Assembly: GCF_026072915.1 (NCBI RefSeq)
Contig: NZ_AP025943.1
Coordinates: 1,798,001 to 1,862,000, forward strand
Direction of reading: 5' to 3'
Length of the DNA: 64,000 nucleotides
Source of the DNA: Akkermansia biwaensis
GTDB lineage: Bacteria > Verrucomicrobiota > Verrucomicrobiia > Verrucomicrobiales > Akkermansiaceae
Under the pieces are notes generated by a model. It was given only the letters and a program-made list of their open reading frames with translations, had not been told where the DNA came from and made no database searches. How positions within the stretch are numbered: the first letter of the stretch is position 1; each line of letters starts with the position of its first letter. Shown here in pieces: positions 1 to 64,000 of this stretch. Made by a program: the position numbers and the translations under genes.

Positions 1-57
1 GGGAGATTATGGCTTCATTTTCTGCGGGATGAGCGAATGAGCGCGAAATGCCGTGTT

Positions 58-1119
58 TTACTGGTCCCGTGCAGTTTTTTTCTGTGCCGACTGCCATTTT
101 TTGATGGCTTCCGCAATTTCCCGATACCCGTTTTTCATGTGGAAGTCATAGGCCGTCTGGCCGTCTTCGTTGCGGAGGGAGGGGTTGGCGCCGTTGTTCA
201 TGAGGCAGAGGGCTATTTCCGGGGAATTGCAGGCCATCAGCGGCGTCAGGCCGTCCACATCCAGTTGGTTGGGGTCCGCTCCTGCCTTGATGAGGAGTTC
301 AATGAGCGGAATCACTCGCTCCGGCGGTTCTTCTCTGGTGCAGAGCAAGTGGAGGGGCGATTGTTTGCTGACAAAAAAACGTTCGTTTACATCGCAGCCT
401 GCCTCGATCAACCGTTTGAGAATAGCCGTGGAAAGGCTGGAGAATCCTGTTCCGCGCGCATGGGCGTTCAGTCTGCGCTTGAGATCCGGGTTGCCGGCGT
501 CCAGCAGGGCCAGCGCGATTTTTTCCTGTTCCGGGTCAGAGTTGTTGAGGACGGCGGCCCACATGAAGGGGGTAATGCCTCCCGTCCCCGGCAGATCGGG
601 GTCCGCCCCGTGGCTGAGCAGGGCTTGTACCACGGGGAGCCTGTCCGCTGCCGCCGAGTCCTGGTAAATGCCCGCCGAACATGCCCAGATGAGGGGCGTG
701 TCTCCAGGGTCCTTTATGCCGTCATGCAGGAAAACGGTTTGGGCGTTGACGGGGGCTCCCGCTTCTATCATCCGGACAGCCAGCTTGTTCAGGCCCATGG
801 CGATGCAGAGGTGCAGGGGCGTGTTGCGGCCCGGAGTCTGAAGAAGGAGCCTGCCCGTTTCCCGGAATTGCTCCATCATTTGGTAGCATTGCAGGATGGA
901 GTTGAATTCCTCCTGCATTTTACCGGGGGACATGATATCCAGAGGCCAGGAGTCATACAGGAAGCGGAACGTGAGGGGCAGCAGACGTTCGTTCGCCTCC
1001 CTGAGTTCCTGTTTTTCCTCTTCTGTAAGTCGGATCGTTCTCTCCTCCGCGTCTGCCAGCGGAACTGCCATGAGGGCCGCCACGGACGCGAGCAGAACAG
1101 AACCTGCCATCTGTCTCAT
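58..1119 (-). CDS. Secreted ankyrin-repeat protein
   Basis: A protein of 353 residues if read from the Met at 1119. An upstream in-frame Met at 1203 exists, but the downstream start gives a clean signal peptide (basic MRQM start, hydrophobic stretch, then LADAEE), so I prefer it. The body contains about six ankyrin-type repeats with recognisable TPLHL/TPLIWA openings and GADP or GAPVNA turns. Ankyrin arrays bind proteins; no catalytic domain is visible, so the partner is unknown. With the signal peptide it should act in the periplasm or outside the cell. It lies about 100 bp downstream of hemL on the same strand and may be co-transcribed. The fold is secure, the role unknown. Confidence 0.8.
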   Translation of the reverse strand: MRQMAGSVLLASVAALMAVPLADAEERTIRLTEEEKQELREANERLLPLTFRFLYDSWPLDIMSPGKMQEEFNSILQCYQMMEQFRETGRLLLQTPGRNTPLHLCIAMGLNKLAVRMIEAGAPVNAQTVFLHDGIKDPGDTPLIWACSAGIYQDSAAADRLPVVQALLSHGADPDLPGTGGITPFMWAAVLNNSDPEQEKIALALLDAGNPDLKRRLNAHARGTGFSSLSTAILKRLIEAGCDVNERFFVSKQSPLHLLCTREEPPERVIPLIELLIKAGADPNQLDVDGLTPLMACNSPEIALCLMNNGANPSLRNEDGQTAYDFHMKNGYREIAEAIKKWQSAQKKTARDQ

Positions 1120-1221
1120 GCCATTCTTATAAGGGAAGGGGCACCATCTGTCACTCCAATTCGTGGACTGCGGCCGCCGGAGGTCGGCGTATTCCACGGG
1201 CAATGAAACGGTTGTGACGCG

Positions 1222-2502
1222 TTAGCCGAGCCTGGAGAGGCTGGCATGCACGGCTTCCACCGTGCGGTCAATGTCTTCTTCCGTATGGGCCAGGGAGATG
1301 AATCCCGTTTCATAGGGGGAAGGGGCAAAGTAAACACCCTGTTCCAGCATGTTCCAGAAGAAGGGTTTGAAGAGGGCCTTGGAGGCTTTCTGGGCTGTGT
1401 CCAGGTCATAGACTTCCTCTTCCGTGAAGAAGAGGCAGAACATGGAGCCTGCGCGGTGGAAGGTGTAGTTCCTGCCGTGTTTCCGGATGGCTTCCCGGAT
1501 GCCTGCCTCCAGCCGTGCCCCCAGTTGCTCCAGGCGGTCATAGGCGTTTCCTTCCAGCAGTTCCCGGAGCTGCGCCAGTCCCGCCGCCATGGCCACGGGG
1601 TTTCCGGAGAGGGTCCCAGCCTGGTACACGGAGCCCAGCGGGGAAAGGCAGTCCATGATTTCAGCCCGGCCTCCGAAGGCGCCCACGGGAAGGCCGCCGC
1701 CGATGACCTTGCCCATGCAGGTGAGGTCCGGCGTGATGCCGTGAAGCTGCTGGACGCCGCCGGGGGCGACGCGGAAGCCCGTCATGACTTCGTCAAAGAT
1801 GAGCAGGGAGTCATACTGGCGGGTGATTTTCCTCAGGAAGTGGAGGAAGCCGTTTTGAGGGAAGTAGAGGCCGGCGTTGGCGGGGAAGGGTTCCAGGATG
1901 ACGGCGGCAATGTCCCGGCCATGGAGTTCAAAGGCTTTTTTGACGGCTTCCCGGTCGTTGTACGGTACGGTGATGGTGAGCTGCGTCATTTCCCGGGGAA
2001 CGCCCGCGCTGTCCGGTTCCCCGAAGGTAAGCGCGCCGGAACCCGCCGCGACGAGCAGGGAGTCCACGTGCCCGTGGTAGCAGCCGATGAATTTGATGAT
2101 TTTACGGCGTCCGGTATAGCCGCGGGCCAGCCTGATGGCGGACATGGTGGCTTCCGTGCCGGAGTTGACCATGCGCACTTTTTCCACGGAGGGCACCATG
2201 CGGACAATCATTTCCGCCATGTCCACCTCCGACGGCGCGGGGATTCCATAGCCCAGTCCCCGGTTTACGGCGGCATGTACGGCGTTCAGGACGGGTTCCG
2301 GGGCGTGTCCCAGGATGGCGGGGCCCCACGTGCCGATGTAGTCGATGAGCTGGCGGCCGTCCGCATCCGTGATGTAGGCGCCTTTGGCGGATTGGACGAA
2401 GAAGGGATCGCCGTCCACGTTGCGGAAGGCCCTGACGGGGGAGTTGACGCCGCCCGGTATGACGGCGCGCGCGCGGGAGAAGAGCTGGGCGGATTGATTC
2501 AT
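1222..2502 (-). CDS. hemL: Glutamate-1-semialdehyde 2,1-aminomutase
   Basis: This PLP enzyme of 426 residues converts glutamate-1-semialdehyde to 5-aminolevulinate, the C5 route to heme and other tetrapyrroles. The class-III aminotransferase signature is intact: the FDEVMTGFR metal/PLP segment and the Schiff-base lysine K265 in MGKVIGGGLPVGAFGG. The early VNSGTEATM cofactor-phosphate segment is also present. Length matches the family (about 425-430). It starts only a few bases after a terminator-like hairpin that ends the rpsU transcript, so some of its expression may depend on read-through. No strong Shine-Dalgarno sequence is seen ahead of the ATG. The ankyrin gene follows on the same strand. 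Confidence 0.96.
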   Translation of the reverse strand: MNQSAQLFSRARAVIPGGVNSPVRAFRNVDGDPFFVQSAKGAYITDADGRQLIDYIGTWGPAILGHAPEPVLNAVHAAVNRGLGYGIPAPSEVDMAEMIVRMVPSVEKVRMVNSGTEATMSAIRLARGYTGRRKIIKFIGCYHGHVDSLLVAAGSGALTFGEPDSAGVPREMTQLTITVPYNDREAVKKAFELHGRDIAAVILEPFPANAGLYFPQNGFLHFLRKITRQYDSLLIFDEVMTGFRVAPGGVQQLHGITPDLTCMGKVIGGGLPVGAFGGRAEIMDCLSPLGSVYQAGTLSGNPVAMAAGLAQLRELLEGNAYDRLEQLGARLEAGIREAIRKHGRNYTFHRAGSMFCLFFTEEEVYDLDTAQKASKALFKPFFWNMLEQGVYFAPSPYETGFISLAHTEEDIDRTVEAVHASLSRLG

Positions 2503-2516
2503 GTTGCTGAGGTAAG

Positions 2517-2551
2517 CAAAAAGGGCAAACCTTGGAGAAGGGTTGCCCTTA
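2517..2551 (-). terminator. Terminator-like hairpin between rpsU and hemL
   Basis: Read on the minus strand, arms AAGGGCAA and TTGCCCTT (with adjoining CC/GG pairs) flank a short loop and are followed by a run of five T. It lies after rpsU and only about 15 bases before the hemL start codon. It looks like an intrinsic terminator for rpsU that hemL transcription must escape or start within. Confidence 0.65.
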
Positions 2552-2585
2552 TTGAAAGAGGTTCTATTCCCGAACCAATGGAGAT

Positions 2586-2840
2586 TTAAGCTTCAGGAGC
2601 GGAAACGGGAGCGGCTTCGGCGGTTTCGACGGCGGCTTCTTCGCTCTTGTTGTTGAAGCGCCATTTCACTTTGTTGCGCTTGCTGGCGGAACGGGCCTTG
2701 CGGCGGCGTTCGTCCATCGGGGTTTCAAAGGCACGGCGGCGGCGCATTTCGTCAAGAATGCCTTCGACGTCCAGCTTGGTTTTGAGGCGCTTGAGAGCGC
2801 GATCGATAGGTTCACCTTTTCTTACGGTAACTTCACGCAT
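2586..2840 (-). CDS. rpsU: 30S ribosomal protein S21
   Basis: A small basic protein of 84 residues with the S21 pattern: MREVTVRKGEPIDRALKR at the N-terminus, then an Arg/Lys-rich middle (RRRRAFETP, ERRRKARSASKRNK). S21 binds the small subunit near the anti-Shine-Dalgarno region of 16S rRNA and helps initiation. The C-terminus carries an extra acidic/Ala-rich tail (about 15 residues after the KWRFNNK region), slightly longer than the enterobacterial protein. The gene has its own promoter and an AAAAGGAAAAT ribosome-binding region, and it diverges from the heptose operon. Confidence 0.96.
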   Translation of the reverse strand: MREVTVRKGEPIDRALKRLKTKLDVEGILDEMRRRRAFETPMDERRRKARSASKRNKVKWRFNNKSEEAAVETAEAAPVSAPEA

Positions 2841-2882
2841 GATTTATTTTCCTTTTTCTATTCGTCCGGGAACGGGAGACAA

Positions 2883-2911
2883 TAGGTAGTGCTTTCCCGC
2901 CTGGAGGTCAA
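2883..2911 (-). promoter_or_regulatory. Putative rpsU promoter
   Basis: On the minus strand, TTGACC (-35) and TACCTA (-10) are separated by 17 bp. The predicted start of transcription would leave a leader of roughly 35 nt containing an AGGA-type ribosome-binding site before rpsU. Confidence 0.55.
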
Positions 2912-3031
2912 GATTTTTATCGTGACTGACCCATTTTTTGCGGTCCGGAGGGGGCAGGGAGATGCCGCAGGCAGTCCGGGGAGACGGGGATTTTGCCTTT
3001 TTCCCGGTTTCCCGCCGGTTTTCAACTGTCC

Positions 3032-3060
3032 TTGCCTTATCAGGCGGGGCATGGTAGAAA
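3032..3060 (+). promoter_or_regulatory. Putative promoter of the heptose operon
   Basis: TTGCCT, 17 bp spacer, TAGAAA. The -10 box ends 11 bases before the ATG at 3072, implying a leader of only a few nucleotides. It also argues against the alternative in-frame ATG at 3051, which would lie upstream of the transcript start. Confidence 0.55.
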
Positions 3061-3071
3061 GAAACGTCTCC

Positions 3072-4562
3072 ATGAACCGGCTGCATACATTGATTGATGG
3101 ATTTCCCCAGGTGCGCATTCTCTGCATCGGGGACGTGATGCTGGACAAGTTTCTGTACGGCAGCGTCACCCGGATTTCTCCGGAGGCACCCGTTCCCATC
3201 ATGAGGATGGACAGGGAGACGCGCATGCTGGGCGGCGCGGGGAACGTGGTGTCCAATTTGTGCGCTCTGGGGTGCCGGACCACTTTTGTCAGCGTGGTGG
3301 GAGACGATGCGAATGGACGGCAGGTGAAGGCTTTTCTGGAAGATACGTGCTGCACCCCTGAGTTGGTGGAGTGCCGGGATTACGAGACGACGGTGAAGAT
3401 CCGTTTTGTGGCGGGAAAACATCATTTGCTGAGGGCGGACCAGGAGCAGGAGTTGAAGATGGCGCCGGAACTGGCCGCCAGGTTCCTGGAACGGGTTGAC
3501 GCCTGCCTGCCGGACGCCGATCTGGTGCTTTTGTCCGATTATGGCAAGGGCCTGTTTGACGGGGAAACCGCTCCCGCCGTGATTGCCCGGTGCCGTGCGG
3601 CCGGAAAGCCCGTCATCGTGGATCCCAAGGGAGCGGATTATTCCCGTTACGGCGGGGCTACTTTGGTGAAGCCGAATATGAAGGAGTTCCAGGAGGCCAC
3701 GGGGGTTTGTTTGAATCCCTCCGCTCCGGGGTGGGAGAAGGCTACCCTGGAAGGCGCCGCGAGGTTGTTTGACGAGTTCGGCATTGAGAATTTGCTCGTG
3801 ACTTTGAGCGAGCACGGCATGATTTTCATTCCCTCCTCTAATCCCGCCGATTTTGTGTGCATTCCCACGGAGGCACGCGAGGTGTTTGACGTATCCGGGG
3901 CAGGAGATACCTCCCTGGCCAGCCTGGGAGCGGCCCTGGCGGCGGGTGCCACGGTGCCGGAGGCGCTGGTCGTGTCCAATGTGGCCGCCGGAATAGTGGT
4001 GGGCAAGTTCGGCACGGCAAGCGTGACCGGGGGGGAGTTGAAAGAAGCGCTGGAGGAGAAAGCCCGCAAGGTTTCCTCCTGGCATCACCGGAACAATATC
4101 CTGACGGCGGAAGCCGCTGCGGAACTGGCGGAGCGCTTCCGGAAGGAAAAGAAGGTGGTGGGGTTTACGAACGGTTGTTTTGATCTTCTGCATCTGGGCC
4201 ACCTGCATTCCTTCATGAAGGCGCGCGAGGCCTGCGACGTGCTTTTTGTGGGACTGAATACGGATGCTTCCATCAAACGACTGAAGGGAGAGAACCGGCC
4301 CGTTAATAACGAGGAACTCCGCTCCCTGTTGCTGGCGTCTCTGGATTTCATTGATTACGTGGTTCTTTTCGACGAGGATACCGCGCTTCCGCTGATCGAG
4401 AAGCTACGTCCGGACGTGATTGCCAAGGAGGGGTACCCTCTGGAACGCTGGCCGGAAGGGCAGTATGTGGTGTCCTATGGGGGCAGGGCCGTTGAGTTGC
4501 CCCGGCTGGAGGGTTTTTCCTCCACCGATATTATCAACCGCATGAAGAAGAGACCGGAATGA
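3072..4562 (+). CDS. hldE: Bifunctional heptose-7-phosphate kinase / heptose-1-phosphate adenylyltransferase
   Basis: This 496-residue fusion makes ADP-heptose for the lipopolysaccharide inner core. Residues 1 to about 330 are a PfkB/ribokinase-type kinase (IGDVMLDKF near the start; the GAGD catalytic loop at 276-279, D279 as base). From about 360 to the end is a cytidylyltransferase-fold domain with the FTNGCFDLLHLGH nucleotide-binding motif (HLGH). Together they phosphorylate D-glycero-beta-D-manno-heptose-7-P at C1 and later add AMP. Start chosen at 3072 because the promoter sits just upstream; ATG 3051 and an even longer open frame exist. The stop overlaps gmhA by ATGA, so the genes are translationally coupled. 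Confidence 0.95.
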   Translation: MNRLHTLIDGFPQVRILCIGDVMLDKFLYGSVTRISPEAPVPIMRMDRETRMLGGAGNVVSNLCALGCRTTFVSVVGDDANGRQVKAFLEDTCCTPELVECRDYETTVKIRFVAGKHHLLRADQEQELKMAPELAARFLERVDACLPDADLVLLSDYGKGLFDGETAPAVIARCRAAGKPVIVDPKGADYSRYGGATLVKPNMKEFQEATGVCLNPSAPGWEKATLEGAARLFDEFGIENLLVTLSEHGMIFIPSSNPADFVCIPTEAREVFDVSGAGDTSLASLGAALAAGATVPEALVVSNVAAGIVVGKFGTASVTGGELKEALEEKARKVSSWHHRNNILTAEAAAELAERFRKEKKVVGFTNGCFDLLHLGHLHSFMKAREACDVLFVGLNTDASIKRLKGENRPVNNEELRSLLLASLDFIDYVVLFDEDTALPLIEKLRPDVIAKEGYPLERWPEGQYVVSYGGRAVELPRLEGFSSTDIINRMKKRPE

Positions 4563-5128
4563 GCGATTACATCAGGGAACAGATTTTAGGGATAGCGGAC
4601 AATTTCAGGGCACTGGCCGCTTTGTCCGGGGATATTGAAACGGTGGCGCGCGTCTGCACGGATACCCTTCGGGCCGGGAACAAGATCATGTTCTGCGGCA
4701 ATGGCGGATCCGCCGCGGATTCCCAGCACCTGGCTGCGGAATTGGTGGGGCGCTACAAGTTGAACCGTCCGGCCATGAACGCCCTGGCCCTGACGGTGGA
4801 TACGTCCATTCTGACCGCCGTAGGGAATGATTACGGGTATGATACCGTGTTTGCCCGGCAGCTTGAAGGCGTGGGGCGTGCAGGAGACCTGCTGGTGGGG
4901 CTTTCCACCAGTGGCAACAGCCGGAATATCGTGCTGGCGATGGAGCTGGCGCGGAGCATGGGCATCCGAACCGTAGCCCTTACGGGGCGGGGCGGAGGCG
5001 CCATGAAGGAGCAGGCGGATTTCTGCATTGCCGTTCCTTCCGATGCCACGAATAATATTCAGGAGATGCATATTGCCGTGGGCCATCTGGTCTGCGAGCT
5101 GGTTGAGCAGGAGATGTATGGACGGTAA
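4559..5128 (+). CDS. gmhA: Sedoheptulose-7-phosphate isomerase
   Basis: A SIS-domain protein of 189 residues catalysing the first step of ADP-heptose synthesis, sedoheptulose-7-P to D-glycero-D-manno-heptose-7-P. The phosphosugar-binding signature GNGGSAADSQHLAAEL is intact, as is the second serine/threonine loop STSGNSRN. Length matches bacterial GmhA (about 190). It overlaps hldE by four bases at its start and gmhB by eleven at its end. The operon therefore holds isomerase, kinase/adenylyltransferase and phosphatase together; only the epimerase HldD is not in this window. Confidence 0.95.
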   Translation: MSDYIREQILGIADNFRALAALSGDIETVARVCTDTLRAGNKIMFCGNGGSAADSQHLAAELVGRYKLNRPAMNALALTVDTSILTAVGNDYGYDTVFARQLEGVGRAGDLLVGLSTSGNSRNIVLAMELARSMGIRTVALTGRGGGAMKEQADFCIAVPSDATNNIQEMHIAVGHLVCELVEQEMYGR

Positions 5129-5624
5129 AGCCCTGTTTCTGGACCGGGACGGTGTGGTGAATGTGGACGGGGGGTATGTGCATCGCATTGAGGATTTTCA
5201 ACTGGTGCCGGGAATTCTGGAGCTTTGCCGCCGGGCGAAGGAGAAGGGGTATTTGGTGATCGTGGTGACCAACCAGTCCGGCATAGGCCGCGGCATGTTT
5301 ACGGAAGAGGATTTTTTACGGCTGACGGATTACATGAAGGAGGTGTTCCGCAACGCCGGGGCGGAGATTGCGGACGTGTTCCACTGCCCCAGCGTGGATG
5401 ACGGCCATCCCGACCGGAAGCCGAATCCGGGCCTGTTTTTGAAAGCCTGTACCGCACACGGCCTGGATATGGCATCCTGCGTGTCCGTCGGCGACCGGGA
5501 ACGGGATATTCGGGCAGCCCTTTCCGCCGGCGTGGGACGGAATTTTCTGTTTTCCTCCGGAAATGGGCCGACTTGCGCCACGGCCCGTGTCGGGACTTTA
5601 AACGAAGTGGCGGCGCGGTTGTAG
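5118..5624 (+). CDS. gmhB: D,D-heptose 1,7-bisphosphate phosphatase
   Basis: A HAD-superfamily phosphatase of 168 residues that removes the C7 phosphate from heptose-1,7-bisphosphate between the two HldE reactions. Motif I (FLDRDGVVN) follows the start directly. Motif II (VVTNQSG) and the motif III region (RKPNPGLF) and IV (VGDRERDI) are visible. The ATG at 5118 is favoured because it puts motif I at residue 7, as in the family; an earlier in-frame start at 5028 lies inside gmhA. Unusual: the Cys/His zinc loop of E. coli GmhB is shortened to a CPSVDDGHPD segment with only one cysteine. Confidence 0.93.
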   Translation: MDGKALFLDRDGVVNVDGGYVHRIEDFQLVPGILELCRRAKEKGYLVIVVTNQSGIGRGMFTEEDFLRLTDYMKEVFRNAGAEIADVFHCPSVDDGHPDRKPNPGLFLKACTAHGLDMASCVSVGDRERDIRAALSAGVGRNFLFSSGNGPTCATARVGTLNEVAARL

Positions 5625-5728
5625 GTCAGGAATGGTTCCGCAGGTGAAAGGAGGCAGGGATTTGTTGCTATGTTTTCCCGTATGCCGTTTCCTGATGCGG
5701 CCATGCGGATGTTCTTGTCTTAAAAAAC

Positions 5729-5757
5729 TTTACATGGGAATGAGCGCTTCTTATATC
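5729..5757 (+). promoter_or_regulatory. Putative promoter of the small secreted protein gene
   Basis: TTTACA, 17 bp spacer, TATATC. The -10 box ends nine bases before the ATG at 5767, so the transcript would be leaderless or nearly so. Confidence 0.45.
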
Positions 5758-5766
5758 TCATAGAGT

Positions 5767-6135
5767 ATGAAAACCTTGCTGCCCGTTTTATTTCTTGCGC
5801 TGGTCCCCGGCCTGTGCGCCGTTGCCGAAACCGAAGATCCAGCTATGCCCGCGAAGGTAGGGAAAAAAGAGGCAGCCTCTCGTATTACTTATAAAGGCGG
5901 AGACGGTTCCAGCTTTGAAAAGGCCGTCGTGATCGTTGGCGCAACAAGTTCGATGGATGGTGTCCCTGCCGAAGGGAAATGGCTTAAGAAGAAATACGGG
6001 AGTTATGAAAAGCTCCAGCAGGGGCTTGTCCAGCATGAAGGGAAGTTCTATGATGTGATTACGATCAGGACGAAAAAAGGCAAGGAAGTGGTCGTCTATT
6101 TCGATATTTCCGGATTTTTCCCTGCCAGGGGTTGA
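5767..6135 (+). CDS. Small secreted protein of unknown function
   Basis: A 122-residue protein I do not recognise. It has a clear signal peptide (MKTLLPVLFLALVPGLCAVA) and a short lysine-rich mature domain of about 100 residues. The mature part contains a GGDGSSFEKAVVI segment and ends in a beta-rich stretch (KEVVVYFDISGFFP). There are no cysteines after the signal peptide. It has its own promoter and no obvious operon partner; the heptose operon ends about 140 bp upstream. Cell-envelope or secreted location is inferred from the signal peptide only. Confidence 0.7.
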   Translation: MKTLLPVLFLALVPGLCAVAETEDPAMPAKVGKKEAASRITYKGGDGSSFEKAVVIVGATSSMDGVPAEGKWLKKKYGSYEKLQQGLVQHEGKFYDVITIRTKKGKEVVVYFDISGFFPARG

Positions 6136-6385
6136 AGAAGAACAATTTCTGAGTTCATTTTCAGTATTCCTTTCCGGGGCGTCCGCCTGCCCGGTTCGTT
6201 GCTCTCGAATGTGTTTTCGTTTTTTCCGCTTCGGGAATTGACTCCTTCTGCGGCGCGTATGGCGGTACAGACCGGAGTACGCATGGAGGGGACGGGGGCC
6301 GCAGGAGCGATGCCCGCAGGAATGGGTTCAGTTTTCATGACACAGTCGTTACGATGGGCAGCTTTCCGTACCGGGGCGAAGTAAT
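6136..6385. other. Non-coding stretch before the GH84 gene
   Basis: About 250 bp with no convincing gene. Short open frames exist on both strands but lack family features and ribosome-binding sites. The GH84 promoter begins at its right end. No RNA gene or strong hairpin was seen. Confidence 0.5.
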
Positions 6386-6414
6386 TTGACATGCAGGGGC
6401 CATCCTGCTAGAAG
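6386..6414 (+). promoter_or_regulatory. Putative GH84 promoter
   Basis: Consensus TTGACA, 17 bp spacer, TAGAAG. The predicted transcript start is roughly 50 nt before the chosen ATG at 6474. This also shows that the longer open frame beginning at 6414 overlaps the promoter and is not the real start. Confidence 0.55.
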
Positions 6415-6473
6415 TGAGGCGATTGGTCCGTATTTACGTGGACTTGTCCCGTACAGGCTTTTATTTTACACTT

Positions 6474-9467
6474 ATGAACTTGATTCCCTTCCGATCCATG
6501 ATGGCGGTCACGGCGCTCGGAGCCGGGCTTGCCCTGCCTCTGTTTGCCCAGTCTTCCGCCCCCTCCACTTCATCCGCGGCCGCATCCGGTCACGCGAAAA
6601 AAGCGTCCAGGATGCCGGTGTACCCCATTCCCCAGAAGATGACCAGGAGCGGCGGTTCCGTAACGGTCCCCGCGCTGAAGCTGATCGGCGCCAAGGATGC
6701 CCCCACCATGAACGCGTTGAAGAGCATGTTCGCGCTGTCTCCGAACGGGCTGCCCGTTCAGATGTCCATCATCAAGGGAAGCAAGAAGCCTGCCGGGAAT
6801 ATTCCGCAGAAGGCGGGCGCCTATTCCCTGAGCGTGACACCGCAGGGAATCCGGATGACGGGGTATGACGACGAGGGTCTGTTTTACGCGGCCCAGACCC
6901 TGCTTCAACTGGCGGAGAAGACGCCCTCCGGCGTGACGATTCCGCAGGTGGAGGTTCTGGACTGGCCGGATGTTCCGTTCCGCGGCACTATTGAAGGTTT
7001 TTACGGGCTGCCGTGGGGGCAGGAAGGCCGCATCAGCCAGTTCAAGTTTTACGGGAAGTACAAGATGAATACCTACATCTACGGCCCGAAGGACGACGTG
7101 TTTCACGGTTTTTCCAAGAGGTGGCGGGAACCTTATCCGGCGGATATGGCCAAGGATTTGAAGGAGCTGGTGAAGATCGCGAAGGAAAACAAGGTGAATT
7201 TCGTCTGGGCCGTGCACCCCGGTGCGGATATTCACTGGGGAGAGGCGGACCGGAAGGCGGCCGTGAAGAAGTTTGAGATGATGTATGATCTGGGGTTCCG
7301 CTCCTTTGCCGTGTTTTTTGACGACATTGGCGGGGAGGGTGCCAAGCCTGAAGGCCAGGTGGAGTTCCTGAATTACCTGAACAAGGAGTTTATCCACAAG
7401 AAGCCGGACGTAACCCCGCTGATCGTGTGCCCCACGGCGTATTCCGGCGGCGGAGGCCGTTATCACGAGGTGATGGGAGAACATTTGGACAAGGATATCG
7501 GCATCATGTGGACGGGGTCCGGCATCGTGAGCGATATCCGCACCCCGGCCCTGAAGGGAATCAACAAGTTTTTGCAGAGACCCGCTTTCATCTGGTGGAA
7601 TTTCCCGGTAACGGATTACGTCCGCCATGCCCTGTTCCTGGGACGCACTTACGGCGTGGATGCGGATGCCATGCCGTACATGCAGGGGTTTGCCTCCAAT
7701 CCGATGGACAAGCCGGAGGCCTCCAAGATTTCCCTGTTCAGCGTGGCGAACATGACCTGGAACGCCAAAGCGTATGATTCCGACAAGACGTGGAAGGACA
7801 GCATCCGCATTTTGTTCCCCGGTTGCGCCTCCGCGATGCAGACGTTTGCCAACCACAATAGCGACGGCGGTCCGAGCGGGCACAATTACCGCAAGGAGGA
7901 GTCCGTGGAGATCGCCCCCGTGGTGGAACAGGTGCTGGACCAGTGCCGCCGCGGCGCTAAGGTGGCGGACAGCAAGGCGTTTGAACGCCTGAAGGCCGAG
8001 TTTTCCAAGATGGCCCAGGCTCCGGACGTAATCCGGGCCAAGTCGAACAATCCCGCCTTTGTCGCGGAAGTAGAGCCCTGGCTGATCCAGTTTGAATCCC
8101 TCGGCAAGGCGGGGTTGAACAGCATGCAGATGCTGGAGGCCACGGAGGCGGGGAATTCCTCCGCGGCATTGAATTACGCCATGGAGGCCGCCTGCCTGCT
8201 GGCGGAGATGCAGCGCTACAGCAAGGAGATCAGCAAGGCCATCAACAAGCACGTGACGGAGGTGACCAAGAAGAATTCCCCGTGGCAGACGGCCGTCAAG
8301 CCGTCCGAACTGGTGATGGCCCCCGCCGTGCGCGAGTTGCTGGACCTGGGGTCCACTCCCGTGCTTTCCCGTGTGAGCGGTCAGGCCGTGGGGCGGGTGA
8401 AGCCCTACGTTTCCACCAAGCTGAAGAACGGCATTGAAAAGATGCTGGATGACGATCCCGAATCCTATTTTTACTGCAAGGAAGTGCAGAAGAAGGGCGA
8501 CTTTTTCGGCGTGGACCTGGGCGTTCCCCGCGAGATACGCACCGTTTCCATCGTGATGGGCCGGAATGATTCTGACAAGGATGCCGTAAACAAGGGACAA
8601 CTGGAAGTATCCATGGACGGACAGTCATGGTCGCCCCTGATGCCGGAAACGAGCGGCGTGCGCGTGGAATACCAGGGTAGTGGGAAAAAAGGCCGCTTTG
8701 TGCGCTACCGTGCCACGGTGCAGGGCGTTCCCGGCGGCAAGTCTGACGTGTGGACGGCCATCCGCGATTTTAAGGTGAACGCCCCCGCCGCTCCTTCCGT
8801 GCTGACGGACGCTCCCGCTTTCAAGAGCGCCGTGGCTGAGACCGGGGACAGGGATATTTCCCTGAAGCGCATCATGGAGGTGCACCCGCTGTCTCCCAGG
8901 AAGTCTCTGGGGCTTCAAATTCCTGCCGGAGCGGCTGTGGAGTCCGCGTCCATCAATCTGAAGACGCCGGATATGAAGTGGGCCAAACTGTTTATTTCCA
9001 TGGACGGGAAGGGGTGGACGGAAGTGCCGCTGAAAGCGGACGGCTCCGCAGAGATCGGCGGAGTGGTGAAAGGAGTCAAGCTGGTGAATGCCGGTTCATC
9101 CCCGCAGGAGGTGACGCTGGAAGAGTTCAAGCTCAATCTTGCCAACAAGGGCAAGAAGGACGGCAACAGCGGCGCGGCCGGCGATTTCAACCTGGCTACG
9201 TTCCTGCCCGTGGAGTTGTCCCCGGAGCGGGTGGAGATTCCCTGCACTTCTCCGCGGGCGAATTCGGCCATCGTCCTGTCGGACGGCAGGGAAGCTACCG
9301 TTCAGGCTTGCGGCGCGGATGGCCGCTGGGTTCCCGTGGGCAGTCTGGGCAAGGGGAAAAAAGTGACCACCTTGAATTTGAAGTCCGTCAAGAAGCCGGT
9401 CAAGGCTATCGGCCTTACGGGCAAGAAGGATACTTCCGTGAATATTTTTGAGGTGATCTGGAAGTAG
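6474..9467 (+). CDS. Secreted GH84 beta-N-acetylglucosaminidase
   Basis: A 997-residue exported glycosidase that removes terminal beta-linked GlcNAc, probably from mucin O-glycans or other host glycans. A signal peptide (residues 1 to about 25, ending LPLFAQS) is followed by a GH20b-like N-terminal domain (YPIPQKM onward). The NAGidase TIM barrel begins at RGTIEGFYGLPWG. The catalytic aspartate pair of substrate-assisted GH84 enzymes is D283-D284 in FFDDIGGEG. A helical domain follows. The last 300 or so residues include an F5/8-type discoidin-like region (FFGVDLGVPREIRTVSI; RYRATVQG) likely to bind sugar. It is monocistronic, with its own promoter and terminator. Family assignment is strong; exact substrate is inferred. 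Confidence 0.95.
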   Translation: MNLIPFRSMMAVTALGAGLALPLFAQSSAPSTSSAAASGHAKKASRMPVYPIPQKMTRSGGSVTVPALKLIGAKDAPTMNALKSMFALSPNGLPVQMSIIKGSKKPAGNIPQKAGAYSLSVTPQGIRMTGYDDEGLFYAAQTLLQLAEKTPSGVTIPQVEVLDWPDVPFRGTIEGFYGLPWGQEGRISQFKFYGKYKMNTYIYGPKDDVFHGFSKRWREPYPADMAKDLKELVKIAKENKVNFVWAVHPGADIHWGEADRKAAVKKFEMMYDLGFRSFAVFFDDIGGEGAKPEGQVEFLNYLNKEFIHKKPDVTPLIVCPTAYSGGGGRYHEVMGEHLDKDIGIMWTGSGIVSDIRTPALKGINKFLQRPAFIWWNFPVTDYVRHALFLGRTYGVDADAMPYMQGFASNPMDKPEASKISLFSVANMTWNAKAYDSDKTWKDSIRILFPGCASAMQTFANHNSDGGPSGHNYRKEESVEIAPVVEQVLDQCRRGAKVADSKAFERLKAEFSKMAQAPDVIRAKSNNPAFVAEVEPWLIQFESLGKAGLNSMQMLEATEAGNSSAALNYAMEAACLLAEMQRYSKEISKAINKHVTEVTKKNSPWQTAVKPSELVMAPAVRELLDLGSTPVLSRVSGQAVGRVKPYVSTKLKNGIEKMLDDDPESYFYCKEVQKKGDFFGVDLGVPREIRTVSIVMGRNDSDKDAVNKGQLEVSMDGQSWSPLMPETSGVRVEYQGSGKKGRFVRYRATVQGVPGGKSDVWTAIRDFKVNAPAAPSVLTDAPAFKSAVAETGDRDISLKRIMEVHPLSPRKSLGLQIPAGAAVESASINLKTPDMKWAKLFISMDGKGWTEVPLKADGSAEIGGVVKGVKLVNAGSSPQEVTLEEFKLNLANKGKKDGNSGAAGDFNLATFLPVELSPERVEIPCTSPRANSAIVLSDGREATVQACGADGRWVPVGSLGKGKKVTTLNLKSVKKPVKAIGLTGKKDTSVNIFEVIWK

Positions 9468-9490
9468 AGGATGCTTGGAATGAACTTGGA

Positions 9491-9525
9491 AAAGGGCTGT
9501 TTCACCGGGTGTGGAACAGCCCTTT
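9491..9525 (+). terminator. Terminator of the GH84 gene
   Basis: A perfect 11-bp stem (AAAGGGCTGTT / AACAGCCCTTT) with a 13-nt loop begins 23 bases after the stop codon. The right arm ends in TTT but has no longer T-run. Confidence 0.7.
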
Positions 9526-9699
9526 GACATTGAGCCGTCCGCGCCATGTCCGGTTCCGCGGCAGAGGAATGGCGATGGAAACAGTATTCTCCTTTGCCGG
9601 ACTGCGGGAGAGTTTTTCAACCGGGAAGGCTGGATTTTTCCCCATTGCGCAGGAACGGGAAGATGGTCTTTGCCTTTCCGGCAGGAACGGCATGCCGTG

Positions 9700-10344
9700 T
9701 CAGGCGTTGCGTTTGTCCGCCAGGTGCATGCAAGCCAGAATGGCGGCGATGATAACCAGGGGGCCCAGCAAGTCCGCGTATCCCATTATTCCAGTATTGA
9801 TGGGGGCCAGGCATAGCAGGAACCACCAGACGAGCGCCAGCAGGCGCAGGATGGGAGAGGTTCCGGCGCTGGAAAGGGATACATAGATGAGCAGGCTCCA
9901 GAAGGAGGAGAAGCGGGGGAGCGTAATGAGCCATTCGCGGTGGCCGTCTGCGGGCCAGGCAAGCGTGCCGTAGGGACCCGCCAGGGGAAGGTCTCCCCAC
10001 GAGCCGTGCGAAGGAAGCGACAGATTCAGCAACAGGCACAGCGCCAGTCCCGCATACGCGGCAATCATCAGGGCCCTCCATTGGGACCCCGTACGGGGGA
10101 CGAGGCACAGGAATGCCGGAACAAGGATGAAGGGGGTAAGCTCTAGAGCCGCTATCCAGGGAGAGAAGGAGGGGCCAACTTCCATCACATTGTTTCCTGC
10201 CTGCGGCACAGCGGACAGAATACCCCAGTAAAGGAGCAGCAGAAGGGTGCATCTGTATTTGACGGCAGGGCCCACCCGTTCGTCCCCGGGCGGAGGCAGG
10301 TTGAGCCATGTTCCGAAATGCGGCTGGTGCGTTTTGTTCGGCAT
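9700..10344 (-). CDS. Multi-pass membrane protein of unknown function
   Basis: A 214-residue hydrophobic protein that I cannot place in a family. After a short polar N-terminus there are about five or six membrane segments (for example CTLLLLLYWGIL, ALELTPFILVPAFLCLV, LMIAAYAGLALCLLLNL, LLALVWWFLLCLAPI and DLLGPLVIIAAILACM). No catalytic or transport motif is evident. The regular spacing of hydrophobic segments and a consensus-like promoter directly upstream favour this frame over the longer overlapping frame on the same strand. It stands alone, between GH84 and the ABC importer operon. Confidence 0.7.
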   Translation of the reverse strand: MPNKTHQPHFGTWLNLPPPGDERVGPAVKYRCTLLLLLYWGILSAVPQAGNNVMEVGPSFSPWIAALELTPFILVPAFLCLVPRTGSQWRALMIAAYAGLALCLLLNLSLPSHGSWGDLPLAGPYGTLAWPADGHREWLITLPRFSSFWSLLIYVSLSSAGTSPILRLLALVWWFLLCLAPINTGIMGYADLLGPLVIIAAILACMHLADKRNA

Positions 10345-10364
10345 AGAGGGGCAAATAGCGCTTT

Positions 10365-10393
10365 TTTGTAGCGGGAACGCACGTCCTTGTCAA
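10365..10393 (-). promoter_or_regulatory. Putative promoter of the membrane protein gene
   Basis: On the minus strand, TTGACA and TACAAA are separated by 17 bp. The -10 box lies 20 bases before the ATG at 10344, giving a short leader. Confidence 0.55.
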
Positions 10394-10487
10394 TAGACCG
10401 GATTTTGCGGGTTGCAGAATGGGGGAGTTTTTCAACAGAATCGGCAATCCGGCTGTCCATTGTGAAAAAGTCGTCACATGCGGAAAC

Positions 10488-10516
10488 TTGCCTCAGATGT
10501 CTTTTTCTGCTAGTCG
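10488..10516 (+). promoter_or_regulatory. Putative promoter of the ABC importer operon
   Basis: TTGCCT, 17 bp spacer, TAGTCG. It has the same TTGCCT and TAG elements as the heptose operon promoter; the leader to the ATG at 10575 would be about 50 nt. Confidence 0.45.
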
Positions 10517-10574
10517 GAGCCTGAAAGGGTGCGGCCAAGATGCCGTGAGCCTACAACCATTTTTCTGATACCTC

Positions 10575-11621
10575 ATGCTTTTTTCAAGATTCCCCCTGTT
10601 GTTCCTGGCCGCCTCCCTCTGCCTGCCTCTCGTTTCCTGCCGGGACGGGAAGAAAGAGGATACGAATGTGATTGAATTGAATTTCGGCCATTTTCCGAAT
10701 GTGACGCATGTGCAGGGCCTGGTGGCCCACCATTTTTCCCGGCAGGGGAACGGGTGGTTTGAAGAGCGCGTGAAGAAGGCCACCGGGAAGGATGTCAAGA
10801 TCAACTGGTATGTGTACAACGCGGGGCCCAGCGCGATGGAGGCGATATTTGCCCGGTCCATTGAATTGACGTATGTGGGCCCCAGTCCCGCCATCAACGC
10901 GTTTGTCCGTTCCCGCGGCCATGATATCAGGATGATCGCCGGAGCCGTGGAAGGGGGCGCTTCCCTGGTGGTGCCGCAGGATTCCGCCCTGAAGGAACCG
11001 CAGGATTTCCGCGGCAAGGTGATAGCCACGCCCCAGCTTGGCAATACGCAGGATGTTTCCGCCCGTGCCTGGTTTTCCCGCGGCGGCCTGCATGTGACGC
11101 AGCGCGGCGGGGACGTGAAGATTCTTCCTACGCCCAATCCGGAGCAGTTGAGCCTGTTCCGCCAGGGGAAGCTGGACGGTGTCTGGACGGTGGAGCCCTG
11201 GGTGAGCCGCCTGGTGATGATGGCCAAAGGGAAGGTGCTGGTGGACGAAAAGGAGTCCATAGCCACGGTACTGGTGTGCGGGTCTGAATTTTTAAAGGAG
11301 AAGCCCGAAGTGGCGCAGGCCGTCGTGAAGGCGCATGAAGAGTTGAACCAGTGGATACGGGAGAATCCGAAGGAGGCCCAGGCCATCGTGGTGAAGGAGC
11401 TGGAGGAGCTTACCCATTCCAGGATTGAACCGGAATTGATTGCCCGGGCATGGAAGAGCATTCACATGAAGGACAAGATTTCCATCCCCAAGTTGCAGCA
11501 GTTTGTGCAGGACGCCTATCATGCCGGATTCATGAAGGAGGTTCCCGACGTTTCCGGCTTGGTGACACCGGAGGCGGTAGAGGAGAAACAGTTGGCCATG
11601 AAGGAGGAAACGCAGGGATGA
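10575..11621 (+). CDS. ABC importer substrate-binding lipoprotein (nitrate/sulfonate/taurine type)
   Basis: A 348-residue SsuA/NrtA-like periplasmic binding protein. The signal peptide ends in the lipobox LVSC, so it is probably a lipoprotein tethered to a membrane. The mature part shows the family pattern: a first beta strand (IELNFGHFPNVTH), the IELTYVGPSPAINAF segment, DFRGKVIATPQLGNTQD, and a hinge followed by LDGVWTVEPWVSRLV. Such proteins deliver aliphatic sulfonates, taurine, nitrate or thiamine precursors; sequence alone does not tell which. Its stop overlaps the ATPase start (ATGA), and the permease follows, so this is a complete three-part importer. Confidence 0.9.
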   Translation: MLFSRFPLLFLAASLCLPLVSCRDGKKEDTNVIELNFGHFPNVTHVQGLVAHHFSRQGNGWFEERVKKATGKDVKINWYVYNAGPSAMEAIFARSIELTYVGPSPAINAFVRSRGHDIRMIAGAVEGGASLVVPQDSALKEPQDFRGKVIATPQLGNTQDVSARAWFSRGGLHVTQRGGDVKILPTPNPEQLSLFRQGKLDGVWTVEPWVSRLVMMAKGKVLVDEKESIATVLVCGSEFLKEKPEVAQAVVKAHEELNQWIRENPKEAQAIVVKELEELTHSRIEPELIARAWKSIHMKDKISIPKLQQFVQDAYHAGFMKEVPDVSGLVTPEAVEEKQLAMKEETQG

Positions 11622-12406
11622 TTATGGGAGAAGAGCATTGCGGGCCGGGCGGATGCAAGCTGCGCATCGCCGGAGTGTCCAAGGTGTTTGAAGGACGGCG
11701 AGGGAAGGTGGAGGCCCTGGAGGGCATCAACCTGAATATCAAGGCCGGGGAGTTCGTTTGCCTGGTAGGCCCCAGCGGCTGCGGAAAGACTACTTTGCTG
11801 AATATTATCGCCGGGCTTGAGTTCCCCTCTTCCGGCACGGTGGAACTGGACGGTGTTCCCGTGAGCGGGCCGGGCCGGGACCGTACCGTGATGTTTCAGG
11901 AGTCCGCCCTGTTTCCGTGGCTGGACGTGCTGGGGAATGTGATGTTCGGCCTGAAGTTGGTACCCGGTCTAACGCGCAGCGCGCGCATGGCCATTGCAGA
12001 GAAGAATCTGGAGCTGGTGGGGCTTCAGGATTGCATGCACGCCCACATTCACGAGCTTTCCGGGGGAATGAAGCAGCGCGTGGCCCTGGCCCGCGCGCTG
12101 GCGACGAATCCCCGCATTTTGCTGATGGATGAACCGTTCGGCGCGTTGGACGCCATGACCCGGGAGCAGCTTTATCAGGATATTCAGGATATCCACCTCA
12201 GGTGGGGCATGACGATTATTTTTGTTACCCACAATATGCGGGAAGCCGTGTGCCTGGGGGACCGCGTGATTTTGTTCACTCCGCATCCGGGACGAATTTG
12301 CGAGGAGTATTCCGTGGATTTGCCCCATCCCAGGGATATCAACAGCCAGGAGCTGGCTCTGTTGTCGTCCCGCATCACCCGTGATTTGAAAGGAGCTGCG
12401 AAATGA
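11618..12406 (+). CDS. ABC importer ATP-binding protein (nitrate/sulfonate type)
   Basis: The ATPase of the importer, 262 residues from the ATG that overlaps the upstream stop. All nucleotide-binding motifs are present: Walker A GPSGCGKTT, Q-loop (MFQESALFPW), signature LSGGMKQRVALARAL, Walker B ILLMDEPFGALD and the H-loop (FVTHNMREAV). The QESALFPWLDVLGNV segment is typical of the SsuB/TauB/NrtD group. A second in-frame ATG at 11624 is possible. It is coupled to the permease by another ATGA overlap. Confidence 0.93.
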   Translation: MIMGEEHCGPGGCKLRIAGVSKVFEGRRGKVEALEGINLNIKAGEFVCLVGPSGCGKTTLLNIIAGLEFPSSGTVELDGVPVSGPGRDRTVMFQESALFPWLDVLGNVMFGLKLVPGLTRSARMAIAEKNLELVGLQDCMHAHIHELSGGMKQRVALARALATNPRILLMDEPFGALDAMTREQLYQDIQDIHLRWGMTIIFVTHNMREAVCLGDRVILFTPHPGRICEEYSVDLPHPRDINSQELALLSSRITRDLKGAAK

Positions 12407-13194
12407 ACAGGAACAGATGGTCCAAATGGGGAGCCCACGCGTGTTCGCTCGTGTTTTTCATTGTCGTCATCTGGGTATGGCAGTATTTGAGCGATGAGAA
12501 GGTCTGGAAGCCTTATTTGTTCCCCTCTCCGCTGGAGGTTTGGGAATACCTGCGCTCATCCTTTGCGGACGGCGCTTTGGAGGAAGCTTCCTGGATTACG
12601 GTGAAGAGGCTGGGGCTGGGTTACGGCATCGGCCTGGTGATGGGGATTCCCCTCGGCATGCTGTGTTCCCGGTTGCAGTTGATGCAGAATACGCTGGGCC
12701 TGGTTTCCCTAGGGTTCCAGGCTCTGCCCAGCGTGTGCTGGGTTCCTCTGGCCACCCTGTGGTTCGGGCAGACAGAGTCCGCCATGCTGTTTGTGGTGAT
12801 CATGGGTACCCTGTGGTCCGTCATCCTGGCTACGGCCAACGGCATGCGGAACGTGCCGCCCATTTATGCCAGGGCCGCCCGCACGATGGGTGCCGGGCCC
12901 ATTTACTGCCTGATCCACGTTACCTTGCCCGCTTCCGCCCCGTTTGTGGTGAGCGGCATGAAACAGGGCTGGGCTTTCGCATGGCGCTCCCTGATGGCGG
13001 CGGAGATTTTCGTGCCCATTCTGACCGGGTTCGGCCTGGGGCAGCTTCTGCACTATGGGCGTGAGCTGAACGCGATGGAGCAGGTGGTGGGCATCATGTT
13101 CGTGATCGTGGTGATCGGGCTCCTGTCGGACAAGATTCTGTTTTCACCTTTGGAACGGTTCCTTCACCGCCGCTGGGGAACGGGGCAGGCCTGA
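12403..13194 (+). CDS. ABC importer permease (nitrate/sulfonate type)
   Basis: The membrane subunit of the importer, 263 residues with about six transmembrane helices starting at CSLVFFIVVIWVWQYL. The coupling-helix region between helices reads GAGPIYCLIHVTLPASAPFVVSGM and is followed by GWAFAWRSLMAAEIF, as in SsuC/TauC. It is the last gene of the operon and faces lpxD, from which it is separated by a shared hairpin. Confidence 0.92.
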   Translation: MNRNRWSKWGAHACSLVFFIVVIWVWQYLSDEKVWKPYLFPSPLEVWEYLRSSFADGALEEASWITVKRLGLGYGIGLVMGIPLGMLCSRLQLMQNTLGLVSLGFQALPSVCWVPLATLWFGQTESAMLFVVIMGTLWSVILATANGMRNVPPIYARAARTMGAGPIYCLIHVTLPASAPFVVSGMKQGWAFAWRSLMAAEIFVPILTGFGLGQLLHYGRELNAMEQVVGIMFVIVVIGLLSDKILFSPLERFLHRRWGTGQA

Positions 13195-13208
13195 ACAGTG
13201 TTTACAGA

Positions 13209-13235
13209 GGGATGGAGCTTGTGCGGCTCCGTCCC
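13209..13235. terminator. Hairpin between convergent genes
   Basis: A 10-bp stem (GGGATGGAGC / GCTCCGTCCC, one G-T pair) with a 7-nt loop lies between the ABC permease and lpxD, which converge here. There is no good T-run on either side, so termination is inferred from position and stem strength. Confidence 0.5.
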
Positions 13236-13253
13236 CGGCTGCTTTGTTCCTGC

Positions 13254-14291
13254 CTAGTTTCCGGATGAATCCAGCTTCCTTTTGAAGGAATGGACTTCCT
13301 TGATGAGGGCCGGAAGTTTCCTGAGGGCCGCAAATTGGCGGCAGGCATCCTTGAAGGGTGAGGCGGGAGTGCCCCAGTAGGCTGCGTTTTCCGGAATGTC
13401 CGCGGTAACGCCCGTTTGTGCCGCCAGCGTGGATTTTGAACCAATTTTGAGATGGCCGGCAATGCCTACCTGGGCCGCGATGGTGACGTAGTCCCCCACA
13501 TGGGTGCTGCCGGCAATTCCGGACAGTGCGACAATGATGCAGTGCTTGCCCACCACAACGTTGTGCCCGATTTGGACGAGGTTGTCTATCTTGGTTCCTT
13601 CCCCGATGACGGTGCGGCCGAACCGGGCGCGGTCAATCGTCGTGTTGGCGCCTACGTCCACATCGTCTCCCAGTTCCACGATGCCTACCTGGTCGATGCC
13701 TACATAGCGTCCATTGTCCCCCATCAGGAAGCCGAAGCCGTCGGAGCCGATGACGGCGCCGGGCTGGATGGTGACGCGGCTGCCGAGCTTGCAGCGCTCG
13801 CGGATGGTGACGTTGGCGTGCAGGCGGCAGTTTTCCCCCATTGTGACGCTGTCGCCGATCTGGCAGGCATTGCCTATGTCCGTGCCGTCGCCTATTTCGC
13901 AGTGCGCGCCAATGCAGGTATAGGCTCCCACCCGGACCCTATCCGGATTGATTTTCGCCGAAGGGTCGATGATGGCCGTGGGATGAATACCGGGCACGAA
14001 CTTATAGGAGGAAGCCTTGAAGTATTTGACCAGGGCATTGAAGGCCATGGACGGGTTGGCTACTTCTACGAAGGCGACGTTTTCCGGATATTTGGGCAGT
14101 CCCGGAGGCACCAGGACAATTCCCGCGGAAGTGTGCAGGAAGTCTTCAAAGTATTTCTCGTTGCCCAGGAAGGAGGCTTCCTCCGGGGTGGCATCGAGAA
14201 GAGAAGCGACCCCGAACACGTTCAGTTCGGGGTCGCCGGAGAGGATTGTTCCCCCGGTGAGGGCGGCCACGGCTTCAAGTGAAAGCTTCAT
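13254..14291 (-). CDS. lpxD: UDP-3-O-acylglucosamine N-acyltransferase
   Basis: The third enzyme of lipid A synthesis, 345 residues, transferring an acyl chain from acyl-ACP to UDP-3-O-acylglucosamine. The N-terminal domain (MKLSLEAVAALTGG onward) is followed by a left-handed beta helix with many hexapeptide repeats (IGDGTDIGNACQIGDS; VTIQPGAVIGSDGFGF). The catalytic histidine is the one in LVQIGHNVVVG. Start chosen at 14291 because it aligns the N-terminus with the family; a frame extension to 14327 is unlikely. It lies 39 bp after the Skp/OmpH gene, the classic skp-lpxD order, though bamA and fabZ are not adjacent here. Confidence 0.95.
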   Translation of the reverse strand: MKLSLEAVAALTGGTILSGDPELNVFGVASLLDATPEEASFLGNEKYFEDFLHTSAGIVLVPPGLPKYPENVAFVEVANPSMAFNALVKYFKASSYKFVPGIHPTAIIDPSAKINPDRVRVGAYTCIGAHCEIGDGTDIGNACQIGDSVTMGENCRLHANVTIRERCKLGSRVTIQPGAVIGSDGFGFLMGDNGRYVGIDQVGIVELGDDVDVGANTTIDRARFGRTVIGEGTKIDNLVQIGHNVVVGKHCIIVALSGIAGSTHVGDYVTIAAQVGIAGHLKIGSKSTLAAQTGVTADIPENAAYWGTPASPFKDACRQFAALRKLPALIKEVHSFKRKLDSSGN

Positions 14292-14330
14292 GGGGATATG
14301 ATTCCGCCTTCCCGGGGGGAATGTCAAGGG

Positions 14331-14966
14331 TTACTTGGCCGGGGCTGCAGGCGCGGCGGGAACGGCCGGGGTCTTTTTCTTGGTGGGATCAAAGCCCGCG
14401 GGCGCGTCCTTGTTGAGTTCCTTCATCACGGTGGGGGTGATGTCCATGCTGGGCTTGGTGTAAACGAAGACGTTGTTGGAACGGAGAGCCTGGGCGCTCT
14501 TGTCCAGAACAAGGTCGTAGTTGCTCTTGGTGGCGATGCCTTCCGCAACCTTGGTGATTTCACCCATGATGTTGGTGGAACGCAGTTTCATTTGTTCCTG
14601 AAGGGATTTGAGCTGGCGTTCCACATAAGTGCGGCGTTCCTGTTCCAGGGCAATCGCCTGCTGGCGCGTGATCTGGGCTTTCTGTTCCAGGTCTTTCTTG
14701 TCCTTTTCATTCAGTGAAGGGTCCTGGAGCTTTTTGACCATTTCGGTGAAATCGGCTTCCATCTTCTTGATGCTTTCCGCACGGGTGTTGTTGTCCTGCT
14801 GGACTGCCTGCGCCGCCTTGTCCACTTCCGCCTGGGCTTCATGCGTTTTGTAGTAGTCGGCAAAGAGTTTCTGCACGTCCACTGTAGCTACTTTCAGTTC
14901 GGCGTTGGCAGTGGCGCTGAATGCCATTGCAGCGGATACACATAATGCTGTTTTGAAGAATCTCAT
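14331..14966 (-). CDS. Skp/OmpH-family periplasmic chaperone
   Basis: A 211-residue exported protein with a signal peptide (ending ATANAEL) and the OmpH start LKVATVDVQKLFADYYKT. A long charged coiled coil (about residues 45-125, e.g. KKLQDPSLNEKDKKDLEQ) should form the tentacles that hold unfolded outer-membrane proteins. The tail is Ala/Pro-rich (PAVPAAPAAPAK). Start placed at 14966; the longer frame to 15032 crosses the promoter. Its position directly before lpxD supports the assignment. Confidence 0.9.
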   Translation of the reverse strand: MRFFKTALCVSAAMAFSATANAELKVATVDVQKLFADYYKTHEAQAEVDKAAQAVQQDNNTRAESIKKMEADFTEMVKKLQDPSLNEKDKKDLEQKAQITRQQAIALEQERRTYVERQLKSLQEQMKLRSTNIMGEITKVAEGIATKSNYDLVLDKSAQALRSNNVFVYTKPSMDITPTVMKELNKDAPAGFDPTKKKTPAVPAAPAAPAK

Positions 14967-14992
14967 AATTTTTAGCGTCTTCTGACTTTGCC

Positions 14993-15020
14993 AGTTTACA
15001 TGTGGAATGGCATGCGTCAA
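14993..15020 (-). promoter_or_regulatory. Putative promoter of the skp-lpxD operon
   Basis: On the minus strand, TTGACG and TAAACT are separated by 16 bp. The leader to the ATG at 14966 would be about 20 nt. Confidence 0.5.
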
Positions 15021-15070
15021 TCTTCTAGCCATATTTCAGGATTGAACTTTTGTCATCATGAGGCCACTTT

Positions 15071-15922
15071 ATGCGCATGCAAACTTTTTCGACCAAGGCT
15101 CAGTTGAAGGGAGCCCTGTCCAAACACCATCGGCAGAATGATCCCGTTATTCTCGTTCCCACGATGGGGGCTCTCCACAGCGGCCACCGTTCCCTGCTGG
15201 AGCAGGCCAGAAAGTTGGCCGGGGAGGACGGCGTGGTGGTGGCCAGCATTTTCGTCAACCCCATCCAGTTCAACAATACTTCCGACTTGCAGACCTACCC
15301 CCGCACTCCGGAGAAGGACTTGGAGCTGTGCGAAGCCGCCGGAGTGGATTACGTGTTTTCCCCGGCTCCGGAAGAGATGTATGCCGGAGAGCGCAGCATC
15401 AGCGTGGAGGAAGATTTTTTGTCCACTACACTGTGCGGGGCGTCACGGCCGGGACATTTTTCCGGGGTTTGCACGGTTTTGGCCAAACTTTTCAATCTGG
15501 TGCAGCCTACGGACGCCATCTTCGGGAAGAAGGATTACCAGCAACTGGCGATTATCCGCCGCATGGTGCGCGACCTGGATATTCCGGTGCGCATCCACGG
15601 TGCGGAGATCGTGCGGCATGAGAACGGCCTTGCCTATTCTTCCCGGAATGCCCGGCTGTCTCCGGAGCAGAAGGAACAGGCTGTCGTGATACGGAAGGCC
15701 ATGCTCCAGGCCAGGGACGAGTTCAGGTCCGGGACGGGAGTCCGGGAAGTGAAGGATCATGCCGCCGCGATGATTGAAGCCGTTCCCGGCACGCGGATTG
15801 ACTACCTAGAGATTGTGGACGCGGAGACCATGCAGCCCCTGGAGGGGAACCGGGAGCCGGCCCTAATGGCCGCCGCCGTGTATTTCGGCGACGTGCGTCT
15901 TATCGACAATATAGAACTTTAA
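15071..15922 (+). CDS. panC: Pantothenate synthetase
   Basis: An ATP-dependent ligase of 283 residues joining pantoate and beta-alanine, the last step to pantothenate. The HIGH-like ATP motif is PTMGALHSGHRSLL, and the KMSKS-like segment is SSRNARLSPEQ. The pantoate/dimer region FGKKDYQQLAIIRRMVRDL is intact. Length matches the family (about 280). The start is either 15071 or the Met two codons later. No other pan gene is adjacent. Confidence 0.95.
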   Translation: MRMQTFSTKAQLKGALSKHHRQNDPVILVPTMGALHSGHRSLLEQARKLAGEDGVVVASIFVNPIQFNNTSDLQTYPRTPEKDLELCEAAGVDYVFSPAPEEMYAGERSISVEEDFLSTTLCGASRPGHFSGVCTVLAKLFNLVQPTDAIFGKKDYQQLAIIRRMVRDLDIPVRIHGAEIVRHENGLAYSSRNARLSPEQKEQAVVIRKAMLQARDEFRSGTGVREVKDHAAAMIEAVPGTRIDYLEIVDAETMQPLEGNREPALMAAAVYFGDVRLIDNIEL

Positions 15923-15951
15923 TCCGGCGGCCATTCCGCTATATTGATTCC

Positions 15952-16605
15952 GTGATTACCGCCGCCAACCTCCACCGCAGCTATTCCATCGGCAAGAAGT
16001 CCATTGAGATTCTGCACGGGGTGAACCTGCATATTGCCGCCGGGGAGAAGGTGTTCCTGTGCGGCCCCAGCGGCGCCGGAAAGACGACTCTGATGTACAC
16101 GCTCGCCGGACTGGAAACGCCCCAGGAGGGGAAAGTGACGATCAACGGCACGGATATTTATTCCCTGTCCGCCACGGGGCGCTCCATTTTCCGCAACAGG
16201 AACATGGGGTTCATTTTCCAGAATTATCTGCTGATGCCGGAATTGACGGCCCTGGAGAATGCCTGCCTGGCTTCGTCCATCGGCAAAAGGCCGCGCGTGG
16301 AGTACGTCACGGAATTGCTGGACCGCGTGGGCTTGTCCCACCGCCTGAACCATCTGCCGGGCGAATTGAGCGGCGGGGAACAGCAGCGCGTGGCCATTGC
16401 ACGTGCTCTGGCGAACGACGCCCCCATTATTTTTGCGGATGAGCCTACGGGGAATCTGGACAGGAAGAATGGTGCGGAAGTGCTGGACCTGCTGTTCGGC
16501 CTGGCGGACGAGTCCCGCAAGACGCTGGTGATCGTGACTCATGACGAACACCTGGCCCGGCGGGGCGACCGCATCATCACGATCATGGACGGCCACGCCG
16601 TTTGA
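15952..16605 (+). CDS. LolD-like ABC transporter ATPase
   Basis: A 217-residue ATPase of the LolD/MacB/FtsE class with a GTG start. Walker A is GPSGAGKTT, signature LSGGEQQRVAIARAL, Walker B IIFADEPTGNLD and H-loop VTHDEHLAR. Such proteins power lipoprotein release to the outer membrane or mechanotransmission-type exporters. No permease (LolC/E or MacB) lies next to it, so the partner must be elsewhere; LolD is the most likely identity in a diderm but is not proven. A TATATT box ends six bases before the GTG, compatible with a leaderless mRNA. Confidence 0.85.
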   Translation: MITAANLHRSYSIGKKSIEILHGVNLHIAAGEKVFLCGPSGAGKTTLMYTLAGLETPQEGKVTINGTDIYSLSATGRSIFRNRNMGFIFQNYLLMPELTALENACLASSIGKRPRVEYVTELLDRVGLSHRLNHLPGELSGGEQQRVAIARALANDAPIIFADEPTGNLDRKNGAEVLDLLFGLADESRKTLVIVTHDEHLARRGDRIITIMDGHAV

Positions 16606-16628
16606 CGCCGAGTACAGCGCGGGGGACT

Positions 16629-17615
16629 TTATTTTTCTTCCGCCGCCAGATGCAGAACGGCTTGGTGGACGCCGCGAACCACTTGGGCCATGCGGCGGTA
16701 GTCCAGCGTTTCCGGAAGGTCTCCGGGCTGGTGGTAGTTCGGATTGCGGAAGAAGGACGTGTCCGTGATCATCACGGCAGGCATGTCTTTAGCCCAGAAG
16801 TTGCGGTGGTCGGAGAAGTCCATGCACATGCCCTTGATCTGCGGCAGGTTGAGGCGGACGGTGGGAAGAAAGGGACGCATGCTTTTCTGAATGTCGCGGC
16901 TTAGCCTGACGCTGTTCCAGTTGCCTACGATGGCGATGAAGTTTCCCTTGTCCGGATACAGCGTCCCCATGCCGGGCCCCGGATAGGTCTGGCTGTTTTC
17001 CTTGTCGGAGAAGTAGCCGATCATTTCCAGGCAGATCATGGCCTTGACGCCTATTTGTTCCGTGTAAAGTTTCTGGGCGTGCTGTGCGCTTCCCATGTGT
17101 TCCGTGGCGAAGTACGGTGGTTCCTCGTTGGCGTAGGCGATGAGTTCAATGGTGTATTGGGGGGAGATGCCTTTGAGCATGCGGCCCAGTGCCAGCAGGC
17201 CGGCGACTCCGCTGGCGTTGTCGTCCGCGCCGGGCGTGTCTCCGCAGGTATCGTAGTGCGCCCCTACGATGACTCTTTTGGCTGATTTTCCGGGGAAGAC
17301 GGCGCTGACGTTGACGAAGGTGCGCTTGTCTGCGGTGAAGGGCTGACAGGTGACTTTGGCTCCGGTGTCCGCCAGGGAGCGGGCAATGTATTCCACGGCT
17401 TTGGCCTGGTTCTTTTCATAGCCTGCCGGACGGGGGTGGCAGGTTTTTGCCAGATAGCGGACGTCTTTTTTCAATTCTCCTTCCAGCCCTGGCCGCACGG
17501 CGGAGGCGGGCGCTGTTCCGTCTCCGGGCGTGGTGCAGTGGGAGATGATGCAGCCCGTGGAAATGGAGAGGATGAGCGCGGCGGATAGCAGAGAGAGAAA
17601 TACCCGGCATTTCAT
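16629..17615 (-). CDS. M28-family zinc aminopeptidase, lipoprotein
   Basis: A 328-residue peptidase of the M28 group. The start at 17615 gives a lipoprotein signal (FLSLLSAALILSISTGC). The di-zinc site is recognisable: GAHYDTCGDTPGADDNASG (His and bridging Asp), NEEPP (Glu pair), and a downstream FSDHRNFW segment supplying His. These enzymes remove N-terminal residues from peptides; here it probably works in the periplasm or at the outer membrane on imported peptides. It converges with the LolD-like gene. The longer frame up to 17762 overlaps the cdaA promoter and is not used. Confidence 0.88.
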   Translation of the reverse strand: MKCRVFLSLLSAALILSISTGCIISHCTTPGDGTAPASAVRPGLEGELKKDVRYLAKTCHPRPAGYEKNQAKAVEYIARSLADTGAKVTCQPFTADKRTFVNVSAVFPGKSAKRVIVGAHYDTCGDTPGADDNASGVAGLLALGRMLKGISPQYTIELIAYANEEPPYFATEHMGSAQHAQKLYTEQIGVKAMICLEMIGYFSDKENSQTYPGPGMGTLYPDKGNFIAIVGNWNSVRLSRDIQKSMRPFLPTVRLNLPQIKGMCMDFSDHRNFWAKDMPAVMITDTSFFRNPNYHQPGDLPETLDYRRMAQVVRGVHQAVLHLAAEEK

Positions 17616-17671
17616 GGTGTGCTTATAGCAGTTCCCATCCCGCGTGGCAACAGGGAAGGAAAGGATCGGTG

Positions 17672-17700
17672 TTGCAATCGTCGGGGTTGTTGTGTAGCTT
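17672..17700 (+). promoter_or_regulatory. Putative cdaA promoter giving a leaderless mRNA
   Basis: TTGCAA, 17 bp spacer, TAGCTT. The -10 box ends six bases before the ATG at 17707, so transcription would begin on or next to that A. The GTG at 17701 would not be transcribed; I therefore choose 17707. Confidence 0.55.
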
Positions 17701-17706
17701 GTGCCC

Positions 17707-18498
17707 ATGTGGGACTGGATTGTGATCAAGGATGCGCTCAGGGCGATCGTTGAAATTTTCATCCTGTGGGTGTTCCTGTACCAGATTTACCGCGCTTTCC
17801 ATGCGACGCGCGGTGCCCGCATCATGGTAGGGCTGTTCGCCTGTTTCCTGGCCCTGGTGGTACTGGCCTTTTTCTTCCAGTTGAACGTAATTTCCTGGAT
17901 ACTGACGCGCATCTTCGCCCCCGGCCTGGCGCTGGCGCTGGTGGTGATTTTCCAGCCGGAGCTGCGCGTGGGGCTGGCTAAGCTGGGCAGCCATCCGTTT
18001 TTCTCCTCCTTCGCCAAGCTTCAGCGGGTGGATTTCCTGGATAATTTCTGCAAGGCGGTGAGCAAGCTTTCCAACCAGCGGTTCGGAGCCCTGTTCGCTT
18101 TTGAACGGAGCATCAGCATGAAGCCGATCGAGGATTCCGGCGTGAAGCTGGACGCCATTTTTTCCCCGGAACTGGCCCTGACCATTTTTCATACGAAGAC
18201 CGCTCTTCACGACGGGGGAGTGGTCATTTCCGGCGACCGGATTTCCGCGGCCGCCTGCGTGTTCCCTGTTTCCCAGAAGGAAATGAGCGACCGTACCCTG
18301 GGACTGCGGCACCGGGCCGGCGTGGGCATGTCCGAGGAGAGTGATTGTGTGGTGGTGGTGGTGTCCGAAGAAACGGGGGCCATTGCCCTGGCCGTGGGCG
18401 GCAAGCTGGAGCGCAACCTGACTCCGGAACAGTTGAAGGCCCGTCTTGAAGAGCTACTGAATATTTCTCCTTCCAATGAAAAAACTGCTATTGCTTAA
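17707..18498 (+). CDS. cdaA: Diadenylate cyclase (c-di-AMP synthase)
   Basis: A 263-residue membrane enzyme making the second messenger c-di-AMP from two ATP. Three N-terminal membrane helices (about residues 8-80) are followed by the DAC domain. The RHR motif is at 201-203 (GLRHRAGVG). The usual DGA motif reads DGG here (169-171). The SEETG segment follows as in CdaA. In many bacteria cdaA sits before ybbR (cdaR) and glmM. Here a 50-codon YbbR-like gene overlaps its 3' end, and then bioD follows. c-di-AMP typically controls potassium, osmotic balance and wall homeostasis. Confidence 0.93.
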   Translation: MWDWIVIKDALRAIVEIFILWVFLYQIYRAFHATRGARIMVGLFACFLALVVLAFFFQLNVISWILTRIFAPGLALALVVIFQPELRVGLAKLGSHPFFSSFAKLQRVDFLDNFCKAVSKLSNQRFGALFAFERSISMKPIEDSGVKLDAIFSPELALTIFHTKTALHDGGVVISGDRISAAACVFPVSQKEMSDRTLGLRHRAGVGMSEESDCVVVVVSEETGAIALAVGGKLERNLTPEQLKARLEELLNISPSNEKTAIA

Positions 18499-18628
18499 CT
18501 GGCCTGCCAAGTTGTTCTGCCTGGTGCTGGCCGTCATCATCTGGTCTTTCATCAACCACTGGGTGACTACGAATGATGCCGCGCCGTCCCGCGCGCAACT
18601 GGAGGAGATCAGAAGGTCCCATCCCTGA
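18476..18628 (+). CDS. 50-residue membrane mini-protein, YbbR/CdaR N-terminus-like
   Basis: A short open frame overlapping the last 23 bases of cdaA. It begins MKKLLLLNWPAKLFCLVLAV, contains one strong membrane helix continuing into IIWSFINHW, and ends after a short charged tail (AQLEEIRRSHP). The NWPAKLFCLVLAVIIW pattern is like the N-terminal anchor of YbbR-domain (CdaR) proteins, the usual regulators encoded after cdaA, but no YbbR domains follow. It could be a shrunken CdaR or a new CdaA partner. Coding status is inferred from position, overlap and composition. Confidence 0.6.
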   Translation: MKKLLLLNWPAKLFCLVLAVIIWSFINHWVTTNDAAPSRAQLEEIRRSHP

Positions 18629-18639
18629 AGTTTACTGTC

Positions 18640-19281
18640 ATGAGGAATTTTATCGTTACCGGAACTGATACGGAAGCAGGCAAAACTTATGTGAGCTGTC
18701 TGATTGTGAAGGCCCTGAGGGAACGGGGCGTGAACGCCGCGGGATTCAAGCCCGTGGCCTGCGGAGACAGGCAGGATGCGCGGCTTCTGCGGGAGGCGGG
18801 GCCGGAAGGCCTGACGCTGGATGAGCTGAACCCCGTGTTTTTGAAGAATGCCACCTGTCCCTATGTAGCCGCCAAGCTGGAGAATACACAGGTGGATGAA
18901 GACGCCATCCGCCGCGCCTATGAGGCTTTGGCCGCTACGCATGACTGCGTATTGGTGGAAGGCGTGGGCGGCTGGGAGGTGCCGATTGCGGCAGGGCGGA
19001 GGTTCAGCGATATGGCCGCGGATTTCCACCTTCCCATTCTTCTGGTGATCGGCAACAAGCTGGGAGCCATCAATCACGCGCTGCTGACGCTTGACGCCAT
19101 CAAGGCGCGCGGATTGGAGTGCCTGGGCATTATTTTCAATAATGTGAAGGATGAATGGGATACGGCCTGCGTGACGAACCGGAGCATGATTGAGGAGTTT
19201 TCCGACGTGCCCGTGCTAGGTGAATTGATTCACGGGCAGGATTCCCTGGACGTGGACGCCCTGATGGACCGCCTGGGCTGA
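18640..19281 (+). CDS. bioD: Dethiobiotin synthetase
   Basis: A 213-residue P-loop enzyme that closes the ureido ring of dethiobiotin from DAPA, CO2 and ATP. The P-loop is GTDTEAGKTYVS close to the N-terminus; the catalytic/Mg segment LVEGVGGWEVPI and KLGAINHALLTL fit BioD. Length is near the family norm (about 220-230). It starts 11 bp after the mini-gene and so probably shares the cdaA transcript. No other biotin gene is in the window. Confidence 0.93.
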   Translation: MRNFIVTGTDTEAGKTYVSCLIVKALRERGVNAAGFKPVACGDRQDARLLREAGPEGLTLDELNPVFLKNATCPYVAAKLENTQVDEDAIRRAYEALAATHDCVLVEGVGGWEVPIAAGRRFSDMAADFHLPILLVIGNKLGAINHALLTLDAIKARGLECLGIIFNNVKDEWDTACVTNRSMIEEFSDVPVLGELIHGQDSLDVDALMDRLG

Positions 19282-19375
19282 CGGGTTGAGGCACCCGGAA
19301 TGAAAGCGGTCCGGGCAGAAGTCCTGAGTTTTTCCCCGTGGAAGCGCGCCTTCCTCCGGCTGTTTTCTTTTTATT

Positions 19376-20761
19376 TCATTGGCAGCCGGAGGCGAAGGCC
19401 GCCAAAATGGCTTCATGTACGTCCCGCGGAGAATGGACCTCCGGGAGGCCGGCAGGACCGATGAAGACGGGCTGCTGGGAGTCCGGTACGTTGTCCCGGC
19501 CGTGGGAGCCTTTCACCTGGTCTCCGTTGAGAGGGATGACTTTCATCAGGGCGCGGAAGCCGAGTTTCTTTTTCAGCAGGAACAGGGCCGCATGGAGCAT
19601 GGGGAAGGAGAGGGCCGGGTCAAAGAACATTTCCGCAGGGTCGTAGCCCGGTTTGCGGTGAATGTCCACGCAGCGGGCGAAGTCCGGCGCCTTGGCGTCG
19701 TCCGTCCAGTAGTAGTAGGTAAACCATGTGTCCGGGGCCGCCACGGCGGTGAAGTCCGGCAGACGCTCGCAGGCGGCCGGATTCAGGCCGGAAAAGTCCG
19801 TCTCTCGGATTTCCTCCACGCCGGGGGTGGTGGAGAGCAGGGCTTTTACTTCTTCCCGTACGGAGGGATCGTTGACGTAAATCTGGGCCACTTGGTGGTC
19901 GGCCACGGCAAAGGCCTTGGAGGCTCCGCCGTCCAGCATTTCCGTTCCCAGTTCCGGCTTGACGGTGATCCAGCCGCGTTCCCGGAAGAGGCGGTTCAGG
20001 GCTACCGTGCGCGAGACGTCGGAAATGCCGTATTCGCTCACGACAATCGGCGTGACTCCCTCCCGTTCCAGGAAGTCGATCAGATCGCAAAGAAGATCGT
20101 CCATGGTCCGGGCCGCCTTGGCCGCCTCTCCGGAGGAGGGACCGAATTTCTGGAGGTCGTAGTCCAGGTAGGGCAGATAGACCAGGTTGAGATTGGGACG
20201 GTATTTTTGTTCAATCCACCGGACGGAGTCCACAATCCATTGCGTGGCGCCGATGCCGGCCATGGGGCCCCAGAACGTGGGGAAGGGGAATTCACCCAGG
20301 TCCCGCTTGATGGTTTCCCGCAGGTCCATGGGCTGCGTATAGATGTCAAAGATTTTGCGGCCGTCCGCCGGGTACATGGGGCGCGGCGTGATGCTCCAGT
20401 CCGCGGTGGAGTACATGTTGTACCACCAGAAGAGCTTGGCGCAGGTGAAGGAGGGACCGTACAGGTTTTTCAGCTTCTCCCAGATGCGCGGCCCCTGCAC
20501 CAGTTTGTTGGATTGCTTCCAGAACTGAACCTCACTCATGTTCCTGTTGTACCAGCCGTTGCCTGGGATGGCGTGCTCCTCCGGGGAGAGCCCGGTGATG
20601 TAGGAGCTCTGCGCCGTGCAGGTGACCGCCGGAAAGGCCGGAGGGAAGGAGGAAATGCGCTGGCGCTCCGCCCAGGCGGAAAGCCTGGGCATATGTTCCA
20701 TCATCTGGCGGGAAAGGGCTACTGCATCAAGAACGGCTACACGGGTGGCGGGAAGTTTCAT
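19376..20761 (-). CDS. Alkaline-phosphatase-fold protein of the nucleotide pyrophosphatase (EboF-like) group
   Basis: A 461-residue protein with the type I phosphodiesterase/nucleotide pyrophosphatase layout. It has a nucleophile-threonine region (FPAVTCTAQSSYITGLSPEEH), an AIPGNGWYNR turn and a C-terminal ADHQVAQIYV histidine. Several canonical metal ligands are changed: the D-x-x-x-H site reads LDYDLQKFGP and the SDHG site reads SEYGIS. The layout resembles the phosphodiesterase-like proteins found in ebo gene clusters, as far as I recall that family. No signal peptide; cytoplasmic. Start at 20761, preceded by a TAATAT box. Substrate unknown; the gene stands alone between bioD and rph. Confidence 0.75.
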   Translation of the reverse strand: MKLPATRVAVLDAVALSRQMMEHMPRLSAWAERQRISSFPPAFPAVTCTAQSSYITGLSPEEHAIPGNGWYNRNMSEVQFWKQSNKLVQGPRIWEKLKNLYGPSFTCAKLFWWYNMYSTADWSITPRPMYPADGRKIFDIYTQPMDLRETIKRDLGEFPFPTFWGPMAGIGATQWIVDSVRWIEQKYRPNLNLVYLPYLDYDLQKFGPSSGEAAKAARTMDDLLCDLIDFLEREGVTPIVVSEYGISDVSRTVALNRLFRERGWITVKPELGTEMLDGGASKAFAVADHQVAQIYVNDPSVREEVKALLSTTPGVEEIRETDFSGLNPAACERLPDFTAVAAPDTWFTYYYWTDDAKAPDFARCVDIHRKPGYDPAEMFFDPALSFPMLHAALFLLKKKLGFRALMKVIPLNGDQVKGSHGRDNVPDSQQPVFIGPAGLPEVHSPRDVHEAILAAFASGCQ

Positions 20762-20841
20762 GGGAGAAATATTACCGGTTCGGCGGAGGAAATCCATCTT
20801 TCCATTTGAAAAAACGCTCCGCATCCGTCATGATTCCCCGC

Positions 20842-21627
20842 ATGGAACGTCAGGATAAACGACTTGTGGACCAGTTGCGCCCGATCAGCTTTGAAACGGG
20901 CATCGCTCCGAACGCCACGGCCTCCGTGCTGGTGACTTTCGGACGGACGAAGGTGATTTGCGCCGTCACGATTGAAGAGGATGTGCCGCGCTGGATGAAG
21001 GTGCAGCGCGTGGAGGGCGGCTGGCTGACGGCGGAGTATTCCATGCTCCCTTATTCCACGCTGGACCGCAAGCGCCGCGACATCACGGCGGGCAAGCTGG
21101 ACGGACGTTCCAGCGAGATTCAGCGGCTGATTGGCCGTTCCCTGCGGGCCGCCGTGGACCTGGGCAAGATCGGCGCGCGCACCATCTGGGTGGACTGCGA
21201 TGTTCTCCAGGCTGACGGCGGAACGCGGACCGCTTCCATAACCGGGGCTTCCGTGGCTCTGGCGATTGCCGTGAACAAGCTGGTGGCTGCGGGCAAGCTG
21301 GCGGAATCCCCCCTCAAGAGGCTCGTTTCCGCCGTGTCCGTAGGCATGCTGGAAGGGGAAGCCCTGCTGGACCTTTGCTACGTGGAAGACAAGGACGCGG
21401 AAGTGGACATGAACCTGGTGATGACCGACCGGGGCGAGTTCGTGGAAGTGCAGGGTTCCGGAGAGGAGGCCGTCTTTACCGCAGACCAGATGAACAGGAT
21501 GCTGGAGCTGGGACGCAAGGGGCTGGACGAGATCGCTGAACTTCAGCGCCGCGTTATTGCGGAGGCGGACAAGCCGGACGCCGGAGCCCTGGAAGATTTG
21601 AGCGCCTTTTTCGGCCGGGGCAAGTAA
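20842..21627 (+). CDS. rph: Ribonuclease PH
   Basis: A phosphorolytic 3'-5' exoribonuclease of 261 residues that trims tRNA 3' ends. The family opening DQLRPISFETG, the RNA-binding segment EYSMLPYSTLDRKRRD, and the phosphate-site region GGTRTASITGASVAL are all present. Start uncertain: in-frame candidates are TTG 20806, ATG 20830 and ATG 20842. I prefer 20842 because TTGAAA (20806-20811), a 17-bp spacer and CATGAT would place transcription right at it. A hairpin follows the stop. Confidence 0.94.
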   Translation: MERQDKRLVDQLRPISFETGIAPNATASVLVTFGRTKVICAVTIEEDVPRWMKVQRVEGGWLTAEYSMLPYSTLDRKRRDITAGKLDGRSSEIQRLIGRSLRAAVDLGKIGARTIWVDCDVLQADGGTRTASITGASVALAIAVNKLVAAGKLAESPLKRLVSAVSVGMLEGEALLDLCYVEDKDAEVDMNLVMTDRGEFVEVQGSGEEAVFTADQMNRMLELGRKGLDEIAELQRRVIAEADKPDAGALEDLSAFFGRGK

Positions 21628-21665
21628 AGACGTTTTCCATATTTCTCCGGGCAGGGAAACGTCTT
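21627..21665 (+). terminator. Terminator-like hairpin after rph
   Basis: Arms AAGACGTTT and AAACGTCTT extended by three further pairs form a 12-bp stem overlapping the rph stop codon; the following T content is modest (TTGTATTT). Confidence 0.55.
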
Positions 21666-21722
21666 GTATTTCCAGGAAACCGGAACCGCCTTTCCAGGCC
21701 CGAGAATTTTGTGAGAATATGC

Positions 21723-21751
21723 TTGTCCTGACTAGGAAATGACGTTAATAG
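21723..21751 (+). promoter_or_regulatory. Putative pseudopilin promoter
   Basis: TTGTCC, 17 bp spacer, TAATAG. The leader to the ATG at 21817 would be about 60 nt. Confidence 0.45.
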
Positions 21752-21816
21752 TAGAAACGAACATAGATAACCACATGCGGTTTTCTTAAACTGTAAACAT
21801 TCCATTAGATTCAACA

Positions 21817-22575
21817 ATGAAAGTATCTTTTGCAACACGCCAGTTACACCGGGGTTTCACCCTGATCGAACTTTTGGTCGTTATCGCCATTATCGCGCTG
21901 CTCGCGTCCGTGGCGTATGGTCCCATTATCAACCAGATCAACAAGGGAGACCAGATGCAGGCCCTGACCAACATGAAGAACGTGGGCGTGGCGATGAACG
22001 AATTCAAGTCCAACAGCAAGCTGGGCAATTTCCCGGACGACATCACCGCTGACCGTGTGGTGGCCCAGCATAGCTACATGGCTGGCCTGGGGCCGTTGCA
22101 GGGCGACACCTCCAATGACTATTTCCGCCAGCTTCTGGCCAATGAGTCCGTGTCTGAAAGCAACTTCTACGCCAAGGTCCAGACTGCTTCCGGCGGTTCT
22201 ACCGTCACTCCCGACGGTGAAATCTATGACGGCAAGGCCCTGACTCCCGGTGAAGTGGGCATTTCCTACGTGATGCGCAAGGGTGAGAACAACAAGAAGG
22301 TGGGTATCGGTAGCTCCGTTGGCGAATATCCCCTGATGGTTACCTCCGTGCTTCCCGGCGATGACGGCTCCACAGTGGTTGCCGGCAATGCTGTCCGCTT
22401 TGACCCGGAAAGTTTCCGCGGCAAGGTACTGATCTTCACGACCGCCCAGAGTGCCAAAACATTGGAACTGAACGACAACGACGACCTTCAGGATACCTTC
22501 ATTCCCAAGAGAAGGGGCAAGGACATCAGCGACCAGTTCCTGATCCTTACTCCTGATTTCAGCGGCCAGGAATAA
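21817..22575 (+). CDS. Type IV pilin/pseudopilin-like protein
   Basis: A 252-residue protein with a classical prepilin N-terminus: a short basic leader, cleavage site RG|FTLIELL with Glu at +5, then a hydrophobic helix (VVIAIIALLASVAYG). The globular part is unlike a standard major pilin; it contains a long loop region and ends TPDFSGQE. Such H-motif proteins are numerous in Planctomycetes/Verrucomicrobia and serve as pilins, type II secretion pseudopilins or surface proteins. No assembly genes are nearby. It is a single-gene unit with its own promoter and strong terminator. Confidence 0.85.
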   Translation: MKVSFATRQLHRGFTLIELLVVIAIIALLASVAYGPIINQINKGDQMQALTNMKNVGVAMNEFKSNSKLGNFPDDITADRVVAQHSYMAGLGPLQGDTSNDYFRQLLANESVSESNFYAKVQTASGGSTVTPDGEIYDGKALTPGEVGISYVMRKGENNKKVGIGSSVGEYPLMVTSVLPGDDGSTVVAGNAVRFDPESFRGKVLIFTTAQSAKTLELNDNDDLQDTFIPKRRGKDISDQFLILTPDFSGQE

Positions 22576-22605
22576 GTCTTTTCCCAAGTCGACATGATTT
22601 TGTGT

Positions 22606-22633
22606 GGTGCGTCCTTCGGGACGCGCCTTTTTT
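22606..22633 (+). terminator. Strong intrinsic terminator of the pseudopilin gene
   Basis: A GCGTCC-TTCG-GGACGC stem-loop (stable UUCG tetraloop, extended by outer GGT/GCC pairs) is followed by six T. Confidence 0.9.
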
Positions 22634-23080
22634 GTATGCGCGTATTGCGGGAGAAAGGCCTCTACTCAGACGGGTAGAAAGCGAGTGGGAGACTGGAAAA
22701 CAGCTTCGGAATGGCAGGATGGGAAAGATGATAACGCCAGGTAATTTCATCTGGAAAAGGTTTCTTGGGCGTTCCTTCCTTTCCGATGGAACTTGGCGGG
22801 ATTCTTCCATCTGGCCCGCTGAGAGAGGCCTTGGAGAATGCGAAGGATTCAATTCGGTGGTTTCGGAACGTGCCTGTTCTCTGGTGGACTCTTCCGGTTC
22901 GGGCTCCCTCCTGATGCGCCTCAGAAGAAGGATGAAGAACGCATTAAGGTGATAGAATCAGGGTGGGAGCCGTCCATTATTCCGGAACTCTTTTTTCAAG
23001 GAGCCATAGCGTTGCCTGAAAGCCGTGAAACAGAGAAATTCCTTTCCAGCGGATAAATGCGCCTGTTCTTTTTCATGGGC
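22634..23080. other. Non-coding stretch between pseudopilin and fucosidase
   Basis: About 450 bp between two terminators of convergent genes. Open frames here are short, cross the terminator or lack recognisable domains. I see no RNA gene, repeat or palindrome. Confidence 0.5.
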
Positions 23081-23082
23081 AT

Positions 23083-23116
23083 AAAAAACGTCCCGGCCCG
23101 AAAGGACCGGGACGTT
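23083..23116 (-). terminator. Strong intrinsic terminator of the fucosidase gene
   Basis: Arms AACGTCCCGG and CCGGGACGTT (10 bp perfect) with a 10-nt loop; on the minus strand it is followed by a T-run (TTTTTTAT). Confidence 0.88.
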
Positions 23117-23138
23117 CAAACAAGCGGCGCTGTATTCG

Positions 23139-25217
23139 CTAGCCCTGGGCGGGAGTGCCGAAGACATTGATTTCCGCGGCGGAAGCTCCGCTGCCGTCCA
23201 GCGCATTTGTTCCGGTAAAGCGGAAGTAGCGCACGGGCTCGTCGACATTCTTTAGGTTGACGTTTTGTTCGATGGGATTGGCGCGGAGATTGGAGAATTC
23301 CCCCTCTGCCGCCTTTTTCCAGGTTTTGCCGTCCGCGCTTACTTCAAACTGGTACTTGTCCGTCATGCCTTCCGTCTTTCCATCCTGGCGCGGCAGGTAG
23401 GAGAAGCTGGTGGCCCGGTAAGGCTTGCCCATGTCCACCACGAAGGACTGGGGAACGCCGGCAGTGGCGGTCCATGAGGTTTCCGGGTTGTCGTCAATGG
23501 CGGCGGCCGCATTGCCGGAGGTGGCGCTTTTCACTTTCCATCCGGTTTTGCTGATGCCGAATTTTGCCTGGCTGACGGGGCCGAGCTTGCCGTTGGCAAA
23601 CTGGCAGCGTGCCTTGACAACTCCGCTTTCGCTGAATTTGGCTCCCTGCGAATAGACGGGGGACCCGGCCTTGGGTTCGCTTCCGTCCGTCGTGTAGAGG
23701 ATTTTGTTCTTGCCGTCCGCCAGGATGACCAGGTTGTCGCCGCGGCGGAAGATGGACGGGCGGACGGCTCCCGCAGGTTGGCGGAACAGGGCGAATTCAG
23801 AGATGCAGGGCGTTGCCTGGCTGCCCGTGATGCGCAGGCGCAGCTTCTGGGCGGTGATGGGGCGGTCAAGCCGGCGCATGACCTGGTTGCCGATGGTTTT
23901 TCCTCCGTTGTCGATGCAGACCCATTTGCCCTTGATGAAAGCGTCGATGTTGAAGGAGTCCACACGCTGGCCCAGGCGGATTTGTTCGCGCAGTCGGATG
24001 ACGTCAAAGGTGGCGGGCTTGGGCAGCGTGATGACGGCGGAGGGCGTCAGATTGTCGTCCTCCACGGCCCAGTAGGTGTCCATGTTGCCGTCCGTCATGT
24101 TGGAAGGAGAGAATTTCTTGTCGTTGCCGCGGGTTTGGCTGGCCGTGGCCGTGGCCCCCAGAGCGAAGTTCTTGGCATACAGTTTGTCGCGCAATTCCTT
24201 GAATTCCATCAGGGACTTGACGTCGGCGGGGTCCAGTTTGCCGGTCTTGTCAGCGGCCACGTTCAGGATGAGATTGGCTCCGCGGCCTACGGAGTCAAAC
24301 CAGACCTGCATGAGTTCTTCCGGGGATTTGACGCGGGAGGCCTGGCCCTGGTGCCAGAACCAGCCGGAATGGTTGATGGTGGTGTCTCCTTCCGCGGGCA
24401 CCCAGCGTTCGCCGCCGCGCTTGCCGGTTCCGCCACCGCCGCCGTTCAGGCCCACGGTGCTCCAGTGGGGATAATTGACATGTCCCTTTTCAGAGCCGCC
24501 CCAGCGGGCGTCTCCATAATGGCCGGCGCCCCAGATGATGCAGTTGGGCTGGATGGAGCGGATCATTTCCACGATCTTTTCAAAGTTGTAGTATTTCTCC
24601 GCATTGCCGATGTTACGTTTTTCACGGGCTCCGCCATAGTAGCCGTCGCCGCCGTTGGCACCGTCAAACCAGATTTCAAACACGGGGCCGTAGTTGCTCA
24701 GAAGTTCCCGGATTTGCTGGTAATAGGCTTTCAGGTAGCCTTCCTTGCCGTATTCGGCGTGGTTGCGGTCCCACGGGCTGAGGTAGGTGCCGAATTTGAT
24801 GCCGTGCTTCTTGCAGGCCAGGGCGAATTCCTTGACCACATCCCCCTTGCCGTTTTTCCACGGGGTTTTCGTGATGTTGTGCTCCGTGGACTTGGTGGGC
24901 CAGGCGCAGAAGCCGTCGTGGTGCTTGGCCGTGTAAATCATGCCCTTCATGCCGCCTTTCTTGAAGGTTTCCACGATCTCGGAGGCGTTGAAGTCCGTGG
25001 GGTTGAAAATTTGCGGGTTTTCGTCTCCGTATCCCCATTCCCTGCCGGTAAAGGTGTTCAGGCCAAAGTGGATGAATCCGTAAAATTCCATGCGCTGCCA
25101 GTTCACCTGCTGGGGAGTAGGCACGGCGCCGTAAGGTTTGGGAGGGTCTGCGGCCTGTCCGGGCAGCATGAGAGAGGAAAGAGCGGTTCCAACAAAGAGG
25201 GGCGCAAGCTTGTTCAT
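23139..25217 (-). CDS. Secreted GH29 alpha-L-fucosidase with carbohydrate-binding C-terminus
   Basis: A 692-residue exported retaining fucosidase, likely cutting fucose from mucin or other host glycans. Signal peptide ends LPGQAADP. The catalytic barrel shows FYGFIHFGLNTF, TAKHHDGFCAW and the nucleophile D185 in EIWFDGANGG. After about residue 350 come a first discoidin-like region (ATASQTRGNDKKFSPSNM), a chitobiase-C-like segment (ILYTTDGSEPKAGSPVY) and a second discoidin/CBM32-like domain (SATSGNAAAAIDDNPETSW). The AGTVxxT-type acid/base is not assignable by eye. Start at 25217 gives the signal peptide; the 25268 frame start does not. Single-gene unit. Confidence 0.95.
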   Translation of the reverse strand: MNKLAPLFVGTALSSLMLPGQAADPPKPYGAVPTPQQVNWQRMEFYGFIHFGLNTFTGREWGYGDENPQIFNPTDFNASEIVETFKKGGMKGMIYTAKHHDGFCAWPTKSTEHNITKTPWKNGKGDVVKEFALACKKHGIKFGTYLSPWDRNHAEYGKEGYLKAYYQQIRELLSNYGPVFEIWFDGANGGDGYYGGAREKRNIGNAEKYYNFEKIVEMIRSIQPNCIIWGAGHYGDARWGGSEKGHVNYPHWSTVGLNGGGGGTGKRGGERWVPAEGDTTINHSGWFWHQGQASRVKSPEELMQVWFDSVGRGANLILNVAADKTGKLDPADVKSLMEFKELRDKLYAKNFALGATATASQTRGNDKKFSPSNMTDGNMDTYWAVEDDNLTPSAVITLPKPATFDVIRLREQIRLGQRVDSFNIDAFIKGKWVCIDNGGKTIGNQVMRRLDRPITAQKLRLRITGSQATPCISEFALFRQPAGAVRPSIFRRGDNLVILADGKNKILYTTDGSEPKAGSPVYSQGAKFSESGVVKARCQFANGKLGPVSQAKFGISKTGWKVKSATSGNAAAAIDDNPETSWTATAGVPQSFVVDMGKPYRATSFSYLPRQDGKTEGMTDKYQFEVSADGKTWKKAAEGEFSNLRANPIEQNVNLKNVDEPVRYFRFTGTNALDGSGASAAEINVFGTPAQG

Positions 25218-25362
25218 GGAGAATAGATGTGTTGCAGAAATACGCAGAATGCTCCTTCCTTCTTTCATAGAGGGGCTTTGCTGTCAAGTTGAAAGGGAAA
25301 CGGTGCATTCCGGACGGGGGAACGGCTTGGGTATTTTAACTGGGACATACTGAGAATTCCGC

Positions 25363-25391
25363 TTGATACGGGCATGAGCGCTGTCTAGCAT
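25363..25391 (+). promoter_or_regulatory. Putative promoter of the M23 peptidase gene
   Basis: TTGATA, 17 bp spacer, TAGCAT. The -10 box ends 19 bases before the ATG, giving a leader of roughly 12 nt. Confidence 0.55.
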
Positions 25392-25410
25392 ATGGAAACT
25401 TTTTTCCCCT

Positions 25411-26088
25411 ATGTTCTACTTCCGTTTTTTACTGCTGGCCCTGTTTTTTCTGATCGGGACGGCCTTTATCAGCGAGAGCGCCCCCGTTTACATGGCCAAG
25501 CGGGACAGCAAATTTGCGCTCGTCCCCCTGTGCGACGGCTTTGACTTTCCGGTGGGCAAGCCGGACGGCAAGGGCTATTACCGTTCCCGCGGCCTGCGCC
25601 TGAAGAGCCCCCGCCACATGGGCGAGGACTGGAACGGAAACGGCGGCGGCAATACCGACCTGGGAGACCCAGTCTATTCCGTGGGCCACGGCGTCGTCAC
25701 GTATGCCGCAGACGCACGGGGCGCCTGGGGAAAGGTGGTGATTGTCCGCCACGCCTTCCGGGAGCCCAAGTCCGGCAAGGTCCTCTGCTGCCAGACGCTT
25801 TATTCCCATTTGAATGACATCAACGTGGTGCTGGGGCAGCTGGTGCTGCGCGGCACCCAGGTAGGCACCATCGGCACGAACCGCGGCATGTATCCGGCCC
25901 ATCTTCATGTGGAGCTGCATTACAATCCGGACGTGAACTGCGGCCATCAGGGGATTCCCAAGACGGAACGCAATTACGGCCGCCTGACGGATTTCATCAA
26001 CCGGTTCCGGCGCCTGCCGCTGGAAAAGAGGATGGTGCGCGTTCCCATCGGCGGGTTCCTTCCCTACAAGGGTACGGAGGGACTCTGA
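25411..26088 (+). CDS. M23-family metallopeptidase
   Basis: A 225-residue exported or membrane-anchored zinc peptidase of the LytM/peptidase M23 group. An N-terminal hydrophobic segment (FRFLLLALFFLIGTAF) precedes the domain. Zinc ligands fit the family: HMGEDWN (H-x-x-x-D) and the later AHLHVEL (H-x-H); LYSHLNDI supplies the intermediate His. Family members cut peptidoglycan cross-links or stems. Here the domain has an insertion between the first ligand and the G-x-x-V-x-x core (GNGGGNTDLGDPVYSVGHGVV). nadD follows 28 bp later. Confidence 0.88.
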   Translation: MFYFRFLLLALFFLIGTAFISESAPVYMAKRDSKFALVPLCDGFDFPVGKPDGKGYYRSRGLRLKSPRHMGEDWNGNGGGNTDLGDPVYSVGHGVVTYAADARGAWGKVVIVRHAFREPKSGKVLCCQTLYSHLNDINVVLGQLVLRGTQVGTIGTNRGMYPAHLHVELHYNPDVNCGHQGIPKTERNYGRLTDFINRFRRLPLEKRMVRVPIGGFLPYKGTEGL

Positions 26089-26116
26089 TTTCCTGCCTTC
26101 ATGGAGGTGACGGACA

Positions 26117-26704
26117 GTGAAGTTGTGCATTTTCGGCGGTTCGTTTGATCCCGTGCACGAAGGCCATGTGCGCGTGGCTTCCCGTGCCAGGGAGTGCTGT
26201 GGCCTGGATCGCGTACTGTTCATGCCCTGTTCCCTTTCCCCGCTGAAGGAACAGGCCCCTTCCGTTTCGGATGCCCGGCGCTGCCGGATGATTGAACTGG
26301 CCCTGAAAGGGCTGGACTGGGCCGTATTGGACCGTACGGACTTGAATTTGCCCCCGCCTTCCTGGTCATGGAGGGTAGCGGAAAGCGTGGCTGCCTGCCA
26401 TCCGGGAGCGGAATTGTTCTGGCTGATGGGCAAGGACCAGTGGGATTCCCTGGAGAAATGGGGCCGCTGGAGGCATCTGGCTGACATGGCGACGTTCATC
26501 GTGTACCACCGGGGCGGCGCTCCGGCTTCCAGGGAGGGAGTTCGGGCCGTTTTTATTGAAGGGGATGAACCTGCATCTTCCACCGGCATCCGGGAAGCCC
26601 TGCGCGCGGGCGTCTGCCCCGTGCCTCATTTGAATCCGGAAGTGGAAAGTTTCATCAGAAGGGAAGGGCTGTACGGCATTCCGCGTGGAATGGCGGAAAA
26701 GTAA
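26117..26704 (+). CDS. nadD: Nicotinate-nucleotide adenylyltransferase
   Basis: A 195-residue enzyme forming deamido-NAD from nicotinate mononucleotide and ATP. The motif GGSFDPVHEGH (with the HxGH-type site) is at the N-terminus, and the C-terminal ISSTGIR-like motif appears as ASSTGIREAL. It starts at a GTG preceded by GGAGGTGACGGACA, a good Shine-Dalgarno. It is probably co-transcribed with the M23 peptidase and converges with truA only 17 bp away. Confidence 0.93.
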   Translation: MKLCIFGGSFDPVHEGHVRVASRARECCGLDRVLFMPCSLSPLKEQAPSVSDARRCRMIELALKGLDWAVLDRTDLNLPPPSWSWRVAESVAACHPGAELFWLMGKDQWDSLEKWGRWRHLADMATFIVYHRGGAPASREGVRAVFIEGDEPASSTGIREALRAGVCPVPHLNPEVESFIRREGLYGIPRGMAEK

Positions 26705-26721
26705 CCGCCGGAGGCCGTTTT

Positions 26722-27516
26722 TTATTGCTCCGGCCTGTTTTTCGGAACGCAATCCGGGTAATGCACCTGCATCAGGGTAAGGCCGTCCGGCGGCGCGCAG
26801 AACGGGCTTTTGTCATCCGGGCGCGGGGAACGGATGAGGCGGTTTAATTCCTCCAGCGTGATTTTCCCCCGTGCCGCCTCATGGGCCGCGCCCGCCATGA
26901 GGCGCACCATTTTATAAAGGAAGCCCGTGCCCGTGAATGTCATGAAGGTGCGGTTCCCTTCCCGCCTCACGTCCGCACGGGTAATGGTGCGCCGGAAGTA
27001 GTCTTCCGGGATGGGGCGGGGCTCGTTGCCCCTCAGGGCGGCAAAGGCCGTAAAGTCGTGTTCCCCCAGAAAGAGCCCGGCGGCTTCCTCCAGGGCGTCC
27101 AGGCTCCAGGCCAGCGGACGGTGCCAGACCAGGCCCGCGTCAAACGGGTTCAGGATGGGTTCGCTGGAAATGCAGTAACGGTACGTTTTCCCCGTGGCGC
27201 TGAAGCGGGCGTGAAAGCCGGGGTCCGTGTACTCCGCATGGATGACCCGGATGGTGCGGGGCAGGCGGGTATTGATGGCCGCAGGCCATTTGTCTGCGGG
27301 AATGCGGTGGGTGTCCGGCGCATCCACGTGGAAGACCTGCCCCAGGGCGTGCACTCCGGCGTCCGTCCTGCCGGACCCGTGGATGCGGACGGCTTCCCCG
27401 AAAAGGATTGAAAAGGCGCGTTCCAGCTTATCCTGCACGGTACGGCCTCCCGGCTGGCTTTGCCAGCCCAGATAGGGGCGGCCGTCGTAGGCGGTGGTGA
27501 AACGGATGCGGGGCAT
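26722..27516 (-). CDS. truA: tRNA pseudouridine synthase A
   Basis: A 264-residue enzyme making pseudouridine at positions 38-40 of tRNA anticodon arms. The catalytic aspartate is D52 in GSGRTDAGVHALG. YDGRPYLGWQSQPGGRTVQ at the N-terminus and FLYKMVRLMAG near the C-terminus are diagnostic. A much longer open frame on this strand reaches 29352, but everything before the ATG at 27516 is antisense to the neighbouring cassette and has no family features. A promoter lies immediately upstream. Confidence 0.95.
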   Translation of the reverse strand: MPRIRFTTAYDGRPYLGWQSQPGGRTVQDKLERAFSILFGEAVRIHGSGRTDAGVHALGQVFHVDAPDTHRIPADKWPAAINTRLPRTIRVIHAEYTDPGFHARFSATGKTYRYCISSEPILNPFDAGLVWHRPLAWSLDALEEAAGLFLGEHDFTAFAALRGNEPRPIPEDYFRRTITRADVRREGNRTFMTFTGTGFLYKMVRLMAGAAHEAARGKITLEELNRLIRSPRPDDKSPFCAPPDGLTLMQVHYPDCVPKNRPEQ

Positions 27517-27523
27517 GCAGGGG

Positions 27524-27552
27524 ATTGTGTTGTAATGCCTCCGTTTTGGCAA
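27524..27552 (-). promoter_or_regulatory. Putative truA promoter, near-leaderless
   Basis: On the minus strand, TTGCCA and CACAAT are separated by 17 bp; the -10 box ends seven bases before the ATG, so the mRNA would start at or next to the start codon. Confidence 0.45.
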
Positions 27553-27612
27553 GAGGCAAGTAAGGGAGACAGTGACGGTTTGGAATGGATGACCGGTGTT
27601 CCGTCCGCTCCC

Positions 27613-27618
27613 TAGCTT
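27613..27618 (+). promoter_or_regulatory. Possible -10 box of the phage-derived cassette
   Basis: TAGCTT, identical to the cdaA -10 box, lies 15 bases before the ATG at 27634. The matching -35 position (TGACCG at 27590) is poor, so this is tentative. Confidence 0.3.
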
Positions 27619-27633
27619 GAAAGCCATTAGAAC

Positions 27634-28935
27634 ATGGCTATACGAATACAGGATTTTGGAATGTCGCGCATGGGGCCGGATCTGTCCGGAATGATCCCGC
27701 TGGATGCGCTGGAAGCCCAGGCCGCAGGCGTTCGCCGCCTGTCCGCCGGGGTGGCGGATTTGGCGGGAACGGCAGAGAACATGCTGGCCGGGATGCAGGA
27801 GGTGAGGGACGCCGGACAATGGGCCGAGGCCCGGGACGGCCTCTACCGCTTTGAACAGGACGTGATGCGGGAGTTGGATTCCGCTGGCGCCGCGGACGAT
27901 TTGCAAGCTAGGTGGAAGAAGGCCCTGGCGGACAGGCTGCCTTCCTACCTGCCGGAAAAAATGTCCGGTCGGGTGAAGGGGCGCGTGGAGGCGGCGCGGG
28001 AAAATCTGGCCGCCGCCGGAAGCATTTACCTGGAAAAGATGTCCCGTCTTGGCCAGGTGGAGCAGGCGCGCCGTTCCTGGTCCGGAAGCGTGGAGTCTGC
28101 CGTGGAGCAGGGGGATGCCGGACTGGCGGAACGCAGGATTGAAGAGGGGATGGGCGTATTTGTGACCGGTGAGGAAGCCGGGCGCATGGCGGAGGAGGCG
28201 CGCGACCGGGTTGCTTTGAACCGGGCTGTGGAAGAGGTGCGCCGGGACCCGGCTGTCGCTCTGCCCGTCGTCCGGGCGGAACAGGAGGGAGCCCCCTTGA
28301 ATGAAATGGAAAGGAAGGTGGCCCGGGAAGCTGAAGCGGCCTACGGGGAATTGAAGCGGCGGTATGCGGATTCCATCTTCCGCACCGTGGCCGGCGGCGG
28401 CATGCTGCGCGACGAAGGGCTGGCGAATGCGGAAAAGTACGGTTTGGTCAGTCCCGGCCAGTTGAGGCGTTATGTGGATGCCCGCGACCGCATGCGGGAG
28501 GCGGAGCTTTCCGGCATCAGCTTCCCGGCGGACGAGGGGCTGCTGTGTCGGATGACCCGCCTGATTGACGAGGACTGCGGCGGTGACGGGGATACGGACG
28601 CTGTGATTGAGGTGGCCACTTCCGGACTTCCCGCCGGACAGGTGAAGATGCTGGCCGAGAGGCGGGAGGCGATGAAGCTGGTGCCGCAGGAGGTGCGCCG
28701 GGCGGCTTCCCGCCGCTTGTCCTCCATGTTCCGGAACGGGGCCTGGGGACCGGTGACGGATGCGCGGGCCGTGGAGGAATGGAAGCGGGTGCAGTGGGCC
28801 CTGCTGGATGCCGTGAAGAAGAATCCGGCGAATGCCGCCGCGGAGATGGAGCGGGTTTTTGAAGAGGAAAACCGGATGCAGGATGCCGGGTGGGTCGGCT
28901 TCCGGGACATGAAAAACAGGAAGGAGAAACAGTAA
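27634..28935 (+). CDS. Helical phage-type protein, first gene of terminase cassette
   Basis: A 433-residue, highly charged, mostly helical protein that I cannot name. It lacks a signal peptide. The N-terminus (IRIQDFG, then IPLDALEAQAAGVRRLSAGV) resembles the opening of internal virion or DNA-ejection-type phage proteins, in which an Ala-rich helix of this kind precedes a long coiled region. Heptad-like Ala/Glu/Arg stretches run through most of the sequence. Base composition matches the host genes around it. The next gene starts one base after its stop, with an AGGAG ribosome-binding site inside its last codons. The phage link rests mainly on its neighbour, the terminase. Confidence 0.6.
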   Translation: MAIRIQDFGMSRMGPDLSGMIPLDALEAQAAGVRRLSAGVADLAGTAENMLAGMQEVRDAGQWAEARDGLYRFEQDVMRELDSAGAADDLQARWKKALADRLPSYLPEKMSGRVKGRVEAARENLAAAGSIYLEKMSRLGQVEQARRSWSGSVESAVEQGDAGLAERRIEEGMGVFVTGEEAGRMAEEARDRVALNRAVEEVRRDPAVALPVVRAEQEGAPLNEMERKVAREAEAAYGELKRRYADSIFRTVAGGGMLRDEGLANAEKYGLVSPGQLRRYVDARDRMREAELSGISFPADEGLLCRMTRLIDEDCGGDGDTDAVIEVATSGLPAGQVKMLAERREAMKLVPQEVRRAASRRLSSMFRNGAWGPVTDARAVEEWKRVQWALLDAVKKNPANAAAEMERVFEEENRMQDAGWVGFRDMKNRKEKQ

Positions 28936-28936
28936 C

Positions 28937-31900
28937 ATGAAGGCGGAATGGGAAGAAGGGCAGAGCGGCTCGCTCCTGCAGGAAGAGGCTCCGGCGGAGG
29001 AAACCAGGAAGACGGAGGCGGTTTCGGCACAGGCTGCGCCTGCCGCAATCGTGGAGGATTCGGGACGCGAGGCGGCGGAGCGGGAAGAGTACTGGAACAG
29101 TGTGCTGACGGGGGATGTGGCGACCATCCCCCGGGAGGTGCGGCGTGAGGCGGAGGCCATGTACGCCCCCGGCATGGCGGATGGCGAGCGGGTGGCCGCC
29201 TGCGTGATGCAGTCCTGGGTGGCGGACACCGGAGGGATTCCGCGCGAACTCATCCGGAAGGACTGGGGGCAGATAAGGGAACAGGTGGCGCGCCAGTACG
29301 GGGCTTCCGGAAAGTCTGACAACGAGTTGTTCGTAGCGGTCTCCCAGCACAACCAGGTGCGCCTTTCCCAGCGGGAGACGCTGTTTGAACTATACCAGGA
29401 GGCTTATGACCGGGCCCTGGCGGGGACTTCGGAAGAGCCGGACGAACGGCGACTGGAGGCCGTTTCCCGCTGGCCGGAGGATTTGCGGTTCGTGGCGGAG
29501 AAGATGAGGAGCAGGGCCGTCTCCGACGCGCTGGATGACCGGAACCGCCTGTCGGAAGCCGCAGACGTGATACGGAAGGGGCTGGAAGGCCTGGTGGCCA
29601 ATGAAACGCCGCCGGAAGGCGGCTTCCCTGCCGTGCAGGTGAATTGGAAGCCGGTGAAAGGCATTCCGGACGTCGTGCGCGCCGTGGACTGTCTGGCGGG
29701 GCTGGGCGGCGACGATCGGCAGAAGGTGTTTCGCATGATGGCTCCGTACATGCGTTCCCGGCCCGGTTTCAGGACGGCCCTGGAGTCCGCGCTGAAACGC
29801 GGGGCTGCGGAGACGGCGGAAAATGTCGGCCAGTTTGCCGTGAACGGTGCGGCCTGGGTCATGCCGGACGGAAAAACGAAGGAGGCCCTGGACCGGTATT
29901 CCCGGAGTTTTGAGGAGCTGAGGAATTTTGCGCGGATGGAATTCGCCCCTTTGCGCGGGGGCAAGGATGCACCGTGGTTCCGTGAAATGATGGTGGACAT
30001 GGCCCAGCAGGGCGCATCCACGGCGCTGGCGTTTGCCGGGCCTGCGGGGCTTGGCGTGCTGATGGCCGGGGAGACGGGACGGCACATGGCGGATGCGCGG
30101 CGCATGAATCCGGACGGCGACTTTGACGCCCAGATGGACGGGGCCGTTCTGTCCGGCGGCGCCAACACCCTCCTTTCCTTCGGAATGACGAAGCTGGGCC
30201 GGAAAATGCTGGGGCAGGGCATGCGCTCCTTCCAGTCCATGCGTGCCGCGGGAAGTGCCGGGGCCGCCGCCGGAGCGGTTCTTTCCGGAACGGGCGCCCT
30301 TGCCGCGGATGCCGTGAAGATGGCCGCGGAGAACAAGATGATGGAACTGACCCCCATGCTGGCTCAGGAAGGGGTCGGCTTGGCCACCGGAAAGGAATCC
30401 GGCGTGGACTGGGAAGGGTGGAAGCAGAGGCAGCTTTCCCCGGAAGACCAGTTGAGGGAGGCCGGCATGATGATGCCTTTCCTGCTGATCGGGGCGGGGA
30501 AGGCGGCCCTGCATCACTTCCGCCATCCGTCCTCCCTTCTGGGGGATGGGACTCCTCTCAAGGTGTTCGGCATTCCGGACGGTGAAGCGGCCCGCATTCT
30601 GCGGGAAAAGGACGTGTACCGGGCCGGGGAGCTTTTGCAGGAATCCCTGCGTAATTCCCCGCTGTGGGGCTCCCTGTACATTTCCGGGAAGGCGTTGGAA
30701 TGGTCCCGCGCCCTCGGCGAGGGCGGAGAACCGTTTTTAAGGACGGAACGGGAGGTGCGGGACTTTCTGGAGCTGCCTTCCCCCGTGCGTTCCAAACCGT
30801 GGAACATGGCTGACTTCCCGGAATCCGCGGAAGCGTTGAGGAAGCTTTCCCTGCATCCGGACCATGCGGAGGTGCGTTCCCGGTGGCTGCTCCGCGCCGG
30901 GCTGCCCCGCGTGGGAGAATCGCTGGACGCGGAGGGAAGGACGGCGTACGGCATGGACCCCGCCCCGGGTTCTCCGCTCAAGCGCGTTTCCGGAAAGTCT
31001 TCCGCGGAGGAGGCCCTTTCCTCCTGGTATGAATTCCTGTGCCGGAAGGAGGCGGAGGACCTGGGCCTGATCCGCAACAGGAACGGACTGGAAATTCCGT
31101 GGCGTCTGCGCAATGAGACGGATTACGACATGCGGGCGGAAGACGTGCGCCGCTCCTTTGTGGCGGAAAGGCTGAAACAGGGCGCCGCCCGTCCTTACAA
31201 AATGCTTCTGCTGGCTTATCCGGAGGAAGCGGGCGCTGCGGTGAAGTTTTCCCGGCAGGACTGGGACGCCGTGACGCGGGAAATGGACGGAAGAGCCCGT
31301 GCGAATGTATATGAGGGCGTCATGGAGCGCGTGCACGGCGCTTCCCAGGAAGAAGTGGCCGGCCACGTGGCCGGAAGGCTGTGGCAGTCCTTTTGCCGGG
31401 ATGAATACAGTTCCGGCAGGGCGCGCCTCTGGCTGGAGGAGGGGAGCTCCCTGCTGAACGCTCCGGAGCTGCTGGAAAATTCCTCCACTCCGGAGGGGCT
31501 CGTCTCCTCCCTGTCCCGGATGAGCGCGATGATGTCCCGGGTGGGAGACAGGGAGCGCCAGTCCGTCAGCCCCGAATTGCAGGAGATGAACCGCTGCGTA
31601 TGGGGAGCCCAGGCGGACGTGAACAGCCTGTTCCACGTGCTGCCGAACATGGCGGATTTTGACGTCTGCGTGGGGCGCGGCTATACGCCGGTGGAAAGTT
31701 ACTCCCGCCTGCTGTCCCGCTATCTGGAAACTTCTCCCGGACGGACGGCGGAATTTGCCTCCGTGCTGGATGCGGACCGGCTGTCCGCCGGGCCGGAAGA
31801 GCCTGCCCCCCGTATCTATCCCGGTACGGAGAAGGCCGTGGAAAACCTGTCCTGCCTGACGCCCCGCCTGTTCCAGTCCTCGGGCGCCCGCGGGAACGGA

Positions 31901-34090
31901 TTGTGGAGAGTCCGCTATCCCTCGGGAACATGGTCGGCGTGGCATTCCTCGCGGGAGGGAGCCGCAGCGGACCTGATGGCGAATGTCTCCATGATGTTTT
32001 CCCCGGCCTGCATTGCCAAGAAAGATTTGATCCGCGGGTGGCGGTGGCATGCCGTCAACGGACATCCGGAATGGGACCCCACGCATTTGAGGTTGTCCGG
32101 CGGTCTGGAAAATGCTCGCGGCGAGCGTCTCCCCTGCCTGTATGACGGTCTGACGGCCATGGCCGTCTCCGACATGCTGAGGGCGGGCTACGGCTTCCGC
32201 GGAGCCTCCGGGTCCGGAGACCTGCTGGAAGTGACGGGCGCAGGCCGCGTGGCCGCGGAAAAGCTGATGAGCCCTGATGCCCTGCGGGAGCGCATGGACA
32301 TCCACGGCAAATACGTGGGCGGCGTGCAAAGTCTGGGCGTGGATGCGGACAACCAGCCCGTGCCCACTGCCAGAGGATTGGTCATGCACCGCCTGCGCCT
32401 GCATAACACGGCCAATCCGCTGGCCCTGATTGAGGACAAGGCGGAAGTCGTCTGGGACCGTTTGATGCGCACGGAGCAGCTTTCCCCGGAAGCGGCCTGG
32501 GAAATGCTCAAGCGCATGGGCCGTGTCCCGCGCCGCAAAGCGTTCCCCGGAGAAACGGAGCTGATCGAGGAGCTGTCCCAGCTTTCCAAAGAATATTTCT
32601 TTGCCAGTCTGGACCATGAAGCCGTGCCGGAAACGGTGGCCGCATGGGCGCGTTACGGCGCGGCCAGTCCGGAAAGGGCCCCGCAGCCCCTCGCGGAACT
32701 GAGCCGCCGCGCGGCTGCATTGAACGGGATGCTGAAAGATGGAAAGGGTGCGGGCGCCGGATTTCTGGACATGCTGCGGGAAACCGTGGGAATGAACGGG
32801 CGGATACGGGCGGAACGCGCCTGGAGCGGGAACGGGAGTGCGGAAGTCCGCCTTCCGATGATGGAACGGTACGCCCACAGCCTGATGGCGGGGCATGTTC
32901 TGTCCTCCGTGCCCGTCCATGTGCGGACGGACCTGGAAAGGGCTCTGGCTTCCCTGGACGGTTATGAAGGCAGTTCCCTTCGCCGGGCGGGGCGTCTGGC
33001 GGCGGCGCGCATGGCGGAACTGGCCGGGGTCTTGCGGGAATTCCCGGATTTGAACTCATGGCGTCCGGACCCGGACCGTCCCGGCCTGTACCTGCATTTG
33101 GTGCGCAAACCGTTCAGAGGCGCGAAAAACGCCTTTCCGCGGACGGTGGACGGTTCTCTGCCCGCTCCCGTTCTGGAGGCTCCCTCCTACGTGGAGGATG
33201 ACTTTTCCGTACGGCGCGGCGTCTCCGCCCCCGCCGCCTGGCGCGGCCGTCCGTACGTGGCCAGGGCGGTACAGACGCTGGAGGCGGTGAGGCGTGACTT
33301 TGCCGGCCGTCCGGAAGCGGCGGAATCCGGCATCGTCTGGCAGGGAAGGAAATACCGCGTGGACTCGGAAGCGGCTCCGGAGGGAGTGACGTCCGCCTGG
33401 ACGCGCGAGGTGCCGCTGGATGAAGCGGCAGTACTGATTGACATGCTGGACCGGAGGCAGCAGGAAGTACGTGGAGGCATGCTCCCCTTCCTGCCTGACC
33501 CGGAAGAGGCGCGTGCGATGTACGCTACTTGTGTTCTTTACCGTGATCCGGATGATCCGGGGCATACCGTGCGCCTGATGCCGGGCGTTCCGGAAAGCCC
33601 CGTGAAGGAGGCGCGTGCGCCGTACGTGGTGCATGCCTGGAACGGAGTCTATCTGGACGGGAACGGCCGCCCCGCCGTCTCTGAACGGGAATCCTACATT
33701 CCGCTGGAATGCTTTACGGGGGCGGGTGAAGAACCTTCCGCCGCCGTGGCGCGGGAAAGCCGCGGCCGTTTCCTGGGCCGGATTCTGGAGACCTTCAGTG
33801 ATACCGGCGCACAGGAACGGTACTGGTGGAATGCGGACCAGGCCGTGGGGTGCTTCATGGAAGACGTGATCAGGCTGTATGAGGAACAGGGCGTGAGGGA
33901 AAACTATCTGCGCGGCAGGCTGGATCTGTTCCATCCCGTGATGGTGCAGGGGCTGCGCTTCGTTTCCCACGTGCTGAATGACCCCCTGGCATTCCGGCTG
34001 CCGCTGGACAGGGGAACGGATGCCCTGAGGGCGATGACCCGGGAGGGCGTGTTATTGAAGGAATTGATGCAGGAATATGAAAAACCATGA
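28937..34090 (+). CDS. Giant 1717-residue protein of the terminase cassette
   Basis: A 1717-residue protein without signal peptide and without a domain I can identify. Residues 1-60 are acidic and Ala-rich. A region at about 350-470 is rich in Gly/Ala and small hydrophobics (for example LAFAGPAGLGVLMAGETG and SAGAAAGAVLSGTGALA) and could cross or insert into a membrane. The rest is soluble-looking, rich in Arg, Glu and Trp. No HExxH, Walker or nuclease motif was seen. Size, position beside a terminase and a hydrophobic central patch recall internal virion/ejection proteins (T7 gp16 type) or the large polyvalent proteins of phages. The frame is intact over 5.1 kb, which argues for selection. 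Its end overlaps the terminase by 14 bp. Confidence 0.65.
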   Translation: MKAEWEEGQSGSLLQEEAPAEETRKTEAVSAQAAPAAIVEDSGREAAEREEYWNSVLTGDVATIPREVRREAEAMYAPGMADGERVAACVMQSWVADTGGIPRELIRKDWGQIREQVARQYGASGKSDNELFVAVSQHNQVRLSQRETLFELYQEAYDRALAGTSEEPDERRLEAVSRWPEDLRFVAEKMRSRAVSDALDDRNRLSEAADVIRKGLEGLVANETPPEGGFPAVQVNWKPVKGIPDVVRAVDCLAGLGGDDRQKVFRMMAPYMRSRPGFRTALESALKRGAAETAENVGQFAVNGAAWVMPDGKTKEALDRYSRSFEELRNFARMEFAPLRGGKDAPWFREMMVDMAQQGASTALAFAGPAGLGVLMAGETGRHMADARRMNPDGDFDAQMDGAVLSGGANTLLSFGMTKLGRKMLGQGMRSFQSMRAAGSAGAAAGAVLSGTGALAADAVKMAAENKMMELTPMLAQEGVGLATGKESGVDWEGWKQRQLSPEDQLREAGMMMPFLLIGAGKAALHHFRHPSSLLGDGTPLKVFGIPDGEAARILREKDVYRAGELLQESLRNSPLWGSLYISGKALEWSRALGEGGEPFLRTEREVRDFLELPSPVRSKPWNMADFPESAEALRKLSLHPDHAEVRSRWLLRAGLPRVGESLDAEGRTAYGMDPAPGSPLKRVSGKSSAEEALSSWYEFLCRKEAEDLGLIRNRNGLEIPWRLRNETDYDMRAEDVRRSFVAERLKQGAARPYKMLLLAYPEEAGAAVKFSRQDWDAVTREMDGRARANVYEGVMERVHGASQEEVAGHVAGRLWQSFCRDEYSSGRARLWLEEGSSLLNAPELLENSSTPEGLVSSLSRMSAMMSRVGDRERQSVSPELQEMNRCVWGAQADVNSLFHVLPNMADFDVCVGRGYTPVESYSRLLSRYLETSPGRTAEFASVLDADRLSAGPEEPAPRIYPGTEKAVENLSCLTPRLFQSSGARGNGLWRVRYPSGTWSAWHSSREGAAADLMANVSMMFSPACIAKKDLIRGWRWHAVNGHPEWDPTHLRLSGGLENARGERLPCLYDGLTAMAVSDMLRAGYGFRGASGSGDLLEVTGAGRVAAEKLMSPDALRERMDIHGKYVGGVQSLGVDADNQPVPTARGLVMHRLRLHNTANPLALIEDKAEVVWDRLMRTEQLSPEAAWEMLKRMGRVPRRKAFPGETELIEELSQLSKEYFFASLDHEAVPETVAAWARYGAASPERAPQPLAELSRRAAALNGMLKDGKGAGAGFLDMLRETVGMNGRIRAERAWSGNGSAEVRLPMMERYAHSLMAGHVLSSVPVHVRTDLERALASLDGYEGSSLRRAGRLAAARMAELAGVLREFPDLNSWRPDPDRPGLYLHLVRKPFRGAKNAFPRTVDGSLPAPVLEAPSYVEDDFSVRRGVSAPAAWRGRPYVARAVQTLEAVRRDFAGRPEAAESGIVWQGRKYRVDSEAAPEGVTSAWTREVPLDEAAVLIDMLDRRQQEVRGGMLPFLPDPEEARAMYATCVLYRDPDDPGHTVRLMPGVPESPVKEARAPYVVHAWNGVYLDGNGRPAVSERESYIPLECFTGAGEEPSAAVARESRGRFLGRILETFSDTGAQERYWWNADQAVGCFMEDVIRLYEEQGVRENYLRGRLDLFHPVMVQGLRFVSHVLNDPLAFRLPLDRGTDALRAMTREGVLLKELMQEYEKP

Positions 34091-35708
34091 ACATTTGACG
34101 GAATCGTGGAGTCTGCCGTGGCAGTCTGTCCTGTCCAGCCAGCTCTGGCGGCTGGAACACCTGTACTGGATAGAAAACAAGGCGGGCCAGCTCCAGCGCT
34201 TCTCCATGAACAAGGCCCAGAGGCGGCTGCATGAAGGGCTGTGGTACCGGAACGACATTCTGAAGGCGCGCCAGCTCGGCATCTCCACGTATGTGGCCCT
34301 GCTGATGCTGGACATGAGCCTGTTCCGTTCCAACTTCCACTGCGGCATTATTGATAAAAGCCTGCCTGACGCCCAGGCAAAGCTGGCCAAGCTCCACTTC
34401 GCGTGGGACCATCTGGACTACCTGCCGCCGGAACCATCCGCCATGGATGTAGCGCTGGCGCGCCTGGGGGAAAGAATCAAGCGCATGTCCGGCGTGGAAA
34501 AAAAGGGGGAATGGCGTCCCTGTACGGCGGCTCTCACCCGGCTGGCTTTCTCCAACGGCAGCGATGTCCGGGTGGGCACCAACCTGCGCGGCGGCACGAT
34601 GCAGTTCCTGCATGTTTCCGAGCTGGCTCACGTCTCCGTGCATGCCCCGTGGCGTGCTCGGGAAATCCGCTCCGGCGCCATCAATACCGTGCCGCCTGGC
34701 GGCTTTATCCTGAAGGAAAGCACCCATGAAGGCGGCCGCTACGGCGTGAACTACGAACTGACGCGGCAGGCCATGGAAAACATGGGCAAGAGCGAGCTGT
34801 CCCCGCTGGACTTCCGGTTCTTCTTCTTCAGCTGGTTTGACCAGGAGGAATACTCCCTGCCGGGGCGCGGCAGGTGGAGCAGGGAACTGGATGCCTACTT
34901 CCTCTCCCTGGAGCGGGAAACGGGCGTGAAGCTGGACGCGGGGCAGAAGCGGTGGTATGCCCGCATGGCGCGCGTGATGGGCGCGGCCATGAAGCAGGAA
35001 TATCCGGGAACTCCCCAGGAGGCGTTCTCCACCGGCGAGGAGGGAAGCATTTACGGCAGCCGCATCATGGCCCTGCGGGAGCGGGGACGCGTGGGGATGG
35101 AATTCCCAGCGGATCCGGAGGCTCCCACATTCACGGCGTGGGACCTGGGCCTGAGCGACCATACGGCTATCTGGCTGGTCCAGGTCATGGGGGACAGCAT
35201 CCACTGGCTGGACCATTACGCCGCCAACCAGCAGCCCTTGGCCCACTATGTGGAAAAAATAAGGGAATGGGAAAAGGAATACGGCCTGACGGCAACAGCT
35301 CACCTGCTGCCCCATGACGCCGCACGCCGGGACGCCCACGGCGTTTCCTACGTGGAAAACATGGCGAGGCTGGGGCTGGCCAACGTGCGCGTGGTGCCCC
35401 GGACAACGGATGTATGGCGCGGCATCAACACGCTCCGGGAACTGCTGGAGCGCAGTTTCTTCCATGTCCGCACCCAGGAGCGGGCGCGCAATCTGCGCGG
35501 GGAGGAGGAGCCGGGAGGCGTGGAGCATCTGGAATTGTACCGGTCCAGACTGCCCGGAACGGGCGGTTCCCTGGCGGAAAGTCCCGTGCATGACGCCCAT
35601 TCTCACACGGCGGACGCCGCCCGCACCTTTGCGGAAGCCTGGTCCCACGGACTGCTCCACGGACCCGGAGACGAGCGGCCGCGCCGCAGGAGGGCTAAAA
35701 TGTGGTGA
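34077..35708 (+). CDS. Phage-type terminase large subunit
   Basis: A 543-residue protein with both terminase domains. The ATPase part has a deviant Walker A (KARQLGIST, residues 63-71, Lys at the front rather than GKT) and a Walker B-like strand ending FLHVSELAHV with E182. The RNase H-like nuclease part opens with AWDLGLSDHTAI (D356) and closes with DAHSHTADAART (D506, D513). Large terminases pump DNA into procapsids and cut it. Here no small terminase, portal or capsid gene is nearby, and the gene is last in its operon. ATG at 34077 has an AGGA five bases upstream. A strong hairpin ends the transcript. Confidence 0.85.
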   Translation: MKNHEHLTESWSLPWQSVLSSQLWRLEHLYWIENKAGQLQRFSMNKAQRRLHEGLWYRNDILKARQLGISTYVALLMLDMSLFRSNFHCGIIDKSLPDAQAKLAKLHFAWDHLDYLPPEPSAMDVALARLGERIKRMSGVEKKGEWRPCTAALTRLAFSNGSDVRVGTNLRGGTMQFLHVSELAHVSVHAPWRAREIRSGAINTVPPGGFILKESTHEGGRYGVNYELTRQAMENMGKSELSPLDFRFFFFSWFDQEEYSLPGRGRWSRELDAYFLSLERETGVKLDAGQKRWYARMARVMGAAMKQEYPGTPQEAFSTGEEGSIYGSRIMALRERGRVGMEFPADPEAPTFTAWDLGLSDHTAIWLVQVMGDSIHWLDHYAANQQPLAHYVEKIREWEKEYGLTATAHLLPHDAARRDAHGVSYVENMARLGLANVRVVPRTTDVWRGINTLRELLERSFFHVRTQERARNLRGEEEPGGVEHLELYRSRLPGTGGSLAESPVHDAHSHTADAARTFAEAWSHGLLHGPGDERPRRRRAKMW

Positions 35709-35716
35709 AGGGAAGG

Positions 35717-35774
35717 AAAAGAACCGTTTTTTTGATTGATGGTTGACAGTTTCGTCAAAAAACGGTTCTTTTTT
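35717..35774. terminator. Long bidirectional-type terminator after the terminase gene
   Basis: A 16-bp perfect stem (AAAAGAACCGTTTTTT / AAAAAACGGTTCTTTT) with a 24-nt loop lies eight bases after the stop and continues into T. A-rich and T-rich flanks would allow termination in both directions. Confidence 0.85.
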
Positions 35775-35818
35775 CCGGCGTTCCGTTGTCTAACGGAGTG
35801 ATGCTGCCGCACGAGATA

Positions 35819-36715
35819 ATGAAATTGCCCCGTTTTTCCCTGCCTGCCCTGTTGTTCTGTATCCCGGTTTTGGTAACTTCCTGCGGTACTGGCGGGCGGA
35901 ATGCCCCTCTTCCTCCGGCTTCCTCCACACCTGTGGAGGAACTGACCGGGTATTTTGAGGGGAAGGGAACCATCCCCGGCCATCTGCTCAAGTGGGAGGA
36001 TGATCCTTCCCTGCCCGGAAAGCTTCTGATCGTGGTGGACAAGAAAAAGCAGATGATGTACGTTTACCGTGGCACGCACCGCATAGCCTATGCTCCCATC
36101 AGCTCCGGAAAAAGCCACGGCATGACGCCGGACGGCTATTTCCGCATCTCCTCCAAGGACAGGGACCATCATTCCTATTACGGGACCTTTGTATCGAGTG
36201 ACGGAAGCCAGCGGGACGGCGACATCAGAAAGGAATCCCCGAGGGCGGGAGAAAGGTTTGAGCCTGCCAAAATGCCCTACTTCATGAGGGTGAACGGGGC
36301 GGTAGGCATTCATGAAGGGTATCTGCCCGGGCATCCTTCCTCGCACGGGTGCATACGCATTCCCCATCTGATTGCCGCAAATCTCTTTGAGGTTGCCCCG
36401 GTGGGGACGCGCGTCATTGTCAAATACGGCAGCTGGAACGTTCATGACCTGCAGAAGAAACCGGATTCCCATTTCAAAACGGTGCACAGGCCCTCTCCGG
36501 GCAAGTCGGGAGGAACCGCGGTGGCCGGGACTGGCGGGAATTCTTCTTCCCCCGGCCTGGAAGTTCCTTTAAAATCGGGACAATCCGCGGGAAAAAATGA
36601 AGAGGCTTCCGCGTCTTCGGGCGCTTCGCCCGTGGCGGAATCCGCCCTCCCTTCCTTTTCTCCGGCGGAGGCGGCATCCCCCTCTTCCGGCCATGGACTC
36701 AAACCAGTTGAATAA
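35819..36715 (+). CDS. L,D-transpeptidase (YkuD) lipoprotein
   Basis: A 298-residue lipoprotein (lipobox LVTSC) with a YkuD catalytic domain. After an LLIVVDKKKQMMYVYRG strand, the active site is HEGYLPGHPSSHGCIRI with C178 as nucleophile and the His two residues before it. These enzymes form 3-3 peptidoglycan cross-links or attach proteins to the wall. The C-terminal 80 residues are Ser/Pro/Gly-rich and low complexity, probably a spacer. Start at 35819 is set by the lipoprotein signal; the longer frame from 35786 is not needed. Its end overlaps the acetyltransferase gene by 23 bp. Confidence 0.9.
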   Translation: MKLPRFSLPALLFCIPVLVTSCGTGGRNAPLPPASSTPVEELTGYFEGKGTIPGHLLKWEDDPSLPGKLLIVVDKKKQMMYVYRGTHRIAYAPISSGKSHGMTPDGYFRISSKDRDHHSYYGTFVSSDGSQRDGDIRKESPRAGERFEPAKMPYFMRVNGAVGIHEGYLPGHPSSHGCIRIPHLIAANLFEVAPVGTRVIVKYGSWNVHDLQKKPDSHFKTVHRPSPGKSGGTAVAGTGGNSSSPGLEVPLKSGQSAGKNEEASASSGASPVAESALPSFSPAEAASPSSGHGLKPVE

Positions 36716-37325
36716 TATGCTTTCCGGACGTCTGTACGACGCCCGCGATCCGGAACTGGCCGTGCGGCGCCTCAGGGCCCGCAGGCTGACGGCCCGTTAT
36801 AACGGTGCGGACCCGGAGGATGATGAATTGCGCCGGGAAACGGCCCGCGAGCTTCTGGGAAGCGTTGGGGAGGGGTGCTATCTGGAGCCCCCGTTCAGGT
36901 GCGACTACGGTTCCAACATCAGCCTGGGGGACCGCGTTTACGCCAATTTCAATCTGGTCATTCTGGATTGCGCCCGGGTGGAAATTGGAAACGACGTGCT
37001 GATAGGCCCGAATGTAGGCATTTATACCGCGGGCCATCCTGTGGACCCCGGCCTCAGGCAGGAATGCCTGGAATTCGCACTGCCGATCACCATTGAAGAC
37101 GGCGTCTGGATAGGCGGCCACGTGGCGGTGGCTCCCGGCGTGCGCATCGGCAGGAACTCCGTGATAGGAGCCGGAAGCGTGGTGACCCGGGACATTCCCC
37201 CCGGCGTGGTGGCCGCGGGCAATCCCTGCCGCGTTCTGCGGTCCATTGAGGAAAGAGACCGCGAATTTTATGCCGGAAACAGGCGCGTGGACGGCCGGGC
37301 GGAGACAAATTCCCGGATGCCGTGA
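36693..37325 (+). CDS. Maltose/galactoside-type sugar O-acetyltransferase
   Basis: A 210-residue left-handed beta-helix acetyltransferase of the Maa/NodL/LacA group. The Mac domain (MLSGRLYDARDPEL onward) is followed by hexapeptide repeats. The catalytic His lies in IYTAGHPVDP, and VWIGGHVAVAPGVRIG and AGNPCRVLR are typical of the family. Acetyl-CoA is the donor; the sugar acceptor is not deducible. The start inside the L,D-transpeptidase gene (overlap 23 bp) suggests co-translation. A link to cell-wall or surface sugar modification is possible but only inferred from the neighbour. Confidence 0.9.
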   Translation: MDSNQLNNMLSGRLYDARDPELAVRRLRARRLTARYNGADPEDDELRRETARELLGSVGEGCYLEPPFRCDYGSNISLGDRVYANFNLVILDCARVEIGNDVLIGPNVGIYTAGHPVDPGLRQECLEFALPITIEDGVWIGGHVAVAPGVRIGRNSVIGAGSVVTRDIPPGVVAAGNPCRVLRSIEERDREFYAGNRRVDGRAETNSRMP

Positions 37326-37333
37326 AATTTGAA

Positions 37334-37363
37334 TTGCCTTTAAAGGGTGATCGTGCATAGTTG
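37334..37363 (+). promoter_or_regulatory. Putative rpsO promoter
   Basis: TTGCCT, 18 bp spacer, TAGTTG, leaving a leader of roughly 50 nt before rpsO. Confidence 0.45.
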
Positions 37364-37423
37364 ACGCCCTCACAGTGTCGATTAGCCGCTGCCACGAGCT
37401 AAACACATTCAAGAAAAACACTC

Positions 37424-37678
37424 ATGAGTAACGAAATCAATCTGCAGGAATTCAAGATGCATGAAAAGGACTCCGGTAGCTCCAGCTTCCAGATCGCCCT
37501 TCTGACCAAGCGCATCGCCCACCTGACCGCCCACCTGGGAGAAAACAAGCACGACGTTTCCTCCCGCCGCGGGCTGCTGAAAATGGTGGCTCTGCGCCGC
37601 AAGCTTCTTGACTACGTCAAGCGTGAAGATCTGGCCCAGTATCAGAGCCTGATTCAGCGTCTTGGACTGCGCCGCTAA
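37424..37678 (+). CDS. rpsO: 30S ribosomal protein S15
   Basis: An 84-residue ribosomal protein that binds 16S rRNA and helps platform assembly. The S15 signature is clear: [45 protein letters not shown] and the final [12 protein letters not shown]. It has its own promoter and terminator. In many bacteria rpsO is followed by pnp; here the efflux operon (about 5 kb) separates them. Confidence 0.97.
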
Positions 37679-37703
37679 GCGGAGGAGCATATTCCCGTTT
37701 GAT

Positions 37704-37737
37704 ACGGCCGTTGCGTTTTTCGCGGCGGCCGTTTTTT
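37704..37737 (+). terminator. rpsO terminator
   Basis: Arms ACGGCCG and CGGCCGT with a 15-nt loop are followed directly by six T. Confidence 0.85.
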
Positions 37738-37787
37738 GTGGCCCGGTGTACGGGTTTTCCTGCCTCCGCCCGGAGGGGAAGGAAGGC

Positions 37788-37815
37788 TTGACTGGCTGAA
37801 AATGTCTGTTAGCCT
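37788..37815 (+). promoter_or_regulatory. Putative promoter of the efflux operon
   Basis: TTGACT, 16 bp spacer, TAGCCT. The -10 box lies in the centre of the palindrome at 37802-37824 and ends 11 bases before the tetR start codon. Confidence 0.6.
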
Positions 37816-37824
37816 GACAGACAT
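37802..37824. promoter_or_regulatory. Palindromic operator, probable TetR-family binding site
   Basis: Perfect 8-bp arms ATGTCTGT and ACAGACAT surround 7 bp that contain the -10 box. The site lies two bases before the start codon of the TetR-family gene. Binding here would block RNA polymerase, so autorepression of the whole efflux operon is the obvious reading. Confidence 0.75.
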
Positions 37825-37826
37825 CT

Positions 37827-38444
37827 ATGGAACAGATGACAAGAATCCAGCAAAATACGCTGCGGAGGATTGTGGAGGCGGCCATTGAATTGATGAGCGA
37901 GCGGGGATTTCACCGGGTCAGCGTGCAGGAGGTCGGGAAAAAGGCAGGCATTTGTGAAAAAACCGTATTCCGCTACTTTGCGACGAAAAAATCCCTGCTG
38001 GATGAAATCATCCGGTACAGGGCGTACGCCAGCGAACTGAAAAGGGAATTTGAAAACGGCAGGACCTGGAATCTGGATCATGACCTGAAACTGGCGGCGC
38101 GGCTCTACTTTCAGGAAACGAAGGCCAAGAGGAACGCGTTCCGGGCCTATCTGAGCGCCCTGGATTCCGTGGACACGAACGGGGAGGACTTTCTGCGTGA
38201 TCCGCGGGAGCTTCACGCCTTCCTGTGCGACTACATGACCGCCATGCAGAAAAAGGGGAAGGTCAGGGCGGGGGATGTGCGCCTCATGGTGCGAGCCTTC
38301 GTCAACACGCTGCACGGGTACATGCTCATGTACTGCCTGAATGACGACGGCAAATCATGGGGGAACAAGGTGGCTTCCATGAAACTGACCATAGACCTGT
38401 TCATTCAGGGATTCTCTCAAACCGGCAATTCCGTCACTGCATGA
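37827..38444 (+). CDS. TetR-family repressor of the efflux operon
   Basis: A 205-residue regulator. The N-terminal helix-turn-helix spans about residues 8-55 (AAIELMSERGFHRVSVQEVG, then KTVFRYFATKKSLLDEII). The C-terminal ligand/dimer domain is variable as usual. It is the first gene of the operon tetR-hlyD-MFS-OMF, and the palindrome overlapping its promoter is the likely operator. The inducer is probably a drug or toxic compound exported by the pump. Confidence 0.92.
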   Translation: MEQMTRIQQNTLRRIVEAAIELMSERGFHRVSVQEVGKKAGICEKTVFRYFATKKSLLDEIIRYRAYASELKREFENGRTWNLDHDLKLAARLYFQETKAKRNAFRAYLSALDSVDTNGEDFLRDPRELHAFLCDYMTAMQKKGKVRAGDVRLMVRAFVNTLHGYMLMYCLNDDGKSWGNKVASMKLTIDLFIQGFSQTGNSVTA

Positions 38445-39451
38445 GCAAGCATCTGAAGGCCGTTTCCCTGGGAAGCATGGCTCTGGCGGCTGCGGGCGGC
38501 ATCATCTGGGGAGTCTGGCACATCCGGGAAAGTCGTTCCATGAATACGGACGACTGCCGCGTGGAGGCGAGCATCGTGTCCGTGGGCACCAAGCTGGCGG
38601 AACGGGTGGTTGCCGTGGATGTGGAGGAAGGAGACACGGTGAAGAAGGGACAGACGCTCGCCCATCTGGACGGCCGGGCCGTCCAGGCGCGCCTGCTGGC
38701 CGCGCGTTCCAGAGTCAAGCTCATGCAGGCCAGGTATGATGAAATGCTGGCGGGATTCCGCCCTCAGGAAATCGAATCCCAGCGGGCCAAAACCGCCCAG
38801 GCTGCCGCCAATCTGGAACACGCGCGGCGTGATTACGAGCGCATTGAAAAACTAGTGCGCGACCAGGCGGGTATCAGCTCCGCGGACCGCGATGCCGTCC
38901 GGGCCTCCTATTTGGCGGCTCAGGCCGTGGAAAAGGCGGAACGGGAAAATCTGGCCCTGCGCCTGGAAGGCTACCGCGAAGAGGAAAAAAGGTCGGCCCA
39001 GGCCCAGCTGGAGGCGGCCAGGGCGGAGCAGGATGAACTGGAAGTGCTGTGCGAGGAATGCGTGATCAAGTCCCCTGTGGACGGAATCATTGCCCGCAAG
39101 CTGGTGAATGGCGGAGAAATGGTCAGCGCCGGGCAGAAACTCTTCTCCATCGTGGACAGCCATGACATCTGGCTCAATGTCCGGGTGGAGGAGACGAAAA
39201 TAGGCCGCATCAGGACGGGACAGGAAGTGCGGTTCACGCTGGACGGCTATGACGGCCGGGTGTTTTACGGAAAGGTGTATGAAATAGGCGCGGCCTCCTG
39301 CTCCATGTTCTCCCTCATCTCCACGGAAAACGTCAGCGGTTACTTCACCAAGGTCATGCAGCGCTTCCCCATCAAGGTAAGCCTGCCGGAAAGCGGGGAC
39401 GGCGTGGTATTCCGGCCCGGCATGCAGGGCACGGTTTCCATCGGTTTCTGA
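38441..39451 (+). CDS. HlyD/EmrA-type periplasmic adaptor
   Basis: A 336-residue membrane fusion protein linking the MFS pump to the outer-membrane channel. One N-terminal membrane helix (LGSMALAAAGGIIWGVW) is followed by the first half of a lipoyl domain (VDVEEGDTVKKGQTLAHLDG). A helical hairpin at about 70-210 comes next, then the second lipoyl half (IKSPVDGIIARKLVNGGEMV) and a beta-barrel domain. It overlaps the tetR stop (ATGA). The family exports hydrophobic drugs and similar compounds. Confidence 0.92.
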   Translation: MSKHLKAVSLGSMALAAAGGIIWGVWHIRESRSMNTDDCRVEASIVSVGTKLAERVVAVDVEEGDTVKKGQTLAHLDGRAVQARLLAARSRVKLMQARYDEMLAGFRPQEIESQRAKTAQAAANLEHARRDYERIEKLVRDQAGISSADRDAVRASYLAAQAVEKAERENLALRLEGYREEEKRSAQAQLEAARAEQDELEVLCEECVIKSPVDGIIARKLVNGGEMVSAGQKLFSIVDSHDIWLNVRVEETKIGRIRTGQEVRFTLDGYDGRVFYGKVYEIGAASCSMFSLISTENVSGYFTKVMQRFPIKVSLPESGDGVVFRPGMQGTVSIGF

Positions 39452-39462
39452 TCAGGGGCGTT

Positions 39463-41022
39463 ATGGGCGGAAATGCGGATGAAAAGGAAATGTCCGGAGC
39501 GCGGCGGTGGCTGCTGCTGGGGATGGCTTGTGCCTGCACCATGCTCCCGTTCCTGAACATGGGGTGCATCACGGCTGCCACGCCCGACCTCTCCGGCACC
39601 TTTGTCGTGGGTACCCTGGACGTTTCCTGGTCCGGAGCGGCGTGTCCGCTGGGAACGGCCCTGTCCTTCACCGTGGCGGCGTACTTGTGGGCGCGCCTCG
39701 GATTGAGAAGATCGCTGCGGACGGCACTGCTGCTGATGCTGGCCGGGACGCTGGCTGGACTGGCGGCGGACCATTTCTTCATCATGGTTCTGGCCCGTTT
39801 CCTTCAGGGGACGGGAGGCGGTCTGGCCCTGGTTTACGGCACGGGCCTGGTCAATGCCGCGCTGCCGCCGGAGCGCCGCAGCCCGGCGATGGGAGTGAAA
39901 CTGTGTTCCATCGGGCTGGCTTCCTGTGCAAGCCCGGTGGCTGGATGCCTGCTGGTCCAGTACTGGCACTGGAAGGGGCTGTTTGTGATCGTGGGCGCGG
40001 CGGCCGCCCTGCTGGCGGTTTTGACGACCTTGTATGTCCCCAACACGAAGATTCCCAAAAACGGGAAATTTGACTGGTTCTCCTTCCTGACGCTGGCGGC
40101 GGGGTGCGTGTGCATCCTGATGGTGCTCATTTACGGAGAAACGGACGGCTGGACGGCTCCCGGAGTCCTGTGCTGGATGTACGGCGGATTCTGCTCCTTC
40201 GTGCTGGCCGCCATCTCCTGTATGACCCACCGGACGCCTCTGCTGGACGTCCGTGTGCTGGGAAACTGGCGGTTTCTGTTCGGGCTGCTGGCCTCCCTGT
40301 GCAACATCTTTTGCATTTGCTGGGTGCGCGTGGGAACGGTGCAGTTCATGCGCAACGTCATGAACTACGAGCCCGCGGGAATCGCATGGGTATTCCTGGT
40401 GCTGGTGGCGGGGTTCTGCGCCGGTGCGGCTATCGTCCTGCCGCTGATGCAGAAAGGCAGGCTGGCCCTGAGGGTTGGTATGATGGCGGGACTGCTGGGG
40501 CTGGGTTCCTCCGCCTTCTTTCTGTCCCGGCTGGACGCCGGCTGCTCCTGGCTGGACGTGGCGTGGCCCCTGGGCCTTTTCGGTGTCGGGTACGCCTTCT
40601 GCCTGAATGTCGCCACGCCGCTCGCGCTGCGGGGGGTGGAGGCTAAATCCGCCGCGGCCTCCTCCCGGACGCTGAACACGGTGCGTTACGTCTTCATTTC
40701 CATGTATGTCGGTAGCGTGAGCACCGTGCTGGCCCACATGAAGACGGGGTACCGCTTCGACATGGCGGAACAGGTCCGGGACGACTCTCCCGGCACGGTG
40801 CAGACGCTCGACATGTGGCAGCGGCATTTCTCGGAAACGGGTGGGACGGCGGCGGACATCCATGCCTCCGTGAACGCCATGCTGAACCATGCCGTAGCCT
40901 TGCAGAGCCAGGTATTTTCCGTGGATGCCTTTTACCTTTGCACCGTGATCGTGGGGGCCGCCGGAGTCCTCTTTGCGCTGCTTTGCCTGAAATCTGGAAA
41001 GGAACGAAACACAGCTTCATGA
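39463..41022 (+). CDS. MFS drug exporter, EmrB/QacA type
   Basis: A 519-residue major facilitator with about 14 membrane helices, as in the DHA2 drug:H+ antiporters. The N-terminal region (TPDLSGTFVVGTLDVSW) and the motif C-like stretch (GTGGGLALVYGTGLVNAALPPERR) fit EmrB. It is encoded between its adaptor and its outer-membrane channel, giving a complete tripartite pump. Its stop overlaps the next start (ATGA). Confidence 0.9.
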   Translation: MGGNADEKEMSGARRWLLLGMACACTMLPFLNMGCITAATPDLSGTFVVGTLDVSWSGAACPLGTALSFTVAAYLWARLGLRRSLRTALLLMLAGTLAGLAADHFFIMVLARFLQGTGGGLALVYGTGLVNAALPPERRSPAMGVKLCSIGLASCASPVAGCLLVQYWHWKGLFVIVGAAAALLAVLTTLYVPNTKIPKNGKFDWFSFLTLAAGCVCILMVLIYGETDGWTAPGVLCWMYGGFCSFVLAAISCMTHRTPLLDVRVLGNWRFLFGLLASLCNIFCICWVRVGTVQFMRNVMNYEPAGIAWVFLVLVAGFCAGAAIVLPLMQKGRLALRVGMMAGLLGLGSSAFFLSRLDAGCSWLDVAWPLGLFGVGYAFCLNVATPLALRGVEAKSAAASSRTLNTVRYVFISMYVGSVSTVLAHMKTGYRFDMAEQVRDDSPGTVQTLDMWQRHFSETGGTAADIHASVNAMLNHAVALQSQVFSVDAFYLCTVIVGAAGVLFALLCLKSGKERNTAS

Positions 41023-42434
41023 ATACTCTGATCTCCCTTGTTTCCGTATCGGCGGCCGCGGTCCTTTTGCTGGCGGCATGCGGCGGCCCGGCTGCATTTG
41101 AAAGGCCCGCGATGGACATTCCGGACGGAACGGCTCGGTCTTCCCCCGTGGGAAAAAACTGGTGGTTCGTTTTCCATGACGGAGCCCTGAACCGGCTGGA
41201 GGAAAAAGCCGTGGAACACAACCGCGATCTTGTGCGCGCTTCTGCGCTGGTGGATCGTGCCGCGGCCATGGCGGACGAGGCGGGTGCCTCCCTGATGCCG
41301 CAGGCCGGATTTCAGGCGGAGGGGAAAAGGCAGGAGCTGTCCGAGGGTGAGCGCTACATGAACAATTTGCCGGACCGCGCTAGGGATCTGTGGGGCATGT
41401 CCGGGGTGCTCTCCTACGAAGTTGACCTGTGGGGAAGGCTGAGAGCCCTCACGGAAGAGGCCCGTGCGGACCTGCTGGCCTCCTCCGCGGCGCGGGATGC
41501 CGTTTATCTGAGACTCACCGCGGAAGTGGCCTCCGCCTACATCAGTGTTCGGACGTGGGAGGAAAAATGCCTCATCATCCGGCATGTCCACGCCTCCTAC
41601 GAACAGACGTGCTCCATGTATGAAAAGCGGTTTGTTCAGGGACAGTATCCGGAACTTGCGTTGCGGCGCGTTCAGGCGGAGCGGGCCAAAACCCTGGCCC
41701 AGCTGAAGCTGGCGGAAAACGAGCTGTCCCGCGCGGAAAGCGCTCTGGCCGTGCTGGTGGGGGACAGCCCCCGGCAGATCATGGCGGGAAGACGCCTTAC
41801 CGGGGGCCGGGAGGATCTGCTGGCGTCCCCTCCTTCCATTCCGGCAGGAATACCGGGGGATATGATCGAACGGCGTCCGGACATCTGTGAACTGGAAGCC
41901 CGGTTGAAGGCGGCCTTTTACGGAAAGGAGGCGGCGCGTGCGGACAGGCTCCCTTCCCTGGTGCTGACGGGCAGGCTGGGGCAGGTCAGCTCCCGGCTGG
42001 AAGACCTGCTGTCGCGCCCGTCCAGGAACTATGATATGGGCGCGGGCATCCTGCAAACCTTGTTTGACGGAGGCAGAAAGCGCGCCGCGGTGCGGGCCGC
42101 CTCCGCCGAATGCACGGCTGTGCAGGCCGCCTATGAACAGGCCGTGCTGAACGCCTTCCGGGAAATACGGGATGCCCTGGTGGAGCGCCGGAAAAGCGCG
42201 GAAGCCTACGAGGCTTCCCGGGACGAGGTAACCTGCCTGCGCCGGAGCTGGGACATTGCCTCCAAGCAATATGAAGCCGGGTACCTGGGGCTGATGGACG
42301 CCCTGGACACGCACCGGAACCTGCTGAGCGGGGAGCTGGACATGGCGGACGCCGCGCAGATGCGTTTGAATGCCATTGTCAAATTCTGCAAGGCTCTGGG
42401 CGGCGGATGGCAAAGGGGGCCGGATTCCGCATGA
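41019..42434 (+). CDS. TolC/NodT-type outer-membrane efflux lipoprotein
   Basis: A 471-residue outer-membrane factor. The signal peptide ends LLLAACGG, so it is lipidated. It has the duplicated TolC layout: helical segments beginning LEEKAVEHNRDLVRASALVDRA and FGIL/YDMGAGILQTLFDGGRKRAAV, with the strand YEVDLWGRLRAL in the first half. It completes the export path across the outer membrane. It is the last gene of the TetR-controlled operon. The long frame beginning at 40815 is not used; the ATG at 41019 gives the lipobox. Confidence 0.92.
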   Translation: MNTLISLVSVSAAAVLLLAACGGPAAFERPAMDIPDGTARSSPVGKNWWFVFHDGALNRLEEKAVEHNRDLVRASALVDRAAAMADEAGASLMPQAGFQAEGKRQELSEGERYMNNLPDRARDLWGMSGVLSYEVDLWGRLRALTEEARADLLASSAARDAVYLRLTAEVASAYISVRTWEEKCLIIRHVHASYEQTCSMYEKRFVQGQYPELALRRVQAERAKTLAQLKLAENELSRAESALAVLVGDSPRQIMAGRRLTGGREDLLASPPSIPAGIPGDMIERRPDICELEARLKAAFYGKEAARADRLPSLVLTGRLGQVSSRLEDLLSRPSRNYDMGAGILQTLFDGGRKRAAVRAASAECTAVQAAYEQAVLNAFREIRDALVERRKSAEAYEASRDEVTCLRRSWDIASKQYEAGYLGLMDALDTHRNLLSGELDMADAAQMRLNAIVKFCKALGGGWQRGPDSA

Positions 42435-42786
42435 GGGAAAACTGCGGAAAGGCGCGTTATCGAACTATTTGCTTGCATTATCCTTGACAGGGACTATGCT
42501 GGCATCCGACGTTCGGGGACTGTGTTCCCGCTCGTTTTTTATCGGGCATGCCTTGAGAAATTTTCGGATTTTCACGGGCTGTCAGGCCGGTAAGACTGGC
42601 ATGGAACGCTTGATCCGCATGGGATGTGCGTCCTGCCGCGCGAGTCCTTTTTCCATTCCGGGAAGCGAGGGCCGCGAATAAGTTCTTCCTGAGGCACTGC
42701 CCGTACCTAACGTCATTCAGGTTTTCCGCCCGGAGCCGGCCTGGATGAGCAGATGAGGCTGCGGGTGATTGAAAGACAATAATATA
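42435..42786. other. Intergenic region with pnp promoter and long leader
   Basis: About 350 bp without a convincing gene. A promoter is predicted at 42473-42500; the rest would be an untranslated leader of about 280 nt. I did not find a clear long hairpin of the RNase III type known for E. coli pnp. Confidence 0.45.
42473..42500 (+). promoter_or_regulatory. Putative pnp promoter
   Basis: TTGCAT, 16 bp spacer, TATGCT. It is the best match in the region; a second TTGACA at 42484 has no partner -10 box. Confidence 0.4.
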
Positions 42787-44928
42787 ATGAGCATACATTC
42801 AGTTGAATGCAACGTTGGTACAAATCCCGTTACGATTGAAACCGGTAAAATGGCACGTCTTGCGGACGGCGCCGTGACAGTGCGTTGCGGAGACACCGTG
42901 GTTCTGGTCACGGCTGTCAGCGCCACCAAGGTGAAGGAAGGCCAGACCTTCTTCCCCCTGTCCGTGGAATACAAGGAAAAAGCCGCTGCGGCGGGCATGT
43001 TCCCCGGCGGCTACTTCAAGCGCGAAGGCCGTCCCACGGAAAAGGAAATCCTGACCTGTCGCATGACGGACCGTCCGCTGCGCCCCCTTTTCCCCAAAGG
43101 CTATCTTTACGATACCCAGGTGATCGCCATCCTGCTCTCCGCAGACGGTGAAAACGATTCCGACATTCTCAGCATCAACGGCGCTTCTGCCGCCCTCTGC
43201 GTGTCCGACATTCCTTTCCAGGGCCCCGTGGGCGCCGTGCGCGTCGGTAAAATCGATGGCCAGTTCGTCATCAACCCCACCAATACCCAGCGCAAGGAAA
43301 GCACCCTGGACTTGGTGTACGTGGGCAACAAGAAAGACGTGATCATGATTGAAGGCTCCGCGAATGAGCTGCCGGAAGAAGAATTCGTGCAGGCTCTCCG
43401 CTTTGCCCAGGAAAACGTTACCAAGCTTTGCGAAGCGCAGGAAGAACTGGCCCGCGTGGCCGGCAAGCCCAAGCGCTCCTATGAACTGATTGTCGCCAAG
43501 CCGGAACTGCTGGAAATCGGCTATGAAATCGCCGGAGACCGCATTGAAGACGCCATTTACGCCGACAGCAAGGTGGAACGCCAGAAGAAGGTGGGTGCCC
43601 TGCGCGACGAAGTGGAAGCCGCCATCAAGGAACGCCATCCGGAAGCCACGGACTTTGACGTGGAGCAGGTATTTGAATACATCCAGAAAAAGGCCTTCCG
43701 CATTTCCATCATGGAAAAGAACAAGCGTGCCGACGGCCGCGAACTCAAGCAGCTGCGTCCCCTGACGGCGGAAATCAACTGCCTGCCTTCCGTCGTTCAC
43801 GGTTCCGCCCTCTTCGCCCGCGGCGAAACCATGGCCATGGCCCTTGCCACGCTGGCTCCGCTGGAAGAAAGACAGTACTTTGACTCCTACACCGGCGGTG
43901 AAGACACCAAGCGCTTCATTCTGCACTACAACTTCCCGCCCTTTTCCGTGGGCGATACGGGCCGTTTCGGCGGCCAGAACCGCCGTGAAATTGGCCATGG
44001 CGCCCTTGCGGAACGTTCCATCGCTCCCGTCATTCCGGCGGATGCGGACTTCCCCTATGCCATCCGCGTTTCCTCGGAAGTCATGGAATCCAACGGCTCC
44101 ACCTCCATGGCCACCGTCTGCGCGGGCACCATGTCCCTGCTGGCCGCCGGGGTTCCGCTGATCCGTCCGGTAGCCGGCATCTCCGTAGGCCTGGTGACCG
44201 AATTCAACGGCGATCAGATGGAACGCTACGTGACCCTTCTGGACATCATCGGTTCCGAAGACTTCTACGGCGACATGGACTTCAAGCTTTGCGGCACGGA
44301 TGCGGGCGTCACCGGCTACCAGCTGGACCTCAAGCTCCCCGGCATCCCGCTGGACATTTTGGAAGAAGCCATCTATGTGGCCAAGAAGGGCCGTTCCGAC
44401 GTGCTGAACGTGATGCATGAAGCCATTGCCGCCCCGGCGGAAATGAGCCCGAACGCTCCCCGCATTGAATCCACCAAGATTCCCGCCGACCGCATTGGCG
44501 AACTGATTGGCCCCGGCGGCAAGAACATCAAGGCCATCCAGGCGGAATCCGGCGCTGACATCAACATTGAGGAAGACGGCACCGTGCACATCTACGCCTC
44601 CAAGCAGGAAGGCTTGGACCGCGCCATGGAACTGGTCACCCGCATGTTCAAGACCATTGAAATCGGTGAGCTGTACACCGGCAAGATCGTTTCCACGACC
44701 ACCTTCGGGGCGTTCATGGAAGTGCTGCCCGGCAAGGACGGCCTCATTCACATCTCCGAACTGGCCGAAGGCCGCACGGTGAAGACGGAAGACGTCGTCA
44801 GTGTGGGGGACGTGGTGACCGCCAAATGCATCGGCATCGACGACAAGGGCCGCGTGAAAATGTCCATCCGTGCCGCTCTGCGCGACGCCAAGGCTGCCGA
44901 AGCCGAAGCCGCTGGCATCACGGAATAA
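42787..44928 (+). CDS. pnp: Polynucleotide phosphorylase
   Basis: A 713-residue 3'-5' phosphorolytic exoribonuclease of the RNA degradosome type. Two RNase PH-like domains are separated by an alpha-helical linker. The second contains the GDTGRFGGQNRREIGHGALAER region and the phosphate-binding SNGSTSMATVCAG. A KH domain (IGELIGPGGKNIKAIQ) and an S1 domain (FMEVLPGKDGLIHISELAEGR) follow, in the standard order. Start at 42787 rather than an upstream in-frame TTG. A strong hairpin terminates it. Confidence 0.97.
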   Translation: MSIHSVECNVGTNPVTIETGKMARLADGAVTVRCGDTVVLVTAVSATKVKEGQTFFPLSVEYKEKAAAAGMFPGGYFKREGRPTEKEILTCRMTDRPLRPLFPKGYLYDTQVIAILLSADGENDSDILSINGASAALCVSDIPFQGPVGAVRVGKIDGQFVINPTNTQRKESTLDLVYVGNKKDVIMIEGSANELPEEEFVQALRFAQENVTKLCEAQEELARVAGKPKRSYELIVAKPELLEIGYEIAGDRIEDAIYADSKVERQKKVGALRDEVEAAIKERHPEATDFDVEQVFEYIQKKAFRISIMEKNKRADGRELKQLRPLTAEINCLPSVVHGSALFARGETMAMALATLAPLEERQYFDSYTGGEDTKRFILHYNFPPFSVGDTGRFGGQNRREIGHGALAERSIAPVIPADADFPYAIRVSSEVMESNGSTSMATVCAGTMSLLAAGVPLIRPVAGISVGLVTEFNGDQMERYVTLLDIIGSEDFYGDMDFKLCGTDAGVTGYQLDLKLPGIPLDILEEAIYVAKKGRSDVLNVMHEAIAAPAEMSPNAPRIESTKIPADRIGELIGPGGKNIKAIQAESGADINIEEDGTVHIYASKQEGLDRAMELVTRMFKTIEIGELYTGKIVSTTTFGAFMEVLPGKDGLIHISELAEGRTVKTEDVVSVGDVVTAKCIGIDDKGRVKMSIRAALRDAKAAEAEAAGITE

Positions 44929-44956
44929 CGGTTCTCCATTGAGCCTGTAACATAGG

Positions 44957-45005
44957 GGCCGCCTCTTCCGGGGTACTTCAACCGGGGAAGGCGGCCTCTT
45001 TTTTG
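44957..45005 (+). terminator. pnp terminator
   Basis: Arms GGCCGCCT and AGGCGGCC, with further partial pairing inside, are followed by TCTTTTTTTG. Confidence 0.85.
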
Positions 45006-45048
45006 TCTGGGGGTTGCCGTTGTGGAAGCTGGTTCCCTTTGATTCCCG

Positions 45049-45996
45049 TCAGACTGGCGCGGATTGCAGCATTTTAATATCCGTGCGGGGCGGATTTCCG
45101 AACATGCGCTTGTATTCCCGGTTGAATTGGGTAGGGCTTTCATAGCCCACGCGGAAGGCGGCATTCCCCGCATCCATGTTTTCCAGAAGCATGAGGCGTC
45201 TGGCCTCATTCAGACGGATTCTCTTTTGAAATTGTAACGGGCTGATGGCCGTCAGGGCGCGGAAATGCTGATGAAAGCCGGAAGGGCTCATTCCTGCGTG
45301 TTTCGCCAGTTCGCTGATATGCAGGGGCTGGTCGAAATGCCGTTTCATCCAGTCAATGGCCCGTGCGATCTGGTTGCTGCGGCTCTCCGCCATGATGATC
45401 TGCCTCAACCGGGTTCCCTGGCCTTCGTCCATCAGCAGGCGATAGTAAATTTCCTGTTCCACCAGGCGCTGGAAAACGGGAATTTCCTCCGGAGTATCCA
45501 GCAATGCCAGCAGGCGTTCCACGGCGTTGAGCAGGGGCGGCGTCAGCTTGCTGACGCCTATTCCCCGGTCCGTCGGGCTGGAACTGGCCGGGGGGAGGCT
45601 GCTGTGGAGCATGAGCCGGGATATCTCCTTCAAATCGAGTTCCAGCGTCAACCCCAGGTAGGGCTTTTCCGGAGTGGCTTCCAGAATGTGGGAAACGATC
45701 GGGAGTTCTACGGAAGAAACCACGAACGTCTGCGCGTCATAGACATAGGCCTCATCCCCCAGCAGGATGCGCTTGACCCCTTGTGCGATCAGGCAAAGAT
45801 GGGGGGCGAACATGTAGCTGCTCGGCTCCGTGGGCGACGACCAGCGGTGAAGCACCAGTCCGGGAATAGCCGTCTCTGTCCGGTGCTTCCCTTCCGTCCA
45901 TTTGGCGATCATACCGGCAAGTCGTAACGGTTCATGTACGGCGGAGAAGGAAGGAGCTCCGGAACCTTTCTTCTTCATTTCATTCGTCAATTTCAT
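45049..45996 (-). CDS. AraC-family regulator
   Basis: A 315-residue activator with an AraC_N-type N-terminal domain (HRWSSPTEPSSYMFAPHLCL) and a C-terminal double helix-turn-helix. The second half reads ISELAKHAGMSPSGFHQHF and AFRVGYESPTQFNREYKRMFG, the AraC signature. It diverges from the secreted hydrolase gene, so it probably controls the 46296-52691 cluster. Regulators of this subtype often sit beside aldehyde or stress-response oxidoreductase/hydrolase genes. Start at 45996, supported by the nearby promoter. Confidence 0.92.
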   Translation of the reverse strand: MKLTNEMKKKGSGAPSFSAVHEPLRLAGMIAKWTEGKHRTETAIPGLVLHRWSSPTEPSSYMFAPHLCLIAQGVKRILLGDEAYVYDAQTFVVSSVELPIVSHILEATPEKPYLGLTLELDLKEISRLMLHSSLPPASSSPTDRGIGVSKLTPPLLNAVERLLALLDTPEEIPVFQRLVEQEIYYRLLMDEGQGTRLRQIIMAESRSNQIARAIDWMKRHFDQPLHISELAKHAGMSPSGFHQHFRALTAISPLQFQKRIRLNEARRLMLLENMDAGNAAFRVGYESPTQFNREYKRMFGNPPRTDIKMLQSAPV

Positions 45997-46295
45997 GATG
46001 TACCCATTGTATTCAAGGAATGGCTGGGAGCAATCCCATTCATCTCCATTTTGCAGGATTGGGCAATAATGCAAAAGTATCGGGCTAACTGATTTCCGGA
46101 TCTTCTGTTATATTGCCATTATCCGGTTGGAAGACCGGACAGGACCGTAAAGGGAAAAGGTGGAAGAGGCGAGGCACAGCCCGTTTTCCGTCATCCCCCG
46201 GCGGCCTGGGGCAAGGAAGCTGCGCTGAAACATGCCGGAAACCCCTCATGCGCCCATGAAAAAACCTCAATCAAGCAAACAGAAAGAAACAGGCA
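45997..46295. other. Divergent regulatory region of the AraC-controlled cluster
   Basis: About 300 bp between the AraC-type gene and the hydrolase. It holds the AraC promoter, inverted CCGGAT...ATCCGG arms at 46096-46126, and a TATATT box at 46109. The exact hydrolase promoter is not clear. Confidence 0.4.
46006..46033 (-). promoter_or_regulatory. Putative promoter of the AraC-type gene, near-leaderless
   Basis: On the minus strand, TTGCTC and TACAAT are separated by 16 bp. The -10 box ends nine bases before the ATG at 45996. Confidence 0.55.
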
Positions 46296-47360
46296 ATGAA
46301 CTCGAAATCCATCATCAACCGCAAGGTAAAAAAACTCACGGCAACGGCCTTGGGCGCGCTCGTCATGTCCGGCGGCATCGCCTGCGCGGCGGACAAGCCC
46401 GCGGACGCGCACAACTTCTACAAGAGCGGCAAGGTCGCCTCTCAGAAAGTTGAATTCAACAACCAGTATAAAATGAAGATGGCGGGAAACCTGTTCCTGC
46501 CCGGAGACATGGACAAGGATGCGAAATACCCAGCCATCGTCGTGGGGCATCCCATGGGCGCCGTCAAGGAACAAAGTGCGAACCTGTACGCCGTGAAAAT
46601 GGCTGAACGGGGATTCGTGACGCTGGCCATTGATCTCCCCTTCTGGGGTGAAAGTGCGGGAGAACCCCGCAACGCCGTATCTCCGGACATGTATGCCGAA
46701 GCTTTCAGCGCGGCCGTGGACTTTCTGGGCACGCGCCCGTTTGTCGACCGCGGCTGCATCGGGGCCATCGGGATTTGCGGCAGCGGAAGCTTTGCCGTCA
46801 GCGCCGCCAAAATCGACCCGCGGCTGAAAGCCGTCGCCACCGTCAGCATGTATGACATGGGTGCGGCCAGCCGCAACGGACTCCGGAAATCGCAAACTCT
46901 TGAACAGAGGAAGAAGATTCTCGCGGAAGCGGCGGAACAGCGTTATGTGGAATTCTCCGGAGGGGCAGCCAAATACACCAGCGGCACGGTGCATGAACTC
47001 AACGAAAATTCCCACCCCATTGAAAGGGAATTCTATGAATTCTACCGCACTCCGAGAGGCGAATTCACCCCCAGAGGCCAGTCGCCGGAACTGACCACGC
47101 ATCCCACACTGACCAGCAACGTAAAATTCATGAACTTCCATCCCTTTGCGGACATTGAAACCATCTCCCCCCGCGCCCTGCTGTTCATCGCGGGCGAGGA
47201 GGCACATTCACGGGAATTCAGCGAAGACGCGTACCGGAGGGCGGCCGAACCCAAGGAACTGTACTGGGTGCCCAAGGCCGGACATGTGGACCTCTATGAC
47301 CGGGTAAACCTGATTCCGTTTGACAAGCTGACGGACTTCTTCACTAAAAACCTGAAATAA
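46296..47360 (+). CDS. Secreted alpha/beta hydrolase of the dienelactone-hydrolase type
   Basis: A 354-residue exported hydrolase. The signal peptide (ending GGIACAADKP) is followed by an alpha/beta core: AIVVGHPMGAVKEQ forms the oxyanion-loop region and the nucleophile elbow is GICGSGS, with C161 in the place normally held by Ser. A catalytic His is likely in KAGHVDLYD. A Cys nucleophile is known in dienelactone hydrolases; relatives such as E. coli YcjY have similar layout. The substrate is unknown. It is the first plus-strand gene after the divergent AraC regulator. Confidence 0.85.
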   Translation: MNSKSIINRKVKKLTATALGALVMSGGIACAADKPADAHNFYKSGKVASQKVEFNNQYKMKMAGNLFLPGDMDKDAKYPAIVVGHPMGAVKEQSANLYAVKMAERGFVTLAIDLPFWGESAGEPRNAVSPDMYAEAFSAAVDFLGTRPFVDRGCIGAIGICGSGSFAVSAAKIDPRLKAVATVSMYDMGAASRNGLRKSQTLEQRKKILAEAAEQRYVEFSGGAAKYTSGTVHELNENSHPIEREFYEFYRTPRGEFTPRGQSPELTTHPTLTSNVKFMNFHPFADIETISPRALLFIAGEEAHSREFSEDAYRRAAEPKELYWVPKAGHVDLYDRVNLIPFDKLTDFFTKNLK

Positions 47361-47383
47361 TCCTCCCGCGTTAAAAGAACGGG

Positions 47384-47426
47384 CCGGGAGCATTGGTCAC
47401 GGACCTTCCCGCGGCGATGCTCCCGG
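47384..47426. repeat. Large intergenic inverted repeat
   Basis: Perfect 10-bp arms CCGGGAGCAT and ATGCTCCCGG, separated by 23 bp, lie between the hydrolase and the DMT exporter gene. No T-run follows, so it is more likely an mRNA hairpin or a binding site than a terminator. Confidence 0.55.
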
Positions 47427-47510
47427 CGGTTCACGAACAAAACAGGGACAAACAGGAAAACCTGCATGGCTTTCTCCTGATAAGTCCTCCGCGGAAATCG
47501 ACACCGGAAC

Positions 47511-48467
47511 ATGACGACAATGACGGAAAGCACGACAAAAAAAGAACCGGGACGCCTGGCCGTTATTCTTGCGTATTTTCTGATCTACGTCGTTTGGGGG
47601 TCCACTTACTATTTCATTGGCGTGGCCCTCAGGGGATTTCCACCCTTCCTACTGGGAGGCCTGCGTTTCAGTGCGGCGGGAATACTGCTGCTGACCTTTA
47701 GCCGCATCCGGAGGGAGGGCATCTTCCGGGGCGGCCTGATCCGGAAATCCGCCGTCAGTGGAATTATCCTGCTTTTCATTGACATGGCGGTCATCATGCT
47801 CGCCCAGCAATACTTGAGCAGCAGCCTGGTGGCCATCCTTGCATCGTCAACCGTCATCTGGATCATGGCTCTGGACATCCCCATGTGGAAAACAAATTTC
47901 AGGCTTCCTGCCGTTTCCATAGGCATTGTCACGGGATTCCTGGGGGTGGGGCTTCTGTTTCTGGAACAGCTCTTCCACGGCGGGAAAAACGTCCATCACG
48001 AATATGGCGTGGTTCTCCTGGTCGTAGGCTGCATCTCCTGGGCTCTCGGAACACTGTATGCAAAATACAAATCGTCTTCCGAAGAGGAAGTGAACGATTT
48101 TGCCGGTGCGGCGTGGCAAATGCTTTTTGCCGGCGGCATGTTCTGGGTCTGTTCGTTCCTGGGCCGTGAAACGGATGCCGTCAGTTGGGAAGCGATTCCG
48201 TCCGCCGCGTGGCTTTCCCTGGTCTATTTGATCCTATTCGGTTCCATCCTTGCTTACACCAGCTACATCTGGCTCCTCAAGGTGCGCCCGGCAACGGAAG
48301 TAGGCACCCATGCCTACGCAAACCCGCTTGTGGCGGTGGTTCTGGGTACGATGCTGGGCGGTGAGGCGATAAGCTGGATTCAAATAATGGGTCTCTGCAT
48401 CATCCTTTTCAGCATCTCCCTGATCAGAAAACCTTCCGGCAGCCACATCCGGAAAGGAATTCCATGA
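47511..48467 (+). CDS. EamA/DMT-family exporter
   Basis: A 318-residue membrane protein with about ten helices arranged as two EamA repeats. VVWGSTYYFIGVALRGFPPFLLGGLRF at the start of repeat one and PATEVGTHAYANPLVAVVLG in repeat two are typical of the YedA/RhaT-like drug/metabolite transporters. They usually export metabolites or amino acids. It lies 150 bp after the hydrolase in the AraC-linked cluster; substrate unknown. Confidence 0.9.
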   Translation: MTTMTESTTKKEPGRLAVILAYFLIYVVWGSTYYFIGVALRGFPPFLLGGLRFSAAGILLLTFSRIRREGIFRGGLIRKSAVSGIILLFIDMAVIMLAQQYLSSSLVAILASSTVIWIMALDIPMWKTNFRLPAVSIGIVTGFLGVGLLFLEQLFHGGKNVHHEYGVVLLVVGCISWALGTLYAKYKSSSEEEVNDFAGAAWQMLFAGGMFWVCSFLGRETDAVSWEAIPSAAWLSLVYLILFGSILAYTSYIWLLKVRPATEVGTHAYANPLVAVVLGTMLGGEAISWIQIMGLCIILFSISLIRKPSGSHIRKGIP

Positions 48468-48752
48468 CTACCCCTTCCCCTAATCTTTTCCTACCTTATT
48501 GTATTAACAACGTTTAATAGATGTTTTCTGTCGGAGCTTCCTTGAGCCAACACCAATCAGCCTGCCGCCGGAAACAATCCTTCATACCGCTGCGGAAAAA
48601 CGATCCGTTCTTATTACAGTTATTCTAACTTTAACCCTGAATACAAACAGCAAAAATTACAAACCCTGAAGAACAGGCGCATCACAAGCGTCCTTTCAAA
48701 AAATCTCCTGCTCCGGCAGACATTTACAATACTTTCAACAACACACATCATC
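48468..48752. other. AT-richer intergenic stretch before DUF3737 gene
   Basis: About 285 bp, visibly richer in A and T than the surrounding genes (for example runs such as TTATTGTATTAACAACG). It may hold a promoter for the DUF3737-MFS-DUF418 genes, but I could not fix a convincing -35/-10 pair. No RNA gene seen. Confidence 0.4.
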
Positions 48753-49676
48753 ATGAAAAAAGAATACATCAGCAACGCATCGTACGGAGGCGAACGCCCC
48801 CTCTTTGCCATCCGCAACCTGAGACTCCGCAACGTAACGATCCTCCCCGGAGAATCGGCCTTGAAGGAATGCTTCGGAATTGAAGCCGTTCAATGTGAAT
48901 TCACGGGGAAATACCCCTTCTGGCACAATGAAGACCTTCTCGTCAGGAACTGCATCTTCCGGGAAGGGGCCCGGGCCGCCATCTGGTATTGCAGGAATTT
49001 GCGCATGGTGGACACCCTTGTTGAAGCCCCGAAAATGTTCCGCGACATGGACGGGCTGAAGCTGGAGCGCGTCCGGCTGCCCAATGCCCAGGAAACCCTC
49101 TGGCATTGCCGCCATGCGGAACTGGACCAAGTGGCGGCGGGCAAGGGCGACTACATATTCATGCACGGTTCCGATATACGGATCAATCAATTCCGGCTTC
49201 AGGGGAACTATTCCTTCCAGTACTGTAAAAACGTGGAAATACGCAATGCGGAAATCCATTCCAAGGATGCCTTCTGGAACACGGAAAACGTAACGGTATA
49301 TGATTCCGTGCTGGACGGCGAATATCTGGGCTGGCACTCGAAGAACCTGCGCCTGGTCAATTGCCGGATTTCAGGTACCCAGCCCCTGTGCTACGCCACG
49401 GATCTGGTCATGGAAAACTGCTCCATGGCGGAGGATGCCGATCTGGCCTTTGAGTACGCCAGCGTGCAGGCGGAAATCAGCGGAACGGTCCGTAGCGTCA
49501 AAAATCCGCGCAGTGGCCGCATGGTGGCGGACGGGTACGGGGAAATTATTCTGGACAGCCACTGCAAGGCGCCGGGTGACTGTTCCGTGGAAACCCGTGG
49601 GGCGGAATCCGGACAGGCTGCATGGCACCCGGCATCTGCCGGCAAGAGAATCTCTGAAAGGCAGTACACGGAATAA
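48753..49676 (+). CDS. DUF3737-family beta-helix protein
   Basis: A 307-residue protein recognisable as DUF3737: MKKEYISNASYGGERPLFA at the start, then a repeating right-handed beta-helix-like pattern (LRVRNCIF / LRMVDTLV / LKLERVRL / VEIRNAEI / LRLVNCRI). No signal peptide and no known activity. Members commonly sit beside AraC regulators, MFS exporters and hydrolases in gut bacteria, as here. The MFS gene starts 32 bp downstream. Confidence 0.85.
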   Translation: MKKEYISNASYGGERPLFAIRNLRLRNVTILPGESALKECFGIEAVQCEFTGKYPFWHNEDLLVRNCIFREGARAAIWYCRNLRMVDTLVEAPKMFRDMDGLKLERVRLPNAQETLWHCRHAELDQVAAGKGDYIFMHGSDIRINQFRLQGNYSFQYCKNVEIRNAEIHSKDAFWNTENVTVYDSVLDGEYLGWHSKNLRLVNCRISGTQPLCYATDLVMENCSMAEDADLAFEYASVQAEISGTVRSVKNPRSGRMVADGYGEIILDSHCKAPGDCSVETRGAESGQAAWHPASAGKRISERQYTE

Positions 49677-49708
49677 AAACGGAAAAGGGGACCGAACACG
49701 ATTAAACA

Positions 49709-50941
49709 ATGAAACGGGAAAACAACCAGCATGCGGGAAATGCGGGCGGTCTGCTTGTCTTTATCCTTACTGCCGGCGTATTCGGGATCATTAATACGGA
49801 AATGGGAGTCGTGGGGATTCTTCCCCAGATAGCGGAGACATTTCGGATCAGCGTGCCGGATGCGGGCTGGACGGTCGGCCTGTTTGCGCTGATTGTGGCC
49901 TTGTCCGCTCCCGTCATGCCGATGTTGTTTTCCAGGGTCAACCGCAGGACGGTCATGCTGCTGGCCCTGGGAACCTTCACGCTGAGCAATCTTGTTTCAG
50001 CATTTACCGACAGTTTTACAGTCGTGTTGATAGCCCGGGCCATTCCCGCCTTCCTTCACCCGGTTTACGTTTCCATGGCCTTCACGGTGGCTGCGGCGTC
50101 GGCAGGAAAGGCGGGAGCCCCCAGGGCGGTTGCCAGGGTCTTCATCGGTGTATCGGCCGGAATGGTTCTGGGTGTTCCGGTCACCAGCTTCATCGCAAGT
50201 ATGGCGTCGTTCTCCATGGCCATGCTGTTCTTTGCCGCCGTGAATGCCGTGGTGCTTGTGGCTACGCTGCTCTTTGTTCCCTCTCTGCCCGTCCGGGAGC
50301 GACTTTCCTATGGAACTCAGCTGGGCGTACTGAAAAAGGCAGTTACCTGGCAGGCCATTCTGGCCGTTACAATGATCAACGCGGCCATGTTCGGCTTTTT
50401 CAGCTACATGTCGGACTATCTGAAAACGATAACGGAAATATCCTACACGCTCATTGGCACGGTATTGCTAGTGTACGGACTGGCCAATATCGTCGGCAAC
50501 GTCCTGGCGGGCAGGCTGCTTTCCATGAATGCCGCACGGTGTGTAACCCTTATCCCGTTTGTCCTCTTTGCGGTTTACGCGTCCTTGTTCCTGCTGGGTG
50601 GCTGGCTTGTCCCGGTAATAGCCATCATCTTTGTTCTGGGAATTCTGGCGGGCATTGCCAGCAACAACATGCAATACATCATCACGGATGCCGCGCCGGA
50701 AGCTCCCGATTTTGCCAATGGCCTGTTTCTGGCGTCCGCCAACCTTGGAACGACAGTGGGGACGGCCGTTTGCGGATTGTTCATCACCTTCTTCAATACG
50801 CGTTATTCCGTATTGGGGGCGCTCCTGTTTCTCGTGGCGGGCATCGTCTTCATCTTCCTCAGGAATCGTTCCTCAAATCCTCTCTCATCTTCTCAAATCT
50901 TGAAAAACAACCATGAAAAACCATCCTTCAGAACACATTGA
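49709..50941 (+). CDS. MFS transporter (AraJ-like exporter)
   Basis: A 410-residue major facilitator with about 12 helices. The first half has GIINTEMGVVGILPQIAETFRIS, typical of the AraJ/PbuE/sugar-efflux group of arabinose-polymer or drug exporters. The C-terminal end overlaps DUF418 by 29 bp, so the genes are co-translated. Substrate unknown; the setting suggests export of a toxic or waste metabolite. Confidence 0.88.
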   Translation: MKRENNQHAGNAGGLLVFILTAGVFGIINTEMGVVGILPQIAETFRISVPDAGWTVGLFALIVALSAPVMPMLFSRVNRRTVMLLALGTFTLSNLVSAFTDSFTVVLIARAIPAFLHPVYVSMAFTVAAASAGKAGAPRAVARVFIGVSAGMVLGVPVTSFIASMASFSMAMLFFAAVNAVVLVATLLFVPSLPVRERLSYGTQLGVLKKAVTWQAILAVTMINAAMFGFFSYMSDYLKTITEISYTLIGTVLLVYGLANIVGNVLAGRLLSMNAARCVTLIPFVLFAVYASLFLLGGWLVPVIAIIFVLGILAGIASNNMQYIITDAAPEAPDFANGLFLASANLGTTVGTAVCGLFITFFNTRYSVLGALLFLVAGIVFIFLRNRSSNPLSSSQILKNNHEKPSFRTH

Positions 50942-52145
50942 CCCGGTCCGTTCGAAAGAACGCCATATCATCCTTGATGCCTTAAGGGGACTGGCGCTCT
51001 TCGGAATCTGTCTGGCCAACTTCCCGGAATTCTCCCTCTATACCTTTCTGAAAAGCGACGCCGTGTCGGCAATGCCTACGGCTGGAATCGACAGGATCAT
51101 CAAATACATCCAGTACATCCTGATAGACGGAAAATTCTACACCATGTTTTCACTCCTCTTCGGGATAGGATTTTCTATCATCATCTCTAACGCCATGCGG
51201 AAGCATGCGGACGGCTTCCGCATCTTCTACCGGAGGATGGGAATCCTGCTGGTCATTGGCTTCCTGCACCTGATGTCCCTTTGGAGCGGTGACATCCTGA
51301 TGCTTTATGCCCTGCTGGGCCTGCTTCTGCCCCTCTTCCGGAATGTATCCAACAAGGGGCTGCTCCTTGCTTCCGCCTTCCTGCTGCTGGTTCCCATAGC
51401 GGCGGATGCCGCGAGAGCCGTTTCCGGCATGGACCCGTCCGCCCCGGTCGTCCGCATGCAGCAGTACTTTTGTGCAAAATACGGCATTACGGAAGACAAC
51501 TTCGCCTTCTGGCTGAGGGATGCCGCCAGCTACACGGACGTTTTCAAATTCCTGGTGCAGGGGGCCTTTGTCAGAATGCAGGAATTCATTGACGGCAACC
51601 GTTTCTTTAAGGTGATGGGATTGTTCCTGCTGGGATTCTACATTGGCAGAAACCGCCTGTATGCCAATCTGGAAGGCAACAAAAAGCTCTTGAAAAAAGT
51701 ATCCATGTACGGCTTCGCGATCGGACTTCCCGTCTCCGTATTCTATGCGTGGAGCTCCATGAACGGCCATCCGTGGGGGATGACGGCCCATTCGGCCCTG
51801 TACGCGTTTGGCGTTTTCCCTGTGGGGCTGGCGTATATGGCGTCCGTCAGCCTGTGGTACCTTCACCGCAGGGAATGCCGGATATTCAAAATACTGGCGG
51901 CTCCGGGGCAAATGGCTCTGACCAATTACATCGGGCAGTCCGTGCTGGGCATGATTATTTTTTATGGCATCGGCTTCGGCTTTGGTGCGGATACTGGTCT
52001 TGTTGCCGTCATGCTGGTGGCGGCCGGTGTCTATCTCGTTGAGGCGGCATTCAGCCGCATCTGGTTGCATTATTGCCTGTTCGGCCCCCTGGAATGGATA
52101 TGGCGCATGCTGACTTACGGAAAATGGCTTCCACTCTTTAAATAA
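50913..52145 (+). CDS. DUF418-family membrane protein (YeiB-like)
   Basis: A 410-residue membrane protein with about ten hydrophobic helices. ILDALRGLALFGICLANFPE near the N-terminus, FSLLFGIGFSIII, and the C-terminal ALTNYIGQSVLGMIIFYG block are the DUF418 hallmarks. The family is thought to be transport-related or a membrane acyltransferase-like protein; no function is settled. It is in the AraC-linked cluster between the MFS exporter and a cyclophilin-like lipoprotein. Confidence 0.9.
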   Translation: MKNHPSEHIDPVRSKERHIILDALRGLALFGICLANFPEFSLYTFLKSDAVSAMPTAGIDRIIKYIQYILIDGKFYTMFSLLFGIGFSIIISNAMRKHADGFRIFYRRMGILLVIGFLHLMSLWSGDILMLYALLGLLLPLFRNVSNKGLLLASAFLLLVPIAADAARAVSGMDPSAPVVRMQQYFCAKYGITEDNFAFWLRDAASYTDVFKFLVQGAFVRMQEFIDGNRFFKVMGLFLLGFYIGRNRLYANLEGNKKLLKKVSMYGFAIGLPVSVFYAWSSMNGHPWGMTAHSALYAFGVFPVGLAYMASVSLWYLHRRECRIFKILAAPGQMALTNYIGQSVLGMIIFYGIGFGFGADTGLVAVMLVAAGVYLVEAAFSRIWLHYCLFGPLEWIWRMLTYGKWLPLFK

Positions 52146-52148
52146 ATC

Positions 52149-52691
52149 ATGACGAAGATGAAAAAAATGCACTTCTCCCGCAAAGCGTCAGGAACAATAA
52201 TCTTCTCTCCTGCTTTGGCGCTCCTGCTCTGCATGACTTCATGCGATGCGGACGGAACCGCCGGACATTCCGGGGCCGATGCTTCCCACGGAGATATGGC
52301 TGCCGGTCATCACCCGCAAAAAAACAACGCCATGAACAACATGATCAAAATAACCGTCGGCTCCTCAACATTCACGGCCACCCTTTCAAATAACGCGGCT
52401 GCGGCTGCATTCCGGGCACTGCTGCCTTTGACGCTCAAGATGGAGGACGTCAACGGGAATGAAAAATTTTATCGCCTCTCCAGGCACTTGCCCGTTGCCG
52501 CTGCCAACCCGGGAACCGTGCGTGAAGGGGATTTGATGTTGTGGGGCACCGGGGGACTGGTTCTCTTCTACAAGACTTTTTCCACATCCTACAGCTATAC
52601 GCGGCTGGGGCGCGTTGACAATGCCGCCGGGCTTGCGAAGACCCTTGGCTCCGGGGACGTGGAAGTCACTTTTGAACTGAACCAGGAATAA
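52149..52691 (+). CDS. Cyclophilin-like-fold lipoprotein
   Basis: A 180-residue protein with a lipoprotein signal (ALALLLCMTSC). The mature domain from about residue 60 reads IKITVGSSTFTATLSNNAAA, GDLMLWGTGGLVLFYKTF, TRLGRVDNAAGL, the pattern of the cyclophilin-like (DUF4-type) fold family. These proteins lack the active residues of true prolyl isomerases and their role is unknown. It follows DUF418 by 3 bp and is the last gene of the cluster. Confidence 0.82.
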   Translation: MTKMKKMHFSRKASGTIIFSPALALLLCMTSCDADGTAGHSGADASHGDMAAGHHPQKNNAMNNMIKITVGSSTFTATLSNNAAAAAFRALLPLTLKMEDVNGNEKFYRLSRHLPVAAANPGTVREGDLMLWGTGGLVLFYKTFSTSYSYTRLGRVDNAAGLAKTLGSGDVEVTFELNQE

Positions 52692-52880
52692 CGGAATAAC
52701 GCGGAAAACGGGAAACATTGCAGTGGAGATGTGACTATCCGCAGCAAATGGCGGAACCTTGAACGGCAGGGAAGGGGAGGTTTTTCCATGGCATAAAATT
52801 ATGCAGGGAAATCTTGACAGGGCTTTTGCGGTTTCTATGATGCGGATGCCCGTTGCGTTTTACGGACACCCCAGGAATTC

Positions 52881-54218
52881 ATGATTCTTTTCATCATTTT
52901 CGTTATTCTCCTTTTGATTCTGGTCAACGCCTTTTACGTTGCCGCAGAGTTCGCCGCCGTGAGCGTGCGCCGCAACATGATCCGTGAAATGGCGGAGGGC
53001 GGCAGCAAGGTGGCCGTTCATTTGCTGAAAATCCTGGAGAACACCCGCGAGCTTGACCGCTACATTGCGGCCTGCCAGTTCGGAATTACCATTTCCAGCC
53101 TGATTCTGGGTGCGTACGGGCAGGTGCAGTTGTCTTCCTACCTGCTTCCGCTGTTTGAACGGTTCGGCGGGATGGACTCCGTGATGGCCGCCTCCGTTTC
53201 CGCCCTGGTTGTTCTGGTGGGGTTGACGGTCTTCCAGGTGATTCTGGGGGAACTGATGCCCAAGTCGCTGGCTCTCCAATTTCCGCGGCAGGCGGCCCTG
53301 TACACGTATTACCCCATGCGCTGGACGCTCACTTTCTTCGCGTGGTTCATTGACTTCCTGAACGGGAGCGGCCTGCTGCTGCTCAAGCTCTTCAGATTGC
53401 CGCCGGGCGGCCACCAGCACATCCACTCCCAGCAGGAAATCAACATGCTGCTGGATGAAAGCCATGAGGGCGGCCTGCTGGAAGAGGACGAGCACGAGCG
53501 GCTGCACAGCGCGCTCTCTCTGGCGGAACGCACCGTGGAACAAATCATGATTCCCCGCTTCCAGCTGGTCTGCCTGGATGTGGACGCCACGCAGGAGGAT
53601 ATTCTGGACATGATCTCCGGCAGGCCCCACACCCATATCCCCATTTATGAGGGCAACCGCGAATCCGTGATCGGCATGCTGCACATCAAGGACATGGTGG
53701 CCGCTTACACGGAAAAAGGCGTTCTTCCCCCTTTGCGCTCCATGCTGCGCCAGGTGCCGTGCGTGATGGAAATGCAGACGGTGGAAATGCTCATGTCCCA
53801 GTTGCGCGAGGAAAAGGCCAAGGAAGCCTTCGTACTGAATGAATACGGAAAATTCGTGGGGCTGGTGACGCTGGAACGCCTGCTGGGTGAAATGGTGGGG
53901 GACATCGACGATGAATTCATCCGCTCCGGAGAAAAGGTGGAATACCTGCCTGACGGCTCCGTCAGAATTCCCGGAATGATGCGCGCCCACAAGGCGGAAT
54001 GCCTGGTTCCCTTCCTGATGAACGGAGCCACGACGGTGGGCGGCTGCGTGATCAAGCACATGTCCTGCATTCCGAAGGAGGGGGACCGGCTGATCATCGC
54101 TGGGCGCGTGCTGGTGGTGGAAAAAATGGATCACAACCGTGTATCCTCCGTCCTGCTGCTTCCTCCTGAAAAAAAGGCGGAAGGTAAACCTGCCGTGGAA
54201 AGCGGGGTGGATATATGA
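52881..54218 (+). CDS. CNNM/CorC-type (hemolysin-family) membrane protein 1
   Basis: A 445-residue protein with a DUF21/CNNM membrane domain (four helices, residues 1 to about 180, starting MILFIIFVILLLILVNAFYVA), two CBS domains (from about 215) and a C-terminal CorC_HlyC domain. The family is involved in Mg2+/Co2+ efflux or divalent cation homeostasis; the hemolysin name is historical. The ATGA overlap with the next gene, which encodes a paralogue, suggests a two-subunit complex. Confidence 0.9.
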   Translation: MILFIIFVILLLILVNAFYVAAEFAAVSVRRNMIREMAEGGSKVAVHLLKILENTRELDRYIAACQFGITISSLILGAYGQVQLSSYLLPLFERFGGMDSVMAASVSALVVLVGLTVFQVILGELMPKSLALQFPRQAALYTYYPMRWTLTFFAWFIDFLNGSGLLLLKLFRLPPGGHQHIHSQQEINMLLDESHEGGLLEEDEHERLHSALSLAERTVEQIMIPRFQLVCLDVDATQEDILDMISGRPHTHIPIYEGNRESVIGMLHIKDMVAAYTEKGVLPPLRSMLRQVPCVMEMQTVEMLMSQLREEKAKEAFVLNEYGKFVGLVTLERLLGEMVGDIDDEFIRSGEKVEYLPDGSVRIPGMMRAHKAECLVPFLMNGATTVGGCVIKHMSCIPKEGDRLIIAGRVLVVEKMDHNRVSSVLLLPPEKKAEGKPAVESGVDI

Positions 54219-55540
54219 TGACGGTTCTCATTATTCTGCTGCTGATCGTTCTCAACGGGCTGTTTGTGGCTGCGGAATTCGCTCTGCTCGGCGCTCCCCG
54301 CGCGGCCCTGGAGCAGATGGCGGCCTCCGGAAACATGGTGGCGCGCCACATCACCCAGGTGCTGAAAACTCCCAGGCTCCAGGACCGCTACATTGCCACG
54401 GCCCAGCTCGGCATCACGTTTGCCAGCCTGGGGCTGGGCATGTACGGGGAGCATACCATGGCCGTATGGATTCAGGAATGGCTGGGCCGGTACGGGTGGG
54501 CTTCCTGGCTGGTGGCGCACGGTGCGGCCAGCGTCCTGTCCGTGGGCTTGCTGACGTATCTCCACATCGTTCTGGGGGAAATGGTGCCCAAGGCCCTGGC
54601 TCTTCAATACGCCACGAAGCTCTGCCTCATCATCACCATGCCCATGTACGTCATCCAGCTCTGCCTGTATCCTCTCGTGGTGGGCATGAACACGCTGGGC
54701 AACTTCTTCCTGGGACTTTTGGGGGTGGACAGGAATGAATCCAAATCTCACTACCATTCCGCGGAGGAACTCCAGTACATCATTGAGGAAAGTCATGAAA
54801 ACGGCGCTCTGCCGGAAGAATCGGGCCGCATCATGGACTGCCTGTTTGACCTGGATGACTTGTATGTTCACCAGGTAATGACGCCGCGTGTCCGGATAGA
54901 TGCCATTCCGGAAGGGGCGGACCATGAGCAAATCCGGGAAATCGTGCGCCGCACCCGCCGCACGCGCTACCCCGTTTACCGCGGGGACCTGGACCATGTG
55001 GTCGGGATGGTTCATGCCCGCGACCTGTTCCGGATCATGCTCCGGGGGGAATCTCTGGGGACCCAATACATTCATTCCATTCCGAAGGTCCCCAAAACCG
55101 TCAAATTTGACAATGTGGTGGAAATCATGCGGAGGGACAACGTGCGGCTGGCCATTATCCTGGACGAACACGGCGGCACTTCCGGCCTGCTCACCCTGAC
55201 GGACGTATTTTCCGAGGTAATGGGCTGGGACCGCGGCCGCATCCGCGTTCTGACGGACCTGCCGCCGGACGCCGTGGGATTTTCCTGCGACGTGTCCGGC
55301 CTGGCCCGCATCGGCGAACTGGGGGAAGCCTTGGACATGGACTTGCAGAATGAGGAAATAGACACCGTGGGCGGTCTGGTCCTCAACCTGCTCCAGGCTC
55401 CGGCGCGGGAAGGCGATATTGTCGGCTACCTCGGTTTGGAATTCAAGGTGACCCGGACGGACAACGGAGGGGTGGAGCGGTGCGTCGTCACCCGGATTAC
55501 CCCGCTGATGCGGGAAGAGGCGCTGGAAGGCGAGGAATAA
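54215..55540 (+). CDS. CNNM/CorC-type (hemolysin-family) membrane protein 2
   Basis: A 441-residue paralogue of the preceding protein with the same order: CNNM helices, CBS pair (DDLYVHQVMTPRVRIDAIPEG; LGTQYIHSIPKVPKTVKFDN), CorC_HlyC domain (DTVGGLVLNLLQAPAREGD). The sequences diverge enough to suggest an old duplication. Coupled translation (ATGA) and this adjacency argue that the two work as a pair in cation transport or sensing. Confidence 0.9.
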   Translation: MMTVLIILLLIVLNGLFVAAEFALLGAPRAALEQMAASGNMVARHITQVLKTPRLQDRYIATAQLGITFASLGLGMYGEHTMAVWIQEWLGRYGWASWLVAHGAASVLSVGLLTYLHIVLGEMVPKALALQYATKLCLIITMPMYVIQLCLYPLVVGMNTLGNFFLGLLGVDRNESKSHYHSAEELQYIIEESHENGALPEESGRIMDCLFDLDDLYVHQVMTPRVRIDAIPEGADHEQIREIVRRTRRTRYPVYRGDLDHVVGMVHARDLFRIMLRGESLGTQYIHSIPKVPKTVKFDNVVEIMRRDNVRLAIILDEHGGTSGLLTLTDVFSEVMGWDRGRIRVLTDLPPDAVGFSCDVSGLARIGELGEALDMDLQNEEIDTVGGLVLNLLQAPAREGDIVGYLGLEFKVTRTDNGGVERCVVTRITPLMREEALEGEE

Positions 55541-55581
55541 CTGTTCTTCGCCACTTTCTCTGCGTTTCCGGGGGATTTGCG

Positions 55582-55610
55582 TAAAAGTTCCTTGGTGGAG
55601 CGTCTATAAT
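55582..55610 (+). promoter_or_regulatory. Putative promoter of the cytochrome gene
   Basis: A perfect TATAAT at 55605-55610 is the best -10 box in the window; the -35 position (TAAAAG, 17 bp upstream) is poor. The leader to the ATG at 55631 would be about 14 nt. Confidence 0.45.
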
Positions 55611-55630
55611 GTGGCAAGATATTCCCCGCC

Positions 55631-57910
55631 ATGTCTGAAACTGAACCTTCCCGCGTTTCCAGCAAAAAGCCATCCGTGAAAAAATGGGTGGTTCTTATTG
55701 TCGTGCTGGGGGCGCTCGTGGGACTGGGAACCATGATGAAGGCATGGATGGAAAGACGGGCGGGAACAGGCGTCCAGCCGGCCGTATTTACGGGCGGCAG
55801 CGAGCACTGGGACCAGAATGAAGTTCCCGTTTCCATGCAGTGCGGCGCCTGCCATGAAAAGGAATTCAGGCAGTGGGCCGGTTCCGACCACGCCTGGGCG
55901 TTCCGCAAGCTGGGGGACCAGTGGGAATCCGAGGCTTTCCACAACATGAAGCTGAGCGCCCACGGCAGCGTTCTCCAATTTTCCACGGACGGGCAGGGAC
56001 GTACCGTTCACGACGGACAGGCCAATACCTCGTGGCGGGCGGAATGGGCCACGGGACGCATCCCTCTGGTGCAGTACCTAGTCCCCGCGAAGGATGGCGG
56101 CTACCATACCCTCAGCGCCGCATGGGACGTGAACCGCAAGGAATGGTTCGATATCTTCGGCAAGGAAGTCCGCCAGCCCGGCGACTGGGGCCACTGGACG
56201 GGCCGCGGCATGAACTGGAACACCCAGTGCGCCTGGTGCCACATGTCCCTGTTCCATAAAAACTATGATCCCGTCAAGGACCGCTACGCCTCCACCTGGA
56301 AGGAACCCGGCGTCACCTGCATCCAGTGTCACGGCCCCCTGCTGGACAAGCCGGAGGCGGGAACGGGATGCATGATCTCCACCAAGAACAAGCTGACGCC
56401 TCAGCAGATTCACGACAACTGCGCTTCCTGCCATGCCCGGCGCGATGAATTCGACCATGATTTTGCCGTGGGGGACCGCTTTGACGACCATTTCCAGCTG
56501 GTGCTTCCCGTTCAGCCCGGCGTATTCTGGCCCAACGGCATGCAGAGGGACGAGGACTACTGTGAAACGGGGCTGCGCCTGAGCCGCATGGGCAAGGCGG
56601 GCGTCACCTGCCTGGACTGCCATGATCCGCATACCGGCACGCTCAAGCTTCCCCAGGAGGACAACACGCTCTGCATGAGGTGCCACGGTACGGGAGAGGC
56701 TGTCAACGGAGTGAAAGCCCCCGTCATTGACATCTCCAAACATACTCCGTGCCCGCAGTCCAGCATGGGCGCGCGGTGCGTGGAGTGCCACATGCCGGAA
56801 AGCCTGTACATGGCGCGCGACCCGCGCCGCGACCATTCGTTCAATTCCCCGGATCCGCTGCTGAGCGTGGAACTGGGCATCCCGAACGCCTGCACCATGT
56901 GCCACCGGGACAAGAGCAATGAATGGGCCGCGGAAGCGGTGAAAAAATATTACGGGCCGGACCCCAAAATGGCGAAATACAGGGATCGTACCAGGGCCGT
57001 GCAGCATGCGTATGAAGGCAAGGAGGATGTTCTGCCCCTGTTGATGGAATGCTTCAGGAAGGAGGAAGTGGGGGCATGGCGCGCCACGCTGCTGGACCTG
57101 ATGGACTCCTGGGCTCATGAACCCGCCGTGCAGGAACTGGCTGCCGGAGCGGTGAATGATCCGGATGCCCTGACCCGTGCCGCCGCCGCCAAGGTAATGG
57201 GCCGCGCGAACAATCCTTCCGCCGGAAAACTTCTCAATGACCCTCTCAAGGTCGTGCGCCTGCAGGCGGAATGGGCCCTGCGGGATTCCCTGCCGCCGGA
57301 CAGCCCCGGCATGAAGGAACTGACGGCGGCCGCACTGCACCAGGCGGACCAGCCCTCCGGGGCCATGAAGCTGGCGCAGATCGCCATCAGCCGGAAAGAC
57401 GCCAGAGCGGCGGAACAATGGTTTGCCAAGGCATTGAAGTGGGATGCCACCTCCTCTGTCGTGCACCGGGACTACGCCGTATTCCTGGCATCCCAGGGCC
57501 GCAGCGGGGAAGCCGTGGAACAGATGAGGGAGGCGGTGCGGCTGGCTCCCCGGGACGCCAACCTGTGGTACCTGCTGGGCCTGGGCCAGATTGAAAACAA
57601 TGACGAGCCGGGGGCGCTCCAATCCTTTGACGAGGCGCTCAAAATAGAACCCGCCTTCATCCGCGCCCTGTTCAACCGCGCCCTCCTCAATGAAAAGGTG
57701 GGACGTCTGGAACAGGCGATTCAGGATCTGGAAAACTGTTCCTCCCTGGACAAGGAAAACCCGGATATTCCCTTCACCCTGGCGGTCATGCTGTACCGCA
57801 ACGGCCATTACCGGGATGCCGCCGCCGCCGCCGCGGAAACCCTGCGCCGGGAGCCGAGGCACGCACAGGCCAGACAAATTCTGGAATCAGCTTCTCGACA
57901 CGGAAAATAA
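55631..57910 (+). CDS. Octaheme c-type cytochrome with HEAT/TPR C-terminus
   Basis: A 759-residue periplasmic cytochrome anchored by one N-terminal helix (VVLIVVLGALVGLGTMM). Eight CXXCH heme sites lie between residues 71 and 425: CGACH, CAWCH, CIQCH, CASCH, CLDCH, CMRCH, CVECH and CTMCH. The later part has HEAT-like helices (about 450-560) and TPR units from about 590 (WFAKALKWDATSSVVHRDYA; NLWYLLGLGQIENNDEPGAL). It resembles cytochrome c554/NrfB-like electron carriers. A thioredoxin-like gene follows in the same orientation, 20 bp later. Confidence 0.9.
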   Translation: MSETEPSRVSSKKPSVKKWVVLIVVLGALVGLGTMMKAWMERRAGTGVQPAVFTGGSEHWDQNEVPVSMQCGACHEKEFRQWAGSDHAWAFRKLGDQWESEAFHNMKLSAHGSVLQFSTDGQGRTVHDGQANTSWRAEWATGRIPLVQYLVPAKDGGYHTLSAAWDVNRKEWFDIFGKEVRQPGDWGHWTGRGMNWNTQCAWCHMSLFHKNYDPVKDRYASTWKEPGVTCIQCHGPLLDKPEAGTGCMISTKNKLTPQQIHDNCASCHARRDEFDHDFAVGDRFDDHFQLVLPVQPGVFWPNGMQRDEDYCETGLRLSRMGKAGVTCLDCHDPHTGTLKLPQEDNTLCMRCHGTGEAVNGVKAPVIDISKHTPCPQSSMGARCVECHMPESLYMARDPRRDHSFNSPDPLLSVELGIPNACTMCHRDKSNEWAAEAVKKYYGPDPKMAKYRDRTRAVQHAYEGKEDVLPLLMECFRKEEVGAWRATLLDLMDSWAHEPAVQELAAGAVNDPDALTRAAAAKVMGRANNPSAGKLLNDPLKVVRLQAEWALRDSLPPDSPGMKELTAAALHQADQPSGAMKLAQIAISRKDARAAEQWFAKALKWDATSSVVHRDYAVFLASQGRSGEAVEQMREAVRLAPRDANLWYLLGLGQIENNDEPGALQSFDEALKIEPAFIRALFNRALLNEKVGRLEQAIQDLENCSSLDKENPDIPFTLAVMLYRNGHYRDAAAAAAETLRREPRHAQARQILESASRHGK

Positions 57911-57929
57911 GATGTAGTATATCAATGTC

Positions 57930-58670
57930 ATGTGTTTGAATTTTCCTTCTATTCGGACTCTGTTGGCGGGAGCGTTCCTGCTGGGCACTTCCCTCGGCTT
58001 TGCGGAATCTCAGGACTCTGCGGCGGACCCCTCCCTCCGCACCTGGACGAACAAGACTACGGGCACCACGGTGGAAGCGCGTCCCATAGCCCTGAACATG
58101 AAAACCGTCAAACTGGTGACCACGGCCAAAAAGCCCATCACTATGCCGTTGGAAAAACTTTCTGATGAAGACCGCACATGGCTGGAGGAGCACAAGGACG
58201 TTATCGGCAAGCCCCTTTCCGAATGGTCTTCCACACCGTCCGGACCGCTGGCCGAGGAAATGAAGGGGCAGACCTACATGCTGGAGGACGGCAAGCTCAA
58301 GAAAAAGGACGGCAAGCTGAACGCCAAATATTTCATTCTCTATTTCAGTGCAAGCTGGTGCGGCCCGTGCTGCCGTAATGCCCCGCACAGCGTGGAATCC
58401 TACAACAAGGTGGTGAAGGAAAACCCGGATGTGGAAGTCATCATGTGCAATCTGGACCAGAATCTGGAAGCTGCCCAGAAATGGGCCGCGGCCAACAACA
58501 TGCCCTGGCCTGTCCTGCTGCGGAAGGACCTGACGGAAATGGCTAAAAAGGTCGCTCCGCGCGGTATTCCTACGATGGTTTTGATGGACAAGGACGGAAA
58601 AGCACTCCAGTCCTCCCAGAATATGGAACAGTTGGTGAAGGCGGCCGGTTCCTCCCGACCATCACGCTAG
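57930..58670 (+). CDS. Exported TlpA/thioredoxin-like protein with SHD1-like N-domain
   Basis: A 246-residue exported protein. The signal peptide (AGAFLLGTSLGFAESQD) is followed by an SHD1-like region (residues about 35-80, with RTWTNKTTGTTVEARPIA) and a thioredoxin fold holding SASWCGPCC. The CGPC motif plus extra Cys fits periplasmic TlpA-type reductants that keep apocytochrome cysteines reduced for heme attachment, which would match the neighbouring octaheme cytochrome. SHD1 domains in this phylum usually mark envelope proteins. Start from the signal peptide at MCLNFPS. Confidence 0.85.
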   Translation: MCLNFPSIRTLLAGAFLLGTSLGFAESQDSAADPSLRTWTNKTTGTTVEARPIALNMKTVKLVTTAKKPITMPLEKLSDEDRTWLEEHKDVIGKPLSEWSSTPSGPLAEEMKGQTYMLEDGKLKKKDGKLNAKYFILYFSASWCGPCCRNAPHSVESYNKVVKENPDVEVIMCNLDQNLEAAQKWAAANNMPWPVLLRKDLTEMAKKVAPRGIPTMVLMDKDGKALQSSQNMEQLVKAAGSSRPSR

Positions 58671-58700
58671 GCGCAAAAACTTTCCCGCCTTTTTGAAACG

Positions 58701-59372
58701 ATGCCCGCAGTCCGTAAATCCCAGGCCGACCGTTCCGCGGAAACCAGCGGCAAAATTCTCCGCGCCGCACAAAAGCTTTTTGCCCGCAGCGGCTTTGACG
58801 GCGTGACCATGCGCGCCATCGCCTCGGAGGCCGGGGTGAACCTGGCTTCCATCGTTTATTACTTTGAAAACAAGGAAGGGCTTTATCTCTCCGTCTTCCG
58901 CCATTATGCGGAACCTCTGATGGAAGAACGCATGAAACTGCTGAAGGAGGCGGACAGGGAACCGTCCCTCAGGGCGTACGCCCGCGCATTCATTGAGCCT
59001 GCCTTCCGCATACTTCTGGACGAAAGCCTGGGCGGCCCGGACCATATGCGCCTGCTGTGGCGCCTGCCGCAGGAACCGGAATGCCTCGTTGAGAAAATCT
59101 ATGACGAATTCTACGCCCCTGTCATCCGGGAAATGACGGAAAGGGTTCGCCAGATCTGTCCGTGGGGAGATGAACTTTCCCTGTCCTGGCATGTTCATAT
59201 CATGAGCTCCATCTTTCATGCCACGCTGGGTAAATACGCCACGCGCCCCGACCTTCACGACAAGGAACCCTGGATGAAGGACCAGGACCGCATCCTGAAA
59301 ATGATCGTGGACACGGCCGTGCTGCTCATTTCCCGTCCGGCTCTTTCTCCGGATAAAGAAGGGAACGCATAA
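58701..59372 (+). CDS. TetR-family regulator, CerR-like C-terminus
   Basis: A 223-residue regulator with HTH at about 18-65 (ILRAAQKLFARSGFDGVTMRAIA, IVYYFENKEGLYLSVF). The C-terminal domain resembles the DUF1956/CerR (CecR) group, which control ABC exporters and drug resistance. It stands alone, 30 bp after the thioredoxin gene; no palindrome was found in the short upstream gap. Confidence 0.9.
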   Translation: MPAVRKSQADRSAETSGKILRAAQKLFARSGFDGVTMRAIASEAGVNLASIVYYFENKEGLYLSVFRHYAEPLMEERMKLLKEADREPSLRAYARAFIEPAFRILLDESLGGPDHMRLLWRLPQEPECLVEKIYDEFYAPVIREMTERVRQICPWGDELSLSWHVHIMSSIFHATLGKYATRPDLHDKEPWMKDQDRILKMIVDTAVLLISRPALSPDKEGNA

Positions 59373-59380
59373 AACCCTTT

Positions 59381-60025
59381 CTAGGCCTCTCCGAGCCGCC
59401 TCCTTACCGCCTCAACGGTTCCCGTGATGTCGGGATGCGTGAGCAGCCAGGAAACGATCACGGCCCTTGTCGCCCCGGCATCCAGAACGGCGGGAAGGGT
59501 GGCCTTATTGATGCCGCCGATGCAGAAGACGGGGAAATCCTCCGGAAGCTGCGCCTGCACGCCCGCAATGTGCTCCAGGCCGATCGCCTGCCTTCCCGGC
59601 TTGGTGCCTGTGGGAAACAGGGGGCCGAATCCTATGTAGTCCGCCCCCTCCCGGAAGCCGCCCAGCGCCTGTTCCGGGCTGTGGGTGGAGCGGCCTATGA
59701 GGGCGTCCGGCCCCAGCAGGCTCCGCGCGGCCTCCAGCTTCCCGTCTTCCTGCCCCAGATGCACCCCGTCTGCGCCGATGCTCCGGGCGACTTCCGGGTA
59801 GTCGTTGATGATGAAAAGACAGCCGTATTCCCGGCACAGGGGGGCAAGTTGGCGGCCCATGCGCTCTATATGCTCCGGGGCGTGGTTCTTCGCCCTGAGC
59901 TGAAGAATGCCCAGCCCTCCCGCCAGCAGTTTTTTTGAGACAGGTATCAGTTGATCTTCAGGTATGTATCCCAAATCCACAATGCCGTACAGGCGGCAGG
60001 CGGTGAGGCGTTCCATCCGGTTCAT
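59381..60025 (-). CDS. thiE: Thiamine phosphate synthase
   Basis: A 214-residue TIM-barrel enzyme joining HMP-PP and THZ-P to thiamine phosphate. The diphosphate-binding signature is LQLRAKNH, and DGVHLGQEDG and GRSTHSPEQAL are diagnostic. Length is normal. It diverges from pyrD, and its promoter places the transcript start about two bases before the ATG at 60025. No thiamine riboswitch is visible upstream, since there is no room for one in a leaderless transcript. Confidence 0.95.
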   Translation of the reverse strand: MNRMERLTACRLYGIVDLGYIPEDQLIPVSKKLLAGGLGILQLRAKNHAPEHIERMGRQLAPLCREYGCLFIINDYPEVARSIGADGVHLGQEDGKLEAARSLLGPDALIGRSTHSPEQALGGFREGADYIGFGPLFPTGTKPGRQAIGLEHIAGVQAQLPEDFPVFCIGGINKATLPAVLDAGATRAVIVSWLLTHPDITGTVEAVRRRLGEA

Positions 60026-60033
60026 GCACGGGA

Positions 60034-60061
60034 ATTGTACCGGATAAAATCATCCGGGCAA
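60034..60061 (-). promoter_or_regulatory. Putative thiE promoter giving a leaderless mRNA
   Basis: On the minus strand, TTGCCC and TACAAT are separated by 16 bp; the -10 box ends eight bases before the thiE ATG. Confidence 0.6.
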
Positions 60062-60075
60062 GACGCTTCCCAATC

Positions 60076-60103
60076 TTGACCGTAAAGGGCTGTGTGGTAC
60101 ACT
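60076..60103 (+). promoter_or_regulatory. Putative pyrD promoter, near-leaderless
   Basis: TTGACC, 16 bp spacer, TACACT. The -10 box ends nine bases before the GTG at 60113. The alternative GTG at 60092 would lie upstream of the transcript start, so 60113 is favoured. Confidence 0.5.
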
Positions 60104-60112
60104 CCCCCCATC

Positions 60113-61159
60113 GTGTCCCCCGCATTATATTCTGCTGCCAAAAGTTTGTTGTTCCAGTTGAATCCGGAAACTGCCCACAACCTGACGCTGTTCGGGTTGC
60201 GCATGGCTGAAAGGATGCGCGTTCTCCCCCTCCTGATGGGTGGCGTACCTTCCGATCCGGTGGAAATCCTGGGCATGAAATTCCCCAACAGGGTGGGCCT
60301 TGCCGCCGGGATGGACAAGGAGGCGGATACGGTCAGCGCCTTCGGCCAGGTGGGATTCGGCTTTGTGGAGGTGGGAACGCTGACGCCGCGCCCCCAGCCC
60401 GGCAACGACAAGCCCCGCCTGTTCCGCCTCATTCCCCAGCGTGCCATCATCAATAGAATGGGCTTCAACAATCACGGCATTGCCGCCGGCGTGGAAAACA
60501 TCCGGGAGGCCACCCGCTTCAACGGGGTGCTTGGTGTCAACATCGGCAAAAACAAGGTGACGCCGAACGAAGATGCCGCCCAGGACTACCTGGCCTGCCT
60601 GAGAGCGGCGTGGCCCGTGGCGGACTACATTGCCATTAACTTCTCCTCCCCCAATACGCCGGGTCTGCGCGACCTCCAGGCGGCTGAGCCCGCCGCGCGC
60701 CTGCTGGCTTCCCTGAAATCGGAACAGGCGAACATGGCGGCGGAAACCGGGCGGCAGGTTCCCATCTTCATGAAAGTGGCTCCGGACGTCACGGACGAAC
60801 AAATCACGGAACTCAGCCGGGTCTTTCTGGATGAAGGGCTGGACGGCCTGATCGCCACGAACACTACGCTTTCCCGCACCGGCGCGGAAAACAGTCCGCG
60901 CAGGGAGGAAGCGGGCGGCCTCTCCGGTGCACCCCTCACGGCACGTTCCACGGAAGTAATCGGGGCCTTTGCCTCGGAATTGAAAGGCCGCATCCCGATC
61001 ATCGGCGTAGGCGGCATCATGAGCGGGGCGGATGCCGTCGCCAAAATCAAGGCCGGCGCCAGTCTGGTCCAACTGTATACGGGCTTCATCTACCGGGGCC
61101 CCAACCTGATCCGGGAATGTGTGGAAGCCATGAAGGCGGAATGCCCCGTAAACTCCTGA
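60113..61159 (+). CDS. pyrD: Dihydroorotate dehydrogenase (quinone type)
   Basis: A 348-residue class 2 flavoenzyme oxidising dihydroorotate to orotate in pyrimidine synthesis, feeding electrons to quinone. An N-terminal helical segment (ALYSAAKSLLFQLNPETAH) as in membrane-associated PyrD is followed by FMN-site signatures FPNRVGLAAGMDKEADTVSAF and INRMGFNNHG. The catalytic base Ser lies in AINFSSPNTPGLRDLQ. The C-terminal IPIIGVGGIMSGADAVAKIKAGASLVQLYTGF binds FMN phosphate. GTG start chosen as explained for the promoter. Confidence 0.95.
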   Translation: MSPALYSAAKSLLFQLNPETAHNLTLFGLRMAERMRVLPLLMGGVPSDPVEILGMKFPNRVGLAAGMDKEADTVSAFGQVGFGFVEVGTLTPRPQPGNDKPRLFRLIPQRAIINRMGFNNHGIAAGVENIREATRFNGVLGVNIGKNKVTPNEDAAQDYLACLRAAWPVADYIAINFSSPNTPGLRDLQAAEPAARLLASLKSEQANMAAETGRQVPIFMKVAPDVTDEQITELSRVFLDEGLDGLIATNTTLSRTGAENSPRREEAGGLSGAPLTARSTEVIGAFASELKGRIPIIGVGGIMSGADAVAKIKAGASLVQLYTGFIYRGPNLIRECVEAMKAECPVNS

Positions 61160-61187
61160 ACCCCTCACCCTGCACAGACCCTGATTC

Positions 61188-64000
61188 ATGGCGGACACCT
61201 TCGTACACCTCCACAACCACACGGAATACTCCCTTCTGGACGGCGCCGTCCACATCAAGGACCTCATTGCGGAATGCTCCCGCATGGGAATGCCCGCCGT
61301 CGCCGTCACGGATCACGGCAACCTCTTTGGAGCCATTGAGCTGGTCATGGAGACCAACAGCCTCAACAAATCCGCGGAAGCCTGGAACAAGGAACACCCG
61401 GAAGGCCCATGGAAACAGCCCGTGAAGCCTATCTTCGGCTGTGAAGTGTACCTCTCCCCCACGCCCATCGGCGTGAAAAAGCAGCTTCCCGGCCGGCGCA
61501 AATACACACACCTTCTTCTTCTGGCGGAAAATGAAACGGGCTGGCAGAACCTGGTCAAGATGGTCTCCCGCTCCCATCTGGAAGGCTTCTACTACAAGCC
61601 GCGCGTGGACATGGAAACCCTGCGGGAATTCCATGAGGGCCTCATCTGCTGCACGGCGTGCCTTGCCGGGCCCCTCAATGAATGGCTGCTCAACGACCAG
61701 CCGGAAAAGGCGGAAGAAGCCCTGCTGGCCCTGAAAGATGTCTTCGGGGAGAACAACATCTTTGTGGAATTGCAGGACCACGGCATGGAGGAACAGAAAA
61801 AGTGCCTTCCGGAACTGGTGCGCATCGCCCGCAAAACCGGAACGCCCATCCTGGCCACCAATGACGTTCATTTCCTGAAAAGGGAGGACCATGACATGCA
61901 CGATGCGCTCATCTGCATAGGCACCAACGAAAAACTGGCCTCCCCCAAGCGCATGCGCTACTCCACGGAAGTTTACCTCAAATCCCCGGAGGAAATGAGG
62001 GAAGTATTCAAGGACTATCCGGACGCGCTGGAAAACACGCTGAAAATCGCGGAGCGCTGCAATGTCACGATCAAGCTGGACTCCACCAGCACGGAAAAAT
62101 ACCCCGAATTCGGCACGCCGGACGGCTCCACACGCGAGGAATACCTGCGCAAGGTGTGCTACAAGGGACTGGAAGAACGGTACGGCAAGGAGCGCGTGGC
62201 CGCGGACAAGGAACTGTGCGCCCGCCTGGACTATGAACTGGGTATCATCAACCAGTTGAAGTTCGCTTCCTACTTCCTGATTACGGCGGACTTCATCAAC
62301 TGGGCGAAGGACCACGATATTCCCGTGGGGCCCGGCCGCGGTTCCGCCGCCGGCTCTCTGGTGGCGTACGCCATGAAAATCACGAACATCGACCCGTTGC
62401 GCTTCGGCCTCATCTTTGAACGCTTCTTGAATCCGGAGCGCGTGAGCCCGCCGGATATCGACATTGACTTCTGCCAGACGCGCCGTCCGGAGGTGATTGA
62501 CTACGTACGGCAGAAATACGGGGAGCGCGCCGTGTCCCATATCATCACGTACGGCACCATGGGCGCCAAATCCGTTCTCAGGGACGTGGCGCGCGTGATG
62601 GACATGTCTTATGCCGACGGCGACCGCATCTCCAAGCTGATTGAAACGGGGCCCAAGGTGACGCTGCAATCCAGCTATAAAAGCAATGAGGAACTGCGCG
62701 ACCTTATTGCGTCCGATGAAGCGTACACGGAACTCTGGGGGTACGCGACCCGCCTGGAGGGCCTGATACGCAACGTGGGCGTGCACGCCGCAGGCGTCGT
62801 TATCGGTGACCGTCCCCTGGACGAACACGTGGCCCTGACCCGTGACGACCTTTCCGATCCCCACGCCGCCGTCGTCGCCCAGTGCGACATGAGCGCCATT
62901 TATGAAGTGGGGCTGTTGAAAATGGACTTTCTGGGGCTGAAAACCCTCACCGTCATGCACGACGCGGAGGAATACGCCCGCTGGCGCGTTCCGGAATTCA
63001 GACTGGACGACGTGCCCCTGGACGACCGTGAAACACTGGACCTGCTCAACAGGGGGGACACGATGGGTGTGTTCCAGTTGGAATCCGGCGGCATGGTGGA
63101 TACCTGCCGGAGGTATGGCATCCAGAAAATTGAAGACATCATTGACTTGCTGGCCCTGTACCGTCCGGGAGCCATGCAGTTCATGGATGAAATGATCGAG
63201 GTCAAGAAGGGCATCCGGAAGGTGGAATATGAACACCCCCTGCTGGAGCAGGTCAGCGGAGAAACTTACGGCGTGATGATCTACCAGGAACAGGTGCAGG
63301 CCGCGGCCAAGCTGCTGGCGGGCTACACGCTCGGCGGCGCCGACCTTCTGCGGCGCGCCATGGGTAAGAAAGACCCCGCGAAAATGGCCAAGGAAAAGGC
63401 CCACTTTGTGGAAGGATGCTGGAAAACCAACCAGATTGACGAAAAAACGGCCACGGCCATCTTTGACAAAATTGAAAAATTCGCCGGGTACGGGTTCAAC
63501 AAATCCCACTCCGCCTGCTACGGCCACATCTCCTACTGGACGGCCTATCTCAAGGCCCACTTCCCCGTGGAATTCCTCTGCGGCCTGATGTCCAATGAAG
63601 TGAATAACGACAAAATCGGCGTGTTCATCCAGGAGGCCAACCGCATGGGCATTGAAATCCTGCCGCCCAACGTGAACAAATCCATGCTCAAATTCACTCC
63701 TGAAGAAACGCCTTCCGGCAAGCTGGCCGTGCGCTACGGCCTGGCCGCCATCAAGAACGTGGGTGAAGGCGCCATGCAGATTCTTCTGGAAGAGCGGAAC
63801 AGGAACGGGGAATTCACCAGCATGGAGGACATCTGTAACAGGCTGGACTCCAAATCCGTCAACAAGAAAATTCTGGAATCCCTGATTCGCGCTGGTGCGC
63901 TGGACTGGACGCTGGAACCGCGTTCCGTCATGTTCGAGCGCGTGGACCTGGCCCTCAGCGGCGCCTCCCAGGTGCACAAGGACAAGGCGCTGGGGCAGGG
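61188..64000 (+). CDS. dnaE: DNA polymerase III alpha subunit, 5' part
   Basis: The replicative polymerase catalytic subunit, open for 937 codons to the right edge, so truncated by the window. The N-terminal PHP domain starts HLHNHTEYSLLDGAVH; the polymerase palm has GPGRGSAAGSLVAYAM and the catalytic D425 and D427 in PDIDIDFCQTRRPE. Later fingers segments such as GVFQLESGGM and MGKKDPAKMAKEK are intact. The order PHP-palm-fingers is standard. It starts 28 bp after pyrD and may share its transcript. A long antisense open frame here is a composition artefact. Confidence 0.96.
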   Translation, partial: MADTFVHLHNHTEYSLLDGAVHIKDLIAECSRMGMPAVAVTDHGNLFGAIELVMETNSLNKSAEAWNKEHPEGPWKQPVKPIFGCEVYLSPTPIGVKKQLPGRRKYTHLLLLAENETGWQNLVKMVSRSHLEGFYYKPRVDMETLREFHEGLICCTACLAGPLNEWLLNDQPEKAEEALLALKDVFGENNIFVELQDHGMEEQKKCLPELVRIARKTGTPILATNDVHFLKREDHDMHDALICIGTNEKLASPKRMRYSTEVYLKSPEEMREVFKDYPDALENTLKIAERCNVTIKLDSTSTEKYPEFGTPDGSTREEYLRKVCYKGLEERYGKERVAADKELCARLDYELGIINQLKFASYFLITADFINWAKDHDIPVGPGRGSAAGSLVAYAMKITNIDPLRFGLIFERFLNPERVSPPDIDIDFCQTRRPEVIDYVRQKYGERAVSHIITYGTMGAKSVLRDVARVMDMSYADGDRISKLIETGPKVTLQSSYKSNEELRDLIASDEAYTELWGYATRLEGLIRNVGVHAAGVVIGDRPLDEHVALTRDDLSDPHAAVVAQCDMSAIYEVGLLKMDFLGLKTLTVMHDAEEYARWRVPEFRLDDVPLDDRETLDLLNRGDTMGVFQLESGGMVDTCRRYGIQKIEDIIDLLALYRPGAMQFMDEMIEVKKGIRKVEYEHPLLEQVSGETYGVMIYQEQVQAAAKLLAGYTLGGADLLRRAMGKKDPAKMAKEKAHFVEGCWKTNQIDEKTATAIFDKIEKFAGYGFNKSHSACYGHISYWTAYLKAHFPVEFLCGLMSNEVNNDKIGVFIQEANRMGIEILPPNVNKSMLKFTPEETPSGKLAVRYGLAAIKNVGEGAMQILLEERNRNGEFTSMEDICNRLDSKSVNKKILESLIRAGALDWTLEPRSVMFERVDLALSGASQVHKDKALGQ

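Follow-up and report, generated by a model that had tools for sequence, protein, structure and literature searches.

We report that Akkermansia biwaensis carries a set of phage-derived genes at five chromosomal loci, and that a podovirus-type gene transfer agent (GTA) is, with good confidence, the best explanation for it. Such a system would probably make phage-like particles carrying the bacterium's own DNA between cells. The window, by which we mean the whole stretch of 64,000 nucleotides that was analyzed, is C1:1798001-1862000 of a genome (G000) consisting of a single contig of 3,175,525 bases, and it holds one of the five loci, a trio of genes that ends with a terminase large subunit (TerL). 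An earlier note, made from the letters of the window, had suggested a domesticated phage module. That suggestion was borne out, as the trio is conserved across much of the genus and the capsid and portal genes are not adjacent to it in its own genome. Two other proposals, that the terminase lacks phage partners and that the trio is a new three-gene system, had to be given up. Genes for the capsid, the portal, a scaffold-like protein, both tail tubes, and a gp14-like protein lie at four other places on the same chromosome, so the trio does not stand alone but belongs to a particle system whose genes are scattered.

The trio in the window

The features of the locus, in window coordinates, are as follows.

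27541 to 27633, no strand: divergent intergenic region between truA and the trio, containing TTGGAATGGATGACCG at 27580-27595
27634 to 28935, plus strand: gene 1, putative gp15-like internal (ejection) protein; ORF of 433 aa, almost all helix, next after the divergent truA
28920 to 28926, plus strand: Shine-Dalgarno-like GAAGGAG ahead of the gene 2 start, read from the sequence
28937 to 34090, plus strand: gene 2, candidate gp16-like giant internal protein; ORF of 1717 aa, named mainly from its position
34077 to 35708, plus strand: gene 3, TerL; ORF of 543 aa with terminase family matches
34263 to 34289, plus strand: Walker A-like KARQLGIST, TerL residues 63-71, from sequence and conservation
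about 35717 to 35775, plus strand: inverted repeat followed by a T-run, probable terminator of the trio, read by eye

Genes 1 and 2 are separated by 1 base and genes 2 and 3 overlap by 14 bases; the ORF coordinates thus agree with the same-strand arrangement described in the earlier note, and GAAGGAG accounts for the good Shine-Dalgarno it had placed between the genes. As for the strong terminator it had reported, gene 3 is followed by a long inverted repeat that ends in a T-run; this repeat is missing from a consensus terminator scan, the count of which was at chance level (9 found versus 8.1 expected). The GC content of the trio plus five partner genes was 0.632 versus 0.602 for eight chosen host genes, which is host-like, as had been noted, or slightly higher. 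ARAGORN found no tRNA in the window, again in agreement, and tblastn of 11 system proteins against the window matched the trio only. By eye, and without statistics, TTGGAATGGATGACCG was common to the trio upstream region and to the distant species G011.

Taken singly, genes 1 and 2 gave no significant family match in Pfam or PHROG. However named, these proteins and their gp14-like partner carry labels that follow phage T7, which we take by analogy. The profile of the gene 1 family (A1) matched prophage ORFs in loci L039 (3e-10) and L085 (0.002) and aligned with the prophage profile A3 (hhalign 75.5%), which supports the assignment of gene 1 as a putative gp15-like internal protein of short-tailed phages. 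The AlphaFold model of this protein is all-helical (pLDDT 80.5, pTM 0.58) and matched no PDB fold, those of T7 proteins included, at E <=0.001; the 85 matches that it gave were weak. Searches of PDB sequences with the gp15 and gp16 profiles returned nothing useful. The giant protein has 1651-2013 aa in the other species read and is placed after gp15, as are the giants of prophages L085, L031, and L039. Because its profile matched those prophage giants weakly (hhalign 42%), the gp16 name leans mainly on position.

TerL matched phrog_2 (9.6e-17) and Terminase_6C (7.7e-05, just above its cut-off). Residues K63, R65, G68, T71, E182, D356, D414, and D513 were each at least 95% conserved in 47 rows and belong to its ATPase and nuclease motifs; KARQLGIST is the Walker A-like stretch. 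Judged from this alignment, TerL keeps its ATPase and nuclease motif residues. TerL was matched in 63 of the 76 genomes of the genus, in two identity groups. In the first, here called set-type, identity was 60-99%; it covers 57 genomes and, in G042, a fragment at a contig edge. The second, prophage-type, has 38-52% identity. None of the 57 set-type rows contained an internal stop, so the intact frames stressed in the earlier note showed no sign of TerL pseudogenization. In a 47-row phylogeny (quick method, midpoint root), 23 set-type rows fell on one side of a branch and 24 prophage, order, and phage rows on the other (SH-aLRT 99), which places the set-type TerLs in one clade apart from the prophages in this tree. 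Outside the genus, a search of 288 genomes of the order gave no match above 46% identity, and IMG/VR gave no confirmed match. The TerLs of G155, G290, and G296 (43%), which have a TerS-like ORF nearby and no portal or capsid match within ~10 kb, were provisionally taken as prophage-type.

Partner genes elsewhere in the chromosome

Partner families were taken from prophages of the genus and then sought genus-wide. In G000 the system totals 13 genes at five loci, with one match each for TerL, portal, tail B, and capsid. The partners with family matches are given below.

C1:3064899-3066482: portal (PF12236, 1.7e-139)
Portal locus: tail tube A (phrog_394, 4.6e-42)
C1:353002-353910: capsid, alone (PF19821, 1e-99)
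C1:2860551-2863019: tail tube B, alone (phrog_376, 8.9e-132)
C1:226324-226803: gp14-like protein, alone (phrog_418 'internal virion protein', 6.1e-06)

At the portal locus, one strand carries p71, a Bbp19-like gene, and the gene for a 293-aa protein, and the other encodes tail tube A together with a winged-helix protein of 97 aa and a protein of 85 aa. The name scaffold-like for the 293-aa protein draws on position and on 37% identity to a prophage protein encoded just upstream of the capsid gene; neither protein had a family match above the cut-off. The 85-aa protein aligned weakly with residues 66-122 of prophage TerS (hhalign 50.5%), and its best matches among 5326 ORFs were two prophage TerS proteins, also weak (E 0.063 and 0.1). 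It resembles the C-terminal half of these proteins and lacks their N-terminal part, and may be a remnant of a small terminase with no DNA-binding part. A winged-helix gene stands ahead of TerS in prophage L039 too. The gp14-like gene was matched with the L085 protein as query (E 0.00114) and not with that of L031. A profile built from 23 relatives matched ORFs of L095, L085, L039, L032, L031, and L036, as well as an ORF of phage ct3Et533 (4.6e-5).

Host-like genes flank the trio, tail B, and the capsid: truA and an L,D-transpeptidase, methyltransferases and a KH protein (tail B), and laccase-like and ThuA proteins (capsid), the last two sites being read from Pfam families. The portal cluster neighbors, thioredoxin and a CRISPR-Cas locus, are host-like as well, and the two neighbors of the gp14-like gene had no Pfam family. 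Of four loci compared, the nearest pair was separated by 82-348 kb in every one of the six single-contig carriers. If the chromosome is circular, the smallest arc holding all loci is ~1.7 Mb long in G000, and in G057 it is 0.88 Mb. The contiguity of structural genes that is a trait of ordinary prophages was thus absent: the loci are dispersed in six single-contig genomes and have host-like neighbors. No shared promoter motif was found: EM on 49 upstream stretches gave only T-rich or near-neighbor matches, and many of the starts supplied to it for tail B, tail A, and distant capsids did not fall on start codons. A palindrome seen by eye before the capsid and tail B genes was dropped as a shared element because it resembles a terminator belonging to the gene upstream.

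The trio in related species

The flanks of 20 TerL places were read first, ten set-type and ten prophage-type (L031-L040). In the ten set-type flanks the gp15-like, giant, and TerL genes were adjacent, with gene 1 of L027 assigned by position only. The gene order proposed for checking in the earlier note held in all 12 other species compared, 11 of them through tblastn of all three genes and the other being that of L027. Sets recur in distant species, where the outer neighbors of the trio differ. In G038 tail B immediately follows TerL, in G026 the capsid gene lies ~7 kb from TerL, and in G057 the gp14-like gene is 1.4 kb from it. These three placements suggest an ancestral gene cluster that was later pulled apart. 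The earlier note had reasoned that structural genes conserved beside the trio in relatives would make it an ordinary prophage piece; such genes lie beside or near it in G038, G026, and G057, so that objection holds only in part.

Joint retention and loss of the parts

TerL, portal, tail B, and capsid were scored across the genus: all four were present in 51 of 76 genomes, three in nine, and none in 16. The nine partial genomes were all <95% complete, and among the 43 genomes that are >=95% complete, 32 had all four genes, 11 had none, and none was partial. If the four genes were independent, 0.25 genomes with none would be expected, versus 16 observed, although the expectation is only a guide because the genomes share ancestry. 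Related species retain or lose these parts of the system as a set. For this count prophage-type rows were sorted out by hand. We dropped prophage-type TerLs (38-52%), the TerL fragments of G045 (155 aa) and G064 (36 aa), and those portal, tail B, and capsid rows that lay on contigs with prophage-type TerL or were clearly lower-scoring or extra copies. Partial rows for TerL in G042, portal in G036, tail B in G020, and capsid in G040 were scored as present. The non-carriers G001, G064, G066, G070, and G074 hold prophage-type copies.

The gp14-like gene, found after the four-gene table was made, was matched in 58 of 60 carriers (missed in G024 and G060) and in one of the 16 non-carriers, G001, where it lies beside a prophage TerL and tail B. 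Some of the matches in distant carriers, for example that of G052 on its prophage contig and that of G036 at E 0.003, may be copies other than the dispersed one. A host tree was built from PNPase alone and took in 14 of the 60 carriers, 15 of the 16 non-carriers, and one outgroup; on it the set changed state four times, and at least three of these changes were forced by well-supported branches. Losses rather than gains would be the simplest reading, and not proof, because 10 of the 26 forks are open. Near PNPase in G001, G045, and G075, PNPase was the only match among the system and neighbor genes sought.

Co-divergence and selection

Pairwise distances at four unlinked loci were correlated among themselves (0.905-0.970, 11 species) and with those of PNPase, the single host marker used (0.655-0.778, 12-13 species; at most 1 in 5000 permutations was as high). 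These correlations point to vertical inheritance and co-diversification with the host.

Ratios of dN/dS between G000 and G009, calculated with our own NG86 script, were 0.028 for capsid, 0.051 for tail A, 0.056 for portal, 0.063 for the winged-helix protein, and 0.069 for TerL. Intermediate values were found for the scaffold-like (0.129), Bbp19-like (0.138), and p71 (0.142) proteins, and higher ones for tail B (0.193), gp16 (0.201), gp15 (0.206), and the 85-aa protein (0.317). Five host genes gave 0.120-0.196 with dS of 0.57-1.10; dS of the system genes was 0.30-1.11. Capsid, tail A, portal, and TerL are tighter than these host genes, as their dN/dS is lower, and by this measure strong purifying selection acts on capsid, portal, and TerL, the dS of which is similar to that of host genes. 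The gp15, gp16, and tail B proteins are, on the same measure, about as loose as the loosest host genes and diverge fast. Their dN/dS lies at the top of the host-gene range.

Comparison with known systems

By description, the nearest known system is FpGTA of Faecalibacterium. In the available text of its report (PMC12946183), it too belongs to a gut anaerobe, occupies more than one locus, and has a short-tailed-type TerL, portal, scaffold, and capsid, with a possible TerS that lacks an obvious DNA-binding domain, as our weakly scored 85-aa protein may do too. The same text gives operon I in all 12 Faecalibacterium genomes its authors examined, two operons of 10.5 and 5.5 kb, separated by ~125 kb in one strain, fiber and lysis genes in the second of them, and a demonstration of particles and ~9-kb DNA (PMC12946183). 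The Akkermansia set differs in its phylum, in having five loci with the capsid, tail B, and gp14-like genes each alone, in having no lysis gene among those identified, and in being known from genes alone.

The head and tail genes of RcGTA form one long cluster, and its particles are siphovirus-like. In contrast, the Akkermansia capsid, portal, terminase, and tail B genes all lie apart and the type is podoviral. As described in the accessible part of PMC9662315, RcGTA and its Alphaproteobacteria relatives resemble our set in their dispersed phage-derived genes, vertical inheritance, and own TerL clade. The known RcGTA genes occupy five loci, ~20 kb in all, in that account, so a count of five is not new in itself (PMC9662315).

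Among the top-ranked phage matches, those of the HTVC010P-like Pelagibacter podoviruses and Podoviridae ct3Et533 showed 32-38% identity to the capsid (best 12 of 42 records) and 26-27% to the portal (best 12 of 174), and HTVC010P has genes of like size and place around its portal. Unlike the Akkermansia set, these phages have their genes in one genome of 35-42 kb, and ct3Et533 has an annotated DNA polymerase and primase. The podovirus-type prophages of Akkermansia (L031-L040) contain the same families, have a gp15-like gene before the giant, and have TerLs 38-52% identical to ours, but in all ten of them, other phage genes lie at most 10 kb from TerL. Scans of prophage loci placed capsid, tail proteins, and integrase at L031, portal, capsid, and tail B at L033, and portal at L037. 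Full-length small-terminase-like genes are present in L035, L037, and L039, with Terminase_2 above its cut-off in L039 only.

A proposed gene transfer agent and its alternatives

GTAs are characterized, in the part of PMC9662315 available to us, by caudoviricete-derived proteins, packaging of mostly random host DNA, and delivery to other cells, and further by an endogenized genome, often at multiple loci, that is not fully packageable, together with vertical inheritance and co-diversification with the host. Those traits that sequence can address are present in the Akkermansia set, which is known here from its genes. Caudoviricete-derived proteins are represented by portal, capsid, tail A, tail B, TerL, and the Bbp19-like and gp14-like proteins. 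The genome is endogenized at five loci in G000, and four loci are at least 82 kb apart in every one of the six single-contig carriers. The arcs of ~1.7 Mb and 0.88 Mb compare with 35-42 kb for related phages, and since the loci are too far apart to be packaged together, no particle could carry the genome that encodes it.

The 13 genes identified would supply a head, a packaging motor, a tail tube, and the internal ejection proteins, and none is for replication, integration, lysis, fiber, or regulation. In the mechanism that we propose, portal, scaffold-like protein, and capsid would form the head, and TerL, perhaps with the 85-aa small-terminase remnant, would fill it with chromosomal DNA, beginning at no particular site. 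The head would be closed by tail tubes A and B, and the gp14-, gp15-, and gp16-like proteins would be packed inside and would form the DNA delivery channel. Lysis, receptor binding, and regulation would have to come from genes beyond the identified 13.

The particle might instead be a domesticated short-tailed one, empty or protein-loaded, that kills or signals to neighbors and moves no DNA. Tail fiber and lysis genes are absent from the identified set, DNA transfer is deduced from genes, and the internal proteins outpace capsid and portal in their evolution, which would fit parts that serve as cargo or face a target. We nevertheless regard such a particle as unlikely, as the ATPase and nuclease residues of TerL, kept at a dN/dS of 0.07, would be superfluous in an empty particle and no toxin-like domain showed up when the system proteins were scanned against Pfam and PHROG. 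Slightly less likely still is a decoy or conflict system in which stray structural proteins poison the assembly of related podovirus-type prophages. Possible targets exist in the genus, given the ten prophage-type loci read (L031-L040), two of which have capsids 63-69% identical to the scattered one, but one or two proteins would suffice for this purpose, in contrast to a 13-gene set with tested members kept or lost together and catalytic TerL residues retained. An old prophage broken up by rearrangement and now decaying would explain the unlinked fragments; the absence of internal stops in all 57 set-type TerLs, the purifying selection, and the lack of partial sets among the 43 most complete genomes have already largely refuted this very improbable reading. 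An active phage or satellite misplaced by assembly has almost no chance of being correct, as six single-contig genomes agree on the separation, host-like neighbors flank the trio, tail B, and capsid, and the smallest arc with the loci is ~1.7 Mb in G000 if it is circular.

We therefore return to the GTA as the preferred explanation. A fuller version of it, in which we have fairly good, if somewhat lower, confidence, is that the system is an independently domesticated podovirus-type GTA, ancestral to Akkermansia, split into at least five host-embedded loci and held together solely by selection for the particle. Verrucomicrobiota would then have its first GTA, and a much-studied gut commensal a main route by which genes are exchanged. 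To our knowledge, known GTAs are few and mostly alphaproteobacterial. No description of the system was found in titles and abstract openings of the papers listed on GTAs (Akkermansia, Verrucomicrobia, Verrucomicrobiota, podovirus) or on Akkermansia prophages, phages, and virus-like particles. For A. muciniphila YL44, virion DNA has been sequenced and two prophages were reported, and the term 'gene transfer agent' does not occur in the available portion of that paper (PMC8008629). The virion-enriched YL44 reads published there could make the packaging of chromosomal DNA checkable in existing data.

Single-gene loci would be hard for cluster-based prophage finders, and the approach taken here, in which unlinked structural genes are sought that are present or absent together, could reveal other such systems. 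If the GTA reading is true, it would add a new phylum to those with GTAs and a second short-tailed type in the gut, and would provide a route of gene flow in a genus that has been proposed as a probiotic.

Capsids and TerL proteins in relatives

The capsid genes of two podovirus-type prophages of Akkermansia are close to that of the dispersed set of phage-derived genes to which the trio belongs:

L035, 1343-2236, prophage capsid gene
L037, 1660-2559, prophage capsid gene

Capsid identity to the scattered copy is 63-69% across the two prophages, whereas their TerL proteins are only about 45% identical to the TerL of the set. Judged from these sequence comparisons, the difference may reflect mosaic exchange between prophages and the dispersed set, or common capsid ancestry.

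In genus g3 of the same family, three loci (L163, L164 and L165) encode a TerL of 43% identity with a TerS-like ORF close by, and no portal or capsid match was found near TerL by tblastn. These loci may be prophages or a second scattered set.

Genome G057 holds both the dispersed set and a separate prophage-type module:

L085, 8164-19499, tail A, tail B, gp14, gp15 and giant gp16 genes

Portal genes and their neighbors

The portal matches of genomes G021, G029 and G052 each carry one in-frame TGA within the matched stretch, which may be either the natural gene end or a true break. In the A. biwaensis genome (G000), the cluster of portal, tail A and 85-aa protein genes is directly adjoined by a CRISPR-Cas locus:

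L077, 12737-15941 (contig C1, about 3.069 Mb), Cas2 and Cas3 assigned by Pfam

Sequences flanking the trio

Upstream of the trio lies a short sequence also found upstream of the trio in the distant genome G011:

27580-27595, TTGGAATGGATGACCG

The sequence GGAATGGATG recurs ahead of the G057 capsid gene, and the two are a possible shared control element, a candidate on sequence grounds. Other parts of the window hold these genes:

6414-9467, beta-N-acetylglucosaminidase-like gene (match below the family's curated cut-off)
23139-25268, alpha-L-fucosidase gene
36597-42434, downstream of the trio, acetyltransferase gene followed by genes for a TetR regulator and for HlyD, MFS and outer-membrane efflux proteins
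42769-44928, PNPase gene

The beta-N-acetylglucosaminidase-like and alpha-L-fucosidase genes fit a mucin degrader, as expected.
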